Part shown: one piece after another, positions 1 through 64,000 of the stretch
How positions within the stretch are numbered: the stretch's first letter is position 1
Layout of the letters: each line of letters begins with the position of its first letter
Source: Adhaeribacter aerolatus
GTDB taxonomy: Bacteria; Bacteroidota; Bacteroidia; Cytophagales; Hymenobacteraceae
Direction: 5' to 3'
Length of the DNA: 64,000 nucleotides
NCBI RefSeq assembly: GCF_007991635.1
Contig: NZ_BJYS01000004.1
Location: forward strand, 124,001-188,000
Notes under the pieces: model-generated
Seen by the model: only the letters and a program-made list of their open reading frames with translations
Database searches by the model: none
What the model was told of the DNA's origin: nothing
Position numbers and translations under genes: made by a program

Positions 1-437
1 AAAATGGTATTAAATAATAATAATTCTTTAAAATTATATAATGGCATCCGCCACTCCCCTGTTTGGGTTCCAAAAAATTCGGCACGGCAATAAACTACTT
101 TTATTTGTGAATTCTCTAATAATTTATTTACTGCCAAATTCAAATAATCTATATCAATTTTATCATCGGCATCTAACGGCAAAATAAACTCCCCATTTGA
201 ATGTATAATACCATAATTTCTAGCATTCGATAAACCTCCGTTATCTTTTCTAAAATATTTTATACGTGCATCCTTTTTGCAAAGCTTCAAAGCAACCGTT
301 TCAGTATTGTCTACACTACCATCATTTATAATAAGACATTCCCAATTTAAATAACTTTGATTTATTATACTTTCAACCGCTTCAGACAAATATTGTGCTT
401 GGTTGAAACAGGGAACTACTACTGAGACTAAACTCAT
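1..437 (-). CDS. Glycosyltransferase family 2, partial (runs off the left edge)
   Basis: N-terminal 145 residues of a GT-A fold family 2 glycosyltransferase, read on the minus strand from an ATG at 437. It opens with the family signature MSLVSVVVPCFNQ, has the nucleotide-binding stretch IINDGSVDNT near residues 37-46 and a metal-binding DADD at 89-92. It would transfer a sugar from a nucleotide donor onto the growing glycan on the cytoplasmic face of the inner membrane. It lies 30 nt downstream of another GT2 gene, so it is probably the next gene of the wzm-wzt operon. The acceptor half is outside the window, so the sugar specificity cannot be judged. Confidence 0.85.
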   Translation of the reverse strand, partial: MSLVSVVVPCFNQAQYLSEAVESIINQSYLNWECLIINDGSVDNTETVALKLCKKDARIKYFRKDNGGLSNARNYGIIHSNGEFILPLDADDKIDIDYLNLAVNKLLENSQIKVVYCRAEFFGTQTGEWRMPLYNFKELLLFNTI

Positions 438-467
438 TATATTATTCCTTTTAAATTTTATTAGGAT

Positions 468-1385
468 TTAAATGTATCCTATAAGCAGCTTCCTAAAAAG
501 CCTCTCACCAATAACATTGCGGAGAATTAATAAAAACCTTAATGGCAATAAACCATTCTTAACTTGGTATATTTGATTCAACACCAGAAGTACCTTTTCC
601 TGGGTGTTAAGCTTGTGATGGTATAAATACCGCTTAAGCTTTTTACTTATACAATCATATATGAAACTCTGCCATTTCAAATTATATACTGATACATCCA
701 ACAGCGCATTGATAACCTGCAAGGAGGCTGTCTTATCTTCATTTGTAATAGAGCCCGAATGTTGCCGATACCCGGCTATAACCCTATCATCAGAATAGAA
801 TGTATAACCCGATAACATTAAACGTAACCATAAATGATAATCCTCAGCATTTTGAATATCCAATTTTTCAGAAAATCCTTTTACATTTACAACAATATCT
901 CTTTTACATAATACAGTTAAAATTGAGACTTGGTTATTCTGAATAAAAGCTTTTATTCCTAGCTCACCAAAATATATATTTTTTTGAATATTTGTTACAC
1001 CTAATCTATTATGGTCATCAAATAAGTAACAATTGCCAAACACTAAATCAACTTTCATTTCATTGATTAAATTTATTTGGAAAGATAATTTATCATTCTC
1101 CCATAAATCATCAGAATCTAAGAAAGCAAGATAATCACCAGTAGAATATTCAATACCTTTATTTCTAGCTCTTCCTTGCTTGCCATTAAGCTGCCAAAAA
1201 TATTTAATCCTTTTATCTAATTTTATAAAGGTATCTACAATCTCTTTAGTATTATCAGTTGAACCATCATCTACAATTATTAATTCCCAAAATGAATATG
1301 TTTGTGCAAGTACAGACTGAATGGAATCGCCAATAAACTTACTTGAATTATAAGCTGGCATTATAATAGAAACCAAAGATGACAT
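468..1385 (-). CDS. Glycosyltransferase family 2
   Basis: A complete 305-residue GT2 enzyme. The N-terminal GT-A domain shows VSIIMPAYNSS, the VDDGSTDNT donor-binding loop near residue 40 and the metal-binding DSDD at 90-93. The C-terminal part has QNAEDYHLWLRL, a form of the ED motif that contains the catalytic base in this family. There is no membrane segment, so it probably works at the inner face of the inner membrane on a lipid-linked glycan later exported by Wzm/Wzt. It sits 69 nt after the broken GT4 gene and shares the low GC of this end of the window. Donor and linkage are not predictable. Confidence 0.85.
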   Translation of the reverse strand: MSSLVSIIMPAYNSSKFIGDSIQSVLAQTYSFWELIIVDDGSTDNTKEIVDTFIKLDKRIKYFWQLNGKQGRARNKGIEYSTGDYLAFLDSDDLWENDKLSFQINLINEMKVDLVFGNCYLFDDHNRLGVTNIQKNIYFGELGIKAFIQNNQVSILTVLCKRDIVVNVKGFSEKLDIQNAEDYHLWLRLMLSGYTFYSDDRVIAGYRQHSGSITNEDKTASLQVINALLDVSVYNLKWQSFIYDCISKKLKRYLYHHKLNTQEKVLLVLNQIYQVKNGLLPLRFLLILRNVIGERLFRKLLIGYI

Positions 1386-1454
1386 ATAATCATTTTTTTT
1401 AAATGCCGTAGAAAAACACCTGTCATCATATTAATAAAATTTAAAAATGGAAAA

Positions 1455-1997
1455 CTATATACCTTTAAAATAATTCAATAAAGTTTTACTTTCCTGTTCA
1501 TTAAGATAAAAACAATTTTTACGGATCAAATTTTCTTCAATAACTTTCTTACTTACTTCTCTTTCATTTTGAAAAACGTTCACCGCAAACTCATATAGTT
1601 CTTCCATATTATTACAATATGAAATATCTGTAACACCAGATTCATAAATATCTGAATCCACATTAATTATTATAGTTTTCAATCCTAAGCTAATTGCCTC
1701 TATTGGAGAATAACCAACGAAGTTACCTACTGAAAAATTAAGAAAATACCCACTAAGGTACGTTTCATCTAAGTCCTCGTATCTAATAGATTTATTTGTA
1801 AAAAGCACATTTTCTAATATATTTAACTCCAAAGCCATTGCGATTAGCTTATTAAAAATAGTTTCAGATTGTATCTCCCCAATAATATTCAATTTAATTG
1901 GTCCAATATTATTCTTAATTTTTGAAACACAAATTAAAACAGAATCAAAAAAATTTTTGTCATCTGCAACTCTAGCAACTATATTAAAAACAATCAT
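1455..1997 (-). pseudogene. C-terminal half of a frameshifted GT4-type glycosyltransferase
   Basis: 180 residues that look like the donor-binding C-terminal Rossmann half of a GT4 enzyme. It begins mid-strand (MIVFNIVARVADDKNF, the usual position of the 'GRL..KN' motif) and ends with the SPIEAISLG region that normally carries the second Glu of the E-x7-E motif. The first Glu of that motif appears to be Asn. The upstream fragment (2000-2542) supplies the N-terminal half in another frame. Adding one T where AATTAG is read at the junction would fuse the two into one protein of about 362 residues, the normal GT4 length. I call it a frameshifted gene. A sequencing error is the main alternative, and a two-subunit enzyme is less likely. 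Confidence 0.6.
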
Positions 1998-1999
1998 CC

Positions 2000-2542
2000 C
2001 TAATTATTAAGAAATAATTTAAAATTAAGAACTTTAGATGAAATCCTATAAAAATACTCTTGCATCTCTTTTACTTGGTACTTATTTATAACAATAATAT
2101 TATCATTAGGGTTACTTACTAATCTTTGACGGTATGGATATTTCTTCCCTTCAAATTGAACACGGTTAACAATATGCCAGAAATACCTGTTTTTATTCTT
2201 TAATTTTTCATAAATACTATCACACAAGTTAAGATTTAAGACGTGCACTGAATCATAAAATTTATCAGAGTTATTTAACTTAAATTGCCAATACCAATAT
2301 TTAAAAATATCAAAATTATAAGCTTTGAAAAAAACCGGAACTCTATGAACTTTAACTCCTCTCTTTTTTAAGAAATTATCATAAAATTCCTCTTTCTTAT
2401 TATCACCTGCAATTATTCTTTCTGGAATAAGAACTTCTGGTTGAATCCCATTTTCTAAGCAGAATTTAACTAATTCGATTAAGAGCTTTTCACCACCTCC
2501 AATAAAAAGGAAATAATTAATAATTAGAACCTTCCTATTCAT
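2000..2542 (-). pseudogene. N-terminal half of a frameshifted GT4-type glycosyltransferase
   Basis: 180 residues resembling the acceptor-binding N-terminal domain of a GT4 glycosyltransferase: MNRKVLIINYFLFIGGGEK has the glycine-rich loop after the first strand, and HIVNR and NDNIIVINKYQVKEM match the later strands. I chose the ATG at 2542, because it overlaps the stop of the aminotransferase gene by 8 nt (2535-2542) and because the protein then starts at the first beta strand. The reading frame closes with TAG exactly where the linker to the C-terminal domain should be, and the second half continues in the -1 frame. Activity is doubtful unless the shift is an assembly error or is bypassed. 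Confidence 0.6.
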
Positions 2543-3641
2543 TGTAAAATAATTTAATAATAGCTGCAATTCTATCAATATCGTTCTTTTTTAATCCAGG
2601 CCAAATAGGAAGGCTTAAGCAAGTATTTGCTATTTCTTCTGCTATAGGGAAGTCACCTTTCTTAAATGCTAAATTAATATATGCTTCTTGCAAATGAGGC
2701 GGAACTGGATAATGAATTAATGTTCCAATTCCTCTTTCATTTAAATATTGTTGTAACTCATTTCTTTTTTCTGTTCGAATAACATATAAATGGTATACAT
2801 GAGAAGCTTCTTCAGCAATTATAGGTAAAATCAAATCTCCAATATTTTTAAGAGCTTCATTATACCAGGATGCTATTTCTTGTCTTTGCTTTGTCCATTT
2901 AGGTAAAAACTTAAGTTTTACATTTAAGAAGCCGGCTTGACATTCATCAAGGCGCATATTATAACCAATGACGTCATTATGATACTTTCTACCAGAACCA
3001 TAATTGCGCAGAATAGCTGCTTTTTTAGCTATTTCCGCATCATTAGTTGTTATAGCTCCTGCATCCCCATAAGCGCCTAAATTTTTACCAGGATAAAAAC
3101 TTGTACCATTTACATTACCCCAACTACCTGTAAGTTTACCTTTATAGCAAGCACCTTGGGCTTGAGCATTATCCTCAACAACAAATAAATTATACTTTTC
3201 AGCAATATGCATTATTTGTTCCATCTCACAAGCCTGGCCATATAAATGCACTGGCATTATAGCTCTTGTTTTTGAAGTAATTGCTTGTTCAATTTTATTT
3301 GGATCGAGGTTATAAGTGGTTATTCTTGGTTCTACAAATACAGGAGTTGCACCTACGTAAGAGATGGCTAAAACGGTAGCTATGAATGTATTGGAGGGCA
3401 CAATTACTTCGTGTCCTGGCCCTATATTTAATAACTTCAAAGCTAAATGCAAAGCATCAAGACCATTACTTACACCTATAACATTTTTTACTTTGTTAAA
3501 CTCTGCATATTGTTTTTCAAAATGAGTAGTATCCTCACCTAGTACATACCATTCTCGGTCAAAAAAACTCTCAAAGGATTGAAGGATTTCTTTCTTTATT
3601 TCTTTATTAGTTGATTCGAAAGACAAAAAGGGTAACTGCAT
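2535..3641 (-). CDS. fdtB: FdtB/QdtB-like dTDP-3-keto-6-deoxyhexose aminotransferase
   Basis: A 368-residue PLP-dependent aminotransferase of the DegT/DnrJ/EryC1/StrS family. The Schiff-base lysine is K186 in SFYPGKNLGAYGDAGA, and VVEDNAQAQGA (about 154-164) holds the Asp that pairs with the PLP ring nitrogen. The family transfers an amino group from glutamate to a keto sugar. With FdtA-type ketoisomerases in the same operon, the likely product is dTDP-3-amino-3,6-dideoxyhexose (Fuc3N or Qui3N). It starts 8 nt downstream of the ketoacyl synthase and overlaps the next glycosyltransferase. A closely related paralogue lies at 15170-16279. The stereochemistry at C4 cannot be told from sequence. 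Confidence 0.85.
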   Translation of the reverse strand: MQLPFLSFESTNKEIKKEILQSFESFFDREWYVLGEDTTHFEKQYAEFNKVKNVIGVSNGLDALHLALKLLNIGPGHEVIVPSNTFIATVLAISYVGATPVFVEPRITTYNLDPNKIEQAITSKTRAIMPVHLYGQACEMEQIMHIAEKYNLFVVEDNAQAQGACYKGKLTGSWGNVNGTSFYPGKNLGAYGDAGAITTNDAEIAKKAAILRNYGSGRKYHNDVIGYNMRLDECQAGFLNVKLKFLPKWTKQRQEIASWYNEALKNIGDLILPIIAEEASHVYHLYVIRTEKRNELQQYLNERGIGTLIHYPVPPHLQEAYINLAFKKGDFPIAEEIANTCLSLPIWPGLKKNDIDRIAAIIKLFYNE

Positions 3642-3649
3642 AATTTCAA

Positions 3650-4657
3650 TTAAAATTGTAAAATTGTGGCTCCCATTGATAAACCCACTCCAAAACCAGC
3701 TATGAATACTTTATTTCCTTTTTTTATTCTATTTTGACTTACTGCTTCTTTCAATGCGATTGGAATAGTAGATGAAACAGTATTCCCACAATCCTGTAAA
3801 TGTATAAAAAACTTTTCTTCCGGAATTATAGCTCTCTTTCGGACAGTATTTAACATAAATTGATTCGCTTGGTGGAAAACAAATAAATCAATTTGTTCAA
3901 TACTTACATTATTTCTTTTCAAAGTTTCTTTTACTAAACCAGGTATTTCAAAAGCTGTAAATTCAAATATAGCTTTCCCATCCATATACAAATTGTCATC
4001 TCCGGGCTCTGTTGCAGAAACGTTTTGGGATCGCATAAAATTTGATCGAGCTCCACCATTTTTAACAATTAGTGAATTAGCACCTGAACCATCTGTACCA
4101 TATTCAAATTGCAGGATTTCGCCATTTAGGCCATTTTCGCCATCAATAGAAACCAAAGTAGCAGCAGCAGCATCGCCGAATAACGTTTTGTTGCTTTTAT
4201 CAGCAGTATGTATAAACTTAGAATAAGTTTCCGAGGTAATGAGTAATACATTTTCTGCTTGATTTGAAAGAATTAATCCTTTCGCTAAACCTAAACCATA
4301 AACGAAGCCTGAGCAGCCCAGATTAAAATCTAAGGCCCCACACCGTTTAGACAATCTAAGCTTATCTTGAATAATACAGGCGGTAGTAGGTAAGAAATAA
4401 TCTGGACTTTGGGTACAAAGCAAAACATAATCAATACTACCAGTATCTATATTGTGATTTTTAAATAAATTTTTGGCAGCCTTTATTGCCATGTCACCAG
4501 AAAACTCATCTTTAGCCGCAATGTGCCGCTTATAAATTCCTGTCTTTGCTGAAATTTTATCTATAGACCATTCAGGATACTCGGATGCCAATTGCTCATT
4601 GGTAAGGATAGCTTCGGGCAAATAATAATCAAGAGCTTTTATTACTGCCCTTTTCAT
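3650..4657 (-). CDS. 3-oxoacyl-ACP synthase III (FabH-like) dedicated to the glycan operon
   Basis: A 335-residue ketoacyl synthase III with the full catalytic triad: Cys115 in FNLGCSGFVYG, His262 in FHQANQF and Asn292 in DCGNTVSSTIP. The family condenses an acyl-CoA starter with malonyl-ACP. Here it overlaps the upstream ACP gene by 4 nt and is followed by the sugar aminotransferase, so it is unlikely to be the housekeeping FabH. I infer that it builds a short acyl chain on the neighbouring ACP for transfer to the amino sugar by the GNAT enzyme at 4880-5413. No ketoreductase or dehydratase gene is nearby, so any reduction would rely on the general fatty-acid enzymes. Confidence 0.85.
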   Translation of the reverse strand: MKRAVIKALDYYLPEAILTNEQLASEYPEWSIDKISAKTGIYKRHIAAKDEFSGDMAIKAAKNLFKNHNIDTGSIDYVLLCTQSPDYFLPTTACIIQDKLRLSKRCGALDFNLGCSGFVYGLGLAKGLILSNQAENVLLITSETYSKFIHTADKSNKTLFGDAAAATLVSIDGENGLNGEILQFEYGTDGSGANSLIVKNGGARSNFMRSQNVSATEPGDDNLYMDGKAIFEFTAFEIPGLVKETLKRNNVSIEQIDLFVFHQANQFMLNTVRKRAIIPEEKFFIHLQDCGNTVSSTIPIALKEAVSQNRIKKGNKVFIAGFGVGLSMGATILQF

Positions 4658-4896
4658 GCTTGTTGCTTTTCTTTAATTAAATCATAAACTTCTTGTACTG
4701 TGTTGCATCTTTTCAATTCATCAGCCGAAAAGTCCACTTCATATTCGTCTTTAATCATCACGAGCACCGACATGCCAGTTAATGAGTCCCAAGTTGGCAA
4801 ATCCCGAAATTTTGTACCTAAGTCTACACTAATCTCGTCAGCATCTATAAACTGTTCTTTAAAATTTTCAATGAATGAATTATAATCCATAATCAA
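4654..4896 (-). CDS. Acyl carrier protein
   Basis: An 80-residue acidic four-helix carrier protein. The phosphopantetheine attachment serine is S38 in TWDSLTGMSVLVM, at the head of helix 2, and the C-terminal CNTVQEVYDLI matches the last helix of ACPs. The start at 4896 overlaps the GNAT gene stop by 17 nt; an in-frame ATG at 4890 is equally possible. It probably carries the acyl group made by the adjacent ketoacyl synthase. It is not next to fabD, fabG or fabF, as a housekeeping acpP would be, which supports a specialised role in glycan acylation. Confidence 0.85.
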   Translation of the reverse strand: MIMDYNSFIENFKEQFIDADEISVDLGTKFRDLPTWDSLTGMSVLVMIKDEYEVDFSADELKRCNTVQEVYDLIKEKQQA

Positions 4897-5413
4897 TTAA
4901 CTTTAAAATTTTTTGTCTATTTATATTATACGTGGAATAATCTAATTCAAAATAATAATTCATGTCATCCTCATCAATTACCTTCGGCTCAAAAAGATGA
5001 TGATATCGAATTACACTTTTATTATTCTTACGAACATCAAAAAAGCACTTTTGCAAACCAAGCTTATTATAAGCAAAATCTCTTACTGCTATATCAGATA
5101 ATATAGGAATTACCTCTTCAATCCCTTTTTTAAAAATCCAGCTTCCTAACTCAAAACTATCTGGTTTAATATTATAAATTCTGTTTAAGCCTAGTTTCTC
5201 ACCGTTATATTTTACTGATATAAAGTAAAATTCTGTTCCTAAAGCTTCCCGTTCCTTATACCTTTTAATCCACTCTCTTTGAGTTCCGACATTAGATGAT
5301 GTTTGATGTAGGTGTTTAGCTAGATTTTGATTACTTCTTAACTCTACAATAAACTCAGCATCCGCCTCACTAACTAATTGAAGTTTAAAATCTGCTAAAT
5401 GTAACTCCATCAT
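4880..5413 (-). CDS. GNAT-family N-acyltransferase, probably acting on the amino sugar
   Basis: A 177-residue GNAT protein of the RimJ/RimL-like (Acetyltransf_3) type. It shows the N-terminal VSEADAEFIVELRSNQN, a central LGSWIFKKG strand, and SDIAVRDFAYNKLGLQKCFFDV, which corresponds to the acyl-donor-binding helix and following strand. It follows the FdtA-like isomerase with a 29-nt overlap and overlaps the ACP gene. The known 3-N-acetyltransferases of this pathway (FdtC, QdtC) are left-handed beta-helix proteins, so a GNAT is a different solution. The linked ACP and KASIII suggest acyl-ACP as donor. That is inference from context; acetyl-CoA remains possible. Confidence 0.75.
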   Translation of the reverse strand: MMELHLADFKLQLVSEADAEFIVELRSNQNLAKHLHQTSSNVGTQREWIKRYKEREALGTEFYFISVKYNGEKLGLNRIYNIKPDSFELGSWIFKKGIEEVIPILSDIAVRDFAYNKLGLQKCFFDVRKNNKSVIRYHHLFEPKVIDEDDMNYYFELDYSTYNINRQKILKLIDYGL

Positions 5414-5828
5414 AGTTCTTATATTTTATAAAGCTATCGTAATCTCGTATATATTCACTGGAGTCGTATAGTTCTGATGCTAAGACCAAACAAATCGCAC
5501 CTGAAGAAAAATTATAAATATCTCGCCACATACCTGGCAGAACATGTATGCCTAGGTTTGGGCGGTTAAGTTGTACAGTCTTTTTATTCCTCCCATCATC
5601 TAGGGTTACATCAAAACTTCCACTTGCAGCAATAATCACTTGCTCTAATATCTGATGAGCATGTGCCCCCCTCGACTCTCCAGCAGGAATATCATATAAG
5701 TAATATACCCGCTTCACCTCAAATGGAACATCAATTTTATTTTGTATTGGTGTAATAGCACCTGCCCTATTACTAATTTTTGGAAAATGAATAATATGAC
5801 AATCAAATACAGAATAATTATCCTTCAT
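5385..5828 (-). CDS. fdtA: FdtA/QdtA-like dTDP-4-keto-6-deoxyglucose 3,4-ketoisomerase (first copy)
   Basis: A 147-residue single-domain cupin of the WxcM-like/FdtA family. It has KRVYYLYDIPAGESRGAHAH with both active-site histidines (H56, H58), then EQVIIAASGSFDVTLDDG and a C-terminal EYIRDYDSF. The family moves the keto group from C4 to C3 of dTDP-4-keto-6-deoxyglucose, giving the substrate for FdtB/QdtB. It overlaps the second copy by 11 nt upstream and the GNAT gene by 29 nt downstream. The substrate needs RmlA and RmlB, which are not in the window. FdtA and QdtA differ in C4 stereochemistry and I cannot separate them by eye. Confidence 0.85.
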   Translation of the reverse strand: MKDNYSVFDCHIIHFPKISNRAGAITPIQNKIDVPFEVKRVYYLYDIPAGESRGAHAHQILEQVIIAASGSFDVTLDDGRNKKTVQLNRPNLGIHVLPGMWRDIYNFSSGAICLVLASELYDSSEYIRDYDSFIKYKNYDGVTFSRF

Positions 5829-6228
5829 TTGTTAGAAGCTTAAATTCTTCAAAATCTCGGATATATTGCTGGGTATCGTAGTAAGCATCCGTAGCAATAA
5901 AGGCTAATGAATTTGTTGAAAAATTTTCCATACTACGCCAAATTTTTTGGGGAACATACAAACCATAATATGATCTATTTAATGAATAAACTTTCTCTTC
6001 TTTTCCGTCATGCAATACAACATCAAAACTCCCCGATAATGCTATTATTACTTCCTGTAAATCCTTATAAGCATGCCCTCCTCTGTGTTCCCCTCCAGGC
6101 ACATCGTAAATCCAATAAACTCGTTTTAATTCAAAAGGAATTTGATCATTATTCTGAAAAAATGATAAGTTTCCTCGCTCATCTAAAACTTTAGGCAAGT
6201 TGATTAATTTAACATCCTGCAGGCTCAT
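5818..6228 (-). CDS. FdtA-like cupin, second copy with a His-to-Tyr change in the active-site motif
   Basis: A 136-residue paralogue of the next gene, clearly the same WxcM-like cupin fold: ELKRVYWIYDVPGGEHRGGHAY, QEVIIALSGSFDVVLHDG and QQYIRDFEEFKLL. The motif RGxHAH reads RGGHAY, so H52 is kept but the second histidine is Tyr54. Structural work on FdtA implicated this histidine pair in catalysis, so this copy may be inactive, may give the other C4 epimer, or may act on another sugar. It overlaps wzt by 20 nt and the other copy by 11 nt, so the two are co-translated and could form a heteromer. Only assay or structure can decide. Confidence 0.8.
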   Translation of the reverse strand: MSLQDVKLINLPKVLDERGNLSFFQNNDQIPFELKRVYWIYDVPGGEHRGGHAYKDLQEVIIALSGSFDVVLHDGKEEKVYSLNRSYYGLYVPQKIWRSMENFSTNSLAFIATDAYYDTQQYIRDFEEFKLLTNEG

Positions 6229-7501
6229 TGGCTATCGTTCTAAAAGATGTTTCATAAGGTATATTTAATCTGATTACACCCGGTAATATGTTACTATTAC
6301 TACCCACAGCTTCATTTAAAACTTCAAATTGAATTAGGTCATCGGCTATAAATAGGGCATATCGTTGATTCTGACCAAATATTATTTTAAACTGATAAAA
6401 ACCTGCATTTAAAAGGTACGGTGGTAACTTACCTTTTATTGTATAAATTCCTTTTTTTGCATCTTCATTATTACTAATAAAAGTTCCATTATGAAAAACC
6501 GGAATTTCGTCAAGGTTTCGTAGTTCAAAAGTTACATCTAGGTTTATATTTTCCCTATTATTTAAGAATTGAAGTTGAAATTCCAATCCAGAAGAAATGG
6601 AAAGAACATTTCCTTGCAATGGAGTTACCTCAAAATTGAGTATCCTAATGTGATTATTCCCTGGAGCATAATCTAATGGGCCAGTATGTTTAAAATTTGA
6701 AATTGTTTCACCGGAGTTTTGATAATAAGATACCGCTTCTAATTGATTTCCTTCGAACACTAAACCACCTTGGCGCAACACTATTCCTTGACTACATAAT
6801 TGCTTAACAGCCGCCATATTATGACTTACAAAGAGAACGGTTCGTCCATCATTCACGCTCACATCTTTCATGCGGCCCAAACACTTTTTCTGAAACTCAG
6901 CATCGCCTACCGCCAGCACCTCATCCACAATCAATATCTCCGGCTCCAGAAAGGCTGCTACCGCAAAAGCCAGCCGCACGTACATGCCGCTGCTATACCG
7001 TTTTACCGGCGTATCAATGTAGCGCTCTACGCCGGCAAAATCTACTATCTCATCAAACTTGCTACTTATCTCGGCTTTGGTCATGCCCAGAATAGCACCG
7101 TTCAGAAAAATATTCTCTCTTCCCGTCAGCTCCGGGTGAAAACCCGTACCCACTTCCAGCAACGAAGCGATGCGTCCTTTTACTTTGATTCGACCGGTGG
7201 TTGGAGTTGTTACTTTTGATAATAATTTTAATAAGGTAGATTTACCGGCCCCATTACGGCCGATAATACCTAATACTTCGCCCTGCTTTACTTCAAAATT
7301 AATGTCTTTCAGACTCCACACGTAATCGCTTTTTCCCTTAGCGGTGCGGTCGTTGGTCTCGCCTATCTTAGCAAACGGGTCTTCTTTGCCACGCATCCGC
7401 GCCCACCAGCGGTTTAAGTCATGGCTTAAGGTGCCTGTCCCTACTTCTCCCAGGCGGTAAAGCTTGCCCAGGTTTTCTACTTTTATGGCAATATTACTCA
7501 T
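6209..7501 (-). CDS. wzt: Wzt: ATPase of the ABC glycan exporter with C-terminal carbohydrate-binding domain
   Basis: A 430-residue ABC ATPase that drives export of a lipid-linked polysaccharide with Wzm. Visible are Walker A GRNGAGKST (81-89), signature YSSGM (169-173), Walker B ILIVDE (189-194) and the H-loop His227. The extra 150-160 residues at the C-terminus form the Wzt_C beta-sandwich, which in known Wzt proteins recognises the chain-terminating sugar. Base composition changes from near 50% GC to AT-rich at about position 6835 (near residue 222), just before the H-loop, so the C-terminal part resembles the downstream glycan genes and the ATPase core resembles wzm. It lies 60 nt after wzm. 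Confidence 0.92.
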   Translation of the reverse strand: MSNIAIKVENLGKLYRLGEVGTGTLSHDLNRWWARMRGKEDPFAKIGETNDRTAKGKSDYVWSLKDINFEVKQGEVLGIIGRNGAGKSTLLKLLSKVTTPTTGRIKVKGRIASLLEVGTGFHPELTGRENIFLNGAILGMTKAEISSKFDEIVDFAGVERYIDTPVKRYSSGMYVRLAFAVAAFLEPEILIVDEVLAVGDAEFQKKCLGRMKDVSVNDGRTVLFVSHNMAAVKQLCSQGIVLRQGGLVFEGNQLEAVSYYQNSGETISNFKHTGPLDYAPGNNHIRILNFEVTPLQGNVLSISSGLEFQLQFLNNRENINLDVTFELRNLDEIPVFHNGTFISNNEDAKKGIYTIKGKLPPYLLNAGFYQFKIIFGQNQRYALFIADDLIQFEVLNEAVGSNSNILPGVIRLNIPYETSFRTIANEPAGC

Positions 7502-7561
7502 GTAATTGCTTTTGCTTGTTATTAGCCGGCTATAGTTGTGGCTAGCTGTTAAATGCTGCTG

Positions 7562-8458
7562 TTATACCGTGTCGGTAAAGCTTTTTTGTACTTTGTTGAA
7601 AGTAATAACCCCAATGAGTAGAATAACCAGAGTTACAACAAAACTGTAGCCCAGGTACCCCCAGCTAAAGGTACCCGAACCCAGAAAACCAAACCGGAAA
7701 GTTTCCACAATTGAACTCATGGGATTAGCTAAAACCAGCCACTTGTACTTTTCCGGAATGCTGGAAATAGGATATATCACCGGCGTGGCGTACATGAGCA
7801 ACTGAATGCCAAAAGTCAGCAGCATAGCCAAATCGCGGTACTTGGTGGTTAAGGCGCTAAATATCATCCCTAACCCTAATGATAGCAACCCCATGCTTAT
7901 TACCAGCACAGGAGTCAGTAATACATACCCATTAGGTTGAATAGCGTCATCGGTTAATAAATAATAAAGCCAGACCACCAGAAATAAAGCCATTTGAATA
8001 CCAAACCGAATTAAGTTAGAGATAACTATCGACAAGGGCATGGTTAGCCGGGGAAAATACACCTTGCCGAATATCTGGGCATTAGTGGTAAATACGGTGG
8101 AGGTAGCCGTTAAGGTAGTCGCAAAATAATTCCAGACCGTAACCCCGGCCAGGTAAAACGCCAACATAGGCAAACCATCGGTCGAGAGCTGTGCGACATT
8201 CCCAAATATTACGATAAAAGTTAATGTAGTGAGTAAGGGTTGAATGAAAAACCAGATAGGCCCCAGAATGGTTTGTTTGTAGGTAGATACAAAATCCCGC
8301 CGCACAAACAACATCACTAAATCCCGGTAGCGCCACACTTCCCGCAGTCCTAGATCCAACAAGTTAGTTTTTGGTTCAATAACCTCCGTCCACTCTTCGC
8401 CTACTGTTTTATTCGTTTGCTTCACTTCCGGAACCGACAACGCTTTTGCTGTTTCCAA
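7562..8458 (-). CDS. wzm: Wzm: ABC-2 permease of the glycan exporter
   Basis: A 298-residue inner-membrane permease of the ABC-2 polysaccharide-export family. A cytoplasmic N-terminus ends in the amphipathic LREVWRYRDLVMLFVRRDF segment typical of Wzm, followed by about six hydrophobic helices (for example GPIWFFIQPLLTTLTFIVIF and the last VVTLVILLIGVITF). It pairs with Wzt to move the finished glycan across the inner membrane. It is the first gene of the operon and has a good Bacteroidota -7 box at 8583-8590. Codon use and GC match the chromosomal background, unlike the AT-rich genes from the end of wzt onward. Confidence 0.92.
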   Translation of the reverse strand: METAKALSVPEVKQTNKTVGEEWTEVIEPKTNLLDLGLREVWRYRDLVMLFVRRDFVSTYKQTILGPIWFFIQPLLTTLTFIVIFGNVAQLSTDGLPMLAFYLAGVTVWNYFATTLTATSTVFTTNAQIFGKVYFPRLTMPLSIVISNLIRFGIQMALFLVVWLYYLLTDDAIQPNGYVLLTPVLVISMGLLSLGLGMIFSALTTKYRDLAMLLTFGIQLLMYATPVIYPISSIPEKYKWLVLANPMSSIVETFRFGFLGSGTFSWGYLGYSFVVTLVILLIGVITFNKVQKSFTDTV

Positions 8459-8582
8459 TCTGATTAAAATTTATTCTCTACTTCCTTAAACCTTGACAAA
8501 AGATGCATTTAGCTTATCTTCAGACACCTTTATCTCACCTAATTACTCTAATTCCAATAGAGTGCTTTTACGTGAGCCGCCG

Positions 8583-8590
8583 CAAAGGTA
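8583..8590 (-). promoter_or_regulatory. Candidate -7 box for the wzm operon
   Basis: On the minus strand this reads TACCTTTG, an exact match to the Bacteroidota -7 consensus TAnnTTTG, about 125 nt before the wzm ATG. I see no convincing TTG at the -33 position. The same box form occurs before gmd, ugd and the tRNA in this window. Confidence 0.55.
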
Positions 8591-9130
8591 GTACATTTTC
8601 AGTAAAAAAAGTCTGAACCTCCCTTAATACCGATTACTTCCCCGTTAAATACTAAGTATTGAAGCAGTAAAAACTGGAAACATTCATTTTGGACTTGAGG
8701 ATTGTATTGATAACTACACTTTATGATAGTTGAAACACACATTAATTATGAAAGTTGATATTTTTTTTAAACTGAATATCTACCTAATTATACCCTGTTA
8801 GCATTCTAAGGTTGATTAAAATAAACTTTTATAAAAATTCAAATATAGTGTTACTTAATTTTATTCTATACGTATAATAATTGGTTTATTTAATATAATA
8901 ATTTAGCTTTAGGATTGTATAGAATTAATATATTTTAAATTTAATAATAAATTGCTTATGCATAAATAAAATTACAGAACTATGCCCATTTAAGTATCAG
9001 ACTAGATACTTAGTAATACGCTCTCCCACCCGTATGGACCTACTTTATTAAGTATTTAAATATTTGACTGCTGGTCCAATATGTTAGAAGAAAACCTATA
9101 AATCACACAAACAAAAATTAAAACTGATGT
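8591..9130. other. AT-rich divergent intergenic region
   Basis: This lies between the divergently transcribed wzm operon and the lectin/SprB-repeat gene. It is very AT-rich from about 8700 to 9000 and has no plausible ORF. I found no exact TAnnTTTG box ahead of the plus-strand gene and no clear repeat. Confidence 0.6.
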
Positions 9131-10987
9131 ATGAAAATTACCACCAAGTGTTTATTTAGTTTATTTCTTTTATTTTTACTTTGTTATGGGGCTCATGCCC
9201 AAAGTTTCTGCGTTCAGGTTGCTAATAATGACCAGATTGGTCCGGTAAACAATAACAATAACCTGTCCTTTTCATTGGCGGCTTTAACTGGTAATGATGC
9301 AGAAGCCCTGGCTTTAGAAAGTTTTACGCAGCCGGCCAGCGGAACCCTAACCTTTGATGCCGCTACCCAAATGTTTACTTATACCCCGGACCCGGGTTCA
9401 AGTGGCCCCATGACCTTCACTTACACTTTAACAAGAGAACCGGACACCCGCCTGGGCGCTCCGTTGATGATTAACGGCGAGGCGCATTATTATGAGCAAG
9501 TTCAGGTACAACCTAATATAACCTGGCAGGACGCTATGGCTCAGGCTGCTTCCAAATCTTATAATGGGCAGAAGGGTTATTTAGCAACTGTAATATCAGC
9601 CCAGGAAAATGAACACATCCGGCAAATGCTGCAAAATGCTTCATTGGGGGTTCGCGCCTGGTTAGGGGGAAGTGATGCGGCACAGGAAGGTACATGGCAG
9701 TGGGTTACTGGTCCGGAAGCAGGTATGCCTTTTACTTACAGCAACTGGACACCAGGAGAACCGAACAATGTTGGTGATGAAGATTACCTGATGCTGGATG
9801 TGACTGGCCAGTGGAATGATTTAAGCAATAGTGGAAATCCTGCGGCCGGTTTCGCTCCTAATATCTTTTTTGTAGAATATGGCAGTTCTGAAAACTGTGC
9901 AGCCGGTTTAACCGCAGCCGTTTCTATAATGGTTAACGAGCCTATCCCGAACGAAGGAAATGGCTGTAATTTAGCTTTAACAACTACCACCATGCAGGCG
10001 GAGCCCTGGTGGCCGATGTGGGGCGTCATGAACGGGGCCGGTTCTATTGACTTAACCGTTACGGGTGGTACTGCTCCTTATACTTATAAGTGGAATGCCG
10101 GGGTAACGACCCAGGATGTATCGGCGGCTTCGCCGGGCTTGTATACCGTAACTGTAACCGATGCGACCGGCTGTAGTGCCATGACCAGCGTATACGTGGG
10201 TCAGAAAAATAATCCAATGATTTTAACTTCTTCACATATAGATGCTACCGCGGGTGGCGGCATGGACGGCTCGGTTAATTTATCGGTCATTGGCGGTACC
10301 GGCCCTTATACCTTTATGTGGAGCAACGGGGCTACTACCGAGGATTTAACCATGGTTGCAGCGGGCACTTATACCGTAACCGTAACTGATGCGATGGGTA
10401 AACAAGCCATGACCTCGGTAATGGTAGGCGAGCGGGGTGCACCTTTAACCCTTTCGGTTGCGCACCAGAACGTGATGCGGGCCGGTGGTTACGGCTCCAT
10501 TGATTTAAGCATTATGGGAGGCGTGATGCCGTACAGCATTCAGTGGAATGCCGGTTCGCGGAACGAAGATTTACCGCAGGTAACACCGGGAATGTACATG
10601 GTAACCGTAACCGATGCCACCGGGGCTACTGCTACTGCTTCGGTAAATGTTTCGGGCTTTGGTATGCCGGCCATCGCGGGCAGAAGAGGAGAACCCGGCC
10701 AGGAAATCAGCCTGAACCCGGTGAAAGCAGCCGGTTTGCTGGCGTATCCGAACCCGGCTACCGATCGGGCTACGGTTTCCTTTAACCTGGCCGCAGGCGG
10801 TAATTACACCCTGGATTTATATGACATCCGCGGGGCGAAAGTGAAAACCATCGCCAGCGGCAAAGGTCAGCCCGACGAGCAGTTGTCAGTTGAATTGAAT
10901 GCCCCAGACCAGGCAAAAGGTGTTTACCTGATTCGGTTAGTAACGGATAAGGAGGTATTAACCAAACGGATTCTGTTTAAAAGATAG
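9131..10987 (+). CDS. Secreted C-type lectin / SprB-repeat protein with T9SS C-terminal sorting domain
   Basis: A 618-residue exported protein. Residues 1-23 are a signal peptide ending in AHAQ. A tandem Ig/cadherin-like domain (about 25-105) ends in FTYTPDPGSSGPMTFTYTL. A C-type-lectin-like domain (about 110-255) has the EPNN and WND calcium/sugar-site motifs. Three SprB-type repeats follow (about 290-355, 368-433, 440-507), each with PYTYKWNAG or similar and a YTVTVTDA ending. Residues 535-618 are a type A T9SS sorting domain (YPNPATDRATVSF, then GVYLIRLVT). The family is carried across the outer membrane by T9SS, then released or anchored. I infer a role in surface adhesion or glycan binding. 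It stands alone, with a terminator just downstream. Confidence 0.88.
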   Translation: MKITTKCLFSLFLLFLLCYGAHAQSFCVQVANNDQIGPVNNNNNLSFSLAALTGNDAEALALESFTQPASGTLTFDAATQMFTYTPDPGSSGPMTFTYTLTREPDTRLGAPLMINGEAHYYEQVQVQPNITWQDAMAQAASKSYNGQKGYLATVISAQENEHIRQMLQNASLGVRAWLGGSDAAQEGTWQWVTGPEAGMPFTYSNWTPGEPNNVGDEDYLMLDVTGQWNDLSNSGNPAAGFAPNIFFVEYGSSENCAAGLTAAVSIMVNEPIPNEGNGCNLALTTTTMQAEPWWPMWGVMNGAGSIDLTVTGGTAPYTYKWNAGVTTQDVSAASPGLYTVTVTDATGCSAMTSVYVGQKNNPMILTSSHIDATAGGGMDGSVNLSVIGGTGPYTFMWSNGATTEDLTMVAAGTYTVTVTDAMGKQAMTSVMVGERGAPLTLSVAHQNVMRAGGYGSIDLSIMGGVMPYSIQWNAGSRNEDLPQVTPGMYMVTVTDATGATATASVNVSGFGMPAIAGRRGEPGQEISLNPVKAAGLLAYPNPATDRATVSFNLAAGGNYTLDLYDIRGAKVKTIASGKGQPDEQLSVELNAPDQAKGVYLIRLVTDKEVLTKRILFKR

Positions 10988-11030
10988 CTAATGCTTTGCC
11001 GCTTCTGAGTTTTAAGCGGTACGCACGGAT

Positions 11031-11058
11031 AAATCCCCAGCCAAATGGTTGGGGATTT
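11031..11058 (+). terminator. Intrinsic-type hairpin after the lectin/SprB gene
   Basis: AAATCCCCAGCCA pairs with TGGTTGGGGATTT across a loop of two bases, with one G-U pair, 43 nt after the stop codon. The 3' side runs into a T-rich stretch (TTTATATTT). Position and shape suit a rho-independent terminator. Confidence 0.75.
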
Positions 11059-11159
11059 ATATTTACAGGCAGCGATATACCACCCTGTAAATGAAGTAAT
11101 CTAAGCTTCAACCACAATGGTAGGCTTTTTCATCTGTTTATCTTTTGAAAGATTCCATC

Positions 11160-11410
11160 TTTCAATGGTCTAGTGCTACCTGTTTGCACCAGTCTAAGAA
11201 GCCTCCCGGCCGGCGGGCCCCGTTTGGCCACTCGGGCTGTCTAAGCTTGTTTTCCTCCTACGTCGGAATGCTAAAGCACCACAACCTTAGAAGGCCCTCA
11301 TCGTCCAAACTGATGTAGTATGCGTTTAGCTACTGCCCCACCAGGTTCAATCATCGATTAATAAGCCTCCGCCACAAATCCATTCCATAATGTTCCGGTT
11401 CGGCCGAACT
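11160..11410. other. Unassigned GC-rich intergenic stretch
   Basis: It contains a markedly GC-rich patch around 11203-11225 (CCGGCCGGCGGGCCCC) inside AT-rich surroundings. No ORF of convincing quality and no tRNA-like fold is visible. It may be a decayed gene end or a repeat whose other copies lie elsewhere. Confidence 0.35.
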
Positions 11411-11431
11411 CCTTCCCTGATTCAGGGAAGG
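11411..11431. repeat. Short perfect palindrome (REP-like)
   Basis: CCTTCCCTGA pairs with TCAGGGAAGG around one central T. It is followed by the GC-rich TGCCCGGAGGGCGGAAGGG. The form suits a small intergenic palindromic repeat rather than a gene-specific terminator, since no gene ends here. Confidence 0.5.
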
Positions 11432-11596
11432 TGCCCGGAGGGCGGAAGGGTTAAGCTCATCCAGAAGAAAAGTGAAGCCCCATCACACAGGCGAAAACCA
11501 GCAAATACACTGAAGAAAATAAAATACCCTTGGACAGATATAATACCAAATCACAGGAATTCTATTCCATAAAAGGTAAATTAATGCTACCCAACC

Positions 11597-11655
11597 CTGT
11601 CATTCTGGAAGCTTCCATTGCCTTACCTAATCAATAGATTCTTCCAGAATGACAG
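11597..11655. repeat. Inverted repeat of the TCATTCTG family (copy 1)
   Basis: Left arm CTGTCATTCTGGAAG (11597-11611) is matched perfectly by CTTCCAGAATGACAG (11641-11655). Outer ACCCAA/TTGGGT arms extend it. A related, larger element with the same TCATTCTG...AGAATCT ends lies at 16791-16895. Confidence 0.7.
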
Positions 11656-11850
11656 ACAGTAGATTGGGTAAGTTATTTATATCACATTAACTAGCGTACT
11701 ATGGAATCAGCTTAAGATGATTTGATTTAAATTAACCTTAACACCAAACGAATGCCAGGGCTGGATTATCGCTGGAAAAAACCTCTTTGGAGGTGGTATT
11801 ATATATTTTAGTAAAGACTCGAAGTTCCTTAGTTAACCTTCTCTCTTACA

Positions 11851-11940
11851 GCCCTGAAGGGGCAAAATATCCCAGCCCGGGGTGCAGCCCTGGGGAAAAA
11901 CAATTACACCAATAAAGCCCTGAATGGGCGGAATATTAAC
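11851..11940. repeat. Interspersed repeat with CAGCCC-GGGTGCAGCCCTGGGG core (copy 1)
   Basis: It starts GCCCTGAAGGGGC, continues through CAGCCCGGGGTGCAGCCCTG and repeats a GCCCTGAATGGGCGGAATATT unit. A second copy of the same layout lies at 16496-16690. I see no coding sense in either. The rest of the 10988-12172 gap holds only the other sites listed here. Confidence 0.65.
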
Positions 11941-12102
11941 CAGAATTTACCTCCTGAGAATTGCTGTTAGGGCTTTCAGCGCTTAAATGATAATGTATGC
12001 CCTTTCGATAAGCTTAACCCCTCATTGATATAGGACGGCCATAGGGAACTAGCCTGTCCGTAACTTACACGCCTGTTTTTCCAGGAAGGTATGGCGTTGT
12101 CG

Positions 12103-12144
12103 GTAAAAAAATAAAACCGGAAAGCTTTATGAACTTACCGGTTT
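12103..12144 (-). terminator. Terminator of fcl
   Basis: Read on the minus strand, AAACCGG and CCGGTTT form a stem, followed by TTTTATTTTTTTACC. It lies 29 nt beyond the fcl stop, the right place for the end of that transcript. Confidence 0.65.
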
Positions 12145-12172
12145 CAGACGAAGGATCCTGCGGTTTTTCCTA

Positions 12173-13114
12173 TCAGGAAATAGGTTCGGCCTGAAAAACG
12201 GATTCCGTTTCGTACACTTTACGAATACCGGTTTCCAGGTTGGTGGTATACCGCCAGCCCCAGGCAGCGAGTTTGCTGACGTCCATGAGTTTGCGGGGCG
12301 TACCGTCGGGTTTGGTGGCATCCCATACAATCTTTCCTTCGTAGCCCACTACCCGCTGAATCAGTTCGGCCAGTTCTTTGATGGATACATCTTCGCCGGT
12401 ACCGATGTTGACCAAGCCGGGTTCGTTGTAGTTTTGCATGAGGTAGTAACAGGCATCGGCTAAGTCGTCGGCGTGTAAAAATTCGCGTTTGGGCGTACCG
12501 CTGCCCCAAACTTCTACGGTGGGCTGATTACTGATTTTGGCTTCGTGCATTTTGCGCAGCAAGGCCGGCAGCACGTGGGAGTTGTTCAGGTCGTAGTTAT
12601 CGTTCGGCCCGTACAGGTTCGTAGGCATTACCGAAATAAAATTACACCCGTACTGGCTCCGGTAGGCATCGCACATTTTAATGCCGGCAATTTTGGCAAT
12701 GGCGTAGGGTTCGTTGGTGGGCTCCAGTTCGCCGGTCAGCAAATACTCTTCTTTTAAAGGCTGCGGCGCCAGTTTGGGGTAAATGCAGGAAGAACCCAGG
12801 AACAACAGTTTTTTCACGCCGTGCAAGTAACTCTGGTGAATCACGTTGTTCTGAATCATCAGGTTATCGTAAATGAAATCGGCCCGGTAAACATTGTTGG
12901 CCTGAATGCCCCCTACCTTAGCCGCCGCCAGAAATACATAATCCGGTTTTTCCGCGGCAAAAAAATCCTGAACCGCCAGGGTATCCCGCAAATCCAGTTC
13001 CTGGGAAGTGCGGAAAATAAAATTGGTGTAGCCTTCGGCTTTTAACTTCCGGTAAATAGCAGAACCAACCATGCCCCGGTGGCCGGCTATATAAATACGC
13101 GCTTCTTTCTCCAT
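12173..13114 (-). CDS. fcl: GDP-L-fucose synthase
   Basis: A 313-residue short-chain dehydrogenase/reductase that epimerises and reduces GDP-4-keto-6-deoxy-D-mannose to GDP-L-fucose using NADPH. Evidence: the family-specific [10 protein letters not shown] nucleotide loop (11-20), LGSSCIYPK (residues 106-114, with the catalytic Ser and Cys), Y137xxxK141 in EPYAIAK, and the late [16 protein letters not shown]. Length is normal. It follows gmd, which makes its substrate, after 79 nt that contain a hairpin, so it may be transcribed partly apart from gmd. The product is a common donor for surface glycans and may feed the glycan made by the wzm-wzt operon. Confidence 0.95.
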
Positions 13115-13153
13115 TTGCTTTTGGCCTTTTAGAGGGCCGCCTTTGTACTTAAA

Positions 13154-13188
13154 GAAACCCGGCCGGTTTCAGAAACCAGCCGGGTTTT
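13154..13188 (-). terminator. Hairpin between gmd and fcl
   Basis: AAACCCGGC/GCCGGGTTT with an inner GGTTT/AAACC stem, ending in TTTCTTT on the minus strand just after the gmd stop. It may terminate or attenuate read-through from gmd into fcl. Confidence 0.55.
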
Positions 13189-13193
13189 AAAAT

Positions 13194-14312
13194 TTATTCG
13201 TGGTAATTAAATATTTTATGACCGCCTTCCATCAGGTAGGCATCCCGCTTAAACAAGGCCACATCGGCTTCGATCATATCTTTTACCAGGGCCGGCAAAT
13301 CATATTTGGGCTCCCAGTTTAATTTAGTCTTGGATTTGGTCGGGTCGCCGATAAGTAGTTCTACTTCGGTGGGACGGAAATAAGCCGGGTCTACGGCAAT
13401 TACTTCTTTGCCTACAGGTAACTGGTACTCCGGGTTTGTGCAACGTAACACTTTAGCCGTTTCGGTGGCGCCTTCGCCTTCAAAAGCCAACTCAATACCC
13501 AGTTCCTCAAAAGTCATGCGCACAAAGTCACGCACGGTGGTGGTAATACCGGTAGCAATCACGTAATCTTCGGGGGTATCCTGCTGCAGAATTAACCACA
13601 TGGCCTCAACATAGTCTTTGGCGTGGCCCCAGTCGCGTTTGGCATCCAGGTTACCTAAATAAATTTTATCCTGCAGCCCCAGCGCAATACGGGCCGCACC
13701 GCGGGTAATTTTGCGGGTAACAAAGGTTTCGCCGCGTAACGGTGATTCGTGGTTAAACAAAATACCGTTGCAGGCATACATGTTATAGGCTTCGCGGTAA
13801 TTAACGGTAATCCAGTAACCGTATATTTTGGCTACGGCGTACGGCGAACGCGGGTAGAAAGGGGTTTTCTCGGATTGCGGCACTTCCTGCACCAGCCCGT
13901 ACAACTCGGAGGTAGAAGCTTGGTAAATGCGGGTTTTCTCAGTAAGACCTAAAATCCGTACGGCTTCGAGGATACGCAAGGTACCCAGGCCATCTACGTT
14001 GGCGGTATATTCCGGCGTATCGAAACTCACCTTCACGTGCGACATGGCTCCGAGGTTGTAAATTTCGTCGGGCTGTACCTCCTGGATAATGCGGATAATA
14101 TTGGTGGAATCGGTTAAATCACCGTAATGCAATTTAAAACGAACGTCGTTCTCGTGTAAATCCTGGTATAAATGGTCGATGCGGTCGGTGTTAAAAAGCG
14201 AGGTTCTTCTTTTTACCCCGTGCACTTCATAGCCTTTCTCCAAAAGCAATTCGGACAAATAAGCCCCATCCTGACCGGTTACACCGGTTATTAAAGCAAC
14301 CTTTTTTTTCAT
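13194..14312 (-). CDS. gmd: GDP-mannose 4,6-dehydratase
   Basis: A 372-residue extended SDR enzyme that turns GDP-D-mannose into GDP-4-keto-6-deoxy-D-mannose, the first step to GDP-L-fucose. Visible are the nucleotide loop GVTGQDG (10-16), the ASTSELYG active-site strand (132-139) with Ser/Glu, Y158xxxK162 in RSPYAVAK, and [18 protein letters not shown], which is diagnostic of Gmd. It is upstream of fcl on the same strand and preceded by a well-formed Bacteroidota promoter (14407-14440). Length and sequence are typical. Confidence 0.96.
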
Positions 14313-14406
14313 TTAATTTTTATCGTCTATTATAATTTCAATTCGGAAAGAACACCGCCTGTATTTTACCAAGGCAAAAAGCCTCCCCTTCTACGTAATA
14401 CCGCTG

Positions 14407-14440
14407 CAAAAGTACGCGGTTAAGTATAATCATTGGCAAA
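14407..14440 (-). promoter_or_regulatory. Candidate Bacteroidota promoter of gmd
   Basis: On the minus strand TTTG (14437-14440) is followed after 22 nt by TACTTTTG (14407-14414), matching the -33 TTTG and -7 TAnnTTTG elements. It lies about 95 nt before the gmd ATG. Confidence 0.65.
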
Positions 14441-14724
14441 ATTCTTTCCGGATGTTCTTTTTTATCTATATAGCGAAATAACAATATTATTTTAAGATAA
14501 AAAACATTTTATATAAGCTTTTTTATAAAGTTTAAAAAAGCCAACGGGTATTTTCCCCTTCTGCCTAATTGTAGCACTTACGTTGCCTATTATTGCCCAA
14601 GCCCTGGTTATCGTTAAAACGTTTTCTCACTACAGCCTCAATCAACAGCAGGTAGCTAATGCGTTTTAATTTCACAAGCCCTGTTCCGTTTACCGAAATA
14701 GCTGAATCTACTTATATCACTGAA

Positions 14725-14844
14725 AATGCGCTTAAAAACAAGTTTTGGTCCTGTTGAGCTTATCGAAGGATCTATTACAGCATTATAAATCAAATTTCAC
14801 CTATTTCGACAAGCTCAATGTGACTACAATAATGTAAGCGCATT
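14725..14844. repeat. Inverted-repeat element with AATGCGCTTA ends (copy 1)
   Basis: Ends AATGCGCTTA (14725-14734) and TAAGCGCATT (14835-14844) are perfect reverse complements. Inside are CCTGTTGAGCTTATCGAAGG and TTCGACAAGCTCAATGTGA, also roughly inverted. Its right half is nearly identical, in reverse orientation, to the left half of the element at 41348-41470. It looks like a MITE- or REP-like mobile repeat. I see nothing else in the 14313-15169 gap apart from the gmd promoter. Confidence 0.7.
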
Positions 14845-15169
14845 AACGTATTGATAATCGTAGTATATATAAAAGTAATAGATTCTTTACCAGGCTCAAG
14901 TTGACCAATCGGGTATCCTTAAGCACCATTAATATTTATTATAGTCTTAAAATACCCCTTTTTCCCCTGATAATCAGGTGAGCCTTTACTATCATAAATA
15001 GTTGGTTAGCATTTAAAAGCGGTGATAACACCTTTAATGGCGCGAGAGAATGCTACAATCAGAAATACTAAACCGCTTCCTACTTTAACTTACTACCTTT
15101 AAAGCATCAAAATTACTTTTTTAACAAGCATCTAAAAATCAATCTATTTATTCCGGAAAACCTATTGGT

Positions 15170-16279
15170 TTATAGCTGGTTAAAGAAATTTATAATTTCG
15201 GTGCAAATGTAATCTGTTTTTTCCTGAGTTAAACCGGGCCAAAGCGGTAAACTTAAACCGGTCGCCGAAATTAAATTAGCTATTGGAAAGTCTTCGGGGG
15301 CAAAACCCAGGTATGCGTACGCTTTTTGCCGGTGCGGTGGTATGGGGTAATGAATAGCCGTACCGATCCCCTTTCCAGCTAAATATTTTTGTAACGCATC
15401 CCGCCGGGGCGTCCGGATCATAAAAATATGGTATACGTGGGTAGCACCGGGTGCAACCACGGGCAACACCAGATCGGGCAAGTTGCTGAGGTGGGCCTGG
15501 TAGCGGCCGGCTATAGCCTGCCGTTCTTCGTTCCACTTGTTTAACCAAGGCAACTTCTGACTTAAAATTGCCGCCTGGAGTTCATCGAGACGGGAATTTA
15601 CGCCTAAAACTTCGTGGTGGTATTTTTGGGAAGATCCGTAATTTTGCAGAAAGCGGGCTTTTTCAGCTAATTCGGGACTATCCGTAGTAAGCGCACCCGC
15701 ATCGCCCAGGGCTCCCAGGTTTTTTACCGGGTAAAAACTGGTGGCATTCAGGTTCCCGAAGCTACCGGTAGGCCGGCCTTTAAAAGTGGCGCCCTGGGCC
15801 TGCGCATTATCTTCAATTACCTGTAAATTAAATTCGGCGGCTAAAGACATAATCGCCGCCATATCGCAGGCCTGCCCATACAAATGAACCGGAATAATGG
15901 CTTTGGTACGGGAAGTAATAACTTTCCGGATGGTTTCGGCTGTAATGTTATAAGTTCGTTCATCGGGTTCTACGGGTACAATATTCGCGCCCACCGCCGA
16001 AACCGCCAGCCAGGTAGCAATAAAGGTATGAGAAGGCACGATTACTTCGTCGCCGGGGCCAATAACCAAAGCTTTCAGGGCAATTTGCAGCGCATCAAAG
16101 CCATTACCAACACCTACACAATATTTAGTATTCGAAAAAGCGGCATAAGCTTCTTCGAATGAACGCAGGTAATTACCCAGAATATACCACTTAGAATCGA
16201 AAACCGCCGCCATGGCCGCCAGTACCTGCTCCCGGATGAGAGCGTTCTGCGCGTCAAAAGATAAGTATGGTACTTGCAA
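15170..16279 (-). CDS. DegT/DnrJ-family sugar aminotransferase, paralogue of the FdtB-like enzyme
   Basis: A 369-residue PLP-dependent sugar aminotransferase. It aligns without gaps over its first 190 residues with the enzyme at 2535-3641, including Lys186 (SFYPVKNLGALGDAGAL) and VIEDNAQAQGA. It therefore probably also makes a 3-amino-3,6-dideoxy sugar nucleotide. Unlike its paralogue it stands alone: 857 nt separate it from gmd and 801 nt from the UDP-xylose synthase gene, both gaps full of palindromic repeats. It also has the higher GC of the surrounding chromosome. It could be the ancestral chromosomal copy, with the 2535-3641 gene arriving with the AT-rich cassette. Confidence 0.8.
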   Translation of the reverse strand: MQVPYLSFDAQNALIREQVLAAMAAVFDSKWYILGNYLRSFEEAYAAFSNTKYCVGVGNGFDALQIALKALVIGPGDEVIVPSHTFIATWLAVSAVGANIVPVEPDERTYNITAETIRKVITSRTKAIIPVHLYGQACDMAAIMSLAAEFNLQVIEDNAQAQGATFKGRPTGSFGNLNATSFYPVKNLGALGDAGALTTDSPELAEKARFLQNYGSSQKYHHEVLGVNSRLDELQAAILSQKLPWLNKWNEERQAIAGRYQAHLSNLPDLVLPVVAPGATHVYHIFMIRTPRRDALQKYLAGKGIGTAIHYPIPPHRQKAYAYLGFAPEDFPIANLISATGLSLPLWPGLTQEKTDYICTEIINFFNQL

Positions 16280-16495
16280 GGTTGTATTGGAGCTGATGAA
16301 AGTAATAAGCTAAACTGTAAATGGAAGTTGATACAGAAATGAATTCCGGGATAAACTACGATTTTTGATTGGTGAATTGCAAAAGCAGTGATTAGAAAAT
16401 ATCATCATCAGCTTATATTATTAAAAATTTAATCGGCTAAATTAACCTATAATGCATAACCCTGAACGCTTATACCAGAAAAGAACTTTTGTGAA

Positions 16496-16690
16496 AGCCC
16501 TGAAGGCGCGACCTATCTCAGCCCAGGGTGCAGCCCTGGGGAAATAAAAGCAAATCACCACACGCGGAATATTAATGACAACCTCTCACCAAGCAATTAC
16601 GCCCTTTAAAGTATAATAATGCTTATTCTCTTCGATGGGTTTCATCCATCGCTGATATATTACGCCCCTTTGGGGCTGATTTGTTGTAGA
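16496..16690. repeat. Interspersed repeat with CAGCCCAGGGTGCAGCCCTGGGG core (copy 2)
   Basis: It begins AGCCCTGAAGGCGCG, has the same core as 11851-11940 and ends with TTTCATCCATCGCTGATATAT followed by GCCCCTTTGGGGCTGA. Several nested palindromes suggest a structured, mobile intergenic repeat. A reading frame crosses it on the minus strand but has no protein-like character. Confidence 0.65.
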
Positions 16691-16790
16691 AGTTGGTTGC
16701 CTATGCTGCCAAACAAAATATTCACTATGGCTTATACCAAATAGTAAATATACTGTTCCATAACAGCATAACAACCTGCTTTTCTTACTT

Positions 16791-16895
16791 GTCATTCTGT
16801 TAAGAATCTTCTGCATAAATTGGGTAAACAGGTAATAAACCAAGTCTGGTATTTGCCTGTTATGCTTTCTATGCAGAAGATTCCTCCGGAATGAC
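16791..16895. repeat. Inverted repeat of the TCATTCTG family (copy 2)
   Basis: GTCATTCTGTTAAGAATCTTCTGCATA (left) is mirrored by ATGCAGAAGATTCCTCCGGAATGAC (right) with few mismatches, spanning about 105 nt. It lies directly beside another repeat type (16496-16690), so small elements have accumulated in this gap. Confidence 0.7.
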
Positions 16896-16989
16896 GGGTG
16901 TGGAGGAAATGATTTATACTTTCAGCTATGGAAGGTCATTCATACTAACTGGTATTATTTAGCTTAGAACTTAGCCCTTCTAGTAAAGA

Positions 16990-17037
16990 ACAACTAAAAA
17001 CAATGCCTTTCCCTGATTTAGGTGGAAAGGCATTGTT
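16990..17037 (-). terminator. Terminator of the ugd-uxs operon
   Basis: Perfect 14-bp stem AACAATGCCTTTCC (16999-17012) / GGAAAGGCATTGTT (17024-17037). On the minus strand it is followed by TTTTTAG. It starts 43 nt after the uxs stop. Confidence 0.85.
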
Positions 17038-17080
17038 AGTATTATAATAAATAAGTCAAGCTTTTAGTGCTTAACAGATT

Positions 17081-18034
17081 TTAGCTCTGCAGCACTTCTA
17101 CTTTTTCTTTAAAATATTCGAGGGTGCGGCGCAGGCCTTCGGCGCGGGAAACCTGGGGCTCCCAGCCTAATATTTCTTTGGCTTTCGAAATATTCGGACG
17201 GCGCTTCTGCGGATCGTCTTTTGGTAGCGGCTGGTAACCTAAATTAAGCGGCACACCGGTCAGGTTGCAGATTTCTTCGGCAAATTCTTTTATGGTAATT
17301 TCATCGGGGTTGCCAATGTTCACCGGCAACGGGTAATCGCTGAATAAAAGGCGGTAAATGCCTTCAATTAAATCATCGACGTAACAGAAAGAGCGCGTTT
17401 GGGAACCATCGCCGAAGATAGAAAGCTCCTCGCCTCTTAAAGCCTGGCTCAGGAAAGCCGGCAATACCCGGCCGTCGTCCAGGCGCATCCGCGGACCATA
17501 GGTATTAAATATGCGCACAATGCGGGTTTCCAGGCCGTGGTGCGTGTGATACGCCATGGTAATCGCTTCCTGAAAACGCTTGGCTTCGTCGTAGCAACCA
17601 CGCGGGCCCACGGGGTTTACATTACCCCAGTATTCTTCTACCTGTGGGTGTACTTCCGGGTCGCCGTAAACTTCGGAAGTGGAAGCAATAAGCATCCGGG
17701 CACCTTTGGCGCGGGCCAGACCTAATAAATTATGCGTACCCAAAGAACCTACTTTCAGCGTCTGAATCGGAATCTGCAAATAATCAATCGGGCTGGCCGG
17801 AGAGGCAAAGTGCAGAATATAATCGAGCTGGCCTGGTACGTGCACGTACTTGGAAACATCGTGGTGGTAAAACTCGAAATTCGGCAGCTTAAATAAATGC
17901 TCGATGTTGGCAATGTTGCCGGTAATCAGGTTATCCATCGCAATAACGTAATAACCTTCGTTAATAAAGCGGTCGCAGAGGTGAGACCCTAAAAAGCCGG
18001 CCCCGCCGGTAATCAAAATTCGTTTCTGAGTCAT
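17081..18034 (-). CDS. uxs: UDP-glucuronate decarboxylase (UDP-xylose synthase)
   Basis: A 317-residue SDR enzyme converting UDP-glucuronate to UDP-xylose with bound NAD. It has [10 protein letters not shown] (10-19), SPASPIDY (78-85), the STSEVYGDP strand (119-126 region) and [10 protein letters not shown] with Y148xxxK152, all typical of UXS rather than of other epimerases. It starts 9 nt after ugd, which makes UDP-glucuronate, so the two form a two-gene UDP-xylose operon closed by a strong terminator. UDP-xylose is a donor for surface glycans; its link to the xylan locus downstream is only that both concern xylose. Confidence 0.92.
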
Positions 18035-18043
18035 TTGTAGGAG

Positions 18044-19390
18044 TTAAGCTAAGTCTATGGCCGAGTGATAACGTGGTTTTACACCAATACCGTAATAGGT
18101 AAAACCAGATTCTTCCATTTCTTTGATGTCGTAAATATTACGGCCGTCAAAAATAATACTGTCTTTCATTAAGCGGGCTACCACTTTAAAGTTCGGCGAC
18201 CGGAATTCGGGCCATTCGGTTACCACCAGCAACGCATCCGCATCAATCAGGGCATCGTACTGGTCCTTGGCGTATTCTATTTTGTCGCCCAGCAGGTGTT
18301 GCGCTTCTTTCATGGCTACCGGGTCGTAGGCTTTTACCTTGCCGCCGGCGGCAATAATCTTATCAATAATCACGAGCGAAGGCGCTTCGCGCATATCATC
18401 GGTTTTGGGCTTGAAGGAGAGCCCCCAGATGGCAAACGTTTTACCGGTTAAATCGCCTTCAAAGTGCCTTTGAATCTTATTAAATAAGACCGATTTCTGG
18501 TTTTCGTTTACCGATTCTACTGATTTTAAAATCTGCATTTCATAACCATTTTCGGCTGCGGTTTTAATCAGGGCTTTTACGTCTTTCGGGAAGCACGAAC
18601 CACCGTAACCAATACCGGGGTAAATAAATTTATTGCCGATACGGGCATCGCTGCCGATACCTTTGCGCACCATGTTTACATCAGCGCCCATTATTTCGCA
18701 CAGGTTGGCAATGTCGTTCATGAAGCTGATTTTGGTAGCCAGCATGGAGTTAGCAGCGTACTTCGTCATTTCGGCGGAGGGAATATCCATGAAAATAATC
18801 GGATGGCCGTTCAGCAGGAAAGGCTTGTAAACCTTGGTCATGATGTCTTCGGCCCGCTCCGATTCTACGCCAATCACAATGCGGTCGGGTTTCAGGAAAT
18901 CTTCGATGGCAGCGCCTTCTTTCAGGAACTCCGGGTTAGAGGCTACGTCGAACTCCAGGGGTTCTTCGCGCAGAATAATTTCTTCTTCGATGGCGGCCCG
19001 CACTTTGCGCGCGGTACCCACCGGCACAGTGCTTTTGGTAACCACCACCATGTAGTTGTTCATGTGCTTCCCAATGCTGCGGGCCACGGCCAGCACATAT
19101 TTTAAATCGGCGCTGCCGTCTTCGCCCGGCGGCGTACCTACGGCAATAAAAGCTACATCGGCATCCTGAATGCTGGTGGCAATATCATCGGAGAAATGCA
19201 GGCGCTCCTGGCGGGTATTCCGCAGCACCATTTCTTCGAGGCCAGGCTCGTAGATGGGCAGAATACCGTTTTTCAGGTTTTCAATTTTTTTGGTATCAAT
19301 ATCAATACAAGTAACATCCATACCTACTTCAGCGAGGCAGGTTCCCGTAACCAGTCCAACGTATCCGGTTCCAACAATGGCAATTTTCAT
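18044..19390 (-). CDS. ugd: UDP-glucose 6-dehydrogenase
   Basis: A 448-residue NAD-dependent dehydrogenase oxidising UDP-glucose to UDP-glucuronate. N-terminal Rossmann loop GTGYVGLVTG (7-16), then VGTPPGEDGSADL, the STVPVGT segment, NPEFLKEGAA, and the catalytic Cys266 in GYGGSCFPKDV. The C-terminal UDP-binding domain begins around residue 320. Length is normal. It is the first gene of the ugd-uxs pair and is preceded by an AT-rich region with matches to the Bacteroidota -7 box. Confidence 0.95.
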   Translation of the reverse strand: MKIAIVGTGYVGLVTGTCLAEVGMDVTCIDIDTKKIENLKNGILPIYEPGLEEMVLRNTRQERLHFSDDIATSIQDADVAFIAVGTPPGEDGSADLKYVLAVARSIGKHMNNYMVVVTKSTVPVGTARKVRAAIEEEIILREEPLEFDVASNPEFLKEGAAIEDFLKPDRIVIGVESERAEDIMTKVYKPFLLNGHPIIFMDIPSAEMTKYAANSMLATKISFMNDIANLCEIMGADVNMVRKGIGSDARIGNKFIYPGIGYGGSCFPKDVKALIKTAAENGYEMQILKSVESVNENQKSVLFNKIQRHFEGDLTGKTFAIWGLSFKPKTDDMREAPSLVIIDKIIAAGGKVKAYDPVAMKEAQHLLGDKIEYAKDQYDALIDADALLVVTEWPEFRSPNFKVVARLMKDSIIFDGRNIYDIKEMEESGFTYYGIGVKPRYHSAIDLA

Positions 19391-19430
19391 AAATATTTAA
19401 TTATATATATTGTTTAATATTTAATACGTA

Positions 19431-19438
19431 CAAAAATA
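19431..19438 (-). promoter_or_regulatory. Candidate -7 box of ugd
   Basis: On the minus strand it reads TATTTTTG, matching TAnnTTTG, 41 nt before the ugd ATG. A TTTG at 19462-19465, 23 nt further upstream, could be the -33 element. A second TAnnTTTG (19462-19469) overlaps it, so the exact start is uncertain. Confidence 0.45.
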
Positions 19439-19500
19439 TAGGTTAGTTGTAAAATTAAAAACAAATATAGATAAATATTTAATAATCAAGTTATTGTAAA

Positions 19501-21405
19501 TTATACAAGATGTTTCTTGTACCAGTGCTGAAACACAATTAACCCCCAGATACGGGCATGGATATCTTCGGGATTCTTCGAAAATATTTTGGCTTTTAAT
19601 TTCCGGATTTCGGCTACCTCAAATATTCCCTGCTCTTCTATAAATTGGTCCGACAACAAATTGTCGGTAATCAGCGGACGCAGTTCGTTCTGGAACCACT
19701 TGAGCAGCGGTACTTCAAAGCCGTGCTTGGGCCGGTTGTACAGTTCAGTGGGCAACATAGGCCGGAAAGCGTCCTGCACCAGCTTCTTTTTCATTTTATT
19801 ATCAATCTTAGACGACTGCGGCAGCGAAAAAGCGAAATTGACCACCTTGTAATCCAGAAAAGGCGTACGCACCTCCAGGCTATTGGCCATAGACATTAAA
19901 TCTACTTTCGTGAGCATGTCGTTGGGCAGCACCAGTTGCATATCGGTATACAGCACCTCGTTGATGTCGCCATCCTGGTGGATATATTTCAAAATCTGCC
20001 GCTTGCGCTTTTTATAAACGCCTTTGGCCATAAACTGCCGGCTTCTTTTAGTTAACAGCCGCCGGACTTCTTCTTCGTCGGCGAAAGTGGCCCAGTTATA
20101 ATAACGGTCTTTGGCGGAGGCCATCATGCCTTCGGAAAAGCGTTGCAATTGCCTTACTTTATTGCCTAGACTTGAGTTACGTGATTTAGGCAAAATATCC
20201 CAGAGTGGGCCCAGGCCCGTAACCATTTCGGCCAAAAAGCCGCCCTGCCGCACTTTGTAATCGCCCATGTGCTTGTTGTAGCCGGCAAATAATTCATCAG
20301 CGCCATCGCCGGATAAGGCTACCGTAACCTGCTGCCGGGTATATTTGCTCAGGATGTAAACGGCCAGGGCCGAGGAGTCGGCAAAAGGCTCATCTGTATA
20401 ATCGAGCACCTGAAATAGGTGATCGTACAAATCCTGGTTGGTGAGCGAAAATACCGTGTGGTTGGTTTTATATTTATCGGCTACTAGTTTGGCGTAACGG
20501 GTTTCATCAAAAAAGGGCTCATCGCGGTAACCAATCGAGAAAGTATTCAGCTTATCGGTGTGCCGGGAAGCCAGCGCCACAATAACCGAAGAATCGATGC
20601 CGCCGCTCAGAAAAGCGCCTAAGGGCACATCCGCAATCATCCGGCGCTGCACCGAGGCATCGAGCAGCTCTACTAATTTTTGCTGTTGCTGCTCGTAGCT
20701 GAGCGGGTTGTTTTTAACTTTCTTTTTATCGTACGGAATGCGGTACCAGGCTTTTTTCAGCACCTTGCCGTTTATGATGTACAAATAATGGCCGGGTTCC
20801 AGTTTTTTTACACCTTTAATAATAGAAGCCGGTCCCGGAATATAATTAAACTGTAAGTACTGGTACAGCGATACGTAATCGATTTTACGGTTAATGCCAA
20901 AAGCCAGCATGGCTTTCATCTCGGATGCAAATAACAGCTTGTCTTCGTCTTTGTAAACGAGCAAAGGTTTTACGCCCATCCGGTCGCGGGCAATAAACAA
21001 AGAGTCTTCTTCTTTGTCGTAAATAGCAAAAGCAAAAAAGCCGTTCAGGCGTTTCAGAAACCGTTTGCCCTCTTTTATATATAATTTCAGCAGCACTTCG
21101 GTGTCGGTGCCGGAAAAAAAAGTATAACCGTTTTCTTTTAATTTTCTTTTGAGTTGCGGAAAGTTGAAAATCTCGCCGTTAAACACAATGGTATAGCGCC
21201 CCGACTCGTCGGTCATGGGTTGCGCGCCATCGGCGGTTAAATCCAGAATAGCCAGGCGGCGGTGGCCAAGGCCGCACTTATCAAAATAAAAATGCCCCTG
21301 CGAATCGGGTCCTCTTGATTGAATGGCATCCGTAGATGCTTTTAATTTATCTAAATAATCGCGCCCGATGTCGCTGAAAGCATAAATACCAGAGATTCCA
21401 CACAT
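19501..21405 (-). CDS. asnB: Asparagine synthase (glutamine-hydrolysing)
   Basis: A 634-residue two-domain amidotransferase. The N-terminal class II glutaminase domain starts with Met-Cys2 (MCGISGIYAF), the nucleophile after Met removal, and has RRLAILDLT and NGEIFN. The C-terminal synthetase domain carries the ATP-pyrophosphate loop SGGIDSS (267-273) and the GDGADELFAGY motif. It makes asparagine from aspartate and glutamine using ATP. AsnB homologues are often found in surface-polysaccharide clusters, where some amidate sugar acids, and this one sits next to ugd, so a glycan role is possible. Sequence alone supports the general enzyme. Confidence 0.9.
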   Translation of the reverse strand: MCGISGIYAFSDIGRDYLDKLKASTDAIQSRGPDSQGHFYFDKCGLGHRRLAILDLTADGAQPMTDESGRYTIVFNGEIFNFPQLKRKLKENGYTFFSGTDTEVLLKLYIKEGKRFLKRLNGFFAFAIYDKEEDSLFIARDRMGVKPLLVYKDEDKLLFASEMKAMLAFGINRKIDYVSLYQYLQFNYIPGPASIIKGVKKLEPGHYLYIINGKVLKKAWYRIPYDKKKVKNNPLSYEQQQQKLVELLDASVQRRMIADVPLGAFLSGGIDSSVIVALASRHTDKLNTFSIGYRDEPFFDETRYAKLVADKYKTNHTVFSLTNQDLYDHLFQVLDYTDEPFADSSALAVYILSKYTRQQVTVALSGDGADELFAGYNKHMGDYKVRQGGFLAEMVTGLGPLWDILPKSRNSSLGNKVRQLQRFSEGMMASAKDRYYNWATFADEEEVRRLLTKRSRQFMAKGVYKKRKRQILKYIHQDGDINEVLYTDMQLVLPNDMLTKVDLMSMANSLEVRTPFLDYKVVNFAFSLPQSSKIDNKMKKKLVQDAFRPMLPTELYNRPKHGFEVPLLKWFQNELRPLITDNLLSDQFIEEQGIFEVAEIRKLKAKIFSKNPEDIHARIWGLIVFQHWYKKHLV

Positions 21406-21809
21406 ATTGGCCGTAAATTTATTATTTATCCTGTATTTACTCTAATATAATATTGGTGTTGCAGGCAGAAGCGTAAGTTCGGAAAGTAAACTTCAACTAT
21501 TTTGATAACTGGCAACCAGGCGCTGAATTATTTTATATGAACTCCTAACCGCAGGTTTCCCGGCCATCTCGCGTCAGCAACAGCTGAAGACAGCCCACGC
21601 CTTTACCGGTTCTAGGGTTTCAGCAAATCGGCTTCGGGAAAGAAAACGCTTTGTTTACGCCCCTTTGGGAAGGCAAATTTACTGGCATGCCCAGTCTTAA
21701 AAGAAATGATTTGGGAATCAAAAGGTTAAGAAAAAAACACCCCGATTTTCCGGCCACGTCTTTTTTAAAACTCTTCTTTGCCTTAAATTCATCCTTCCAT
21801 CAAACCTTT
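21406..21809. other. Intergenic region upstream of asnB and the NlpC/P60 gene
   Basis: 404 nt between divergent genes. An in-frame ATG at 21651 could extend the plus-strand gene, but the signal peptide argues against it. No repeat, hairpin or exact TAnnTTTG box was found. Confidence 0.5.
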
Positions 21810-22436
21810 ATGCTTATGACTTGGCGTTCGCTGCACCCTAATCTGAAGCTAATGTTGTCTTGCCTGGCCCTGTGCCTGATGGTATCCTGTAAGAAATCGT
21901 ATACCGGTTTCCGGTCCGGCACTGTTTCGGATAATCCCTATGCCGATACCGACCAACGGGTGCTGGAACGGGAGTTTAAAAGACAGGAAAAGCAGCTGAT
22001 TAAGCAGCAACGCCGCACCGGCCGCATGGCCCGCACGCACACCAACAAAAAAATACAGCGGGTTATCCGTACAGCCCGCTCTTACCGGGGCACCCCCTAC
22101 CGTTGGGGTGGCACCACCCGCATTGGCATGGATTGCTCCGGGTTGCTGTGTACTTCTTTTAAAGCCATTGACGTAGACCTGCCCCGCACCTCGAACGAGC
22201 AAAGTGAATTTGGCCGCCGGGTGCGGCCGAAAGAATTACGTCCCGGCGATCTGGTCTTTTTCGGCGCCTCCGGCGGCAGCCGCCAAATTACGCACGTAGG
22301 TATGATTACGGATGTAAAAGGCCGCGACGAAGTATTTTTTATTCATGCCTCTACCAGTTTGGGAGTAAAAGAAGACAATTTGTACTCCAACTATTATCAG
22401 AAAATTTTCATCAAAGCGGTTCGGCCCCGCATCTAA
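21810..22436 (+). CDS. NlpC/P60 family lipoprotein (peptidoglycan endopeptidase)
   Basis: 208 residues from the ATG at 21810. I chose this start over 21651 because it puts a lipoprotein signal directly at the N-terminus, with lipobox LMVSC and lipidated Cys27 followed by KKS, which suggests retention in the periplasm. The C-terminal NlpC/P60 domain has the catalytic Cys in GMDCSGLL, the His in THVGMI and a third polar residue in FIHAST. The family cleaves peptide stems of peptidoglycan (D-Glu-meso-DAP bonds). A basic linker (about 60-85) separates anchor and enzyme. It stands alone between asnB and a TonB-dependent receptor. Confidence 0.88.
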   Translation: MLMTWRSLHPNLKLMLSCLALCLMVSCKKSYTGFRSGTVSDNPYADTDQRVLEREFKRQEKQLIKQQRRTGRMARTHTNKKIQRVIRTARSYRGTPYRWGGTTRIGMDCSGLLCTSFKAIDVDLPRTSNEQSEFGRRVRPKELRPGDLVFFGASGGSRQITHVGMITDVKGRDEVFFIHASTSLGVKEDNLYSNYYQKIFIKAVRPRI

Positions 22437-22538
22437 ATTTTTCCTATCTTTGCGCGCGGAAACCTCCGTGCTTTTATTATTCTAACACAATGGGCATTTT
22501 GTTAATTATTTTTTAACAAATTCTGATTTGTTTTAGAT

Positions 22539-22546
22539 TATTTTTG
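22539..22546 (+). promoter_or_regulatory. Candidate -7 box of the Oar-like receptor gene
   Basis: TATTTTTG matches TAnnTTTG about 200 nt before the ATG at 22749. A well-spaced -33 element is not evident. The rest of the 22437-22748 gap shows nothing else; a GTG-started frame across it has no protein-like features. Confidence 0.35.
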
Positions 22547-22748
22547 TGCAGCCAAAAAAGCAGAAACGCTGGTACCGGAAGTTTTCTGCGGTAAACTTTA
22601 GCTTTTACAAAAACACTAACCCACTTGTTTACAAGCAAATAGATAAAAACATAGTTGCCAGAAAAACGTTTTTACTCCTGTACTTTATTTCGAACACCCA
22701 ATTATTTCCTTTTTCACATAAACAAACAAAACAAATCAAAAACCCTTT

Positions 22749-25700
22749 ATGAAGAAGTTCATACTCACTACAGTTATCTTGTTGCTGTGTGCGGTTGGCT
22801 TGTACGCACAGGTAACAACCAGTAGTATTACCGGCTCGGTCAGGGATAACAGCGGCGAACCTCTGATTGGCGCTACTGTTAAAGCCACTCACCAGCCTTC
22901 CGGTACCGTGTATGGTACTACCACCAATACCGATGGCCGTTTTCAAATTCAGAACATGCGGATTGGTGGCCCTTATGCCGTAGAAGTAAGTTATATTGGT
23001 TACCAGTCACAAACCTATAATAATATCTCTTTATCGTTGGGGGTGCCTTATTCCCTGGATGCCCGCATTTCGCAGGGCGGTACCGCGCTGGAAGAAGTAG
23101 TGGTAAATGCTAACCGCTCCGAAGTTTTTAACGCGACCAAAACCGGCGCTGCCACCAATATTGGTTCGGAGCAACTGAGCAGCCTGCCCACCGTTACCCG
23201 CAGCCTCGAAGATTTTACCCGCTTAACCCCGCAGGCCAACGGCGTAGGTTTTGCCGGCCGCGATAACCGTTACAACAACATTCAAATTGACGGCGCCAAC
23301 TTTAACAATGCTTTTGGTACCAGCTCCAGCGATTTATTGCCCGGCGGCAGCACCCGCCCGGTTTCGATTGATGCCATTGAAGAAATTCAGGTAAATATTG
23401 CCCCTTACGATGTACGCCAGTCGGGCTTTACCGGGGCTGGCATTAATGCGATTACCCGCAGCGGTACCAACACTTACACCGGCTCGGCTTATACATTTTT
23501 CCGAAACCAGGATTTAAGAGGCACCCTGGTGGGCAGACGGGAATTGCCGGCGCAACCCGATAACAGCACCATAACATACGGCGCCCGTTTTGGCGGCCCT
23601 ATCATTAAAAACAAATTATTCTTCTTCGGTAACCTGGAGCGGGAAAAAGAAATATTCCCGGGCGTAACCTGGATAGCCAACCGTCCCGGCGCTACCGGCA
23701 ACGTATCCAGAACAACGGCCGTTGATTTAGAAAGAGTGCGCCAGCACCTGATTAACACGTATAACTACGACCCAGGGGCCTACGAAAATTACGCCAACGA
23801 ATTTCAGAATAAAAGCACCCGTTTTTTAACCCGCCTGGATTGGAATATTAGCCAGAACCACCGGTTTACCACGCGCTTTAACTACGCCGAAGGTACCAGC
23901 GACCAAACCGTAAATTCAACTTCTGCGCCAAACCCCCGCGGAAGTTCCGCCCGGATAGGACCGAATGCCCTGGCTTTCCAAAACGCGAATTACGGCTTTT
24001 TAAATAAAGTATGGTCGCTTACCGGCGAATTAAACAGTACATTATCCTCCCGGATATCGAACCAAATTTTAGCCACTTACAGCTTTAACCAGGCTACCCG
24101 TACTACTCCCGGTACAACTTTCCCGTTCGTGGATATCTGGCAGGGCGGCGATAATTACATTAGCTTTGGTACCGAGCTTTTTTCCGGCGCCAACGACCTG
24201 ATAAACGACAATTATACCTTTATTGATAACTTTACCTACCAGGCCGGCAAGCACAATATTACCGCCGGGGCCAGTTACGAACTCATTAAATACGGTAACT
24301 TATTCTTGCGCAATGCGACCTCTTACTACCGCTACCCATCGGTAGATGCCTTTATTAGCAATGCCCAGCCGACTTCTTTTGGTTTGTCGTATGCCTATCC
24401 GGGCCAGGACCCTTATACCCGGGTTAGCTTTGGCTTAGGTGGTCTGTATTTACAAGACAAATATTCTTTTAACAACCAACTGGACGTAACCTTTGGTATT
24501 CGGGGCGAATTACCGCTTTATTTAAACGAAATTGGTTCTAACCCCCAAATAGACAAACTGGAACTGCTGGACCAGAATGGCAAGCCTACTACCTATAAAA
24601 GTGGAACCTGGCCTAAATCCAGGGTAATGTGGTCGCCGCGCGTTGGTTTTAACTACGATGCACTGGCCGATGGCACCTTTAAACTGCGCGGCGGTACCGG
24701 TATTTTTGCCGGCCGGATTCCGTTTGTTTACTTAACCAACATGCCGGGCGCTACCGGTTTAATTACGAATACGTTAGATCCAGTTCCTAACAGCGCATTA
24801 ACCAATATCCGTTTCAACCCGGATCCCATGTACTGGCTGAACAATGGACCCGAAAACGTTTTCTTAAAATCACCGGCCGGCGGAACGCCCAGCGCCATTG
24901 CTTTGGTGGATGAAGATTTCCGGATGCCGCAAATTTGGCGGAGCAGCCTAGGTGTGGATTACACCATACCAGGCACCCCGCTGGTAGCCAGTACTGATAT
25001 CTTGTATACCAAAGACATAAAAGGTATTTACCAGTTTAATGCCAACCGCAAGCCGGCTACCCTGCAAATGAATTACGCCGGCGATAACCGCGATTTCTGG
25101 AATGGCAGTGCCAATGCGCTCTACAATACGGCCACCGGTCCTTTTGCCACGGTTTTATCAAACACCAATAAAGGCTACTCGATGACGGCAACGGTAGGGC
25201 TTTCTTTACCTAGTCAAACCGGCTTCTTTGGCTCGCTGTACTATACTTATACCGATGCCCGCGATATTACCGGTAACCCGGGTTCTACGGCTTCCTCTGT
25301 ATGGCAAAGTAATTATTCTGTAAACGACGCGAACGAGCAGTTATTGGGTATTTCGGAATTTGCTATCCCGCACCGGATTGTGGGTAATATTTCTTACCGC
25401 CAGGAATATTTAGGCCATTTGGGTACTACGGTTTCTTTATTTTATAACGGGGCGCACCAGGGCCGTTTTTCTTATACCACTAACGGCGACCTGAACCGCG
25501 ACGGCGTATCGCTGGATTTATTGTACATCCCGGAGAATGCCTCGCAACTTAATTTTGCTACCAGAACGGTAAACCGCGTAACCTTTACCGCCGAACAACA
25601 ACGGGCCGCTTACGAAGAATTTGTGAAAAACAGCAAACAATTAAGCGATGCCAAAGGTGATTATGTACTCCGTAATAACGGCTTAATGCCCTGGTTAAAC

Positions 25701-26036
25701 CGCTTCGATTTCCGGTTATTACAGGATGTATTTACTAACATTGGCGAACGCCGGAACACCTTACAATTAAGTTTTGATGTTCAGAATGCGGGTAACCTGG
25801 TTGGAAACTTTTTTAACCTGCCGTGGGGAATTGCCCAGCAATTAAATGGTGGTTCTAACTTTAACTATCCGCTATTAAATGTTGCCAGCGTAAACGCTGA
25901 AGGTGTTCCTACTTTTAACATGATAACCGTGGTAAACGAACAAGGCCAAACGGTTCTGCCTACTACGCCTTTCCGGAATACTTTTAACAACACTACTACC
26001 TGGCGGATGCAATTAGGCCTGCGTTACAGCTTCTAA
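22749..26036 (+). CDS. TonB-dependent outer-membrane receptor, Oar-like
   Basis: A 1095-residue outer-membrane transporter. Signal peptide 1-21 (ends GLYAQ), carboxypeptidase-regulatory-like Ig domain about 25-112 (SSITGSVRDNSGEPLIGATV), then a plug domain with NRYNNIQIDGANFNNAFG and a large beta-barrel ending in the aromatic terminus LGLRYSF. The form is that of the Oar/CarboxypepD_reg receptors rather than SusC: no SusD partner follows and the SusC plug signature is absent. The substrate is unknown; members are linked to protein, peptide or siderophore uptake. It is a single-gene unit with its own terminator. Confidence 0.88.
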   Translation: MKKFILTTVILLLCAVGLYAQVTTSSITGSVRDNSGEPLIGATVKATHQPSGTVYGTTTNTDGRFQIQNMRIGGPYAVEVSYIGYQSQTYNNISLSLGVPYSLDARISQGGTALEEVVVNANRSEVFNATKTGAATNIGSEQLSSLPTVTRSLEDFTRLTPQANGVGFAGRDNRYNNIQIDGANFNNAFGTSSSDLLPGGSTRPVSIDAIEEIQVNIAPYDVRQSGFTGAGINAITRSGTNTYTGSAYTFFRNQDLRGTLVGRRELPAQPDNSTITYGARFGGPIIKNKLFFFGNLEREKEIFPGVTWIANRPGATGNVSRTTAVDLERVRQHLINTYNYDPGAYENYANEFQNKSTRFLTRLDWNISQNHRFTTRFNYAEGTSDQTVNSTSAPNPRGSSARIGPNALAFQNANYGFLNKVWSLTGELNSTLSSRISNQILATYSFNQATRTTPGTTFPFVDIWQGGDNYISFGTELFSGANDLINDNYTFIDNFTYQAGKHNITAGASYELIKYGNLFLRNATSYYRYPSVDAFISNAQPTSFGLSYAYPGQDPYTRVSFGLGGLYLQDKYSFNNQLDVTFGIRGELPLYLNEIGSNPQIDKLELLDQNGKPTTYKSGTWPKSRVMWSPRVGFNYDALADGTFKLRGGTGIFAGRIPFVYLTNMPGATGLITNTLDPVPNSALTNIRFNPDPMYWLNNGPENVFLKSPAGGTPSAIALVDEDFRMPQIWRSSLGVDYTIPGTPLVASTDILYTKDIKGIYQFNANRKPATLQMNYAGDNRDFWNGSANALYNTATGPFATVLSNTNKGYSMTATVGLSLPSQTGFFGSLYYTYTDARDITGNPGSTASSVWQSNYSVNDANEQLLGISEFAIPHRIVGNISYRQEYLGHLGTTVSLFYNGAHQGRFSYTTNGDLNRDGVSLDLLYIPENASQLNFATRTVNRVTFTAEQQRAAYEEFVKNSKQLSDAKGDYVLRNNGLMPWLNRFDFRLLQDVFTNIGERRNTLQLSFDVQNAGNLVGNFFNLPWGIAQQLNGGSNFNYPLLNVASVNAEGVPTFNMITVVNEQGQTVLPTTPFRNTFNNTTTWRMQLGLRYSF

Positions 26037-26062
26037 TCTATCGGGTTGGTTGTTTTATTATA

Positions 26063-26097
26063 AAAAGCCCGAAGCTAGACTTAGCTCCGGGTTTTTT
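26063..26097 (+). terminator. Terminator of the Oar-like receptor gene
   Basis: AAAAGCCCGAAGCTA pairs with TTAGCTCCGGGTTTTTT around a short loop, about 30 nt after the stop, ending in a run of six T. Confidence 0.85.
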
Positions 26098-26144
26098 ATT
26101 TAAAATATTTTTTGACAGGTATTAGAAGTTTAAAAAAATTATTT

Positions 26145-26152
26145 TACTTTTG
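26145..26152 (+). promoter_or_regulatory. Candidate -7 box of the tRNA-Ala gene
   Basis: TACTTTTG, an exact TAnnTTTG match, ends 33 nt before the first base of the tRNA. This gives a short leader, as expected for a tRNA gene. A TTTG at 26111-26114 is further upstream than usual for -33. Confidence 0.6.
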
Positions 26153-26184
26153 CATCACTATCGCAAACGGCGGTAGAAATCAAA

Positions 26185-26259
<75 letters not shown>

Positions 26260-26260
26260 C

Positions 26261-26303
26261 AAAAAAAGCACTTATAAGGTAAAACTTGTAAGTGCTTTTT
26301 TAT
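26261..26303 (+). terminator. Terminator of tRNA-Ala
   Basis: AAAAAAAGCACTTA pairs with TAAGTGCTTTTTT around a 16-nt loop, starting 2 nt after the tRNA. The A-rich and T-rich flanks would let it work in both directions. Confidence 0.88.
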
Positions 26304-26619
26304 TTGCAAACAACTTATTGATATCGATTCCTTTTCCTGATAAACTGTCTATAAGATTATTTATTATCTTTTTAACGGCAAGGTTCAAATATTTTAATTT
26401 ATACAAGTATTAATTCGATCTGTAGTTCCCGTTGGTGCGTTGGTGGCCTTACCGAAAACCAGCAAAGACCATCCAACACATCAGGTTAATAATTAAGGTA
26501 TTATAAATAAGGCTTCAACATTTACTAAATCAAATATTTTTCTAATCGCAGTTGTTATTATGAATAGCAATGGAAAAATTAAAACTGACTTACTAAACTA
26601 TGGCAGACCTATGTGTTAT
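26304..26619. other. Intergenic region between the tRNA and the xylan locus
   Basis: 316 nt, AT-rich, no ORF or repeat recognised. I also see no clear terminator for the minus-strand esterase gene that ends at 26620. Confidence 0.5.
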
Positions 26620-27774
<1,155 letters not shown>

Positions 27775-27822
27775 TTATGAATGCGATAAACTAATCACCA
27801 TTTTTAAAAGGGAAGTCAAACT

Positions 27823-29568
27823 TTATAGCTGAATATCGTTCGCAGAAGTAGCATATAACCCAATTAAAGCACCGGTAAAACCACCGGCCACGTTGGTAGA
27901 AAGAATATCTCCCGAAACAGTACCGCCAATATTTTTAAAATTTTTATTATCAGTGCTGTAATTAAACTTGTAATCATCTCCTTGCGCCACCACTTGCAAC
28001 TGAACAGGTTTCCGAACATCTATTTTTTCACTGGCCAAGACGGTAGTATTCCCTTTTTCAGTTCTGGCTAGCACCAGATAGTTGTCGTTCCCTTTTTTCG
28101 TAACACCTAATACATAGTTAAACTTTTCACTCTGGTAACAAGCCAGACCAGCTAAATCTTTATTTGATTTTGGGGTATATTTCAGGGTTACAGTTGACTC
28201 AAAGGCATTATGCTGCTGCCTATGCCACAGCGCAGATATGGGCGCTACCGCTTTAATATTTTTGGCAAAAGGTGTTATTTGCAAGCCGTTTTTGCCGGTG
28301 CTAATGAACTCCTCCCGCGGGCCCCGCATACCAATCCAACGGTAATCTAAATTTTTAGCGGTAAAGTTATCGGTGAAGGTAAAGTTGCCGTTCGGGAAGA
28401 AACCGTTCTGCCCGGTCTGATTTTTCACGCCCGCCGGAGTTTTCAACTTAGGTTTCAAAGGCACCAGCCCGTTTTCAAAAACCGGAAACTCGCCACTCCA
28501 GTCCACCGGCAATATAAAGGTTTCACGCCCGGCGTTTACCCGGTCTTTTTCGTTCGGACGAATACCTAAAAACACGGCATAATATTTACCATCCGGTCCT
28601 TCGGTTAAATCGGCGTGCCCGGTCCAATCCATTTTATTCGGCCTGTTCTTCGGGAAATACCGTTGGGTAAGAATCGGGTTGTTTTTAGCCGGTACATAAG
28701 GCCCCATTACGTTGTCACTGGAAAAAATTACTTCGGTGTGGTTGTCGCCGGTACCGCCTTGAGCACACATTAAGTAGTAGCGACCATTCTTCTTGTAAAT
28801 GTGCGGCGCTTCAATCCAGATGGGTTTTTGGATAATATCGGTCCCCCCATTCACAATAATTTTGTCGGTGCCGGGTACTACTTTATCATTTTGCACATCG
28901 TATTCCCAAATTTTAATAACCCGATGCCCCTCGTACTGTTCCGTACCTTTGGGCGGCGCATCGTTGTGTACCACATAGGCTTTACCATTATCCTCGAAAA
29001 AAAGCGAGGGGTCGATGCCATTAAATTGCAGTTTTACCGGGTCGCTCCAGCCTTTCGCCGGGTCTTTTGTTTTAACCACAATATTGCCCATGCCCCCGGA
29101 AAACTGGGTGGTTATCATGTAAAAGGTATCGTTACTTTTGTTGTACTTAATATCCGGCGCATACACGCCCGCCGAAATACCCGAAGTCTCTACTTTTAAC
29201 TGAGAAGTCCTGTCCAGCACATGCCCGAGCTGTTTCCAGTTTACCAGGTCATTGGAATGAAAAATCGGTACTCCCGGAAACATGGCGAAAGAAGAGTTTA
29301 CCAGGTAATAATCTTTCCCCTTGCGCGTAATGCTTGGGTCAGGATAACAGCCTTGCAGAATAGGAGTATAAAATTCGTCGGGCTGTAGCGGGTTTCTCTT
29401 GTAAATATCATCATCACCCCGGTAGGTAAACTGCGTGAAAATCGGGGCATCTTTTGATGGTTTCTTGGTTTCCTGTGCCCAGGCGTAAGAAGATAATAAA
29501 ATGGTAACCAGGGATACTAAAATGCGCCGCTTTTGCAGCAAAGAAAATTTGAACTTGTTTTTTTTCAT
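27823..29568 (-). CDS. GH43 beta-xylosidase/arabinofuranosidase with C-terminal concanavalin-like domain
   Basis: 581 residues: a signal-like N-terminus (to about 31, AWAQ), a five-bladed GH43 propeller and a C-terminal beta-sandwich (about 395-581). Catalytic residues are visible: base Asp77 in YPDPS, pKa-modulating Asp186 in GIDPSLFF and acid Glu253 in WIEAPHIYKKNG. The family removes xylose or arabinose from xylan and its oligosaccharides. The protein ends GLYATSANDIQL, short of the usual final strand xFDWFxY. The minus-strand sequence just beyond reads IKFDFPF in another frame and stops at 27791, so the last dozen residues may have been lost to a 2-nt shift. The catalytic domain is not affected. 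Confidence 0.88.
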   Translation of the reverse strand: MKKNKFKFSLLQKRRILVSLVTILLSSYAWAQETKKPSKDAPIFTQFTYRGDDDIYKRNPLQPDEFYTPILQGCYPDPSITRKGKDYYLVNSSFAMFPGVPIFHSNDLVNWKQLGHVLDRTSQLKVETSGISAGVYAPDIKYNKSNDTFYMITTQFSGGMGNIVVKTKDPAKGWSDPVKLQFNGIDPSLFFEDNGKAYVVHNDAPPKGTEQYEGHRVIKIWEYDVQNDKVVPGTDKIIVNGGTDIIQKPIWIEAPHIYKKNGRYYLMCAQGGTGDNHTEVIFSSDNVMGPYVPAKNNPILTQRYFPKNRPNKMDWTGHADLTEGPDGKYYAVFLGIRPNEKDRVNAGRETFILPVDWSGEFPVFENGLVPLKPKLKTPAGVKNQTGQNGFFPNGNFTFTDNFTAKNLDYRWIGMRGPREEFISTGKNGLQITPFAKNIKAVAPISALWHRQQHNAFESTVTLKYTPKSNKDLAGLACYQSEKFNYVLGVTKKGNDNYLVLARTEKGNTTVLASEKIDVRKPVQLQVVAQGDDYKFNYSTDNKNFKNIGGTVSGDILSTNVAGGFTGALIGLYATSANDIQL

Positions 29569-29663
29569 TATTTACTTTTAGCTTTTATGCAATGAATGCA
29601 GTTGTTGCAATTGAACCACTATTTTAGTAGGTAATGTGCTTAACCAGACACCAACTCTTGCTA

Positions 29664-29808
29664 GTGTTCAGTCAAGCCTAATTAGCTGGCTTTTTCTAGC
29701 GCGGAAGTTACTTCCGTGCTCGGTTGGCTTCTTAGGAAAGGCACGGAAGTAACTTCCGCGCCATAGAGAGAGGGATGAATACCCTGCATTATTGGTTTGA
29801 CTAAACAC
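29664..29808. repeat. Nested inverted-repeat element (MITE-like)
   Basis: Inner arms GCGCGGAAGTTACTTCCGTGC (21 nt, 29699-29719) and its exact reverse complement (29741-29761) enclose 21 nt. Outer arms GTGTTCAGTCAAGCC (29664-29678) and GGTTTGACTAAACAC (29794-29808) match at 13 of 15. Each inner arm is itself palindromic (GGAAGTTACTTCC). It sits between GH95 and GH43 genes and has no coding content. It could be a non-autonomous mobile repeat or an RNA structure in the mRNA. Confidence 0.75.
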
Positions 29809-29841
29809 AAGAGCCTGTATTTTATGAATTATATATGAGCT

Positions 29842-32313
29842 TTATAATGCAGTAAGCGTGTAGGTTTTCCCAGCTTGTGTGGGCACATCATACAGCAAGG
29901 TTTCTTTCAGATTCACTGGCGTAATGGTTGCCTGCCCAGATATCAAGGCAGCCGGCGTTTCCTCCAACTGGTAAAAGGTATTGGTGTTTTTACCGGAAGC
30001 CCTTTTTAAGGAGCCGCCCACTAACGTAACAGCATTGGGAACGCGTAACCGTAGATTACCACCCAACTTTGATTTAACAACTACCTTTACCACCTTGGCA
30101 TTTTTCCATTGCATGCTTTCTATCTCAAACCCACCTATGGCACGCAAACCACTGATGCTGCCACTGCCCTGCCAAACATCAGGTAGCGCCGGCAATAAAT
30201 GCACGGCCCCGTCGGCGCTTTGCATCAACATTTCGGTAATTCCCGAGGTGCAGCCAAAATTACCATCAATCTGAAACGGCGGGTGGGCGTCAAACAAATT
30301 ATTGTAAGAACCGCCGCCTTCCCCAAATTGTCCGCGACCTACTTTTACCGGCGAAAGCTGCGCCTGAATTAATTTATAGGCATGGTTGCCGTCGAGCATC
30401 CGGGCCCACCAATTTACTTTCCAGCCCATACTCCAGCCCGTAGAAATATCGCCGCGGTGAATTAAAGTAGTTTTAGCCGCACTGTATAATTGTGGAGTGC
30501 GGTACGGCGAAATTTGATTAGACGGGAACAAACCATATAAATGCGAGATATGGCGGTGATTATCCTTCGGATCGTCAATGTCATCGAGCCACTCCTGCAA
30601 CTGCCCGTGCTGCCCGATTTGCATTGGAGGCAAACGTTTTCGCATTTGTTTTAACGTATCAACAAAGGCAGCATCTTTTTTCAGGATTTCTGCTGCTTTC
30701 ATGGTCGTGCTGAAAATATCAAAAACAATCTGGTTAGTCATGGTGGTACCGGCATCCAGCGAAGATCCCTGGTGCGCCGCAGGGGCATTTTCCGGCGACA
30801 TATCCGGGTTAATTACCAGCCATTTTTTGGTCGGATGTTCGATTAAAAAATCAACATAAAAAGTGGAGGCTTCCTTTAAAACCGGGTAAACTGAGGCCAG
30901 GAAAGCTTTGTCGCCGCTATACAAATAATGCTCCCATAAATGTTGACTGGTCCAGCCTCCGGCCCCATTCCATATGCCCCAAGTAGCGCCGTCAACCGCC
31001 CCGGTAGCCCGCCAAATATCGGTATTATGGTGCGCTGCCCAGCCCCTGGCACCATACATATCTTTAGCAGTTTGCCGGCCCGTTACCGATAAATCTTTTA
31101 CCAGTTGCAGGAATGGCTCGTGCAGTTCCGGCAGGTTAGTTTTTTCGGCTGGCCAGTAATTCATTTGGGCGTTAATGTTAATGGTATATTTACTATCCCA
31201 GGGCGGCCGCACTTTGTTATTCCAAATGCCCTGCAGGTTAGCGGCCTGGCCACCCGGCTGCGACGAAGAAATTAATAAATACCGGCCAAACTGGTAATAA
31301 AGCGTTACCATTTGCGGGTCATTTACGGAGGCAAATTGTTTTAACCGTTCATCAGTAGGTAAATTTGCAGAGGCGGTACTGCCCAGGTCTAATTTAACAC
31401 GGTTAAAATATTTCTGATAAGCGGCAATATGGGCCGGTAAAATAGTCGCAAAAGTTTTTGGATAAGCTTTATTTAAATATTCGGCTGCTCTTTTATCTGC
31501 ATCACCACTTACATCGTGGTAATTATTAAAGTTGGTGGCAATCGAAATATAAATGGTAGCGGTATTGGCATTTTTAATAATAAGCGAGGTATCGTTGGCG
31601 GTAAGTGCCCCACCATCTAATTTAATCCGGGCAATGCCTTTAAAATTTACCATACCTTTAACCGTTTCGTGGTCCATGGTGGTGCCGGCAATGGTTAACT
31701 CTTTGGCTGCCGTGGTTTTAACCGCAGTTTTAGGTAAGGGCATGGTAAAGGAAGCCTGAAACGAAAGGCTGCCCGGTTTACTGGCCGTTAAGCGCATTAC
31801 CACTACCCGGTCCGGGAAGGAGGCCAGGGCTTCGCGGGTATAGGTTACGCCGTTTACGGTATAAGAAGTTTTGGTAACTGCCTTTTCAATATCCAGTTCC
31901 CGGTAATAATCGGAATAGGTACCATGGCCATCGAAGGCAAGTTGCAGGTTACCTACCGGCTGAAACATCTGTCCATGCGATTTTTTGGTGATAATGGCTT
32001 TATTGGCAATACGCTCGGCCTCTTTTTGTTTCCCGGCAAATATGAGCTGGCGTATTCTGGCTAAAGAATCCAACGCTAGAGGATTATCATTCCGGTTCGG
32101 GCTGCCGCTCCAGACGGTATGTTCGTTTAGCTGAATAATTTCTTTTTCTACATTCCCGTAAACCATTGCTCCTAGCCGACCATTGCCAATGGGTAAGGCA
32201 TTCTCCCAGGTGGTGCCCGATGGTTTATTATACCATAACTTTAAACCGGGTTTATTTTGGGAAAAGCCGGGAACGGTGGTTATTAGCAAAAAGACAAAAA
32301 GTATTTTTTTCAT
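29842..32313 (-). CDS. GH95 alpha-L-fucosidase / alpha-L-galactosidase
   Basis: 823 residues from the ATG at 32313, chosen over an upstream in-frame ATG (32373) because it begins a clean signal peptide (MKKILFVFLLITTVPGFSQ). The N-terminal domain starts LWYNKPSGTTWENALPIGNG, diagnostic of GH95. The (alpha/alpha)6 domain has HHNTDIWR and HLWEHYLYSGD, and IDGNFGCTSGITEMLMQS comes near the C-terminal part. GH95 enzymes are inverting and cut alpha-1,2-L-fucose or, in xylan loci, alpha-L-galactose. In this xylan locus the second is the likelier target, from side chains of complex glucuronoarabinoxylan. That is inference from context. Confidence 0.88.
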   Translation of the reverse strand: MKKILFVFLLITTVPGFSQNKPGLKLWYNKPSGTTWENALPIGNGRLGAMVYGNVEKEIIQLNEHTVWSGSPNRNDNPLALDSLARIRQLIFAGKQKEAERIANKAIITKKSHGQMFQPVGNLQLAFDGHGTYSDYYRELDIEKAVTKTSYTVNGVTYTREALASFPDRVVVMRLTASKPGSLSFQASFTMPLPKTAVKTTAAKELTIAGTTMDHETVKGMVNFKGIARIKLDGGALTANDTSLIIKNANTATIYISIATNFNNYHDVSGDADKRAAEYLNKAYPKTFATILPAHIAAYQKYFNRVKLDLGSTASANLPTDERLKQFASVNDPQMVTLYYQFGRYLLISSSQPGGQAANLQGIWNNKVRPPWDSKYTININAQMNYWPAEKTNLPELHEPFLQLVKDLSVTGRQTAKDMYGARGWAAHHNTDIWRATGAVDGATWGIWNGAGGWTSQHLWEHYLYSGDKAFLASVYPVLKEASTFYVDFLIEHPTKKWLVINPDMSPENAPAAHQGSSLDAGTTMTNQIVFDIFSTTMKAAEILKKDAAFVDTLKQMRKRLPPMQIGQHGQLQEWLDDIDDPKDNHRHISHLYGLFPSNQISPYRTPQLYSAAKTTLIHRGDISTGWSMGWKVNWWARMLDGNHAYKLIQAQLSPVKVGRGQFGEGGGSYNNLFDAHPPFQIDGNFGCTSGITEMLMQSADGAVHLLPALPDVWQGSGSISGLRAIGGFEIESMQWKNAKVVKVVVKSKLGGNLRLRVPNAVTLVGGSLKRASGKNTNTFYQLEETPAALISGQATITPVNLKETLLYDVPTQAGKTYTLTAL

Positions 32314-32454
32314 TTTGTTACGCGTAAAGTATTCAAGCATTAACCTTTTTGACCTTCCGTTAACTAAAGGCATTTATGCCTTAACAATAATAATATCGGT
32401 GACAAGAGAAAGCCAGCTTTCATTTCATTTAGATTATTTGGTCAGGAGCGTTCC

Positions 32455-34029
32455 TCATTTTAAATTAGTAATCCGGTCCGTGATATGGAAATAATCGAAA
32501 TCGGCATAGCCGCCTATATTTTTGGTAGCATAATTAAACAAGCCAAAGCGGTAACCCATAAAATGCGGAAGAGTATAAGCCATTTTAAGTTGGGTACCGA
32601 TGGGTTTCCATGATTTTCCATCGAGGCTGTAAAATAAGTTAGCTACATCTTTTTTATCCGTGAAATTACACTCCGCTTTAAAGTAAACTGTTTTTTGAGC
32701 CAGCGGAATACTTTGTGCCTCCACCGGTTTGCCGTTACTGGCATTAATCATTACAATATTCTTGCTGGTGCCATTTACTTTAACGCCCACTAAACCATAA
32801 TTTTTTTGCAAAAGAGCTAATCCGGCAAAATCGCCGTCTTTCATATTCGATACATCCAGTGAAGTGCTGCCCGAAGAGACAGGACCAATCGTGCGTTGCG
32901 TTAAGGTGTTTTTGGCCAACAGGAAAGTGGTATCGATTCTGCCGGTTTTCAGGCGCAAATACCCTTGCCTTTCTGTAACCGACCAAAGCTTGTTATCCGG
33001 GTTATGGTTCCACTGCCACACCAACGGCAAGGCAGCTTCCTCTTTTTTACGGCTAAATTCATCGGAAGCGACAATACCCGGAATTACCCCTTTGCTAGCC
33101 GGCAGGTTCAGCGTTTCGGGTACTTTGCCGTTTACGCCCAGTACGGGCCAGCCAGCTTCCCATTTTACCGGAACCAGGTACGGAATACGACCAACGGCCC
33201 CAAAATCGCGGAACAAATAAGCATACCAATTGCCTTTGGGATCATCAATCAATCCTCCCTGCGCAACTCCCAAATCCTGCAAACCAATTCGGCCTTCGTA
33301 CGGCCCGGTTATTTTATCCGCCCGGTGAATAATAACGGTTCGCATACCGCCTTTGGGCCAGGCAATGTTAAACAGGTAATATTTCCCGTTAACTTTGAAT
33401 AGTTGCGAGCCTTCGGCCGGAAGGCCTACATTGGGCCCGGCCGGTGCGGTGGCATTTTCTATCAGAACCCGTTCCGTACCTGGCTTTACGCCGGACAAAT
33501 CACTCTTAAGTTCTACCAACTGGAGTTTACCTGCCCCCCAGATTAGATAAATGTGGCCATCATCATCGAAAAACAAGGTATGGTCGTGATAAGACGGCGA
33601 GAAAGAGGTGGCTTTCCAGGGGCCTTTTTCAATATTTTTGGTCGTGTACACATAGGTTTTGCCGGTGGTTTGGGCAAAGGTAGTAACATAGTAAGTCCCA
33701 TTATGGAAGCGTAAGCTGCTGGCCCAGGAGCCTCTGCCGTAAGTACTTTTCCCATTTTCCAGGTTTAGTTCGTCAACACTGGCCAAGGTATCGTAGGCAT
33801 AACTTACCAATTGCCAATTGACCAGGTCTTTTGATTTCATGATTGGTACCCCAGGGCTCATGTGCATGGTCGTACTGCTCATATAATAAGAATCTCCCAC
33901 CCGAATAATGGAAATATCGGGCAAGTCGGCAAATAAAATCGGGTTCCTGGCACCCTGGCCCTGCGAAGACAAGTTAAGGCAGAAGTAAATCAGGGTAAGA
34001 AATCCGAGTTGAAAAATCTTTTTATTCAT
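32455..34029 (-). CDS. GH43 glycosidase (xylosidase/arabinofuranosidase type) with C-terminal beta-sandwich
   Basis: 524 residues, signal peptide 1-25. The GH43 propeller shows Asp38 (ADLPDISI, the general base), STTMHMSPGVPIMKSKDLVNW, Asp149 in YHDHTLFFDDDG and the acid Glu206 in PAEGSQLFKVNGKYYLF. The last 190 residues form the concanavalin-like domain typical of beta-xylosidases and end normally (YADFDYFHIT). The opening LPDIS departs from the more common PDPS, and the EGSQ form suggests a subfamily other than that of the GH43 at 27823-29568. It probably releases arabinose or xylose from arabinoxylan in the periplasm. It precedes GH95 by about 140 nt. Confidence 0.88.
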   Translation of the reverse strand: MNKKIFQLGFLTLIYFCLNLSSQGQGARNPILFADLPDISIIRVGDSYYMSSTTMHMSPGVPIMKSKDLVNWQLVSYAYDTLASVDELNLENGKSTYGRGSWASSLRFHNGTYYVTTFAQTTGKTYVYTTKNIEKGPWKATSFSPSYHDHTLFFDDDGHIYLIWGAGKLQLVELKSDLSGVKPGTERVLIENATAPAGPNVGLPAEGSQLFKVNGKYYLFNIAWPKGGMRTVIIHRADKITGPYEGRIGLQDLGVAQGGLIDDPKGNWYAYLFRDFGAVGRIPYLVPVKWEAGWPVLGVNGKVPETLNLPASKGVIPGIVASDEFSRKKEEAALPLVWQWNHNPDNKLWSVTERQGYLRLKTGRIDTTFLLAKNTLTQRTIGPVSSGSTSLDVSNMKDGDFAGLALLQKNYGLVGVKVNGTSKNIVMINASNGKPVEAQSIPLAQKTVYFKAECNFTDKKDVANLFYSLDGKSWKPIGTQLKMAYTLPHFMGYRFGLFNYATKNIGGYADFDYFHITDRITNLK

Positions 34030-34124
34030 TCGTGTGGTGGGTTCTCAATTAAATAAAGCAACCGGAGAAAGTTAATGGTATATAGGTGTTTGGTTAAAAG
34101 GTATAAAGTCCTTTAAATAATTCC

Positions 34125-34646
34125 TTATTCCATCGGTCCTATCAGTTCAACAAAAGTCCCATCGGGGTCTTGCACCAACACAAAGTGCGACTTCTGGTTT
34201 AAAGGAATAGGCGTACTTCCCAGGAATTTCACATTTTTTGCCTTCATCCTTTCTATCACCGGTTTCAGGGCTTTTACATTGATGGTAATATATTGGACCC
34301 CGGTGTCATCCTGGATAAATTTTGATTTAGAATGTGTAGCTTTTTTGCCAAAGCTCATCAGCTTCCATTCATTGGCTTCCGGACTATTCTCTAGTTTTAA
34401 AACGGTTACCTCTGTAGGGGCCCCGTTCGAAAGTCCGGAACGTTTCCCAAAATCTTCATTTATTTTAAAGCTATAGGCTTTAACCATGCCAATGCCGTTT
34501 ACATAAAAGTCTAAAGAGCGTTCCACATCAGACACCACCACACCCATACCAATTAACTTACTACTGAAGTTAGATTGTGCATAAGCAGTAAAAGACATTA
34601 CCCAGGCAACTACTAAAAAAGAAAATTTGATCACTGATATATTCAT
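34125..34646 (-). CDS. Secreted VOC (glyoxalase/dioxygenase-fold) protein
   Basis: 173 residues. A signal peptide (1-24, ends TAYAQ) is followed by one VOC-superfamily unit pair: KLIGMGVVVSDVERSLDFYVNGIGM, then QYITINVKALKPVIERMKAKNV and a C-terminal HFVLVQDPDGTFVELIG with the usual final metal-ligand Glu. Members include glyoxalases, dioxygenases and binding proteins, so activity cannot be assigned. An exported VOC protein inside a run of xylan enzymes is unusual. It may act on a released side product such as a phenolic acid, or only bind it; both ideas are speculation. Confidence 0.75.
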   Translation of the reverse strand: MNISVIKFSFLVVAWVMSFTAYAQSNFSSKLIGMGVVVSDVERSLDFYVNGIGMVKAYSFKINEDFGKRSGLSNGAPTEVTVLKLENSPEANEWKLMSFGKKATHSKSKFIQDDTGVQYITINVKALKPVIERMKAKNVKFLGSTPIPLNQKSHFVLVQDPDGTFVELIGPME

Positions 34647-34743
34647 ATTGTAAGTATTGAAATTAAATTGATTTTTGATTTATCAGAATTGATTCTTTGG
34701 TTGTCGTTTAAAAACAGGCACTTTCCTCTTGGAGTATATCGGG

Positions 34744-35610
<867 letters not shown>

Positions 35611-35648
35611 TTAGAATTAAATGTATGTACTTCCTCTTAACATGATGG

Positions 35649-37610
35649 TTATTGCACTAGAACCACGCCGCCTTTCGGCTGCATGGTAATGGTCAGGCTG
35701 CCATTTTTATTCACCTTTACAATTTTTGTGTAGCTGGTGCCGTCGGTATTATCGCCGTAAAACTTTACTTCTTTGCCCGACAACATGGGCAAGTTAATTT
35801 TCAATTTCAATGGCTCCGAAAGGGAATTTACGCCAGCTACATACCATTTATCGCCGTGCTGGCGGGCCAATACGCAATATTTACCGGGGTATCCGTCAAT
35901 AAATTTCGTTTCCTGCCAGGTGGTAGGCACCTGTTTCATAAAATCGATAGTAAAAGCCGGAGCGTCCTGCATATTATTAGGGGCCAAGGCAAAAAACTGT
36001 ACCGGGTTTTGGAATAGAACGGCGGTAGCCAGCTGAAATACATCCGTTGTTCTTCGGTAATTTCCGCCATTGTTGTTCCGGTTATAGCGCTTGTTTAAAA
36101 CCACCCCGCCAAACTCCATGGCTCCTACAGCATTCCGGATAAAAGGATGCAAAGTAGCATTAAAAGCTTCCTGGTCATTGAACCCTTGGCTGAACATCAG
36201 GTTTTCTGAGGCCAGAATAGCTTCGCTGCCCACGTAGTTCGGGAACATCCGCTCCCACCCTCTTGGCAAGGTTGTCCCGTGAAAAACGGCCATTAAACCA
36301 TAATCGTTGGCATCGGATAATAGGTCTTCGTAGAGGCGCATAACTTCCTGTTTATCGCCACCGAAGAAATCTACTTTAATGCCTTTAACCCCGTTTTGCT
36401 TCATCCACTGCATTTCCTTTTTTCGGGCAATAGCCGTATGCATTTTGTTTTTTGGTCCCTGGGGTGCATCATTAGCTACCCCATTAGAGTTGTACCACAG
36501 AAATACGCCAACTCCTTTAGAACCGGCGTATTTAATTAATTCTTCCATGCGCGGGTAGCCCACTTGTTTATCCCACCAGGCATCCATTAAAATAAATTTA
36601 TAACCTAATTGAGCGGCTAAATCAATATATTTTACCTGGTCGTCATAATTCATGCTCTGGTCCTGCCACATAATCCAGCTCCAGGTTCCTTTGCCAAATT
36701 CATAAGTTTTGGAAGGCTCATACAACTGCTCTACCACATCATACGGAATAGTGGTTTCGACAATGGATTTTAACCCTTTCCCGACCGTTATGGTTCGCCA
36801 GGGAGTAGCGGCGGGCAATCCTATAGCCGCTCCCGTGCTGCCAAAACCATTGTTTTCTGTTTTGTCCGGAAAAGCAATAGAATATATTCCATCGGCAGTA
36901 GGGTCACTTAAATGCGAAGCACAATAAAAGCCACTTACCCCGGTTTCCGAAATAAGCGCCCAGCGGTCGTCTACTTTAAATAAACACGGAAAAGTATAGC
37001 CTATACCATTGGCAGACCGGGAAGAAATATCTTGCTCTATTTTAAAGCCTTCTTCATAACTGGGTTTAGTTCTGGCAAAACCAACCATAGATTTAGACTG
37101 GGAGGTTAGAAAGCTTTTGGCTTCCTGCGGGAAATTAAAACCCGTAGTTTCTTTTTCAACAACCAGTGCCAGGGGTACCCCTGCTTCGGGTATTTCGTAC
37201 CTAAATGCAATATTATTATTACTAACCCGGAACACCACATCCAACTTCTTTTTGTCTTTGTTGATAAAAGAGAAAACCAACTCATTTGCCTGGTAGTGAA
37301 TTTCGGACCGCTTAATTTTTTGCTGCTGATAACGCTTATCAATGGTGTTTCGCTTGGTGCCTACCCAGGATAAATCGCCAGATAAATTAACCAGGTTGGT
37401 TACTAATCCCAAAGGGGAATTTTCCAAAACTGGCTTTTTTCCGTGCATAACCCGGTAAAAAGGCTGACCATTTTGCAGCAACACTTCTACCTCCAATTGC
37501 CCGTCCGGACTCTTTACCGTGCTGTTGTCCTGAGCCTGCGCCATACCGGATATGAAAATCATTAAAAGAATAAAATACTGAAATTTAATTGTTAACTTTT
37601 TAAAACTCAT
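35649..37610 (-). CDS. GH97 alpha-galactosidase/alpha-glucosidase, probably retaining
   Basis: 653 residues: signal peptide 1-26, GH97 N-terminal beta-sandwich (about 30-280, SPDGQLEVEVLLQNGQPFYRV), a catalytic (beta/alpha)8 barrel and a short C-terminal sandwich. The barrel motif GIKVDFFGGDKQ puts an Asp (D414) where retaining GH97 enzymes have their nucleophile; inverting SusB-type enzymes lack it. This supports alpha-galactosidase rather than alpha-glucosidase. The enzyme would take galactose from side chains of complex xylan. It sits 38 nt before the CE6-like esterase gene. A decayed xylanase fragment lies directly upstream. Confidence 0.85.
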   Translation of the reverse strand: MSFKKLTIKFQYFILLMIFISGMAQAQDNSTVKSPDGQLEVEVLLQNGQPFYRVMHGKKPVLENSPLGLVTNLVNLSGDLSWVGTKRNTIDKRYQQQKIKRSEIHYQANELVFSFINKDKKKLDVVFRVSNNNIAFRYEIPEAGVPLALVVEKETTGFNFPQEAKSFLTSQSKSMVGFARTKPSYEEGFKIEQDISSRSANGIGYTFPCLFKVDDRWALISETGVSGFYCASHLSDPTADGIYSIAFPDKTENNGFGSTGAAIGLPAATPWRTITVGKGLKSIVETTIPYDVVEQLYEPSKTYEFGKGTWSWIMWQDQSMNYDDQVKYIDLAAQLGYKFILMDAWWDKQVGYPRMEELIKYAGSKGVGVFLWYNSNGVANDAPQGPKNKMHTAIARKKEMQWMKQNGVKGIKVDFFGGDKQEVMRLYEDLLSDANDYGLMAVFHGTTLPRGWERMFPNYVGSEAILASENLMFSQGFNDQEAFNATLHPFIRNAVGAMEFGGVVLNKRYNRNNNGGNYRRTTDVFQLATAVLFQNPVQFFALAPNNMQDAPAFTIDFMKQVPTTWQETKFIDGYPGKYCVLARQHGDKWYVAGVNSLSEPLKLKINLPMLSGKEVKFYGDNTDGTSYTKIVKVNKNGSLTITMQPKGGVVLVQ

Positions 37611-37647
37611 CTAATATTTATGATTTAGCAATTTGGATTATCGATTG

Positions 37648-37853
37648 GATAACTGGTTTGGGTTGATTGTTTTGGTCAAAAAGCAAAGGGTAGTTGGTCC
37701 GGCCCCGAACCGGCCAGCAGCCAATGAGCCAGAATAGTTTGTCATTTACCCCCAAACTGTTACACGGTCAATTTTATCGTGGTGCTTTACAAAAAGCTTT
37801 AATAAACTTGTACAGTGCTCCTTAAAGGTCGCGGAAACTTAATCTGGTAACTG
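37648..37853 (-). pseudogene. Decayed copy of the 3' end of the GH10 xylanase gene
   Basis: This stretch matches 39047-39253, the last 70 or so codons of the intact GH10 gene, over about 205 nt in the same orientation. Long identical blocks remain, such as GGTTTGGGTTGATTGTTT-like and AATTTTATCGTGGTGCTTTAC. A 1-nt loss (CATTTACCCCC against CATTTACACCCC), a 3-nt gain and many substitutions break the frame. It has no start and no upstream domain. With the intact copy it forms a direct repeat around the esterase gene at 38029-38979. Confidence 0.85.
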
Positions 37854-37924
37854 TTTATTAAATCGCTTTCAGCTTTTTGTATAGCGTAATTAATAAGCAT
37901 CAAATCAATGGACTTGTAACTTGC

Positions 37925-37979
37925 GCTCTAATCGACCAGTTTTGAATCAGCCGGTAATTCAAAACTGGTCGATTAGAGC
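37925..37979. repeat. Perfect 23-bp hairpin downstream of the esterase gene
   Basis: GCTCTAATCGACCAGTTTTGAAT (37925-37947) and its exact reverse complement (37957-37979) enclose 9 nt. It lies 49 nt after the stop of the minus-strand esterase gene, without a clear U-tract on that strand. It may be a terminator-like hairpin or an end of the inserted segment. Confidence 0.75.
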
Positions 37980-38028
37980 TGTTTATTTAATCAAATTCTT
38001 AAAAGCTGATCCTCAAGTGCCCGTCTGA

Positions 38029-38979
38029 TTATTTCCCAGTCTTGGCGGTGAGAAATTTGTTCACATTCAGCCAATGGGTGAAGGCATCGAACCAGCGATT
38101 ACTGGTTCGGTCGGGATTGCCAAGGCCGAAACCGTGACCGCCGTTCTGGTAAAGGTGGAACTCGACTGGTCTGCCCGCTTTGTACCAGGATTCAACCACC
38201 CCAAACTGGCCGCGAAAAAGAAAATCATCGGTGGCGATCACATTGAACATGGGCGGAGCGTTCTTCGGCACCTCCACCGGGCCCATACCACCGTAGATCG
38301 GACCGATGAAGGCCAATTTCATGGTTTTGGAGTTAAGGGTTGCGTGCATGGTGAGGCCGGCCCCGGCTGAGAAGCCGATCATGCCTATTCTATCCGTATC
38401 GACACCCCACTCCTTGGCCCTTTTGAGAATCAGGGCATAAGCCGCCTCAGCATCCTCAAGCTGGTCAGACAAGTCCAACTGCGGCGGGCTCGGTGGCGTT
38501 GCACCTGGCGAATTGTTGGCAGACGCGGCCGGGGCAGGCCGGGGTCGATTCATCCAGGCCGTAAATTCTTCGAGCGACTCCGGAGTCGGGTGGAGCCGGT
38601 ACTTTAGGACAAAGGCGGCGATTCCTTGGTCCGCCAGCGCTTGGGCGACTTCCCATCCCTCGTTGCCCATCGAAAGCCATCTGTAACCGCCGCCAGGTGC
38701 CACAATTACGGCTGCGCCATTCGCCTTACCCGGTTTTGGCAGGAAGGGGGTGAGGGTTGCCGTGGAGATGTTGCGCGCCATCGGGTCGCCCCACTGACGG
38801 AACCACGTCTCGGGGGCTTTCTGGCCATCCACCCCGCCCGTGCCGAGCTTAATGGCATTAGGCTCTGCCGGGGCTTTAAGTGGATAAATGGTGCCATCCT
38901 GCGCTATGGCGGAAGCAGCAAAAAATAGTAAAGCGACCAACATGGACGTTTTAGTAAATTTTATTAGATTGTAAGTCAT
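38029..38979 (-). CDS. Secreted alpha/beta-hydrolase (acetylxylan-esterase-like), likely horizontally acquired
   Basis: 316 residues with a signal peptide (to about 27, AIAQ). The fold is that of the esterase/lipase family with oxyanion motif VIVAPGGGYRWLS, nucleophile Ser204 in GFSAGAGL and His282 in GGHGFGLG; the acid is probably in ATDDF. A proline-rich insert (about 145-168) precedes the nucleophile elbow. Relatives include acetylxylan esterases. The gene is clearly richer in G and C than its neighbours and lies between an intact xylanase gene and a decayed copy of that gene's 3' end. This suggests it was inserted into an existing xylan operon. The exact substrate is uncertain. Confidence 0.82.
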   Translation of the reverse strand: MTYNLIKFTKTSMLVALLFFAASAIAQDGTIYPLKAPAEPNAIKLGTGGVDGQKAPETWFRQWGDPMARNISTATLTPFLPKPGKANGAAVIVAPGGGYRWLSMGNEGWEVAQALADQGIAAFVLKYRLHPTPESLEEFTAWMNRPRPAPAASANNSPGATPPSPPQLDLSDQLEDAEAAYALILKRAKEWGVDTDRIGMIGFSAGAGLTMHATLNSKTMKLAFIGPIYGGMGPVEVPKNAPPMFNVIATDDFLFRGQFGVVESWYKAGRPVEFHLYQNGGHGFGLGNPDRTSNRWFDAFTHWLNVNKFLTAKTGK

Positions 38980-39014
38980 GGATAGGTGATTTATGGGTGG
39001 ATGCCTGGGAATTA

Positions 39015-40160
39015 TTATTTCTGTTGAGCAGCTTCAAGAATAGACTTGACTACTGGTTTGGGTTGATTGTTTCGGTCAAAAAGCAAAGGATAGTTGGTCC
39101 GGCCGCGAACCGGCCAGCCATTGAGCCAGGATTGTCCGTCATTTACACCCCAAACCGTTACCCGCTCAATTTTATCGTGGTGCTTTACAAAAAGCTTAAA
39201 TAAACTTAAATAGCGCTCATTAAAAGCCGTGGTTACCGAATCGGGTAACCCGTTGGTATAGGGGTTGTTTTTTTGCTGATATTCAAAACTGGCAGACACC
39301 TCGGCCCCAACATTTCCCCAGGTAGTAGGCAAAACGTTGATGTCCATTTCAGTTATAGAAACTTTTACCTTTAGGTCTGAATAAGCCAGAATACTTTTTT
39401 CAAACTCTTCTATGGTGGGATGTTTCAGGCTGGCGTGCCCCTGCATCCCAATTCCATCTATTTTTATTCCCTGTTTCTGAAGATTCTTCACCATCGCCAC
39501 CACGCCTTCTCTTTTTTTAGGAGTTTCCATGTTGTAATCGTTGTAATACAATATGGCGTTGGGGTCGGCTTCGTGGGCAAACTGAAATGCCAGTTTCACA
39601 AAATCTTCTCCCAGAATTTCATAGAACTTACTTTTCCGCCACGAACCATCGTCCTGAATCGCTTCATTTACCACGTCCCAGGAATGTACGCGCCCTTTAT
39701 AACGACCAACTACGGTAGAAATATGGGTTTTCATGCGTTGGGTTAATACTTCCGGCGACACATTTTTCCCTTGATTATCGGTAAAAAACCAGCGGGGCGC
39801 CTGCGAATGCCAGATAAGTGTATGGCCATGAATATGCATCTTATTTTGCTCACCAAATTGCACAAACTGGTCAGCCAAATCGAAACTAAACTGTCCTTCC
39901 TGCGGCTGAATCAAGGCACTTTTCATAATATTTTCGGCCACAATGGAGTTAAAATGCGCTTTCACTACCCTAATAGAGGCCGTGTCGCGCCCTGTAATCT
40001 GCCCCGTGTTAAGCGCCGTACCTATATAAAATTTACCTTTAAAGGCATCTTTTAATTTTAATTCACCGGGTTCGGGCTTTACAACTTTACACGCACCACT
40101 GAAAAAAATAACCAGAAAAACGGTTAGTACATAACCGAATAAAAATCTTTTGCTTTTCAT
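39015..40160 (-). CDS. xyn10: GH10 endo-1,4-beta-xylanase, lipoprotein
   Basis: 381 residues. Lipoprotein signal with lipobox FSGAC (Cys24). The GH10 barrel carries all key features: AENIMK near 76-80, HGHTLIWHSQ (111-120), acid/base Glu166 in WDVVNEAI, nucleophile Glu271 in SITEMDI and a late VWGVNDGQSWL. It cuts the xylan backbone, probably at the cell surface or outer membrane. There is no carbohydrate-binding module. Its 3' end is duplicated as a decayed fragment 1.2 kb downstream. It is the only intact, catalytically complete endo-xylanase in the window. Confidence 0.93.
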   Translation of the reverse strand: MKSKRFLFGYVLTVFLVIFFSGACKVVKPEPGELKLKDAFKGKFYIGTALNTGQITGRDTASIRVVKAHFNSIVAENIMKSALIQPQEGQFSFDLADQFVQFGEQNKMHIHGHTLIWHSQAPRWFFTDNQGKNVSPEVLTQRMKTHISTVVGRYKGRVHSWDVVNEAIQDDGSWRKSKFYEILGEDFVKLAFQFAHEADPNAILYYNDYNMETPKKREGVVAMVKNLQKQGIKIDGIGMQGHASLKHPTIEEFEKSILAYSDLKVKVSITEMDINVLPTTWGNVGAEVSASFEYQQKNNPYTNGLPDSVTTAFNERYLSLFKLFVKHHDKIERVTVWGVNDGQSWLNGWPVRGRTNYPLLFDRNNQPKPVVKSILEAAQQK

Positions 40161-40393
40161 ATTTATATAATATTATTACTCAAAAAGTGCCACAAATAGG
40201 TAGCACAAGAGAAAACATTCGCGACCTACTTTTCACAACCAGGTTTTACAAACAACTAATTTCCCACTCTATGCTCAGTAGCTTAGATGCTGCTTTTGGT
40301 TACTCCTTCCCTAGGTATTAATGTCATGCACCGCAAATAAAGATGTACTATTAACCCTTAATAGGTTACAAATATTTAAATCCAAATAACCGT

Positions 40394-41269
<876 letters not shown>

Positions 41270-41347
41270 TTATGATGTTGTTTTATAATATGATGGAGGT
41301 GGAATTCATAACTGCATTTAAAAATAATAATACTACTATCAATTGGT

Positions 41348-41470
41348 AAATGCGCTTACATTATTGTAATCCTGTTGAGCTTGTCCAAATATAAATTAGT
41401 TACCTTTATGATGCTGTTATAAATCCTTCGACGAGCTCAGGATGACTAAATTCGTTCTTATGCGAATTTT
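41348..41470. repeat. Inverted-repeat element with AATGCGCTTA end (copy 2)
   Basis: It begins AATGCGCTTACATTATTGTA and contains CCTGTTGAGCTTGTC and CCTTCGACGAGCTCAGGATGA. It is the reverse-orientation relative of 14725-14844, with about 20 identical bases at the end and a further conserved TTGAGCTTGTC block. No coding content. Confidence 0.7.
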
Positions 41471-41523
41471 CTATTTGAAATTGGTATAAATATTACTTAA
41501 TAGGTAACCATTCATTCAAAAAT

Positions 41524-41574
41524 GTAAACAAAGGTTAGCAATGAAATTTCATTCATTTGCATTGCTAACCTTTG
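41524..41574 (-). terminator. Terminator closing the xus core operon
   Basis: Perfect 15-bp stem CAAAGGTTAGCAATG (41529-41543) / CATTGCTAACCTTTG (41560-41574), followed on the minus strand by TTTACATTTTTG. It is 17 nt past the stop of the GH10-like gene, so the core should be a separate transcript from the enzyme genes further on. Confidence 0.82.
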
Positions 41575-41590
41575 ATTAATGAACAACAAT

Positions 41591-43261
41591 TTATTTCAAT
41601 GCACTCAGTCCTTCGGCAAAACCGGAATAAGCCGGCTTCCGGATAAATCCCTGCGTCCATAATCCTATTGGTTCGGAGGCATCCATGGAGTTAGAAACAG
41701 TAATACCATAGCGCTGTTTAGCCGGCACTAATTCAACATATTTGCCAACTACATATTGGTACATTTCTTTTTGCGCTTGGTATTGTTCCGGAGTAGCTTT
41801 ATCTGTCGTAACGCCAACAGCAACATTCAGTCCGGATACTCTTACCATTTTTCCGGTAGCGGCCAGTAACTGAAACATGGTTGCAATATTTTGCTTATCG
41901 GTATTAAGGTTCAGGTTCATTTGGGTTCCGATGCCATCTACTTTCGCGCCATTGCTTTCCAGATAATTTACATATTCGATCAGGCCTTTGGTTTTATCTA
42001 AGTTTTGCTCCAGATTGGTATCATTAATGAACAACAAATCAGTTGCATTACCCTTTTCCCGGGCAATTTTGAAAGCGATTACCCCATAATCTTTTCCCAG
42101 ATAATCCTGCCAGTAAAACTCATCTGCTGCTAACGTTCTGCCAATTCCGGTTCTAAGTTCAGTGGGGTTTGCATCATTCATTGGCTCGTTTACTACATTC
42201 CAGGCCTTTACTGAACCCTTAGCAGCAGATACCATTCCGGTTATCCAGCGTTGCAAGGCATCGGTTAGAATTGTTTTCTTCTCTTCTACCGTTTTCTCCA
42301 CTATTATATCGGTGAGTTTCCATTGCATGGTAACATTATCAATATAATAATTTGCCGATCCGGTAGCCGATCCGAGCGCAATGGTGAAGCTAGTCAGTTT
42401 CTTTTGCGCTTCGGTCAGGTTCAGGTTAGATAATTGCATCACAATTTTTCCTCTTCCCCAAGCCCCGTCCGGAGCGCCATAAGCCGACGGAGAATTAAAG
42501 TTGGCTAAGGTTCCGCCGTTTATACTCATTCTCATACCCTGACCAAACAAACCAGTACTGCCCGTGGCATAGATATCTATCGTCACCGATTCGTAATTGC
42601 CTAAAGTCCGACCATTGGTCAGGTTAATGGTAAATTGGGGATGCGTCTGGACGCCTACAATATTCAGAACCTTGCCGGATGCCCCTGCCACCGGATCGTT
42701 TACCACGGTTCCGCTGCCGCCACTGGTCATCGGATAAGTTTTACCCAGATTATCCGTTTCAAAATCAGCTACTACATCTGTTCCGGTACTACCACCGCCG
42801 GGTCCGGTTGCGGGAATAATGGTGGGAGCAATTAAACTCTTTAAATAAGTGGCATTCTGATTAGAGTGCGAAGCCAGCGTATGGCCATAAACAGCAACGC
42901 CGGCCTTATCCGCTATTTCAAGTAAACTTTTCACATTAGCCAGGTTAAGGCTTCCGTCTGCTTGCACTACTGCGCCGTGCTTTAGAGTATTTCCGGCCGT
43001 AATTTCATCATAATTACGATTGATAAGCCGGTATAAAACTCCTTTTTGGTTATAATCGGATAAAGCTACACCAGTACCTAATTTAAAACCGGGGTTGGTT
43101 GCTCTATTTACATAAGTTTTCAGGTCGGCGTAAGCGTCAATTTCTTCCTGGGCAGCAACACTTGCCGGTTTTTCAACATTAAATTCAAGGGGATCATAAT
43201 CACAGGAGGATGTCAATATTAATCCGGTAAAGCAAAGTACTGCTTTATATAAATGCTTCAT
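41591..43261 (-). CDS. GH10-like lipoprotein with inserted CBM, catalytic nucleophile missing (putative xylan-binding protein)
   Basis: 556 residues, lipobox LTSSC with Cys20 followed by acidic residues (DYDPLEFN). A GH10 barrel is interrupted at about 150-320 by a beta-sandwich module of the kind found in Bacteroidota Xyn10 proteins. The acid/base is kept (Glu359 in WNVVNEPMND), but the nucleophile strand reads RVSGLNV, with Gly477 where GH10 needs Glu. The -1 subsite motif GHTLxWHS is GHTLASHS (Ser131), and the late Trp region is reduced to GITVSNSMD. It is therefore probably not hydrolytic and may be a surface xylan-binding protein. It occupies the xyn10 slot of the xus core and is closed by a terminator. 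Confidence 0.85.
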   Translation of the reverse strand: MKHLYKAVLCFTGLILTSSCDYDPLEFNVEKPASVAAQEEIDAYADLKTYVNRATNPGFKLGTGVALSDYNQKGVLYRLINRNYDEITAGNTLKHGAVVQADGSLNLANVKSLLEIADKAGVAVYGHTLASHSNQNATYLKSLIAPTIIPATGPGGGSTGTDVVADFETDNLGKTYPMTSGGSGTVVNDPVAGASGKVLNIVGVQTHPQFTINLTNGRTLGNYESVTIDIYATGSTGLFGQGMRMSINGGTLANFNSPSAYGAPDGAWGRGKIVMQLSNLNLTEAQKKLTSFTIALGSATGSANYYIDNVTMQWKLTDIIVEKTVEEKKTILTDALQRWITGMVSAAKGSVKAWNVVNEPMNDANPTELRTGIGRTLAADEFYWQDYLGKDYGVIAFKIAREKGNATDLLFINDTNLEQNLDKTKGLIEYVNYLESNGAKVDGIGTQMNLNLNTDKQNIATMFQLLAATGKMVRVSGLNVAVGVTTDKATPEQYQAQKEMYQYVVGKYVELVPAKQRYGITVSNSMDASEPIGLWTQGFIRKPAYSGFAEGLSALK

Positions 43262-43286
43262 GTTCTTTTAAACTAACCGTTATAAA

Positions 43287-44258
43287 TTATTTACCCACCG
43301 GTACAAACGTTTCCATGGCAACGCCCCGATTCCGCATTACTAAAGTATCAGTAGAAGTAACCTGCATTTGCTCCAAATCAATTTTATAATTCAGATAAAT
43401 AGCATCCCGATCAGTGTTGCCCCAGCTTTTCTTTTCTCCTCTTTTCACAAATTTTCCATTACCCGAAACGGTGTAATTAGTAGCATTGGTCGTTACAGAG
43501 CAGTTACCTTGCTCGTCAAAGGTTAGAATTAAAGTAGTGTTAATATTTTTCCCTTCTTTGTCTTTATAAACTACTGGCACCTCTACTTTGCTCAGCGATT
43601 GGGTAGATAATTTAATAAGTTCATCTTTCTCTACATAGGGTTGATGCCTGACAATCGTTTGACTCAGAGAGGTGTTTCCGTTCTTACCTTCAATTACATC
43701 TTTCCCCCGGCGCAGGTAAAAGCCATGCCACGGATTAACATATTTCACGGCGTATAAGGTAAAATCTTTACCCGTCAAAACAGAATCGGCATTCTCAACA
43801 TTGGTTATTTTCAGGGGAATTACGTAAGTATTTTTTATTGCCAGCGGATCCGCAAAGAATGCATCAGTGAGTTGTACTTCAACTCCTCCTATTAATTTAC
43901 CTTTTGGAATTATAATTTTGTCTGATGTTAATTTATAGTAGCCGTCGGGCATTGTCTTTACCTCGCTTCCGTTTGGGCTAAACCGTAAATTCTGGTTTAA
44001 TTCGTTATTTACGGCTACACCAATGGTAACATCTTTTTTATTTTCATAAACCCCGCCGGTAGTAGCCATAATCTGAAATTTATGTTCATTGTCGAGGGTT
44101 GTATCAAAAATATCTTCTCCTAAAGTGATGGTTCTAACGGGATACTGGTAAGCGAAATACGTTGACTGGTAATCAAAATCCGGAAATACTACTTCCTGAT
44201 TTTCGCATGAAGTCAGCATGGCCAGTATGATTAAAAATGTAAAGGATATCTTTTTCAT
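43287..44258 (-). CDS. xusE: SusE-position surface lipoprotein (BT_3987/DUF1735-like), XusE equivalent
   Basis: 323 residues with lipobox MLTSC (Cys18) followed by EN. The N-terminal half resembles the DUF1735/BT_3987 Ig-like domain (FAYQYPVRTITLGED ... DVTIGVAVNNELN), and the C-terminal half, from NPWHGFYLRRGKD, is a second beta-rich domain often joined to it. There is no enzyme motif. Its place straight after the second SusD matches xusE of the described xylan core cluster. The likely role is binding xylan at the cell surface and handing it to the SusCD transporters. Domain names are from memory of the family pattern. Confidence 0.75.
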   Translation of the reverse strand: MKKISFTFLIILAMLTSCENQEVVFPDFDYQSTYFAYQYPVRTITLGEDIFDTTLDNEHKFQIMATTGGVYENKKDVTIGVAVNNELNQNLRFSPNGSEVKTMPDGYYKLTSDKIIIPKGKLIGGVEVQLTDAFFADPLAIKNTYVIPLKITNVENADSVLTGKDFTLYAVKYVNPWHGFYLRRGKDVIEGKNGNTSLSQTIVRHQPYVEKDELIKLSTQSLSKVEVPVVYKDKEGKNINTTLILTFDEQGNCSVTTNATNYTVSGNGKFVKRGEKKSWGNTDRDAIYLNYKIDLEQMQVTSTDTLVMRNRGVAMETFVPVGK

Positions 44259-44314
44259 CTTTTATAACTTTTGCTATATTATTTATTCGTAGGCACAATA
44301 GCTTTTACTATTCC

Positions 44315-46075
44315 TTACCATCCGTTATTTTGGGTTAAAGCCTTAAACTTTAGAATTTCGCTGTAGGGAACTGGTCCATAATTCATGTATTCACTATACA
44401 CCCTGTCCTCCACATTTATCGTCTCATGATTTCCGCCTGAAATCTGTATTCCGCGAGCCGGTTCATTCGTATTTAACTTCCAGCGGCGTAAATCCCAAAA
44501 GCGGAAACCCTCGAAACAAAGCTCTAAACGGCGCTCATTTCTGATTAACTCCCGCATCGTTTCTTTATTAGACCTGACAGATTCGAGATAATTATCTGGT
44601 TGCCTGATACCCGCCCGTTTGCGGATAGCGGCCATAACATCATAAGCCGAGAAACCGAACGCACCGGTACCAGCAGGGCCCCAGGCTTCATTAGCCGCTT
44701 CGGCATAGGCCAGGTATATTTCGGTATAGCGGATGCGGGGCTGATAATGTCTTTGGTTGGTGGTTGACTGGGGATTAAGGTTAACATCCTGCCGGAGTAA
44801 TTTTCTTAAATAATAACCGGTGCGGGTAGAGGTTTCTACTTTCCTTAACCCATCATTGGTCGGGCTATCGGCGGCCGAATTAATTACGGTATTACTTACG
44901 CCTGCCGTACCGCCGTTTACTACAATATAGCGGGTTAAACGGGGGTCGCGGTTAGTGTAAGGTGCCGACGGGTTAAAATTGCTGGATGGATGCGCGATTG
45001 GATACCCGTTGTTCATCGGAAACGAGTTAACCAGGTTTTGCGTAGGATTCAGCCGCCCGCTACCAAACAGGGTTGGCGGAAAATGTTGGCGTTCAAGGCC
45101 ATTACTTTCACTAACATCAGCTCGCCAAAGTATCTCCCGCGGGCTAACGCCCGAGCCCAGGGCGGCGATTTCAGACCGGTTATCGTACCAGGTGCCGCCA
45201 TTCGGATCCAGCCCGTTTACTCCTCCATTCAGGGTTATTACTTCGCCAGCATAATTTGCGGCATCGGCCCAGGTAGTAGTGTTGCCGGTATTGTACGCGG
45301 GGCTGGCTGCTAAAAGGGCTACCTGAGCTCTTATGGCCTTGGCAATCCGGGCGGTCATCCGCAATTTGGCATATTCCCCAAATACGCGATCATAGTTACT
45401 TACTACATCGGTTTCACTACCCGTACGGTACTTTTCCGGAACCTGAGAAATGTTGGTAACCAAATTATAATCCAAGGGCAGCAGTTCTTCGGCATTTTTA
45501 AGATCGCTGTAGATTTGTTTCATGCAATCTTCAAATGTATTCCGGGGTTTATTAAAATCAGATTTAGCATCTTCCGGTTCCAGCACGATGGGCACTCCTA
45601 ACAATTCTCCGTTAGACCAACCGGCATGGTTCAGCAATAAATGATACATGAAAAGTGCCCGCAGCCCATACGCCTCACCTTTCATCCGGTCTCTAAACAT
45701 CAGGCTTACCTCCGGATTATTGGCCCACTTCACTTGATCCACTTCCTTCAGCATAATATTCAGGTACTGAATAGCTGCTTTTGAATTTTGCCACTGACTA
45801 AAGGGATCCATATTGGCGGCCCATTGGCCGGTAGCTGCTCGCCGGAAATTATTGTTTACATCGTTACTTACCGCATCATCGGTAGCCACATCATTAAAGG
45901 TATAGCCATTCGTCGGGATACGGGCATACCCATTCAGCAATATTCCTTGGGCAAACAGTGGTTCGCCGTACATGGCATCTAAGTCCCGAATATTCTGGTT
46001 TGCCGGTTCAAACAAATCGTCGCAGCTGCTAAATAGTAAGGTTACCGACAAAAAGAATAGTAATTTCTTTCTCAT
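44315..46075 (-). CDS. xusD: SusD-family outer-membrane lipoprotein (second pair)
   Basis: 586 residues, lipobox LFSSC with Cys18 and following DD, typical of surface-exposed lipoproteins. SusD/RagB fold: TPR-like helices and the C-terminal RNERRLELCFEGFRFWDLRRW signature region, ending with NPxW-like NNGW. It acts as the lid and glycan-binding partner of the SusC at 46095-49022, which ends 20 nt upstream. Being second in a tandem SusCD array, it may prefer a different xylooligosaccharide from the first pair. Confidence 0.92.
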   Translation of the reverse strand: MRKKLLFFLSVTLLFSSCDDLFEPANQNIRDLDAMYGEPLFAQGILLNGYARIPTNGYTFNDVATDDAVSNDVNNNFRRAATGQWAANMDPFSQWQNSKAAIQYLNIMLKEVDQVKWANNPEVSLMFRDRMKGEAYGLRALFMYHLLLNHAGWSNGELLGVPIVLEPEDAKSDFNKPRNTFEDCMKQIYSDLKNAEELLPLDYNLVTNISQVPEKYRTGSETDVVSNYDRVFGEYAKLRMTARIAKAIRAQVALLAASPAYNTGNTTTWADAANYAGEVITLNGGVNGLDPNGGTWYDNRSEIAALGSGVSPREILWRADVSESNGLERQHFPPTLFGSGRLNPTQNLVNSFPMNNGYPIAHPSSNFNPSAPYTNRDPRLTRYIVVNGGTAGVSNTVINSAADSPTNDGLRKVETSTRTGYYLRKLLRQDVNLNPQSTTNQRHYQPRIRYTEIYLAYAEAANEAWGPAGTGAFGFSAYDVMAAIRKRAGIRQPDNYLESVRSNKETMRELIRNERRLELCFEGFRFWDLRRWKLNTNEPARGIQISGGNHETINVEDRVYSEYMNYGPVPYSEILKFKALTQNNGW

Positions 46076-46094
46076 ACTTTTATATTATTACTAA

Positions 46095-49022
46095 TTAAAA
46101 TAACGCTTTAACGCCTACATTATAAAAGCGTGATTGAGGCGCACTACCAACATTCATCTCCATAATTTCCCGCTCCTTGGCCACCGTAAGTAAATTAAAG
46201 CCATTCACGTAAATCCCCATTTCCTGAATAAATGATTTCCCAAATAGGTTTTGCGGCAAATCATACGAGATTTGAATTTTTGCCAAATCAAACCGGTTGT
46301 TTTTATACATCCAGAAATCAGAACTTCTGAAATTATTATCGGCACTTAAGGTTGTTAACCGCGGATAGGTGGCAGTATTTTTGGTTTCTTCCGTCCATCG
46401 GTTACGGGCTACCTCCGAATACTTACTTTCTCCGGCTACCCGGAAGTAAGAACTGTTTTTCATACCATTTGCGCCGTAACGACTCAGGCCTAAGGCAAAA
46501 AAGGTAAAGTTTTGCCACTTAGCGGTTAGGTTGAGGCCCATGGTAAGCGGAGAACCGTACATGCCGTTTCTTCCCAGGTAAACCTCGTCTTGCGCATTAA
46601 TAAGACCATCGCCGTTTTGATCCAGGTATTTAATATCACCTGGTTTTACCTGACCGAAAGTCTGGGTAGGGGCATTATTTATATCATCCTGGCTCATGAA
46701 GAACCCATCACTCTTTAACCCCCAAATAGCATCCAGCGGCCTTCCTGCTCTATTCTGATAATCGTCTTCGTACATTTCGGCACGCTTCAGCGCTTTGGTT
46801 TCGTAGTAGGTTCCTACCAATCCTAAAGTCCAGGCTACCCGCCCAATATTTTTGTTCAGATTTAAATTAAAATCAAAGCCTAGGCGCTGATCATCGTTGT
46901 AGTTTACATAGGGAATAAAGGAAGCATTAGGAAAACCGGTAGAAAAGTAAGTTGGATATAAAACAGAGGCCTGCACCACATTACCCGTTACTTTGTTAGC
47001 AAAAACCGAACCTTCAAACGTGAGCAAATTTTTAAATAAAGATGCTTTAATACCCACGTTTACCTCATCTCGTTTGGCAAAAGTAAGATTAGGATTTTCG
47101 CCTCTTCTGGAATCGGTAGTTCTGTTAAGAACCCCGTCCCGCCAACTGTACCAAGCCCCGTCGGTTTGGGTGTAAATACTGGTATATAAATAATAATCCG
47201 GAATATTCAGGTCGGTATGCAATCTGCCGGCCGATACCGAAAGTTTTAGGTTATCTACTACAGATGAATTCTGCAGGAAATTCTCCTCACTCAGGCGCCA
47301 GCCCAGCGACACGGTGGGAGAAAAAGCCTGTCGGTTAGCTTCTGGCAATCTGGCAGAATGTACCACTGCCCCATTAAAATCGGCATAATATTTATTCTGA
47401 AAATTGTAGCCCAGGTGTAGCCCCAGGTTTGCATTACTGATTTTGTGATAAGCGCCCGAATTAGATTGCTGGTAACCGTTGGCTAATAGCAATGCAGAAA
47501 AATTATGCTTATTATTTATTGAATTCTGGTAATTTAATTGGCCCGATAATGCCAGGGTTTGCCGGTACGTAGAACCCGAAATATTTAAATTTCCGGATCT
47601 GATATCGGTACCATATTGGGTTAAGCTGGAAATCTGGTCGGTACCGGCATAATTATTCCAGGCAGCCTCAAATACCGCATAATTATTATTAAACGATTGG
47701 GTATAGGTAGTGGCGTAATCAACCCCAAAAGTAGATTCAAAAGTTAATCCGCGCAGCACATGGTTTAAATTGGCTCCTACCCCCGTGTTAAACTGAAACT
47801 GACGGCTGGTAACCTGGGAGTTACCGCCGGCGTAAATGGCGGCAAACGGATTGGTTTGATCTAGTTGGGTACCTCCCAGAATATATTGACCATTTATCAG
47901 GTTTTTGGTATTATTTATTTTCTGCCACGAAGCTTCATCACTTTCCTCAATAAAGCTTACCGGAATGAGGGGAGCAAACCGGTTTGGGCGGAGCGTGGCG
48001 GCATTTTGCCAATAATCGGTGTTTACGCCCCGCTGGTTATTGTAAATAGCGGCGGCATCAACTTTGGCGTAAATATTTTCATTTATCGTAACATCTACAT
48101 TTCCGCGCACATTTAACCGGTCGGATGTATTATTGTTTTTTGCCTCACCAAAGTTTAACAAAGAGCCGGCTGAATTATACCCAATGTTGGTGTAATAGCG
48201 GGCCAGCTTGTTACCTCCGGAAATCTCTACGGTACCATCATACCGATTATAGGTTTTTTTCAAATATTCGGATGAATAATAATCTACATTCGGATACCGG
48301 TAAGGATTTAACCCGGCAGCATGGTTATAAATGGCCGCATCGGAATATAAATTGCCTAAACCATCGTTCCGGCGGGCTTCATTATAAAGCGTCATGTATT
48401 CGGCTGAACCCAGGTACTTGGGAACGCTTTTAGGAACAAATATTCCCGCATTTACCCGGGCTTTGATTTTCAGGTCCTGGGCCTCTCCTCTTTTGGTAGT
48501 AATAAATATTACCCCTTTAGCAGCCCGGCTGCCGTAAAGCGCTACCGCCGAAACACCTTTCAGAAAAGTTATTTGTTCTATTTCGGTTGGCATTACGCTA
48601 CCAGGTTCACGCGGTATGCCGTCTACCAACACTAAATTACCATCCATGCCCCAAATATTGCCATGATAACCATTGGCCAAACCCTCCATGTTCTCCAAGG
48701 CATTAATGGAATAGTTTCTTTCCAGCATTTCCGCTACGTTAACAGCCGTAACATCTCCCGGTAAATTTCTTTTATCTACTTTCCGAAACGCTACTTGTAC
48801 CGGAATTAAATCTTTATTTAAATCCGTGGTAATTAAAGAATCCGAAACTATCTTTTTGCTACTTTCCTGCTTCTTGCTGGCTACAACCTGGGCCCGGGGC
48901 TTTTTTTCAGCATTCCGGGCAATGGCCTTTGCAGAAACCATACTGGTTGTCTGGGCATTCAGTACCACGGGCACCACCGTGATTAGAGCGCCTAATACTA
49001 TTTTTTTATATATGTATTTCAT
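46095..49022 (-). CDS. xusC: SusC-family TonB-dependent transporter lacking the N-terminal regulatory domain (second pair)
   Basis: 975 residues. A signal peptide ends near NAQ (about 24). Instead of the usual carboxypeptidase-like domain with its SLVGATV pattern there is an unstructured, lysine-rich stretch of about 45 residues, then a plug with GNLVLVDGIPREPGSV and FLKGVSAVALYGSRAAKGVIFITTKRG-type motif, and a barrel ending in FYNVGVKALF. It imports xylan oligosaccharides across the outer membrane with its SusD. It follows the first SusD by 47 nt. The shorter N-terminus distinguishes it from the SusC at 50980-54213 and may change coupling to TonB. Confidence 0.92.
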   Translation of the reverse strand: MKYIYKKIVLGALITVVPVVLNAQTTSMVSAKAIARNAEKKPRAQVVASKKQESSKKIVSDSLITTDLNKDLIPVQVAFRKVDKRNLPGDVTAVNVAEMLERNYSINALENMEGLANGYHGNIWGMDGNLVLVDGIPREPGSVMPTEIEQITFLKGVSAVALYGSRAAKGVIFITTKRGEAQDLKIKARVNAGIFVPKSVPKYLGSAEYMTLYNEARRNDGLGNLYSDAAIYNHAAGLNPYRYPNVDYYSSEYLKKTYNRYDGTVEISGGNKLARYYTNIGYNSAGSLLNFGEAKNNNTSDRLNVRGNVDVTINENIYAKVDAAAIYNNQRGVNTDYWQNAATLRPNRFAPLIPVSFIEESDEASWQKINNTKNLINGQYILGGTQLDQTNPFAAIYAGGNSQVTSRQFQFNTGVGANLNHVLRGLTFESTFGVDYATTYTQSFNNNYAVFEAAWNNYAGTDQISSLTQYGTDIRSGNLNISGSTYRQTLALSGQLNYQNSINNKHNFSALLLANGYQQSNSGAYHKISNANLGLHLGYNFQNKYYADFNGAVVHSARLPEANRQAFSPTVSLGWRLSEENFLQNSSVVDNLKLSVSAGRLHTDLNIPDYYLYTSIYTQTDGAWYSWRDGVLNRTTDSRRGENPNLTFAKRDEVNVGIKASLFKNLLTFEGSVFANKVTGNVVQASVLYPTYFSTGFPNASFIPYVNYNDDQRLGFDFNLNLNKNIGRVAWTLGLVGTYYETKALKRAEMYEDDYQNRAGRPLDAIWGLKSDGFFMSQDDINNAPTQTFGQVKPGDIKYLDQNGDGLINAQDEVYLGRNGMYGSPLTMGLNLTAKWQNFTFFALGLSRYGANGMKNSSYFRVAGESKYSEVARNRWTEETKNTATYPRLTTLSADNNFRSSDFWMYKNNRFDLAKIQISYDLPQNLFGKSFIQEMGIYVNGFNLLTVAKEREIMEMNVGSAPQSRFYNVGVKALF

Positions 49023-49069
49023 TAATTCAGTTCAGTTTTAAACTTTATAGGATGGGATTAAAGTTGGTT

Positions 49070-50968
49070 TTACCAACCTGGGTTCTGGCTAAATTCCAGG
49101 TACATGTTTACATCCGCATTTTTCAGGGGTAACCAATAGTGCTTTTCCGTAAACCGGCGTTCTAATATTACCACTTCCCGCAGGTTGGCTACCCGGTTTT
49201 GCTTAGGATCGGTAGTATTAAAAGTACCTACCCGGTCAAATTCTATTGATTTTTTGAGGGTATAAGGGCTTTGGATTAGCAGCAGCCACCGGCGTAAGTC
49301 ATTAAACCGGTGCCCTTCAAAAGAGAGCTCTACCGCGCGTTCTCTTCTTAGTTCCTCCATAAAGGCCTCTAAAGAGCCTTGATACTTAGCCGCAATACGT
49401 CCAACTCCAGCCCGGTCACGGATTACATTTAAAGCCTCTACCGCGTTTTTAGTAAAACTGGAAGATTTACCGGTCGGGTCGTTAAAACCTTGAGCCGCTG
49501 CTTCGGCATACATAATATATATATCGGCCAAGCGCATGTAAGGAATTTTAATGTGTAAGCTGTTACCGTAATCAAATCCACCATCGTACCGGTTAGCCTT
49601 CAGGGGAATAAATTTGTAATTCAAATACCCGGTGCGGCTACCCGAATTCACGTTCCGGTAATTACCGCTGGTGAACAGGTTGGCATAGCGAATACTCTGA
49701 TCTACGTTGGCCGGCAAGCTGCCCTGCACTACTTTAACCCCATCGTATACAATATCATTATAGAAACGTGGGTCACGGCCTCGCCAAGGATATTCCGGAT
49801 CATAACCCGACTCTGCGTCTGGTTTGGTAATATCCGGAATGGGTAATCCGTTGGCCATGCCATAATTATTTACATAATTAGAAGTAGGCAAAAATTTGAC
49901 TGTTTCATCGGTTAAATGCGGAGATGGCTGGTATTGTTTAGAAGTGTTCCAGTTGGAGTTGTTTGCCCCCCAGGTAGGAGCCCGGAAGATAGCTTCGGTA
50001 CTGCCCGGCATTAACCAGTTTTGGCCTTGCGTGTAAAAGTTACTGGAATAATTAGCAAAAGGAACCAGGGCATACTGCGTTTGGCCACTTTCTACCAAAG
50101 TCAATAATTCGCCAAATGCTTCAGCGGCTTTTTTGCTAAGTTCCTGGTTATAAGTAATACTTCCGGTTGATACTTTATTCATTAAGGGGCTGCCGGCCCA
50201 GAGATAATTTTTGCCCAGGTAGCCCAAAGCCATTATTTTATTAATGCGCAAGGAGTTTTTACCCAGGGTTCTTCTGCCGGCTGTGGTATTGTCCCAGTTA
50301 ATGGGCAATAAATCGGCTGCTTCTCTAAAATCCTGAGCTGCTCTTTCGGCAGATTCGTGATAACTTAACCGGGGTAATCGTAACGGCTGGTCGGAAGGAA
50401 GTACCTTATCTATATAAGGCAGTCCGCCAAAGTACTGCATAAACTGAAAATGGAACCAGGCCCGGAAGAAAAGCAATTGACCTTTAATCAGTTTTTTCTC
50501 TTCCTCTGTGGCATCCGTCATTTTATCCAGATTTTCCAGGCCCATATTGGCTTTCCGGATGCCGTACCAGCCTAAGGGCCATAATCTTTTTTGCATCCGG
50601 TCGGTTGATCCCGGATTGGCAGCCGCTCCATTACCATCCATCCAGCCAGCGCCCCAGCCGTCAAACTGTTGCTGCCAGCCCCAAAAATCGCCGTTATCAA
50701 TTTTAATTATATAGTGAAAAGTTTGCGCCGTGGATTGTATTTCGTCCTCGCCCCAGTTCCACGAATTTGTCCAGTAGGCATTGGTAAAATCCGGAACGCA
50801 ATGGTAAAGCTCTTCGGTAAAGCCTTGAAAGTTAACAAAGTTCCTAAAAGCATCCTCCGGCGATACTACCGATTCAGGGGTTCTTTCCAGGTAATCTTCG
50901 CAAGCGGATAATAAAATTAAACTCAATGCAAGGCAACCCTTACAAATTATATTTATAATTTTTTTCAT
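49070..50968 (-). CDS. xusB: SusD-family outer-membrane lipoprotein (first pair)
   Basis: 632 residues, lipobox LLSAC with Cys23, followed by EDYLERTPES, a standard SusD opening. It has the helical SusD/RagB core and the C-terminal RRERAVELSFEGHRFNDLRRW motif, ending FSQNPGW as is typical. Partner of the SusC at 50980-54213, from which it is separated by 11 nt. It binds xylan fragments at the cell surface and closes over the transporter. Confidence 0.93.
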   Translation of the reverse strand: MKKIINIICKGCLALSLILLSACEDYLERTPESVVSPEDAFRNFVNFQGFTEELYHCVPDFTNAYWTNSWNWGEDEIQSTAQTFHYIIKIDNGDFWGWQQQFDGWGAGWMDGNGAAANPGSTDRMQKRLWPLGWYGIRKANMGLENLDKMTDATEEEKKLIKGQLLFFRAWFHFQFMQYFGGLPYIDKVLPSDQPLRLPRLSYHESAERAAQDFREAADLLPINWDNTTAGRRTLGKNSLRINKIMALGYLGKNYLWAGSPLMNKVSTGSITYNQELSKKAAEAFGELLTLVESGQTQYALVPFANYSSNFYTQGQNWLMPGSTEAIFRAPTWGANNSNWNTSKQYQPSPHLTDETVKFLPTSNYVNNYGMANGLPIPDITKPDAESGYDPEYPWRGRDPRFYNDIVYDGVKVVQGSLPANVDQSIRYANLFTSGNYRNVNSGSRTGYLNYKFIPLKANRYDGGFDYGNSLHIKIPYMRLADIYIMYAEAAAQGFNDPTGKSSSFTKNAVEALNVIRDRAGVGRIAAKYQGSLEAFMEELRRERAVELSFEGHRFNDLRRWLLLIQSPYTLKKSIEFDRVGTFNTTDPKQNRVANLREVVILERRFTEKHYWLPLKNADVNMYLEFSQNPGW

Positions 50969-50979
50969 GAGAATTCAGC

Positions 50980-53900
50980 TTAAAAAGTAATATTAGCCCC
51001 GATGTTGTACCTTTTTACCGTAGGGTAAGCTCCTTGGGAGGCCCAGCCGGTACCCGCAAAATTAGATTCCCGGTCATCCGGCATTTTGGTCCATAACAGC
51101 AGGTTATTTCCGTTCACAAAAAGCCGAATATTATTCAGTCCGAATCTTTTTAAAGATTTAGATTCTAAGGTGTAAGCCAGCTCGGCATTTTTCAGACGGA
51201 TATAAGAACCATCATAAAAATATTGACTGCCCCGGTAATATTCGGCGGGCGTGGTTAGCCAACGCGGCATTGGAGTATCGGCATTGGGATTATCTTTCGA
51301 CCAGATACTGCCTTGCTCATACACCACATTGTTTTGAGAACCCAAACTGTTAAACACTACCTGGCGGGTTACATTATTTACGCCGTAGAATTGCACAAAG
51401 CCGCTAAACCCTTTCCAGTCTAAGCCCACCGTAGTATTATAGGTGTTTTGCGGATTTCCGGAATATTCGAAAGGAACATTATCGCGGGAGTCAATTACCC
51501 CGTCGCCGTTATAATCAATGAGGTGGTAATTCCCCGGTATTTTCCAGGCATCATTCTGGTTATGCATGGTACTGGCATACAGTTCATCCCAAGTATTGTA
51601 ATAGCCTTGGCTCACATAAGTATAAGCTTGTCCCAATTGCTTGTCTGCTCTTTTCTGATAATCAGGGAGAAGTTCCGGGTCATCGGCAAAAAGCACTTTA
51701 TTTATGGCGTGGGTCATATTGGCATTAGACCATAGGCGGATGCCATTTGCGAAGGAGTGGTTGAAGTTAAGTTCAAATTCATAACCTTTGTTTTTTACTC
51801 TTCCTAAGTTGGCAACCGGAGCCCGTGTTCCGTAATAAGAAGGTACCGCACGGTTATTTCCAGGCAGGAGAATATCGGTACGTTCGTCGTTAAAATAATC
51901 TACGCTACCTCTTAGCAATCCTTTAAATAATTCAAAGTCGAGACCAATGTTTGCTTTGGTTACCACTTCCCAATGCACATCCGGGTTTCCAACCGTAGAT
52001 TCCCGGTACCAAGTATAAGGGCTATTCTCGCCACCCTCACCCACTACACCAAACCGTCCCGCGCCGCCATATGCCCAATTAGACATGAAAATGAATCGCT
52101 CATTAATATTGTCATCTCCGATTTGCCCGTAGTTACCTCTGATTTTCAGATAGTTCAGAAAGGTGATTGGTTTCATAAAGTTTTCTTCGGAGAGCATCCA
52201 ACCAAGGCCGGCCGATTGAAAGAAGGCAAAACGGTTTTCCTTATTGAATTTTTCTGAACCGGTATAAGCCCCGTTGTATTCCAGCATGTATTTGCCGGCA
52301 TAATTGTAAGTAGCCCGGTACACCCAGTCTTCCCGAACCCGGGGAATTTCACTTCCGGTAGCAGTTTCATTGCGGTTAACCAGACCCAGGGTGGTAATAT
52401 TATGCTTTTGCCCCAGGGTAACGCCATAGTTTAATTGTGCCTGGTAAAAAAGCCGGCGAGCCGTAGCACCATTATCAATTGCTCCCGGAGCGGTGGTCCA
52501 GGCTACTGCTTCCTGAAAATCAAACCGGTTACTGGTATCAAATGCCTGCCGGTATACTTCCTGGCCGGTTTCCGGATAAATGTATTTTTCCTGGGCGGTG
52601 TTGTTAGCATCATTAATACCTCTTCCGGTTTCTACAAATACATTATCAAAAGCAATGGTGCCGGCAAATTTCAGGCCTTTAACCAACTTGTCTAATTTCT
52701 GTTCCAGGGTAAAATCAGTATTCAGGCGGGTATTGGTTATATATTCAATACCACTAATTCCCACGGTCCGCATCGAATTTTCGGCTCTACTGATCAAAGG
52801 TGCATAATACCCCCACGAACCATCTGAATATTGCGGATAAAAGGCATCCGGGGCATTACTGTAGGCAGCAGCCCACATATAAAATTCGTTAGCCCTGGCC
52901 ATTGGTTTTTTTGACACCCCGTACGAACCGGAAAGGTTGCTTTTTAAAACCGTGGTAGGCGTTAACTGAAAATCCAGGTTACTTCGCACGTTCATGCGGT
53001 TAAAACCATAACCACCTTCGTACCCGCGGTGATTGTCATACACCCTGAAAAGGTCTTTTTCCTGCAGAAAATCGGCACTGGTAAAATACTTTACCAATTT
53101 GGTACCGCCACTGATATTCAGGCTGGCATTATAAGCCATGGCGTGATCCTTAAATAATTCTTTCTGCCAGTCTATATTCGGATATCTTTCTCTTTCTGCC
53201 TGATCGGCCGGATTGCGGTATTTTTCAATGATGGCTTGAGGCACATAACTGGTCCAAGCTTCTGGCCGGAGCGACAATTCGTTTTCTATGGCCTGGTTGC
53301 GAATTTGGTAAGTATCGTAAGCATCCATTTTACCAGGCAATTTAGAAGGCGTTTTTACGGTGGTTTGCACCCTTGCCCGAATTAAAGCTCTACCTTCAAC
53401 ACCTCTTTTGGTGGTAATCAGAATAACACCGTTTGCTCCGCGTACGCCATATACCGCGGTAGCGGAAGCATCTTTTAATACAGATACTGACTCCACTGAA
53501 CTAATATCCACGCTATTCATGGGCCGTTCAATACCATCCACCAGAATTAGCGGCGAAGAGTTATTCCAGGTACTGCTACCACGAATCAAAATCCTAGGAT
53601 CTTCTTCTCCGGGCATACCTGTACTAGAGGTAGTAATTACTCCCGGTACATTACCGGTTAAGGCAGCTCCAATACTTTGTACACCGCCGGCCCGTTCCAA
53701 CACTGCACCTTTGGTTTGCGTAATGGCCGCAATTACACTTTCTTTCTTCTGTTCCCCATAGCCTACTACCACCACTTCTTCCAATGTTTTAACATCGGCT
53801 GAAAGGGTAACATTAATCCGCGTCTGGTTTGTAACAGCTACTTCTTTAGTAACATAGCCTATAAAACTAAAAACCAATATTGCATTCGGGGATGATAGAT

Positions 53901-54213
53901 TTAGGGTATAGTTTCCGTTTGTATCGGTAGTGGTGCCAATATTTGTACCTTTTACAAATACGGTTACACCAGGTGCACCCTGATTATCATCACTTAATGT
54001 TACCTTTCCAGTAATTACTTTATCCTGCCAGGGAGCAGTTTGCTTATCAACCTGAAGCTCCAGTTTTTCAGGTGGAAGGTTGATTTCAGAAGTGCTTTTA
54101 GGTTGAAAATGTGTAACAGATGCCTGTGCTACTCCAACTAAAAAACACTGAACAGAAATTCCTATAAATGCATATTTGACCCTATGCAGGTTTTGTGGTA
54201 GAAATTTTTTCAT
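50980..54213 (-). CDS. xusA: SusC-family TonB-dependent transporter (first pair)
   Basis: 1077 residues. After the signal peptide (to about 32) comes a CarboxypepD_reg-like domain (about 65-140: ITGKVTLSDDNQGAPGVTVFVKG), a TonB-box-like EEVVVVGYG, a plug with LILVDGIERPM and SVLKDASATAVYGVRGANG, and a 22-strand-type barrel ending RYNIGANITF. It is the first gene of the xus core and imports xylooligosaccharides. Transcription is probably controlled from the repeat array and -7 box at 54703-54811, giving a leader of about 480 nt. The divergent hybrid regulator is the obvious activator. Confidence 0.94.
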   Translation of the reverse strand: MKKFLPQNLHRVKYAFIGISVQCFLVGVAQASVTHFQPKSTSEINLPPEKLELQVDKQTAPWQDKVITGKVTLSDDNQGAPGVTVFVKGTNIGTTTDTNGNYTLNLSSPNAILVFSFIGYVTKEVAVTNQTRINVTLSADVKTLEEVVVVGYGEQKKESVIAAITQTKGAVLERAGGVQSIGAALTGNVPGVITTSSTGMPGEEDPRILIRGSSTWNNSSPLILVDGIERPMNSVDISSVESVSVLKDASATAVYGVRGANGVILITTKRGVEGRALIRARVQTTVKTPSKLPGKMDAYDTYQIRNQAIENELSLRPEAWTSYVPQAIIEKYRNPADQAERERYPNIDWQKELFKDHAMAYNASLNISGGTKLVKYFTSADFLQEKDLFRVYDNHRGYEGGYGFNRMNVRSNLDFQLTPTTVLKSNLSGSYGVSKKPMARANEFYMWAAAYSNAPDAFYPQYSDGSWGYYAPLISRAENSMRTVGISGIEYITNTRLNTDFTLEQKLDKLVKGLKFAGTIAFDNVFVETGRGINDANNTAQEKYIYPETGQEVYRQAFDTSNRFDFQEAVAWTTAPGAIDNGATARRLFYQAQLNYGVTLGQKHNITTLGLVNRNETATGSEIPRVREDWVYRATYNYAGKYMLEYNGAYTGSEKFNKENRFAFFQSAGLGWMLSEENFMKPITFLNYLKIRGNYGQIGDDNINERFIFMSNWAYGGAGRFGVVGEGGENSPYTWYRESTVGNPDVHWEVVTKANIGLDFELFKGLLRGSVDYFNDERTDILLPGNNRAVPSYYGTRAPVANLGRVKNKGYEFELNFNHSFANGIRLWSNANMTHAINKVLFADDPELLPDYQKRADKQLGQAYTYVSQGYYNTWDELYASTMHNQNDAWKIPGNYHLIDYNGDGVIDSRDNVPFEYSGNPQNTYNTTVGLDWKGFSGFVQFYGVNNVTRQVVFNSLGSQNNVVYEQGSIWSKDNPNADTPMPRWLTTPAEYYRGSQYFYDGSYIRLKNAELAYTLESKSLKRFGLNNIRLFVNGNNLLLWTKMPDDRESNFAGTGWASQGAYPTVKRYNIGANITF

Positions 54214-54702
54214 GTTATAACTGATTGATTTAAACTATTTGAATGGTTCTGTTCTCTGCTTCAACTGATAAATAGAAGTTGAACTTCAAAACGAAGTAAA
54301 AAAACAGTGCCCAAATATGATTTTGGATATATCCTAACGCTTATTGATTTTCATTAAAAATTTAATTTATCTTAGAAAATATTATTGCTCTTTCAATTAT
54401 TTCCATAGCTCATTCGTTGTATCTGCTATGGGCATTAGTTAAGCCTTCAAAATTGGCCTTAATACACCTTTTTGCGGGTCAGCACACCTTTCTTTTGCAT
54501 AATCAACCATTTAATTCTTTGCCTCAAGTGCTGTAAGGAGCGAATAATGGTTACTATTACCTGGTATATCTAAAGCAATGCTTTGGCCAGATCTAGAAAA
54601 CTATTGCTGTTAAGCCTACCTGGAAACTCCTCTAAAATTATTTTTATTCAAAAAGACACTTAATCAAAAAGCCATGGAATAGCCTGGAAATTTTATCAGG
54701 AT

Positions 54703-54710
54703 CAAATGTA
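54703..54710 (-). promoter_or_regulatory. Candidate -7 box of the xus core operon
   Basis: TACATTTG on the minus strand, an exact TAnnTTTG match. No TTG is seen at -33, as expected for an activator-dependent promoter. The nearest of four 21-bp-spaced repeats ends 30 nt upstream of it. The rest of the 54214-55246 gap shows no other exact match facing xusA. Confidence 0.55.
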
Positions 54711-54740
54711 AATTATAATTAGCTAAGACCTAAATGGGCG

Positions 54741-54811
54741 TATTACAAGTGTTTTACACCATGTTACATGCAAACTAGTTATTGTTACATATATTTATTC
54801 CCTTGTAACAT
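54741..54811. promoter_or_regulatory. Four operator-like repeats with an exact 21-bp period
   Basis: TATTACAA (54741), TGTTACAT (54762), TGTTACAT (54783) and TGTAACAT (54804) start exactly 21 nt apart, that is two helical turns, so all four would face the same side of the DNA. They lie between the divergent hybrid regulator and xusA, just upstream of a TACATTTG -7 box. Direct repeats in phase are typical AraC-family binding sites, and the regulator at 55247 has an AraC-type DNA-binding domain. The second and third copies are identical; the first is the weakest. Confidence 0.7.
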
Positions 54812-55246
54812 ATTGGTCAAATTTCAATGTATAAGGAGTTTTCTGTAGCTTAAGGAAAATTGATCCAAAAGAATTTTACCAAATACTCAGCCTTCTTCAG
54901 ATAGAACCTTTTAATTGTTAGCTTAACACTTACATTTAAAACCATTAAAAATCAAGCAGGCCTATTGCCGCAATTTTCTAGAATTAACAGTTATTTTTAA
55001 ATTCAACAGTAAGGGTTGTACTACTGGTTAGAGGGTCAAAAGATGAAAGGTATAGCAGGTTTAAAATCTTTATCCGACTAAGGTTAATAAACCGGTTCTT
55101 GAGCCAACCTGGAATATGGAACAAGTGCTCCGAACATAGCTTAATATAGAATTGTTATAATCGGGTTAATTGTATAAGTTTATAATCCTGAAAAGGTAAA
55201 AAAGGATTAAGTGTTTGGATATAAACTATTCTGGAAAAAGGGTTAG

Positions 55247-58200
55247 ATGGAATTTTATAAAATCCGGAATAGGGACATGCTACAAAAACTCCTCCTAAGC
55301 ATTAATAGTTATTTTGCAGTGAGCATAAAATTTAAGCTTCTTTTCCTATTTTTTTGGATTTTCAATTTGGCCTATGGGCAGTCCGGCAAAATGTTTACTG
55401 CCGATTTAGAACTATCCAATAGTTTAATTTATCAGGTTTACCAGGATGGTAAGGGTATTATTTGGATAGCCACAGAAGATGGGTTAAACCGGTACGATGG
55501 TTCTAAGTTCTCCATTTATAAGCATGATCCGGGAAATCAGAAATCTATATTAAATAATTTTGTACGCCTCCTGTACGAAGACAAAAAAGGTCATCTGCTA
55601 ATTGGCTATTTTAATGGCTTACAGCTATACGATCATGCTACTGATTCCTTCAGGCAAATTCCTCTACTACTAGAGGGTGGCGGTAAATTTGATGCTCATG
55701 TGCTCAACATAACTGAACGGCAAAATGGTGAAATTTTAATTGGAACTGCTGGTTTTGGGGTATTCTCGCTAAAGTTTGAGGGCGGGGTACCTAAAGCACA
55801 GCAAATAAAAGGACAAATTCCCGCCAATATCATCGACTACCTTTTTGAAGACAAAGAGCAAAATCTTTGGGTAGCAACCAACGACAAAGGCCTTTTCCGG
55901 GTTAGCAAGAATGGCAAAATAAAGCACTTCAGCGAATTTAAGGATATGCCCAAAAGCGCTATTCCTATTACCAATATTTGCCAGGATAAGGCGGGCAATG
56001 TGTATGTGAGTAGTACAAACAATGGACTTTTTGTTCATAATAAAACTACCGACGACTTCAGCCAGATTCCCTATCCACCCTCTCCAAATCTATCCATCAG
56101 CACCATGTACCTGAACCAAAAAGACCAGTTGTACCTGGGAACGGATGGCGAAGGCATAAAAATTTATGATCTGAAGAAAAAGGTTTTTACGGATGGTAAC
56201 TTCAATGTAGCAACGTTCGATTTCAAAAAATCAAAAGTACACTCCATTCTGGAAGATAAAGCGGGTAACCTGTGGTTAGGCATTTACCAGAAAGGCGTGA
56301 TGCTGTTACCTGCCAGTGCCAGTAATTTTAAATACATCGGGTATAAATCAATAAATAATAACACCATTGGCTCCAATGCCATTCTTTCAATTTTTGAGGA
56401 CCATGAAGGCACGCTTTGGGTTGGTACCGATAGCGATGGGCTTTATGGGATTGGATCAAATGGAAAGCAAATAGCGCATTTTAGCCGCACCAGCGACCCC
56501 AGCTCCGTTTCTTCCTCTATCATGAGCATTTTCGAAGATTCGAACCATACTCTTTGGTTGGGTTCTTACTTGCATGGTTTAGCGAAATTAAACCGTAAAA
56601 CCGGGGAATGTGAATATATAACTACCCTGCGGGACGAAAATTCCGAACCTGTTAAGCGGATCTACAGCATTGTGGAAGACCAGCAAAAGACGCTTTGGAT
56701 CGGCAGTATGGGAGCCGGCCTTTTCTCCATGGACTTAGGCTCGCAAAAGATTATCCATTATAATTCCGCTCCTGGCCCTAATAACGCGGATACTAATAAT
56801 TTTCTCCGTAATCCCTGGATTAATAGCCTGCTATTGACCAGCAAGGATAAATTATACGTTGGCACCTATGATGGCGTTGGCTGCCTGGACTTAAAAACAA
56901 AAGATTTTGCTTCTACGCATGGTACCAATCGCCTGCTCCAGGGCCAAATTGTTTATTCCTTATTTGAAGACCAAAAAGGCAACATCTGGATGGGCACTTC
57001 CCAAGGATTAAAGCATTTAAATAGCAAAACAAACGAAATAAAAGCTTACACCATGGAAGATGGCCTGCCCAACAATGTTGTAAGTGCCGTTAAAGGAGAC
57101 GAAGCCGGTAATATTTGGATCAGTACAAATTATGGTGTCACCAAGTTAAATACTACAGACAATAGCTTTATTACTTATTATGCCAATGACGGCTTGCAAG
57201 GAAATGAGTTTAGCAAAGGCGCTGCATTCGTAAATGCCAGAAAGCAAATCTTCTTTGGCGGTATTAATGGCATTACCTACTTCCATCCGGCGGAAATCCC
57301 TGCTGTAATTTCTGCCCCCGGCAAGAAGCTGGAAGTTCGCATCACCGGCTTTTATCTTAATAATCAGGCAGTAAAGAAAGGTATAAAATCCGGCAGCTAT
57401 GATATTGTGGATGCCGCGGTAATGGATGCTGATAAATTCCACCTCTCGCATAACGATAACTCGTTTAGCATAGAATTATCGGCCATGGACTTTGCCAATC
57501 CTGAGCGGATTACTTACCAATACTCTTTAAAGGATGAGGACTGGACTAACTTACGTCCGGGAACAAATACTGTAAACTTTACCGATCTGGCACCCGGCAC
57601 TTATCGATTCCGGCTTAGGGCAAAAGATTACAGCCATTATTCTGACGTAAAAGAGATTTCAATTGTTATTTCGCCCGCCTGGTATTTTTCTAACTTGGCT
57701 AAATTCGTCTACGGCTTAATATTGGTAACCGTGCTTGGATTAGTACTGTTGCAGATTCGCCACCGGCAGCGTACCCGCCAGAAAATGCAGGAGCACCTGC
57801 AGGCCAAACAAATAAATGATGCCAAGTTGCAATTCTTTATTAATATCTCCCACGAGATTCGCACCCCCATGTCGTTAATTATTAGTCCTCTGGAAAAATT
57901 AATAACGATAGACAAAGACCGGGAGCGGCAAAAGTCTTACGCCACCATGCAGCGTAATGCCGGACGCATTCTGCTCCTTATTAACCAACTCATGGATATT
58001 CGGAAAATCGATAAAGGCCAAATGCAATTAAAATTTCAGGAGACCGAAATCGTAGGATTTATAAAAGAGCTTTGTGCTATATTCGACGAACAAGCTCAGG
58101 CCAAAAATATTCAATTCAGCTTCGACCACCAAATAGAACAGCTACCGGTGTGGGTGGATCCCCATCATTTTGATAAGGCCATTTTAAATGTGCTATCCAA

Positions 58201-59434
58201 TGCATTTAAATTTACTCCTAAAAACGGGAGAATTCACCTTGATCTCCGCACCGGGCAAGACGAAACGGCCGTAAATGAGCTGCGCCATTATTATGAAATA
58301 ATTATTTCGGATAGTGGCATTGGCATTGAAGAAAGTGAGCAGGAAAAAATATTTGAGTGTTTTTACCAGGTTCGAAAGACCCAGAACCATTTTGGGGAAG
58401 GTACCGGCATTGGCTTAAACCTAACCCGCTCTATCCTGGAACTTCACCATGGCACCATCCGCGCAGAAAACAACCAGGAAGGACAGGGCTGCAAATTTAT
58501 TATGCGGTTGCCCTTGGGAAAAACTCACCTAAAAACAGAAGACCTGGTGGAAACAGTACCGCAGGTGCAGAAATCGGAGGTGTCTGCTCACCCCTTACCA
58601 GCACTGGCAGATGATGTAGCAGAAGTTAAAGTAAAAGCAAAAACCAAAAGCCGGGTGCTGGTGGTAGATGATGATGAAGAAATCCGGAAGTATATTTGTC
58701 AGGAATTTGCTACTGAGTACCACCTGCTGGAAAGTGCCAATGGGAAAGAAGCCCTATCCATTATATTAAATAAAGCCCCTGATTTAATTATAAGTGATGT
58801 GATGATGCCCGAAATGGATGGAATAACACTTTGCCGAAAAATTAAACAGAATGTAAATATTAACCACATTCCAATCATTTTGCTGACCGCCAAATCGGAA
58901 GAAGCAGATAGATTAGAAGGTTTAGGTATTGGTGCGGACGCTTATATGGTAAAGCCTTTTAACATCCAAATTTTGAAAAAGACGGTTCAGAACATCATCA
59001 AAAACCGGGAGATGCTCCGCAACACTTTTAATGGCAATCAAACGCAAGGTGATAAGGTACAGAAAGTAGCGATTAAGTCGGCAGATGAAAAATTAATGAA
59101 TAAGCTCTATAGTATCATTAATCAGAACATTAACAACCCCAACTTAAGCGTGGAAATGATTTCGGGTGAGATTGGTATCAGTCGCGTACATTTGCATCGT
59201 AAGCTGAAAGAATTAACCAATCAATCTACCCGAGATTTTATTCGCAATATCCGCCTGCAACAAGCGGCAAACCTACTCTCCAGCAAACATTTAAATATTT
59301 CTGAGGTTGCCTTTGCCGTAGGATTTACCAGCCTTGCGTCTTTTTCAACTGCCTTTAAAGAACTTTATGGTGTATCCCCAACGGCCTATATGGATTTGCA
59401 TTTGAACCAGTACGAAAAAACCAGAAGCAATTAA
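55247..59434 (+). CDS. Hybrid two-component system regulator of the xylan locus
   Basis: 1395 residues, a full HTCS: signal/TM near 25-45, a periplasmic two-bladed propeller sensor of many Reg_prop repeats (about 60-690, each with a IWIATEDGLNRY-like unit), a Y_Y_Y domain (about 745-825), a membrane helix (about 830-852), HisKA with phosphorylatable His869 in NISHEIRTPMS, HATPase (about 970-1095, DSGIGIEESEQ and GTGIGLNLTRS), a receiver with Asp1184 in IISDVMMPEMDG, and an AraC HTH (about 1290-1390, VAFAVGFTSLASFSTAFKELYGVSP). Such proteins sense an oligosaccharide in the periplasm and activate the adjacent locus. It is divergent from xusA with 1,033 nt between, so it probably controls the xylan genes. 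Confidence 0.95.
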   Translation: MEFYKIRNRDMLQKLLLSINSYFAVSIKFKLLFLFFWIFNLAYGQSGKMFTADLELSNSLIYQVYQDGKGIIWIATEDGLNRYDGSKFSIYKHDPGNQKSILNNFVRLLYEDKKGHLLIGYFNGLQLYDHATDSFRQIPLLLEGGGKFDAHVLNITERQNGEILIGTAGFGVFSLKFEGGVPKAQQIKGQIPANIIDYLFEDKEQNLWVATNDKGLFRVSKNGKIKHFSEFKDMPKSAIPITNICQDKAGNVYVSSTNNGLFVHNKTTDDFSQIPYPPSPNLSISTMYLNQKDQLYLGTDGEGIKIYDLKKKVFTDGNFNVATFDFKKSKVHSILEDKAGNLWLGIYQKGVMLLPASASNFKYIGYKSINNNTIGSNAILSIFEDHEGTLWVGTDSDGLYGIGSNGKQIAHFSRTSDPSSVSSSIMSIFEDSNHTLWLGSYLHGLAKLNRKTGECEYITTLRDENSEPVKRIYSIVEDQQKTLWIGSMGAGLFSMDLGSQKIIHYNSAPGPNNADTNNFLRNPWINSLLLTSKDKLYVGTYDGVGCLDLKTKDFASTHGTNRLLQGQIVYSLFEDQKGNIWMGTSQGLKHLNSKTNEIKAYTMEDGLPNNVVSAVKGDEAGNIWISTNYGVTKLNTTDNSFITYYANDGLQGNEFSKGAAFVNARKQIFFGGINGITYFHPAEIPAVISAPGKKLEVRITGFYLNNQAVKKGIKSGSYDIVDAAVMDADKFHLSHNDNSFSIELSAMDFANPERITYQYSLKDEDWTNLRPGTNTVNFTDLAPGTYRFRLRAKDYSHYSDVKEISIVISPAWYFSNLAKFVYGLILVTVLGLVLLQIRHRQRTRQKMQEHLQAKQINDAKLQFFINISHEIRTPMSLIISPLEKLITIDKDRERQKSYATMQRNAGRILLLINQLMDIRKIDKGQMQLKFQETEIVGFIKELCAIFDEQAQAKNIQFSFDHQIEQLPVWVDPHHFDKAILNVLSNAFKFTPKNGRIHLDLRTGQDETAVNELRHYYEIIISDSGIGIEESEQEKIFECFYQVRKTQNHFGEGTGIGLNLTRSILELHHGTIRAENNQEGQGCKFIMRLPLGKTHLKTEDLVETVPQVQKSEVSAHPLPALADDVAEVKVKAKTKSRVLVVDDDEEIRKYICQEFATEYHLLESANGKEALSIILNKAPDLIISDVMMPEMDGITLCRKIKQNVNINHIPIILLTAKSEEADRLEGLGIGADAYMVKPFNIQILKKTVQNIIKNREMLRNTFNGNQTQGDKVQKVAIKSADEKLMNKLYSIINQNINNPNLSVEMISGEIGISRVHLHRKLKELTNQSTRDFIRNIRLQQAANLLSSKHLNISEVAFAVGFTSLASFSTAFKELYGVSPTAYMDLHLNQYEKTRSN

Positions 59435-59495
59435 AATTACTTTGAGATGGGACCCAATCAAATAAATACGGTTCTCAGCTTTTTGATATAAACAA

Positions 59496-59522
59496 AAGAA
59501 CCGACCTATTGGCCGGTTCTTG
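59496..59522 (-). terminator. Terminator between the regulator gene and cysK
   Basis: AAGAACCG(A)CC and GG(C)CGGTTCTT form a stem with a TATT loop. On the minus strand it is followed by TTTGTTT, so it best serves cysK, whose stop is 12 nt away. It could also stop read-through from the regulator gene. Confidence 0.65.
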
Positions 59523-59533
59523 CATAAAAAATG

Positions 59534-60448
59534 CTAAACAAATAATCCTTCTACCGATAAATACCGTTCGCCGGTATCATAACAGAAAGTCAGCACCCGC
59601 GAGCCGGCCGGCATTTCGGGTATTTTTTTGGCTACGGCTGCCAACGATGCTCCCGAGGAAATGCCCACAAAAATGCCTTCTTCCCGCGCCGCCCGGCGCG
59701 TAAATTCAAAAGCTTCCTGCTGCGATACCTGGATGGTGCCGGTTAAGACAGAAGTATCTAAAATGGCCGGAATAAAGCCGGCGCCGATGCCCTGGAGCGG
59801 ATGTGGCCCGGGTGCCCCCCCGCTTATTACCGGCGATAAAGCTGGTTCTACGGCAAACGTTTTTAATTCTGAGAATTTCTCTTTTAAGGCACGGGTTACG
59901 GCCGTAATATGGCCACCGGTACCAACGCCGGTAATGTGGTAATCAAAACCCTCCGGAAAATCGGCTAATATTTCCTGGGCAGTAGTTTCTGCGTGGATGC
60001 GCGTATTCGCCTCATTTTCAAACTGCATGGGCATCCAGGTATTTGGTAACTCCTGCAGCAGTTCGTTGGCCCGGTCGATAGAACCCCGCATGCCTTTTTC
60101 GCGGGGTGTTAGCTCCAGGTTAGCACCAAAAGCGGTCATCAGGCGCCGCCGTTCCAGCGACATTGATTCGGGCATTACCAGTATGAGTTTATAACCTTTT
60201 ACCGCCGCCACCATGGCTAACCCCACCCCGGTATTACCCGAAGTCGGCTCTATAATAATACTATCGGAGTTGAGTAAACCTTTGGCCTCCGCATCTTCTA
60301 CCATCGATAGGGCAATCCGGTCTTTTATACTGCCGGCCGGATTAGCCCGCTCCAGCTTAGCCCAAACTTCTACGTTCTCAGGAAATAATTTATTTATACG
60401 GACAATGGGCGTACGCCCGATGGTTTCTAATATATTGTTATATCTCAT
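59534..60448 (-). CDS. cysK: Cysteine synthase A (O-acetylserine sulfhydrylase)
   Basis: 304 residues of a fold type II PLP enzyme that makes cysteine from O-acetylserine and sulfide. The PLP lysine is K42 in [11 protein letters not shown], the phosphate/substrate loop is [11 protein letters not shown] (69-79), [11 protein letters not shown] binds the PLP phosphate, and [10 protein letters not shown] is near the C-terminus. Length is typical. The gene for its partner enzyme, serine acetyltransferase, lies upstream on the same strand with a 284-nt gap in which I see no hairpin. CysK and CysE commonly form the cysteine synthase complex; whether this CysE keeps the binding C-terminal Ile is consistent, as it ends in Ile. 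Confidence 0.94.
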
Positions 60449-60732
60449 GCTGATTTCTTAGTTGTTAAATATTAGTAATTAGGATTGAGCCCCAGCGAAT
60501 AATCCGGAGCCCTGAGCGGTTTCCCTTTAGAGTAGTTTGGGCATAAATATAAGAGCACTAAGCGGCAATAAATAGGAAAGGTATTGTTCGGCTGTTTGTT
60601 CATAGTTGATAACGATTATTAAGTTAGCTGATAGCAATCCCCTTCTGTTTATTTATCATGAGTCGTTTTTGCTAAGGTTATTCCCTCTATAACACAAAGC
60701 CGCTACCCCCACCAACAACTAATCACTAAAAC

Positions 60733-61566
60733 TTAAATGCTAAATACAATGCTATCTTCGGGGTCTTCGCTGCGGCTTACCCGGATTTGCGCTTTGTGGT
60801 ACAAGCGGGAATAAGGCGGCACACTTTCGGTTAACCACACATTTCCTCCAATAATACTGTTGCTGCCTACTACGGTATTGCCGCCCAAGATGGTGGCTCC
60901 GGCGTAAATTACCACATAATCTTCGATAGTAGGATGCCTTTTAATGCGGGCCATCTCTTTGGCTACGCTCATGGCGCCCAAAGTTACACCCTGGTATATT
61001 TTTACGTGGTTTCCAATTATCGTGGTCTCGCCTATTACAATGCCGGTACCATGGTCGATGCAGAAATAAGACCCGATTCTAGCTCCGGGGTGAATATCGA
61101 TGCCGGTTCTGGTATGCGCCGATTCGGACATGATACGGGGCAACAAAGGCACTTGTAGCAAGTGCATGGCATGCGCCAGGCGGTGAATGGCAATGGCCAG
61201 AAAGCCCGGATACGTACGAATTACTTCGTCCATGTTTTGCGCAGCCGGATCTTCGCTGGCGATGGCTTCGGCATCATTCAACAACAATTCGTAAATAACC
61301 GGTAATTGCCCGATAAAATTTTTAGCCAGTAAAGTTGGCACCAAATGCTGCGGCAGGGGCATGCCTCCTAATATTTTGATTAAGTTCTGCTCCAGTAAAT
61401 CCAGGTGCAGCAAAATATCTTTCTCCGAGTTAAACTTTTGCTCGGCCAGTTCGGGGAACAGCAACTGCAGGGTGCTATCCATAAACTGGCAAATGGCCGA
61501 GCGCGGTACGGAGGAACTAGCCTGGGCATGAGCCGCAAATAACTGCTGGGCAAATTGTTTTTTCAT
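60733..61566 (-). CDS. cysE: Serine O-acetyltransferase
   Basis: 277 residues. A helical N-terminal domain (about 1-160) is followed by left-handed beta-helix hexapeptide repeats: TGIDIHPGARIGSYFCIDHGTGIVIGE holds the catalytic His/Asp residues, and KIYQGVTLGA follows, both diagnostic of SAT. It transfers acetyl from acetyl-CoA to serine for CysK. The C-terminal residue is Ile, the anchor by which SATs bind the CysK active site. A -7 box candidate lies at 61727-61734. Its length fits the longer SATs of Bacteroidota. Confidence 0.93.
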   Translation of the reverse strand: MKKQFAQQLFAAHAQASSSVPRSAICQFMDSTLQLLFPELAEQKFNSEKDILLHLDLLEQNLIKILGGMPLPQHLVPTLLAKNFIGQLPVIYELLLNDAEAIASEDPAAQNMDEVIRTYPGFLAIAIHRLAHAMHLLQVPLLPRIMSESAHTRTGIDIHPGARIGSYFCIDHGTGIVIGETTIIGNHVKIYQGVTLGAMSVAKEMARIKRHPTIEDYVVIYAGATILGGNTVVGSNSIIGGNVWLTESVPPYSRLYHKAQIRVSRSEDPEDSIVFSI

Positions 61567-61726
61567 GTAAGATTTTACGTCATCTGATTACGCTGGGTAA
61601 ATTTCTGATTAAAATATTTAATTATTATTAAAAATATTAATCCTTCTGTCATTCCTCCTGATGTCAGAGATGGAAAATAAGGAAGAATTTCAGATTATAT
61701 AAAGCTGTTTAGTATAAGTAAGGGGA

Positions 61727-61734
61727 CAAAATTA
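61727..61734 (-). promoter_or_regulatory. Candidate -7 box of cysE
   Basis: TAATTTTG on the minus strand matches TAnnTTTG, about 160 nt before the cysE ATG. A TTG at 61752-61754 is 17 nt further upstream. AT-rich context makes chance matches likely. Confidence 0.35.
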
Positions 61735-61850
61735 CTTTGATATACGAATTTCAATAGCGTACTCTATTTCAATAGTTTATATACTTAAAACTTATTACTT
61801 ATAACTTTCCACTTACATAATATAAATTAAATAAAATTGCTATTCTTGCT

Positions 61851-62105
61851 GCGGAGGTACCAGCCGGTTGTAGTATGCATGATAAAGCTTTGGCTGATAT
61901 AACGGAGGTGGTGTTCTTACCAGAACAATGCTTATTGCTGGGCCTGGGCTTTAAAGGTTATCAACCCCAGGCAGCCCAGACTTTGCTGCCCATCAAGCAG
62001 CCGCCTCCCTGTGAATTGTCGGAAGTAGATAAATGCTACAATCGCCTATTGGCCAGCGTTAGGGTGAAAATGGAGCAGGTGATTCGGCGTACCTGTAAAG
62101 TGTAA
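61851..62105 (+). pseudogene. Fragment of an IS5-type DDE transposase
   Basis: The plus-strand frame reads EVPAGCSMHDKALAD, then LLLGLGFKGYQPQA and ELSEVDKCYNRLLASVRVKMEQVI. This follows the order of the middle and late part of IS5-type (DDE_Tnp_4-like) transposases: 'HDK.LAD', 'D.G..GY.P', 'R..VEHVI', with the catalytic Glu expected near MEQVI changed to its neighbourhood form. There is no N-terminal half, and a TAA follows VIRRTCKV where some 35 residues should remain. It is a remnant, not a working element. I found no clear terminal inverted repeats. Confidence 0.65.
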
Positions 62106-62357
62106 AGAAGAGAAATAGCAAACGGTGGAATATCCGGCAATGAGCCCATAAGCAATTATCACAAAGTGAAAACCGGGGTTTGAGAATTCGGTCTTTGCAA
62201 ATACCATAACGGGTAATTGCCAGAAAGACGAAAACCGGTACTGATTATTTGCTTTACAACTTATAAAATATTTCCTCCCAATTGGTAAGTGGTTGCTTTG
62301 CTTATATAAAAACAGAATGATTGCTATATTAGCCCAAATTAATTTATCCAAAGCCGG

Positions 62358-63698
62358 ATGACCACCACTTACTACTTATTCTTTCTTTTAATTGCCAGTA
62401 TTCTGTTTATCATTTGGATAACAGCCTATAAAAAAGTAAATGCATTTTTTGCTTTGCTGTTGGCTGCTTTGGGGGTTGGATTGCTAAGCGGTTTACCCTT
62501 AGCCGAAATAGTAACGGTACTTAAAACTGGTTTTGGCCATACCATGGAGAAAATTGGCCTGCTGATTATACTCGGTACTACCTTGGGCGTAATTCTGGAA
62601 AAAACCGGCGCCACCATAAGCATGGCAAATGCCATTTTAAAAAGAGTGAATGAGCAAAATGCGCCTATGGCTATTGCGATAACCGGCTTTATTATTGGTA
62701 TTCCTATTTTCTGCGATAGCGGCTTTATTATTTTAAGTGGCTTGAATCACTCGCTGGTAAAAAAAGCGCACCACAAGATGCCGGTAATGGCCGCTGCTTT
62801 AGCAACCTCTTTGTATTCTGTACACTGCTTGGTACCGCCTCATCCGGGTATAACGGCTGCCGTAGGTACCGTCGGCGGCGATTTAGGCATGGTAATGTTG
62901 TGGGGTTTAGCATTTTCTATACCGGCGGCCCTGGTGGGTTATTTATGGAGTGTCTGGCGAGGCGATAAAATAACCCATGCGTATATAGAACCGGAAGAAA
63001 TTCAGGTAGAGGTAAAACGCCTGCCAAGTGCAACCCTTTCTTTTCTACCGGTTATACTACCAATCGCTTTAATTGCTTTTAAATCGGTTACAATGCTTTA
63101 TGCGACGCCACCAGCCGTAGCGGAAAGTACTTACCTCAAAATTATTTCTTTTGCCGGAGAACCCGTGGTGGCCTTAGGCATCGGTATTCTCTTTTCTTTT
63201 ACCCTGATTCAGAAAGGCTACAAAAAAGAATTATCGCATTGGCTAACCGACGGGGTAGATAAAGCCGGCATGATACTGGCTATTATTGCGGCTGGCGGCA
63301 TGTTCGGAGAAATGTTACAGGCTACCGGCATGGGTAAAAATTTAGGTGATCTGCTGAGTGGCTTATCGTTGGGTATTTTCTTCCCTTTTCTGATTGCTGC
63401 TATCATTAAAACAGCCCAAGGTTCTTCTACGGTGGCGGTTATTACCGCTGCCTCACTGGTAACGCCTTTACTGGCAAGCTTAGATTTACAAACACCTATT
63501 GGACTAACCTTAACGATTTTAAGCATGGGCGCCGGCAGCATGATGGTAAGCCATGCCAACGACGCTTACTTCTGGGTTATCAGCCGCTTTTCTAACCTGG
63601 AAACGGCGGCTACGCTAAAAGTATATAGTATAGCAACCATATTTATGGGCATAACCGTGCAACTGCTCATTTGGGGAACTTTCGTCGCCTTAAAATAA
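62358..63698 (+). CDS. GntP-family gluconate/sugar-acid transporter
   Basis: 446 residues, about 12 hydrophobic helices, inner-membrane secondary transporter of the GntP family (gluconate:H+ symport type). Characteristic stretches are FGHTMEKIGLLIILGTTLGVILEKTG, FIIGIPIFCDSGFIILSGL, VPPHPGITAAVG and KTAQGSSTVAVITAA. Members carry gluconate, other aldonates or D-serine, so the exact substrate is open. There is no kinase or dehydrogenase gene for gluconate in the window. It is preceded by 250 nt of AT-rich DNA without a recognised promoter box and is followed by a palindromic repeat. Confidence 0.9.
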   Translation: MTTTYYLFFLLIASILFIIWITAYKKVNAFFALLLAALGVGLLSGLPLAEIVTVLKTGFGHTMEKIGLLIILGTTLGVILEKTGATISMANAILKRVNEQNAPMAIAITGFIIGIPIFCDSGFIILSGLNHSLVKKAHHKMPVMAAALATSLYSVHCLVPPHPGITAAVGTVGGDLGMVMLWGLAFSIPAALVGYLWSVWRGDKITHAYIEPEEIQVEVKRLPSATLSFLPVILPIALIAFKSVTMLYATPPAVAESTYLKIISFAGEPVVALGIGILFSFTLIQKGYKKELSHWLTDGVDKAGMILAIIAAGGMFGEMLQATGMGKNLGDLLSGLSLGIFFPFLIAAIIKTAQGSSTVAVITAASLVTPLLASLDLQTPIGLTLTILSMGAGSMMVSHANDAYFWVISRFSNLETAATLKVYSIATIFMGITVQLLIWGTFVALK

Positions 63699-63726
63699 AG
63701 AAGAGCCCAAGCCAATATTTATAATC

Positions 63727-63814
63727 AGGACTTTCGCAAAATTATTAAAAGTCCCCCTGCGGAGGGGGCAAGGGGGAGGATTTTCAATGTTAAAAACCAT
63801 TTTGCGAAAGTCCT
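63727..63814. repeat. Inverted repeat AGGACTTTCGCAAAAT around a GC-rich core
   Basis: AGGACTTTCGCAAAAT (63727-63742) and its exact reverse complement ATTTTGCGAAAGTCCT (63799-63814) enclose a core with TCCCCCTGCGGAGGGGGC. It starts 28 nt after the transporter stop. It has the look of a mobile palindromic repeat and might also end transcription. Confidence 0.7.
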
Positions 63815-63840
63815 AATAATATTTAAATTTTAGCAGCTCA

Positions 63841-63999
63841 TCAATATTTTTCAATCAAAAACAGGCATTTCTGGTTTAATCTACGGATGGTGGTTGCTAA
63901 GTCTCTTACGGGAATAAGTTGATACAGCTGGCTTAAAAAGGCACGGAGAAATGAGGAGTTGAAGAACCAGGTGCTCCCAGCTTTGTGTTGAATATTCAT
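63841..63999 (-). CDS. Unrecognised short or partial ORF at the right edge
   Basis: The minus-strand frame gives 52 residues from an ATG at 63999 to TGA at 63841 and is open to the window end, so it may be the C-terminus of a longer protein. The sequence (FLRAFLSQLYQLIPVRDLATTIRRLNQKC) looks helical and protein-like, but I do not recognise a family. Position next to a palindromic repeat makes a mobile-element origin possible. Low certainty that it is real. Confidence 0.3.
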   Translation of the reverse strand: MNIQHKAGSTWFFNSSFLRAFLSQLYQLIPVRDLATTIRRLNQKCLFLIEKY

Positions 64000-64000
64000 C

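Follow-up and report, generated by a model that had tools for sequence, protein, structure and literature searches.

A four-unit, 21-bp direct-repeat array in fixed register with the -7 box of a xus-type operon is the probable operator of the neighbouring HTCS in Adhaeribacter aerolatus

The window, i.e., the whole 64,000-nucleotide stretch of the Adhaeribacter aerolatus genome that was analysed, carries a xus-type polysaccharide locus, in which the gene of a hybrid two-component (HTCS) regulator stands divergently to a series of minus-strand genes. The genes relevant to this work were assigned as follows.

55247-59434, plus strand: HTCS regulator with sensor propeller, Y_Y_Y, HisKA, HATPase, receiver and AraC-type DNA-binding domain (from domains and orthologues)
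50980-54213, minus strand: xusA, SusC-like TonB-dependent transporter, first gene of the operon thought to be controlled (from domains and orthologues)
49070-50968, minus strand: xusB, SusD-like lipoprotein (from domains)
46095-49022, minus strand: xusC, second SusC-like transporter (plug domain; named by position)
44315-46075, minus strand: xusD, second SusD-like lipoprotein (from domains)
43287-44258, minus strand: BT_3987-like_N and DUF5627 protein at the xusE position (from domains; the name xusE by position)
41591-43261, minus strand: GH10 protein at the xyn10C position, downstream in the same direction (domain scan)
39015-40160, minus strand: GH10 xylanase, which in relatives has its own operator just upstream

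The minus-strand order past the BT_3987-like_N/DUF5627 gene is GH10, esterase, second GH10, alpha/beta hydrolase, GH97-type and SASA-type esterase, followed by a 173-aa protein with no Pfam match, GH43, GH95 and GH43. Two tandem susC/susD pairs, xusE (by position) and GH10 are present, and these elements make up the core xylan utilization arrangement (PMC3747994). The HTCS combines the sensor, HisKA, HATPase, receiver and AraC-type domains in one chain. It is the one protein with a DNA-binding domain among the 19 window proteins scanned, and the PDB relatives of that domain include an HTCS protein, SoxS and MarA. In Prevotella bryantii, xylan genes are controlled by the HTCS XynR, with a core of xusABCDE and GH10 (PMC8002723, PMC3747994). 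The present locus resembles XynR/xus in its genes (HTCS, core xusABCDE and GH10).

The array occupies the intergenic region from which xusA and the HTCS gene diverge. As a pattern, TGTWACA reads the same on both strands, and the strand on which the first-pass annotation read the boxes was therefore a free choice; the minus strand is the useful reading relative to the promoter and is used in the list below.

54839-54842, minus strand: conserved A-tract upstream of the array; its last A occurs in 22 of 23 aligned promoters
54811-54824, minus strand: conserved element that immediately precedes unit 1; it reads AAATTTGACCAATA in the window and is ATTTGGCCATTA-like in many relatives (23-promoter alignment)
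54804-54810, minus strand: box of putative operator unit 1 (distal), TGTTACA on the xusA strand; 21-bp unit 54790-54810; exact TGTWACA in 20/23 promoters
54783-54789, minus strand: box of putative operator unit 2, TGTAACA; unit 54769-54789; exact in 21/23
54762-54768, minus strand: box of putative operator unit 3, TGTAACA, then a conserved A-rich stretch; unit 54748-54768; exact in 18/23
54741-54747, minus strand: box of putative operator unit 4 (proximal), TGTAATA, one mismatch; exact in 9/23, at most one mismatch in 15/23
54703-54710, minus strand: -7 element TACATTTG of the xus promoter; the proximal box starts 37 nt away

Direct reading confirmed the earlier claim of four boxes with exact 21-bp steps, starting at 54741, 54762, 54783 and 54804. 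The corresponding octamers are TATTACAA (54741-54748), TGTTACAT (54762-54769 and again 54783-54790) and TGTAACAT (54804-54811). The accompanying description of the promoter also held, with TACATTTG at minus-strand 54710-54703, 30 nt from the nearest box of the array, and with no TTTG or TTG ending 18-23 nt upstream of it, as expected from the reported absence of a -33 element. The sequence at the -33 place is CCCATTTAGGTC, and unit 4 (54727-54747) spans this place. Primary-sigma promoters of Bacteroidota are described as having TAnnTTTG at -7 and TTTG near -33, and for Flavobacterium johnsoniae the same source gives the -33 motif as not found (PMC7366714). TACATTTG conforms to the -7 element of this description, and the -33 TTTG is lacking. 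The -7 box lies approximately 490 nt from the xusA start codon (window 54214-54702). The distance between the array and the start of the SusC ORF is roughly 290-1150 nt in seven relatives, and long leaders thus seem common.

A motif-free score (four octamers, evenly spaced with a step anywhere from 12 to 40) was compared between the window and 40 dinucleotide shuffles. The array reached 37, the best score of the window, and the shuffles a maximum of 36, so the array by itself is suggestive and marginally beyond chance, not decisive. The expectation was approximately 4e-9 per 64 kb with the heptamer TGTWACA, which was chosen after the fact. The genome scan proposed in the first-pass annotation found mismatch-free TGTWACAT-N13-TGTWACAT nowhere else in the 6.68 Mb genome; when up to two mismatches were allowed, the whole genome gave 19 matches, six of them at the array, and 12 with the reversed control pattern. 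The marginal motif-free score of the window taken alone would suit an origin by chance or as a low-complexity repeat, which we nevertheless regard as extremely unlikely, as the conserved arrays, the co-occurrence with the HTCS, the fixed -7 spacing and the profile match reported below are all contrary to it.

The spacing of exact TGTWACA pairs up to 70 bp apart was determined in 385.5 kb of DNA, comprising the window and 20 fetched stretches. Pairs were found at 21 bp (41 pairs), 42 bp (27), 63 bp (8) and 35 bp (2); no other spacing up to 70 bp occurred twice in this DNA, and for three control heptamers no spacing was repeated. A total of 26 arrays or pairs were listed and 23, including that of the window, were aligned. 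The three dropped (two in L083 and one in L084) came from genomes G171 and G194, and were left out because these three-box matches had no locus context and profile R1 (see below) gave no match at those places. The aligned arrays precede xusA, the GH10 gene orthologous to 39015-40160 and further genes of the loci. They had been picked by their boxes alone, without reference to the -7 element. Measured from the start of the fourth box position, the distance to the beginning of the -7 box is 37 nt in 16/23 promoters and 38 nt in 7/23, and at this fixed spacing the canonical TAnnTTTG was present in 21/23 and TACATTAG in two. Promoters with fewer recognisable boxes showed a measured distance of 58 or 59 nt, and in three-box arrays one degenerate 21-bp unit was assumed to fit the 37/38-nt rule. 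Exact boxes numbered 20, 21, 18 and 9 of 23 from the distal to the proximal unit. The least conserved box is thus that of unit 4, nearest the promoter, which corrects the first reading; it is never exact in the 11 GH10-type and L074 promoters (0/11). TTTG occurs near -33 in three of the 23 promoters, and 20 are without it. A conserved A-rich stretch lies near position +14 of the unit, most clearly in units 1 and 3, and a TTTGGCCA-like element and the A-tract are conserved upstream of unit 1. The genomes are related, and the 23 promoters are therefore not independent.

The position of the window array between the divergent xusA and HTCS genes would also fit two separate pairs of units, one serving xusA and the other autoregulation of the HTCS. 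This arrangement is very improbable, given that the same one-sided register is kept before GH10 genes whose far-side gene is not an HTCS (arrays in L067, L069, L071, L073, L077, L078 and L079).

The co-occurrence of array and regulator was examined in 204 genomes of the same family. A close orthologue of the HTCS (72-100% identical) was present in 12 of them, source genome included, and the next best HTCS match by score beyond these was 36% identical. The array pattern TGTWACA-N14-TGTWACA-N14-TGTWACA, with at most one mismatch, was found in 13/204 genomes: 11 of the 12 with the HTCS orthologue versus two of the 192 without it. The reversed control pattern matched one of the 204 genomes, G005. 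The exception among the 12 is also G005, a genome of the same genus with a 76% identical HTCS, no triple pattern and no close xusA; its only two intact boxes precede its GH10 gene, which was counted against the best explanation. Close xusA orthologues (66-100%) were detected in nine of the 204 genomes, all nine with the HTCS and arrays. G141 and G173 lack a close xusA and carry both the HTCS and arrays, the absence of xusA in G005, G141 and G173 being taken from the 204-genome search, which includes positives.

The array is kept in front of genes that lie in the same loci as orthologous HTCSs. The first-pass annotation had linked array and regulator by position alone; the link is now supported by the co-occurrence (11/12 versus 2/192), by the fixed -7 distance before several genes of the polysaccharide locus and, further, by matches in Bacteroides and Parabacteroides genomes with related HTCSs (see below). 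The boxes might alternatively bind another regulator of the locus, with the HTCS co-occurring merely as a gene of the same locus, and further locus genes do co-occur with the arrays. We consider such a regulator improbable: the arrays persist where a close xusA is absent, the HTCS is the protein with a DNA-binding domain among the window proteins scanned, and 21-bp direct repeats are the geometry predicted for HTCSs (PMC3878776) and also precede the -7 boxes of further HTCS loci. The array is very likely the operator of the neighbouring HTCS, whatever the stoichiometry, and the 55247-59434 protein is proposed as its ligand.

Two models were built from the promoters of the same 21 relatives, the window being excluded. 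A weight matrix scored 98.2 bits at 54747 on the minus strand; the next place in the window scored -41.6, and the best of three mononucleotide shuffles -53.7. The sequence-only profile R1 found one convincing site in the source genome, the array itself (E 6e-17; also read backwards, E 1e-3), and the next separate place had an E value of 0.27. Each of ten other orthologue genomes contained one to four R1 sites at E up to 1e-6, counts that omit opposite-strand re-reads and come mostly from sites used to build R1. G005 gave a partial site (E 3.6e-5), and in eight tested genomes with no HTCS orthologue no R1 match was better than 3.6e-4. The GH10 promoter of G183, which lay outside the building set, was found at E 2e-11. 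The R1 sites in G159, G173 and G193, also outside the building set, comprise units 3 and 4 only, which makes the four-unit form common, not universal, in these putative regulons. They are located at L244 8567-8677, L245 5132-5211 and L246 5845-5943, at the right distance from TATATTTG and before a 512-aa gene with no match among the window proteins.

For the GH10 gene at 39015-40160, no second operator was found in the window by the weight matrix, the profile or the alignment, and degenerate boxes suspected near 40323-40375 were not upheld. Relatives keep an operator at the place of window 40161-40393, which has no detectable one, and G005, of the same genus, keeps two boxes there; the GH10 operator has apparently decayed in this genus.

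We additionally tested self-similarity by lag upstream of intergenic TAnnTTTG boxes (174 in total, near 92 HTCS loci that do not belong to the xus-type group). Similarity was raised at lag 21 (z 5.4), flat at lag 42 (z 0.2) and z 1.4 at lag 63. The lag-21 signal peaked in the register of units 3 and 4, with a weaker rise approximately 21 bp further up. With the control box GTTTnnAT, z was 2.0 (lag 21) and 2.3 (lag 42). The corresponding values for the 23 xus-type promoters were 4.5 (lag 21), 5.9 (lag 42) and 2.5 (lag 63). A de novo search for three-unit repeats of any period over the HTCS loci showed no peak at 21. The presence of 21-bp without 42-bp periodicity near the 92 other loci suggests that two units in fixed register are usual; in the xylan type, this ordinary HTCS promoter often seems to be extended by a further two.

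For 16 HTCSs of B. thetaiotaomicron, direct-repeat operators with a mean spacing of 21 bp were predicted by Ravcheev et al. (2013; PMC3878776), with two sites per operator lying on one helix face, dimer binding proposed and HTCS genes beside susC/susD; Table 1 of that article assigns no HTCS to xylan. The window array is like these predicted operators in the direct repeat, the step of ~21 bp, the single helix face and the HTCS beside susC/susD, and unlike the two-site motifs in having four units and a 37/38-nt lock to the -7 box (PMC3878776). Its geometry, which the first-pass annotation treated as rarely defined for such regulators, is accordingly not unprecedented, since 21-bp direct repeats had already been predicted for HTCSs (PMC3878776). 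The four-unit array contains the two-site form as units 3-4. Judged by the open-licence literature searched, what is new is the set of four units locked to the -7 box, a well-supported variation on the known 21-bp HTCS direct repeat. Class II activator sites of the AraC family (araI1-I2, XylS Pm) consist of two direct repeats of ~21 bp (two helical turns), with the proximal site at the -35 region and one two-HTH domain per site, and are bound by soluble regulators at sigma-70 promoters. In contrast, the present array has four sites, a membrane-bound hybrid kinase and a Bacteroidota -7 box.

In the mechanism that we favour and consider reasonably likely, the array is the HTCS operator, and two dimers on its four units would activate xus from the -7 box upon sensing of xylo-oligosaccharides. 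Each 21-bp unit, with its TGTWACAT and an A-rich stretch ~14 bp from its start, would be the site of one AraC-type domain, and reading of two DNA turns by the two helix-turn-helix motifs of that domain would explain both the box and the A-rich stretch. Sensing of xylo-oligosaccharides would lead to phosphorylation of the receiver domain. With one DNA-binding domain per unit, the four direct-repeat units on one helix face would hold four domains and thus two membrane-anchored HTCS dimers. As the -33 element is absent and its place falls within unit 4, the bound HTCS may stand in for it; the HTCS would then recruit RNA polymerase to the TACATTTG -7 box, and xusABCDE and the xylanase genes behind would be switched on. 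Intact membrane HTCSs were found to bind DNA by ChIP-seq (PMC3404733), and the binding of HTCS receiver-DNA-binding domain segments to DNA was reported to be phosphorylation-dependent (PMC11253607). For the window system, we infer that the HTCS binds the array as two dimers and in dependence on phosphorylation, that this binding activates transcription, and which sugar is sensed.

A single dimer might instead be needed, or be working at a time, with units 3 and 4 as the activating pair and units 1 and 2 as auxiliary sites. This is in line with the lag-21 signal near the 92 other HTCS loci, strongest at units 3/4 and with no lag-42 signal, and with the G159, G173 and G193 promoters, two-unit promoters of the same regulon that leave room for one dimer. 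It is opposed by the conservation of units 1 and 2, which is at least that of unit 3 and above that of unit 4 (20, 21, 18 and 9 exact of 23), and by the strong lag-42 similarity of the 23 aligned promoters (z 5.9). We regard a single dimer as possible, with some doubt; units 1 and 2 could then, tentatively, raise the local concentration, provide an alternative register or act in repression. Two dimers on four units remain the reading we prefer. The two-unit and four-unit promoters, as recognised by R1 within what appears to be one regulon, are a natural comparison and make the question of HTCS stoichiometry directly testable.

Profile R1 was also run over 80 HTCS loci (L087-L166), of which one had a site at E up to 0.01. 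This site, in L092, is the xusA promoter of B. oleiciplenus (E 7.7e-6). A scan of the whole B. oleiciplenus genome added matches over nearly the full profile length on contigs C1 and C2 (E from 1.8e-6 to 0.024). At the eight sites examined (L235-L240), the first same-strand ORF was SusC-like at three, GH10 at one and GH43 at one; at the other three it had no match among the window proteins. B. oleiciplenus encodes at least four members of this HTCS family, some of them near R1 sites, and any of these regulators might serve a given site. In a Parabacteroides genome (HTCS 56% identical), two sites 15-20 kb from the HTCS (E 8.6e-6 and 0.008) precede a SusC-like and an esterase-like gene. Among HTCS loci of the genus Bacteroides, with flanks of ~1.5 kb, 10/30 matched at least 100 of the 123 profile positions at E up to 0.01. 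The 54 Bacteroides-locus rows were reduced to 32, leaving out opposite-strand re-reads and weak rows, and examined for boxes. Nine of the 32 have four boxes, each with at most two mismatches, in 21-bp steps and with a -7 box at 36-38. Some of the remaining rows contain a step of 20 bp, and six yielded no -7 box. The -7 offset was taken here as the best of 36-39 and is therefore weaker evidence than the spacing in the 23 promoters. No such array was found within the locus DNA examined of L088, L089, L091, L115 and L137, whose DNA-binding domains are 57-61% identical. Array carriers share the sequence ISRVHLHRK(L/M)KELTNQ in the putative first recognition-helix region, with an H-to-Y change in two, and distant HTCSs differ from it; it is kept too in loci with no verified array. 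The sharing among array carriers speaks for the favoured mechanism; the helix in loci with no verified array, the fractions of 1/80 and 10/30 loci and the five relatives with no array found speak against it.

We tentatively suggest, as a generalisation that may well not hold, that xylan-type HTCSs across Bacteroidota act as a pair of membrane-anchored dimers bound at four sites in rigid phase with the -7 box, in a doubling of the ordinary two-site HTCS promoter, and that the number of 21-bp units (two or four) sets the steepness of the response of each operon. If so, promoter strength and threshold would be readable from sequence. The four-site operator with its exact -7 register, matched by profile R1 in genomes from this family to Bacteroides, provides a sequence rule that is of help in finding xylan regulons.

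Further sites were noted in the course of this survey. L238 (G204 C2:178658) has a near-full-length site before two GH43-type genes of B. oleiciplenus, which share 72% identity with window 32455-34029 and 27823-29568 and lie on a different contig from the xus locus; the site is a possible target in trans in a genome that holds several related HTCSs. Two exact TGTWACA boxes 21 bp apart lie upstream of the HTCS gene in L092 (9822-9849), and a short TGTWACA site upstream of the HTCS gene was seen near position 1000 in L205, L206 and L208-L210, which are B. oleiciplenus-type loci; autoregulation of the HTCS is possible in these loci. Four TGTWACA boxes with steps of 22, 20 and 22 bp are located at L110 5850-5920, in a Labilibaculum MAG, downstream of the gene of a 30%-identical HTCS.
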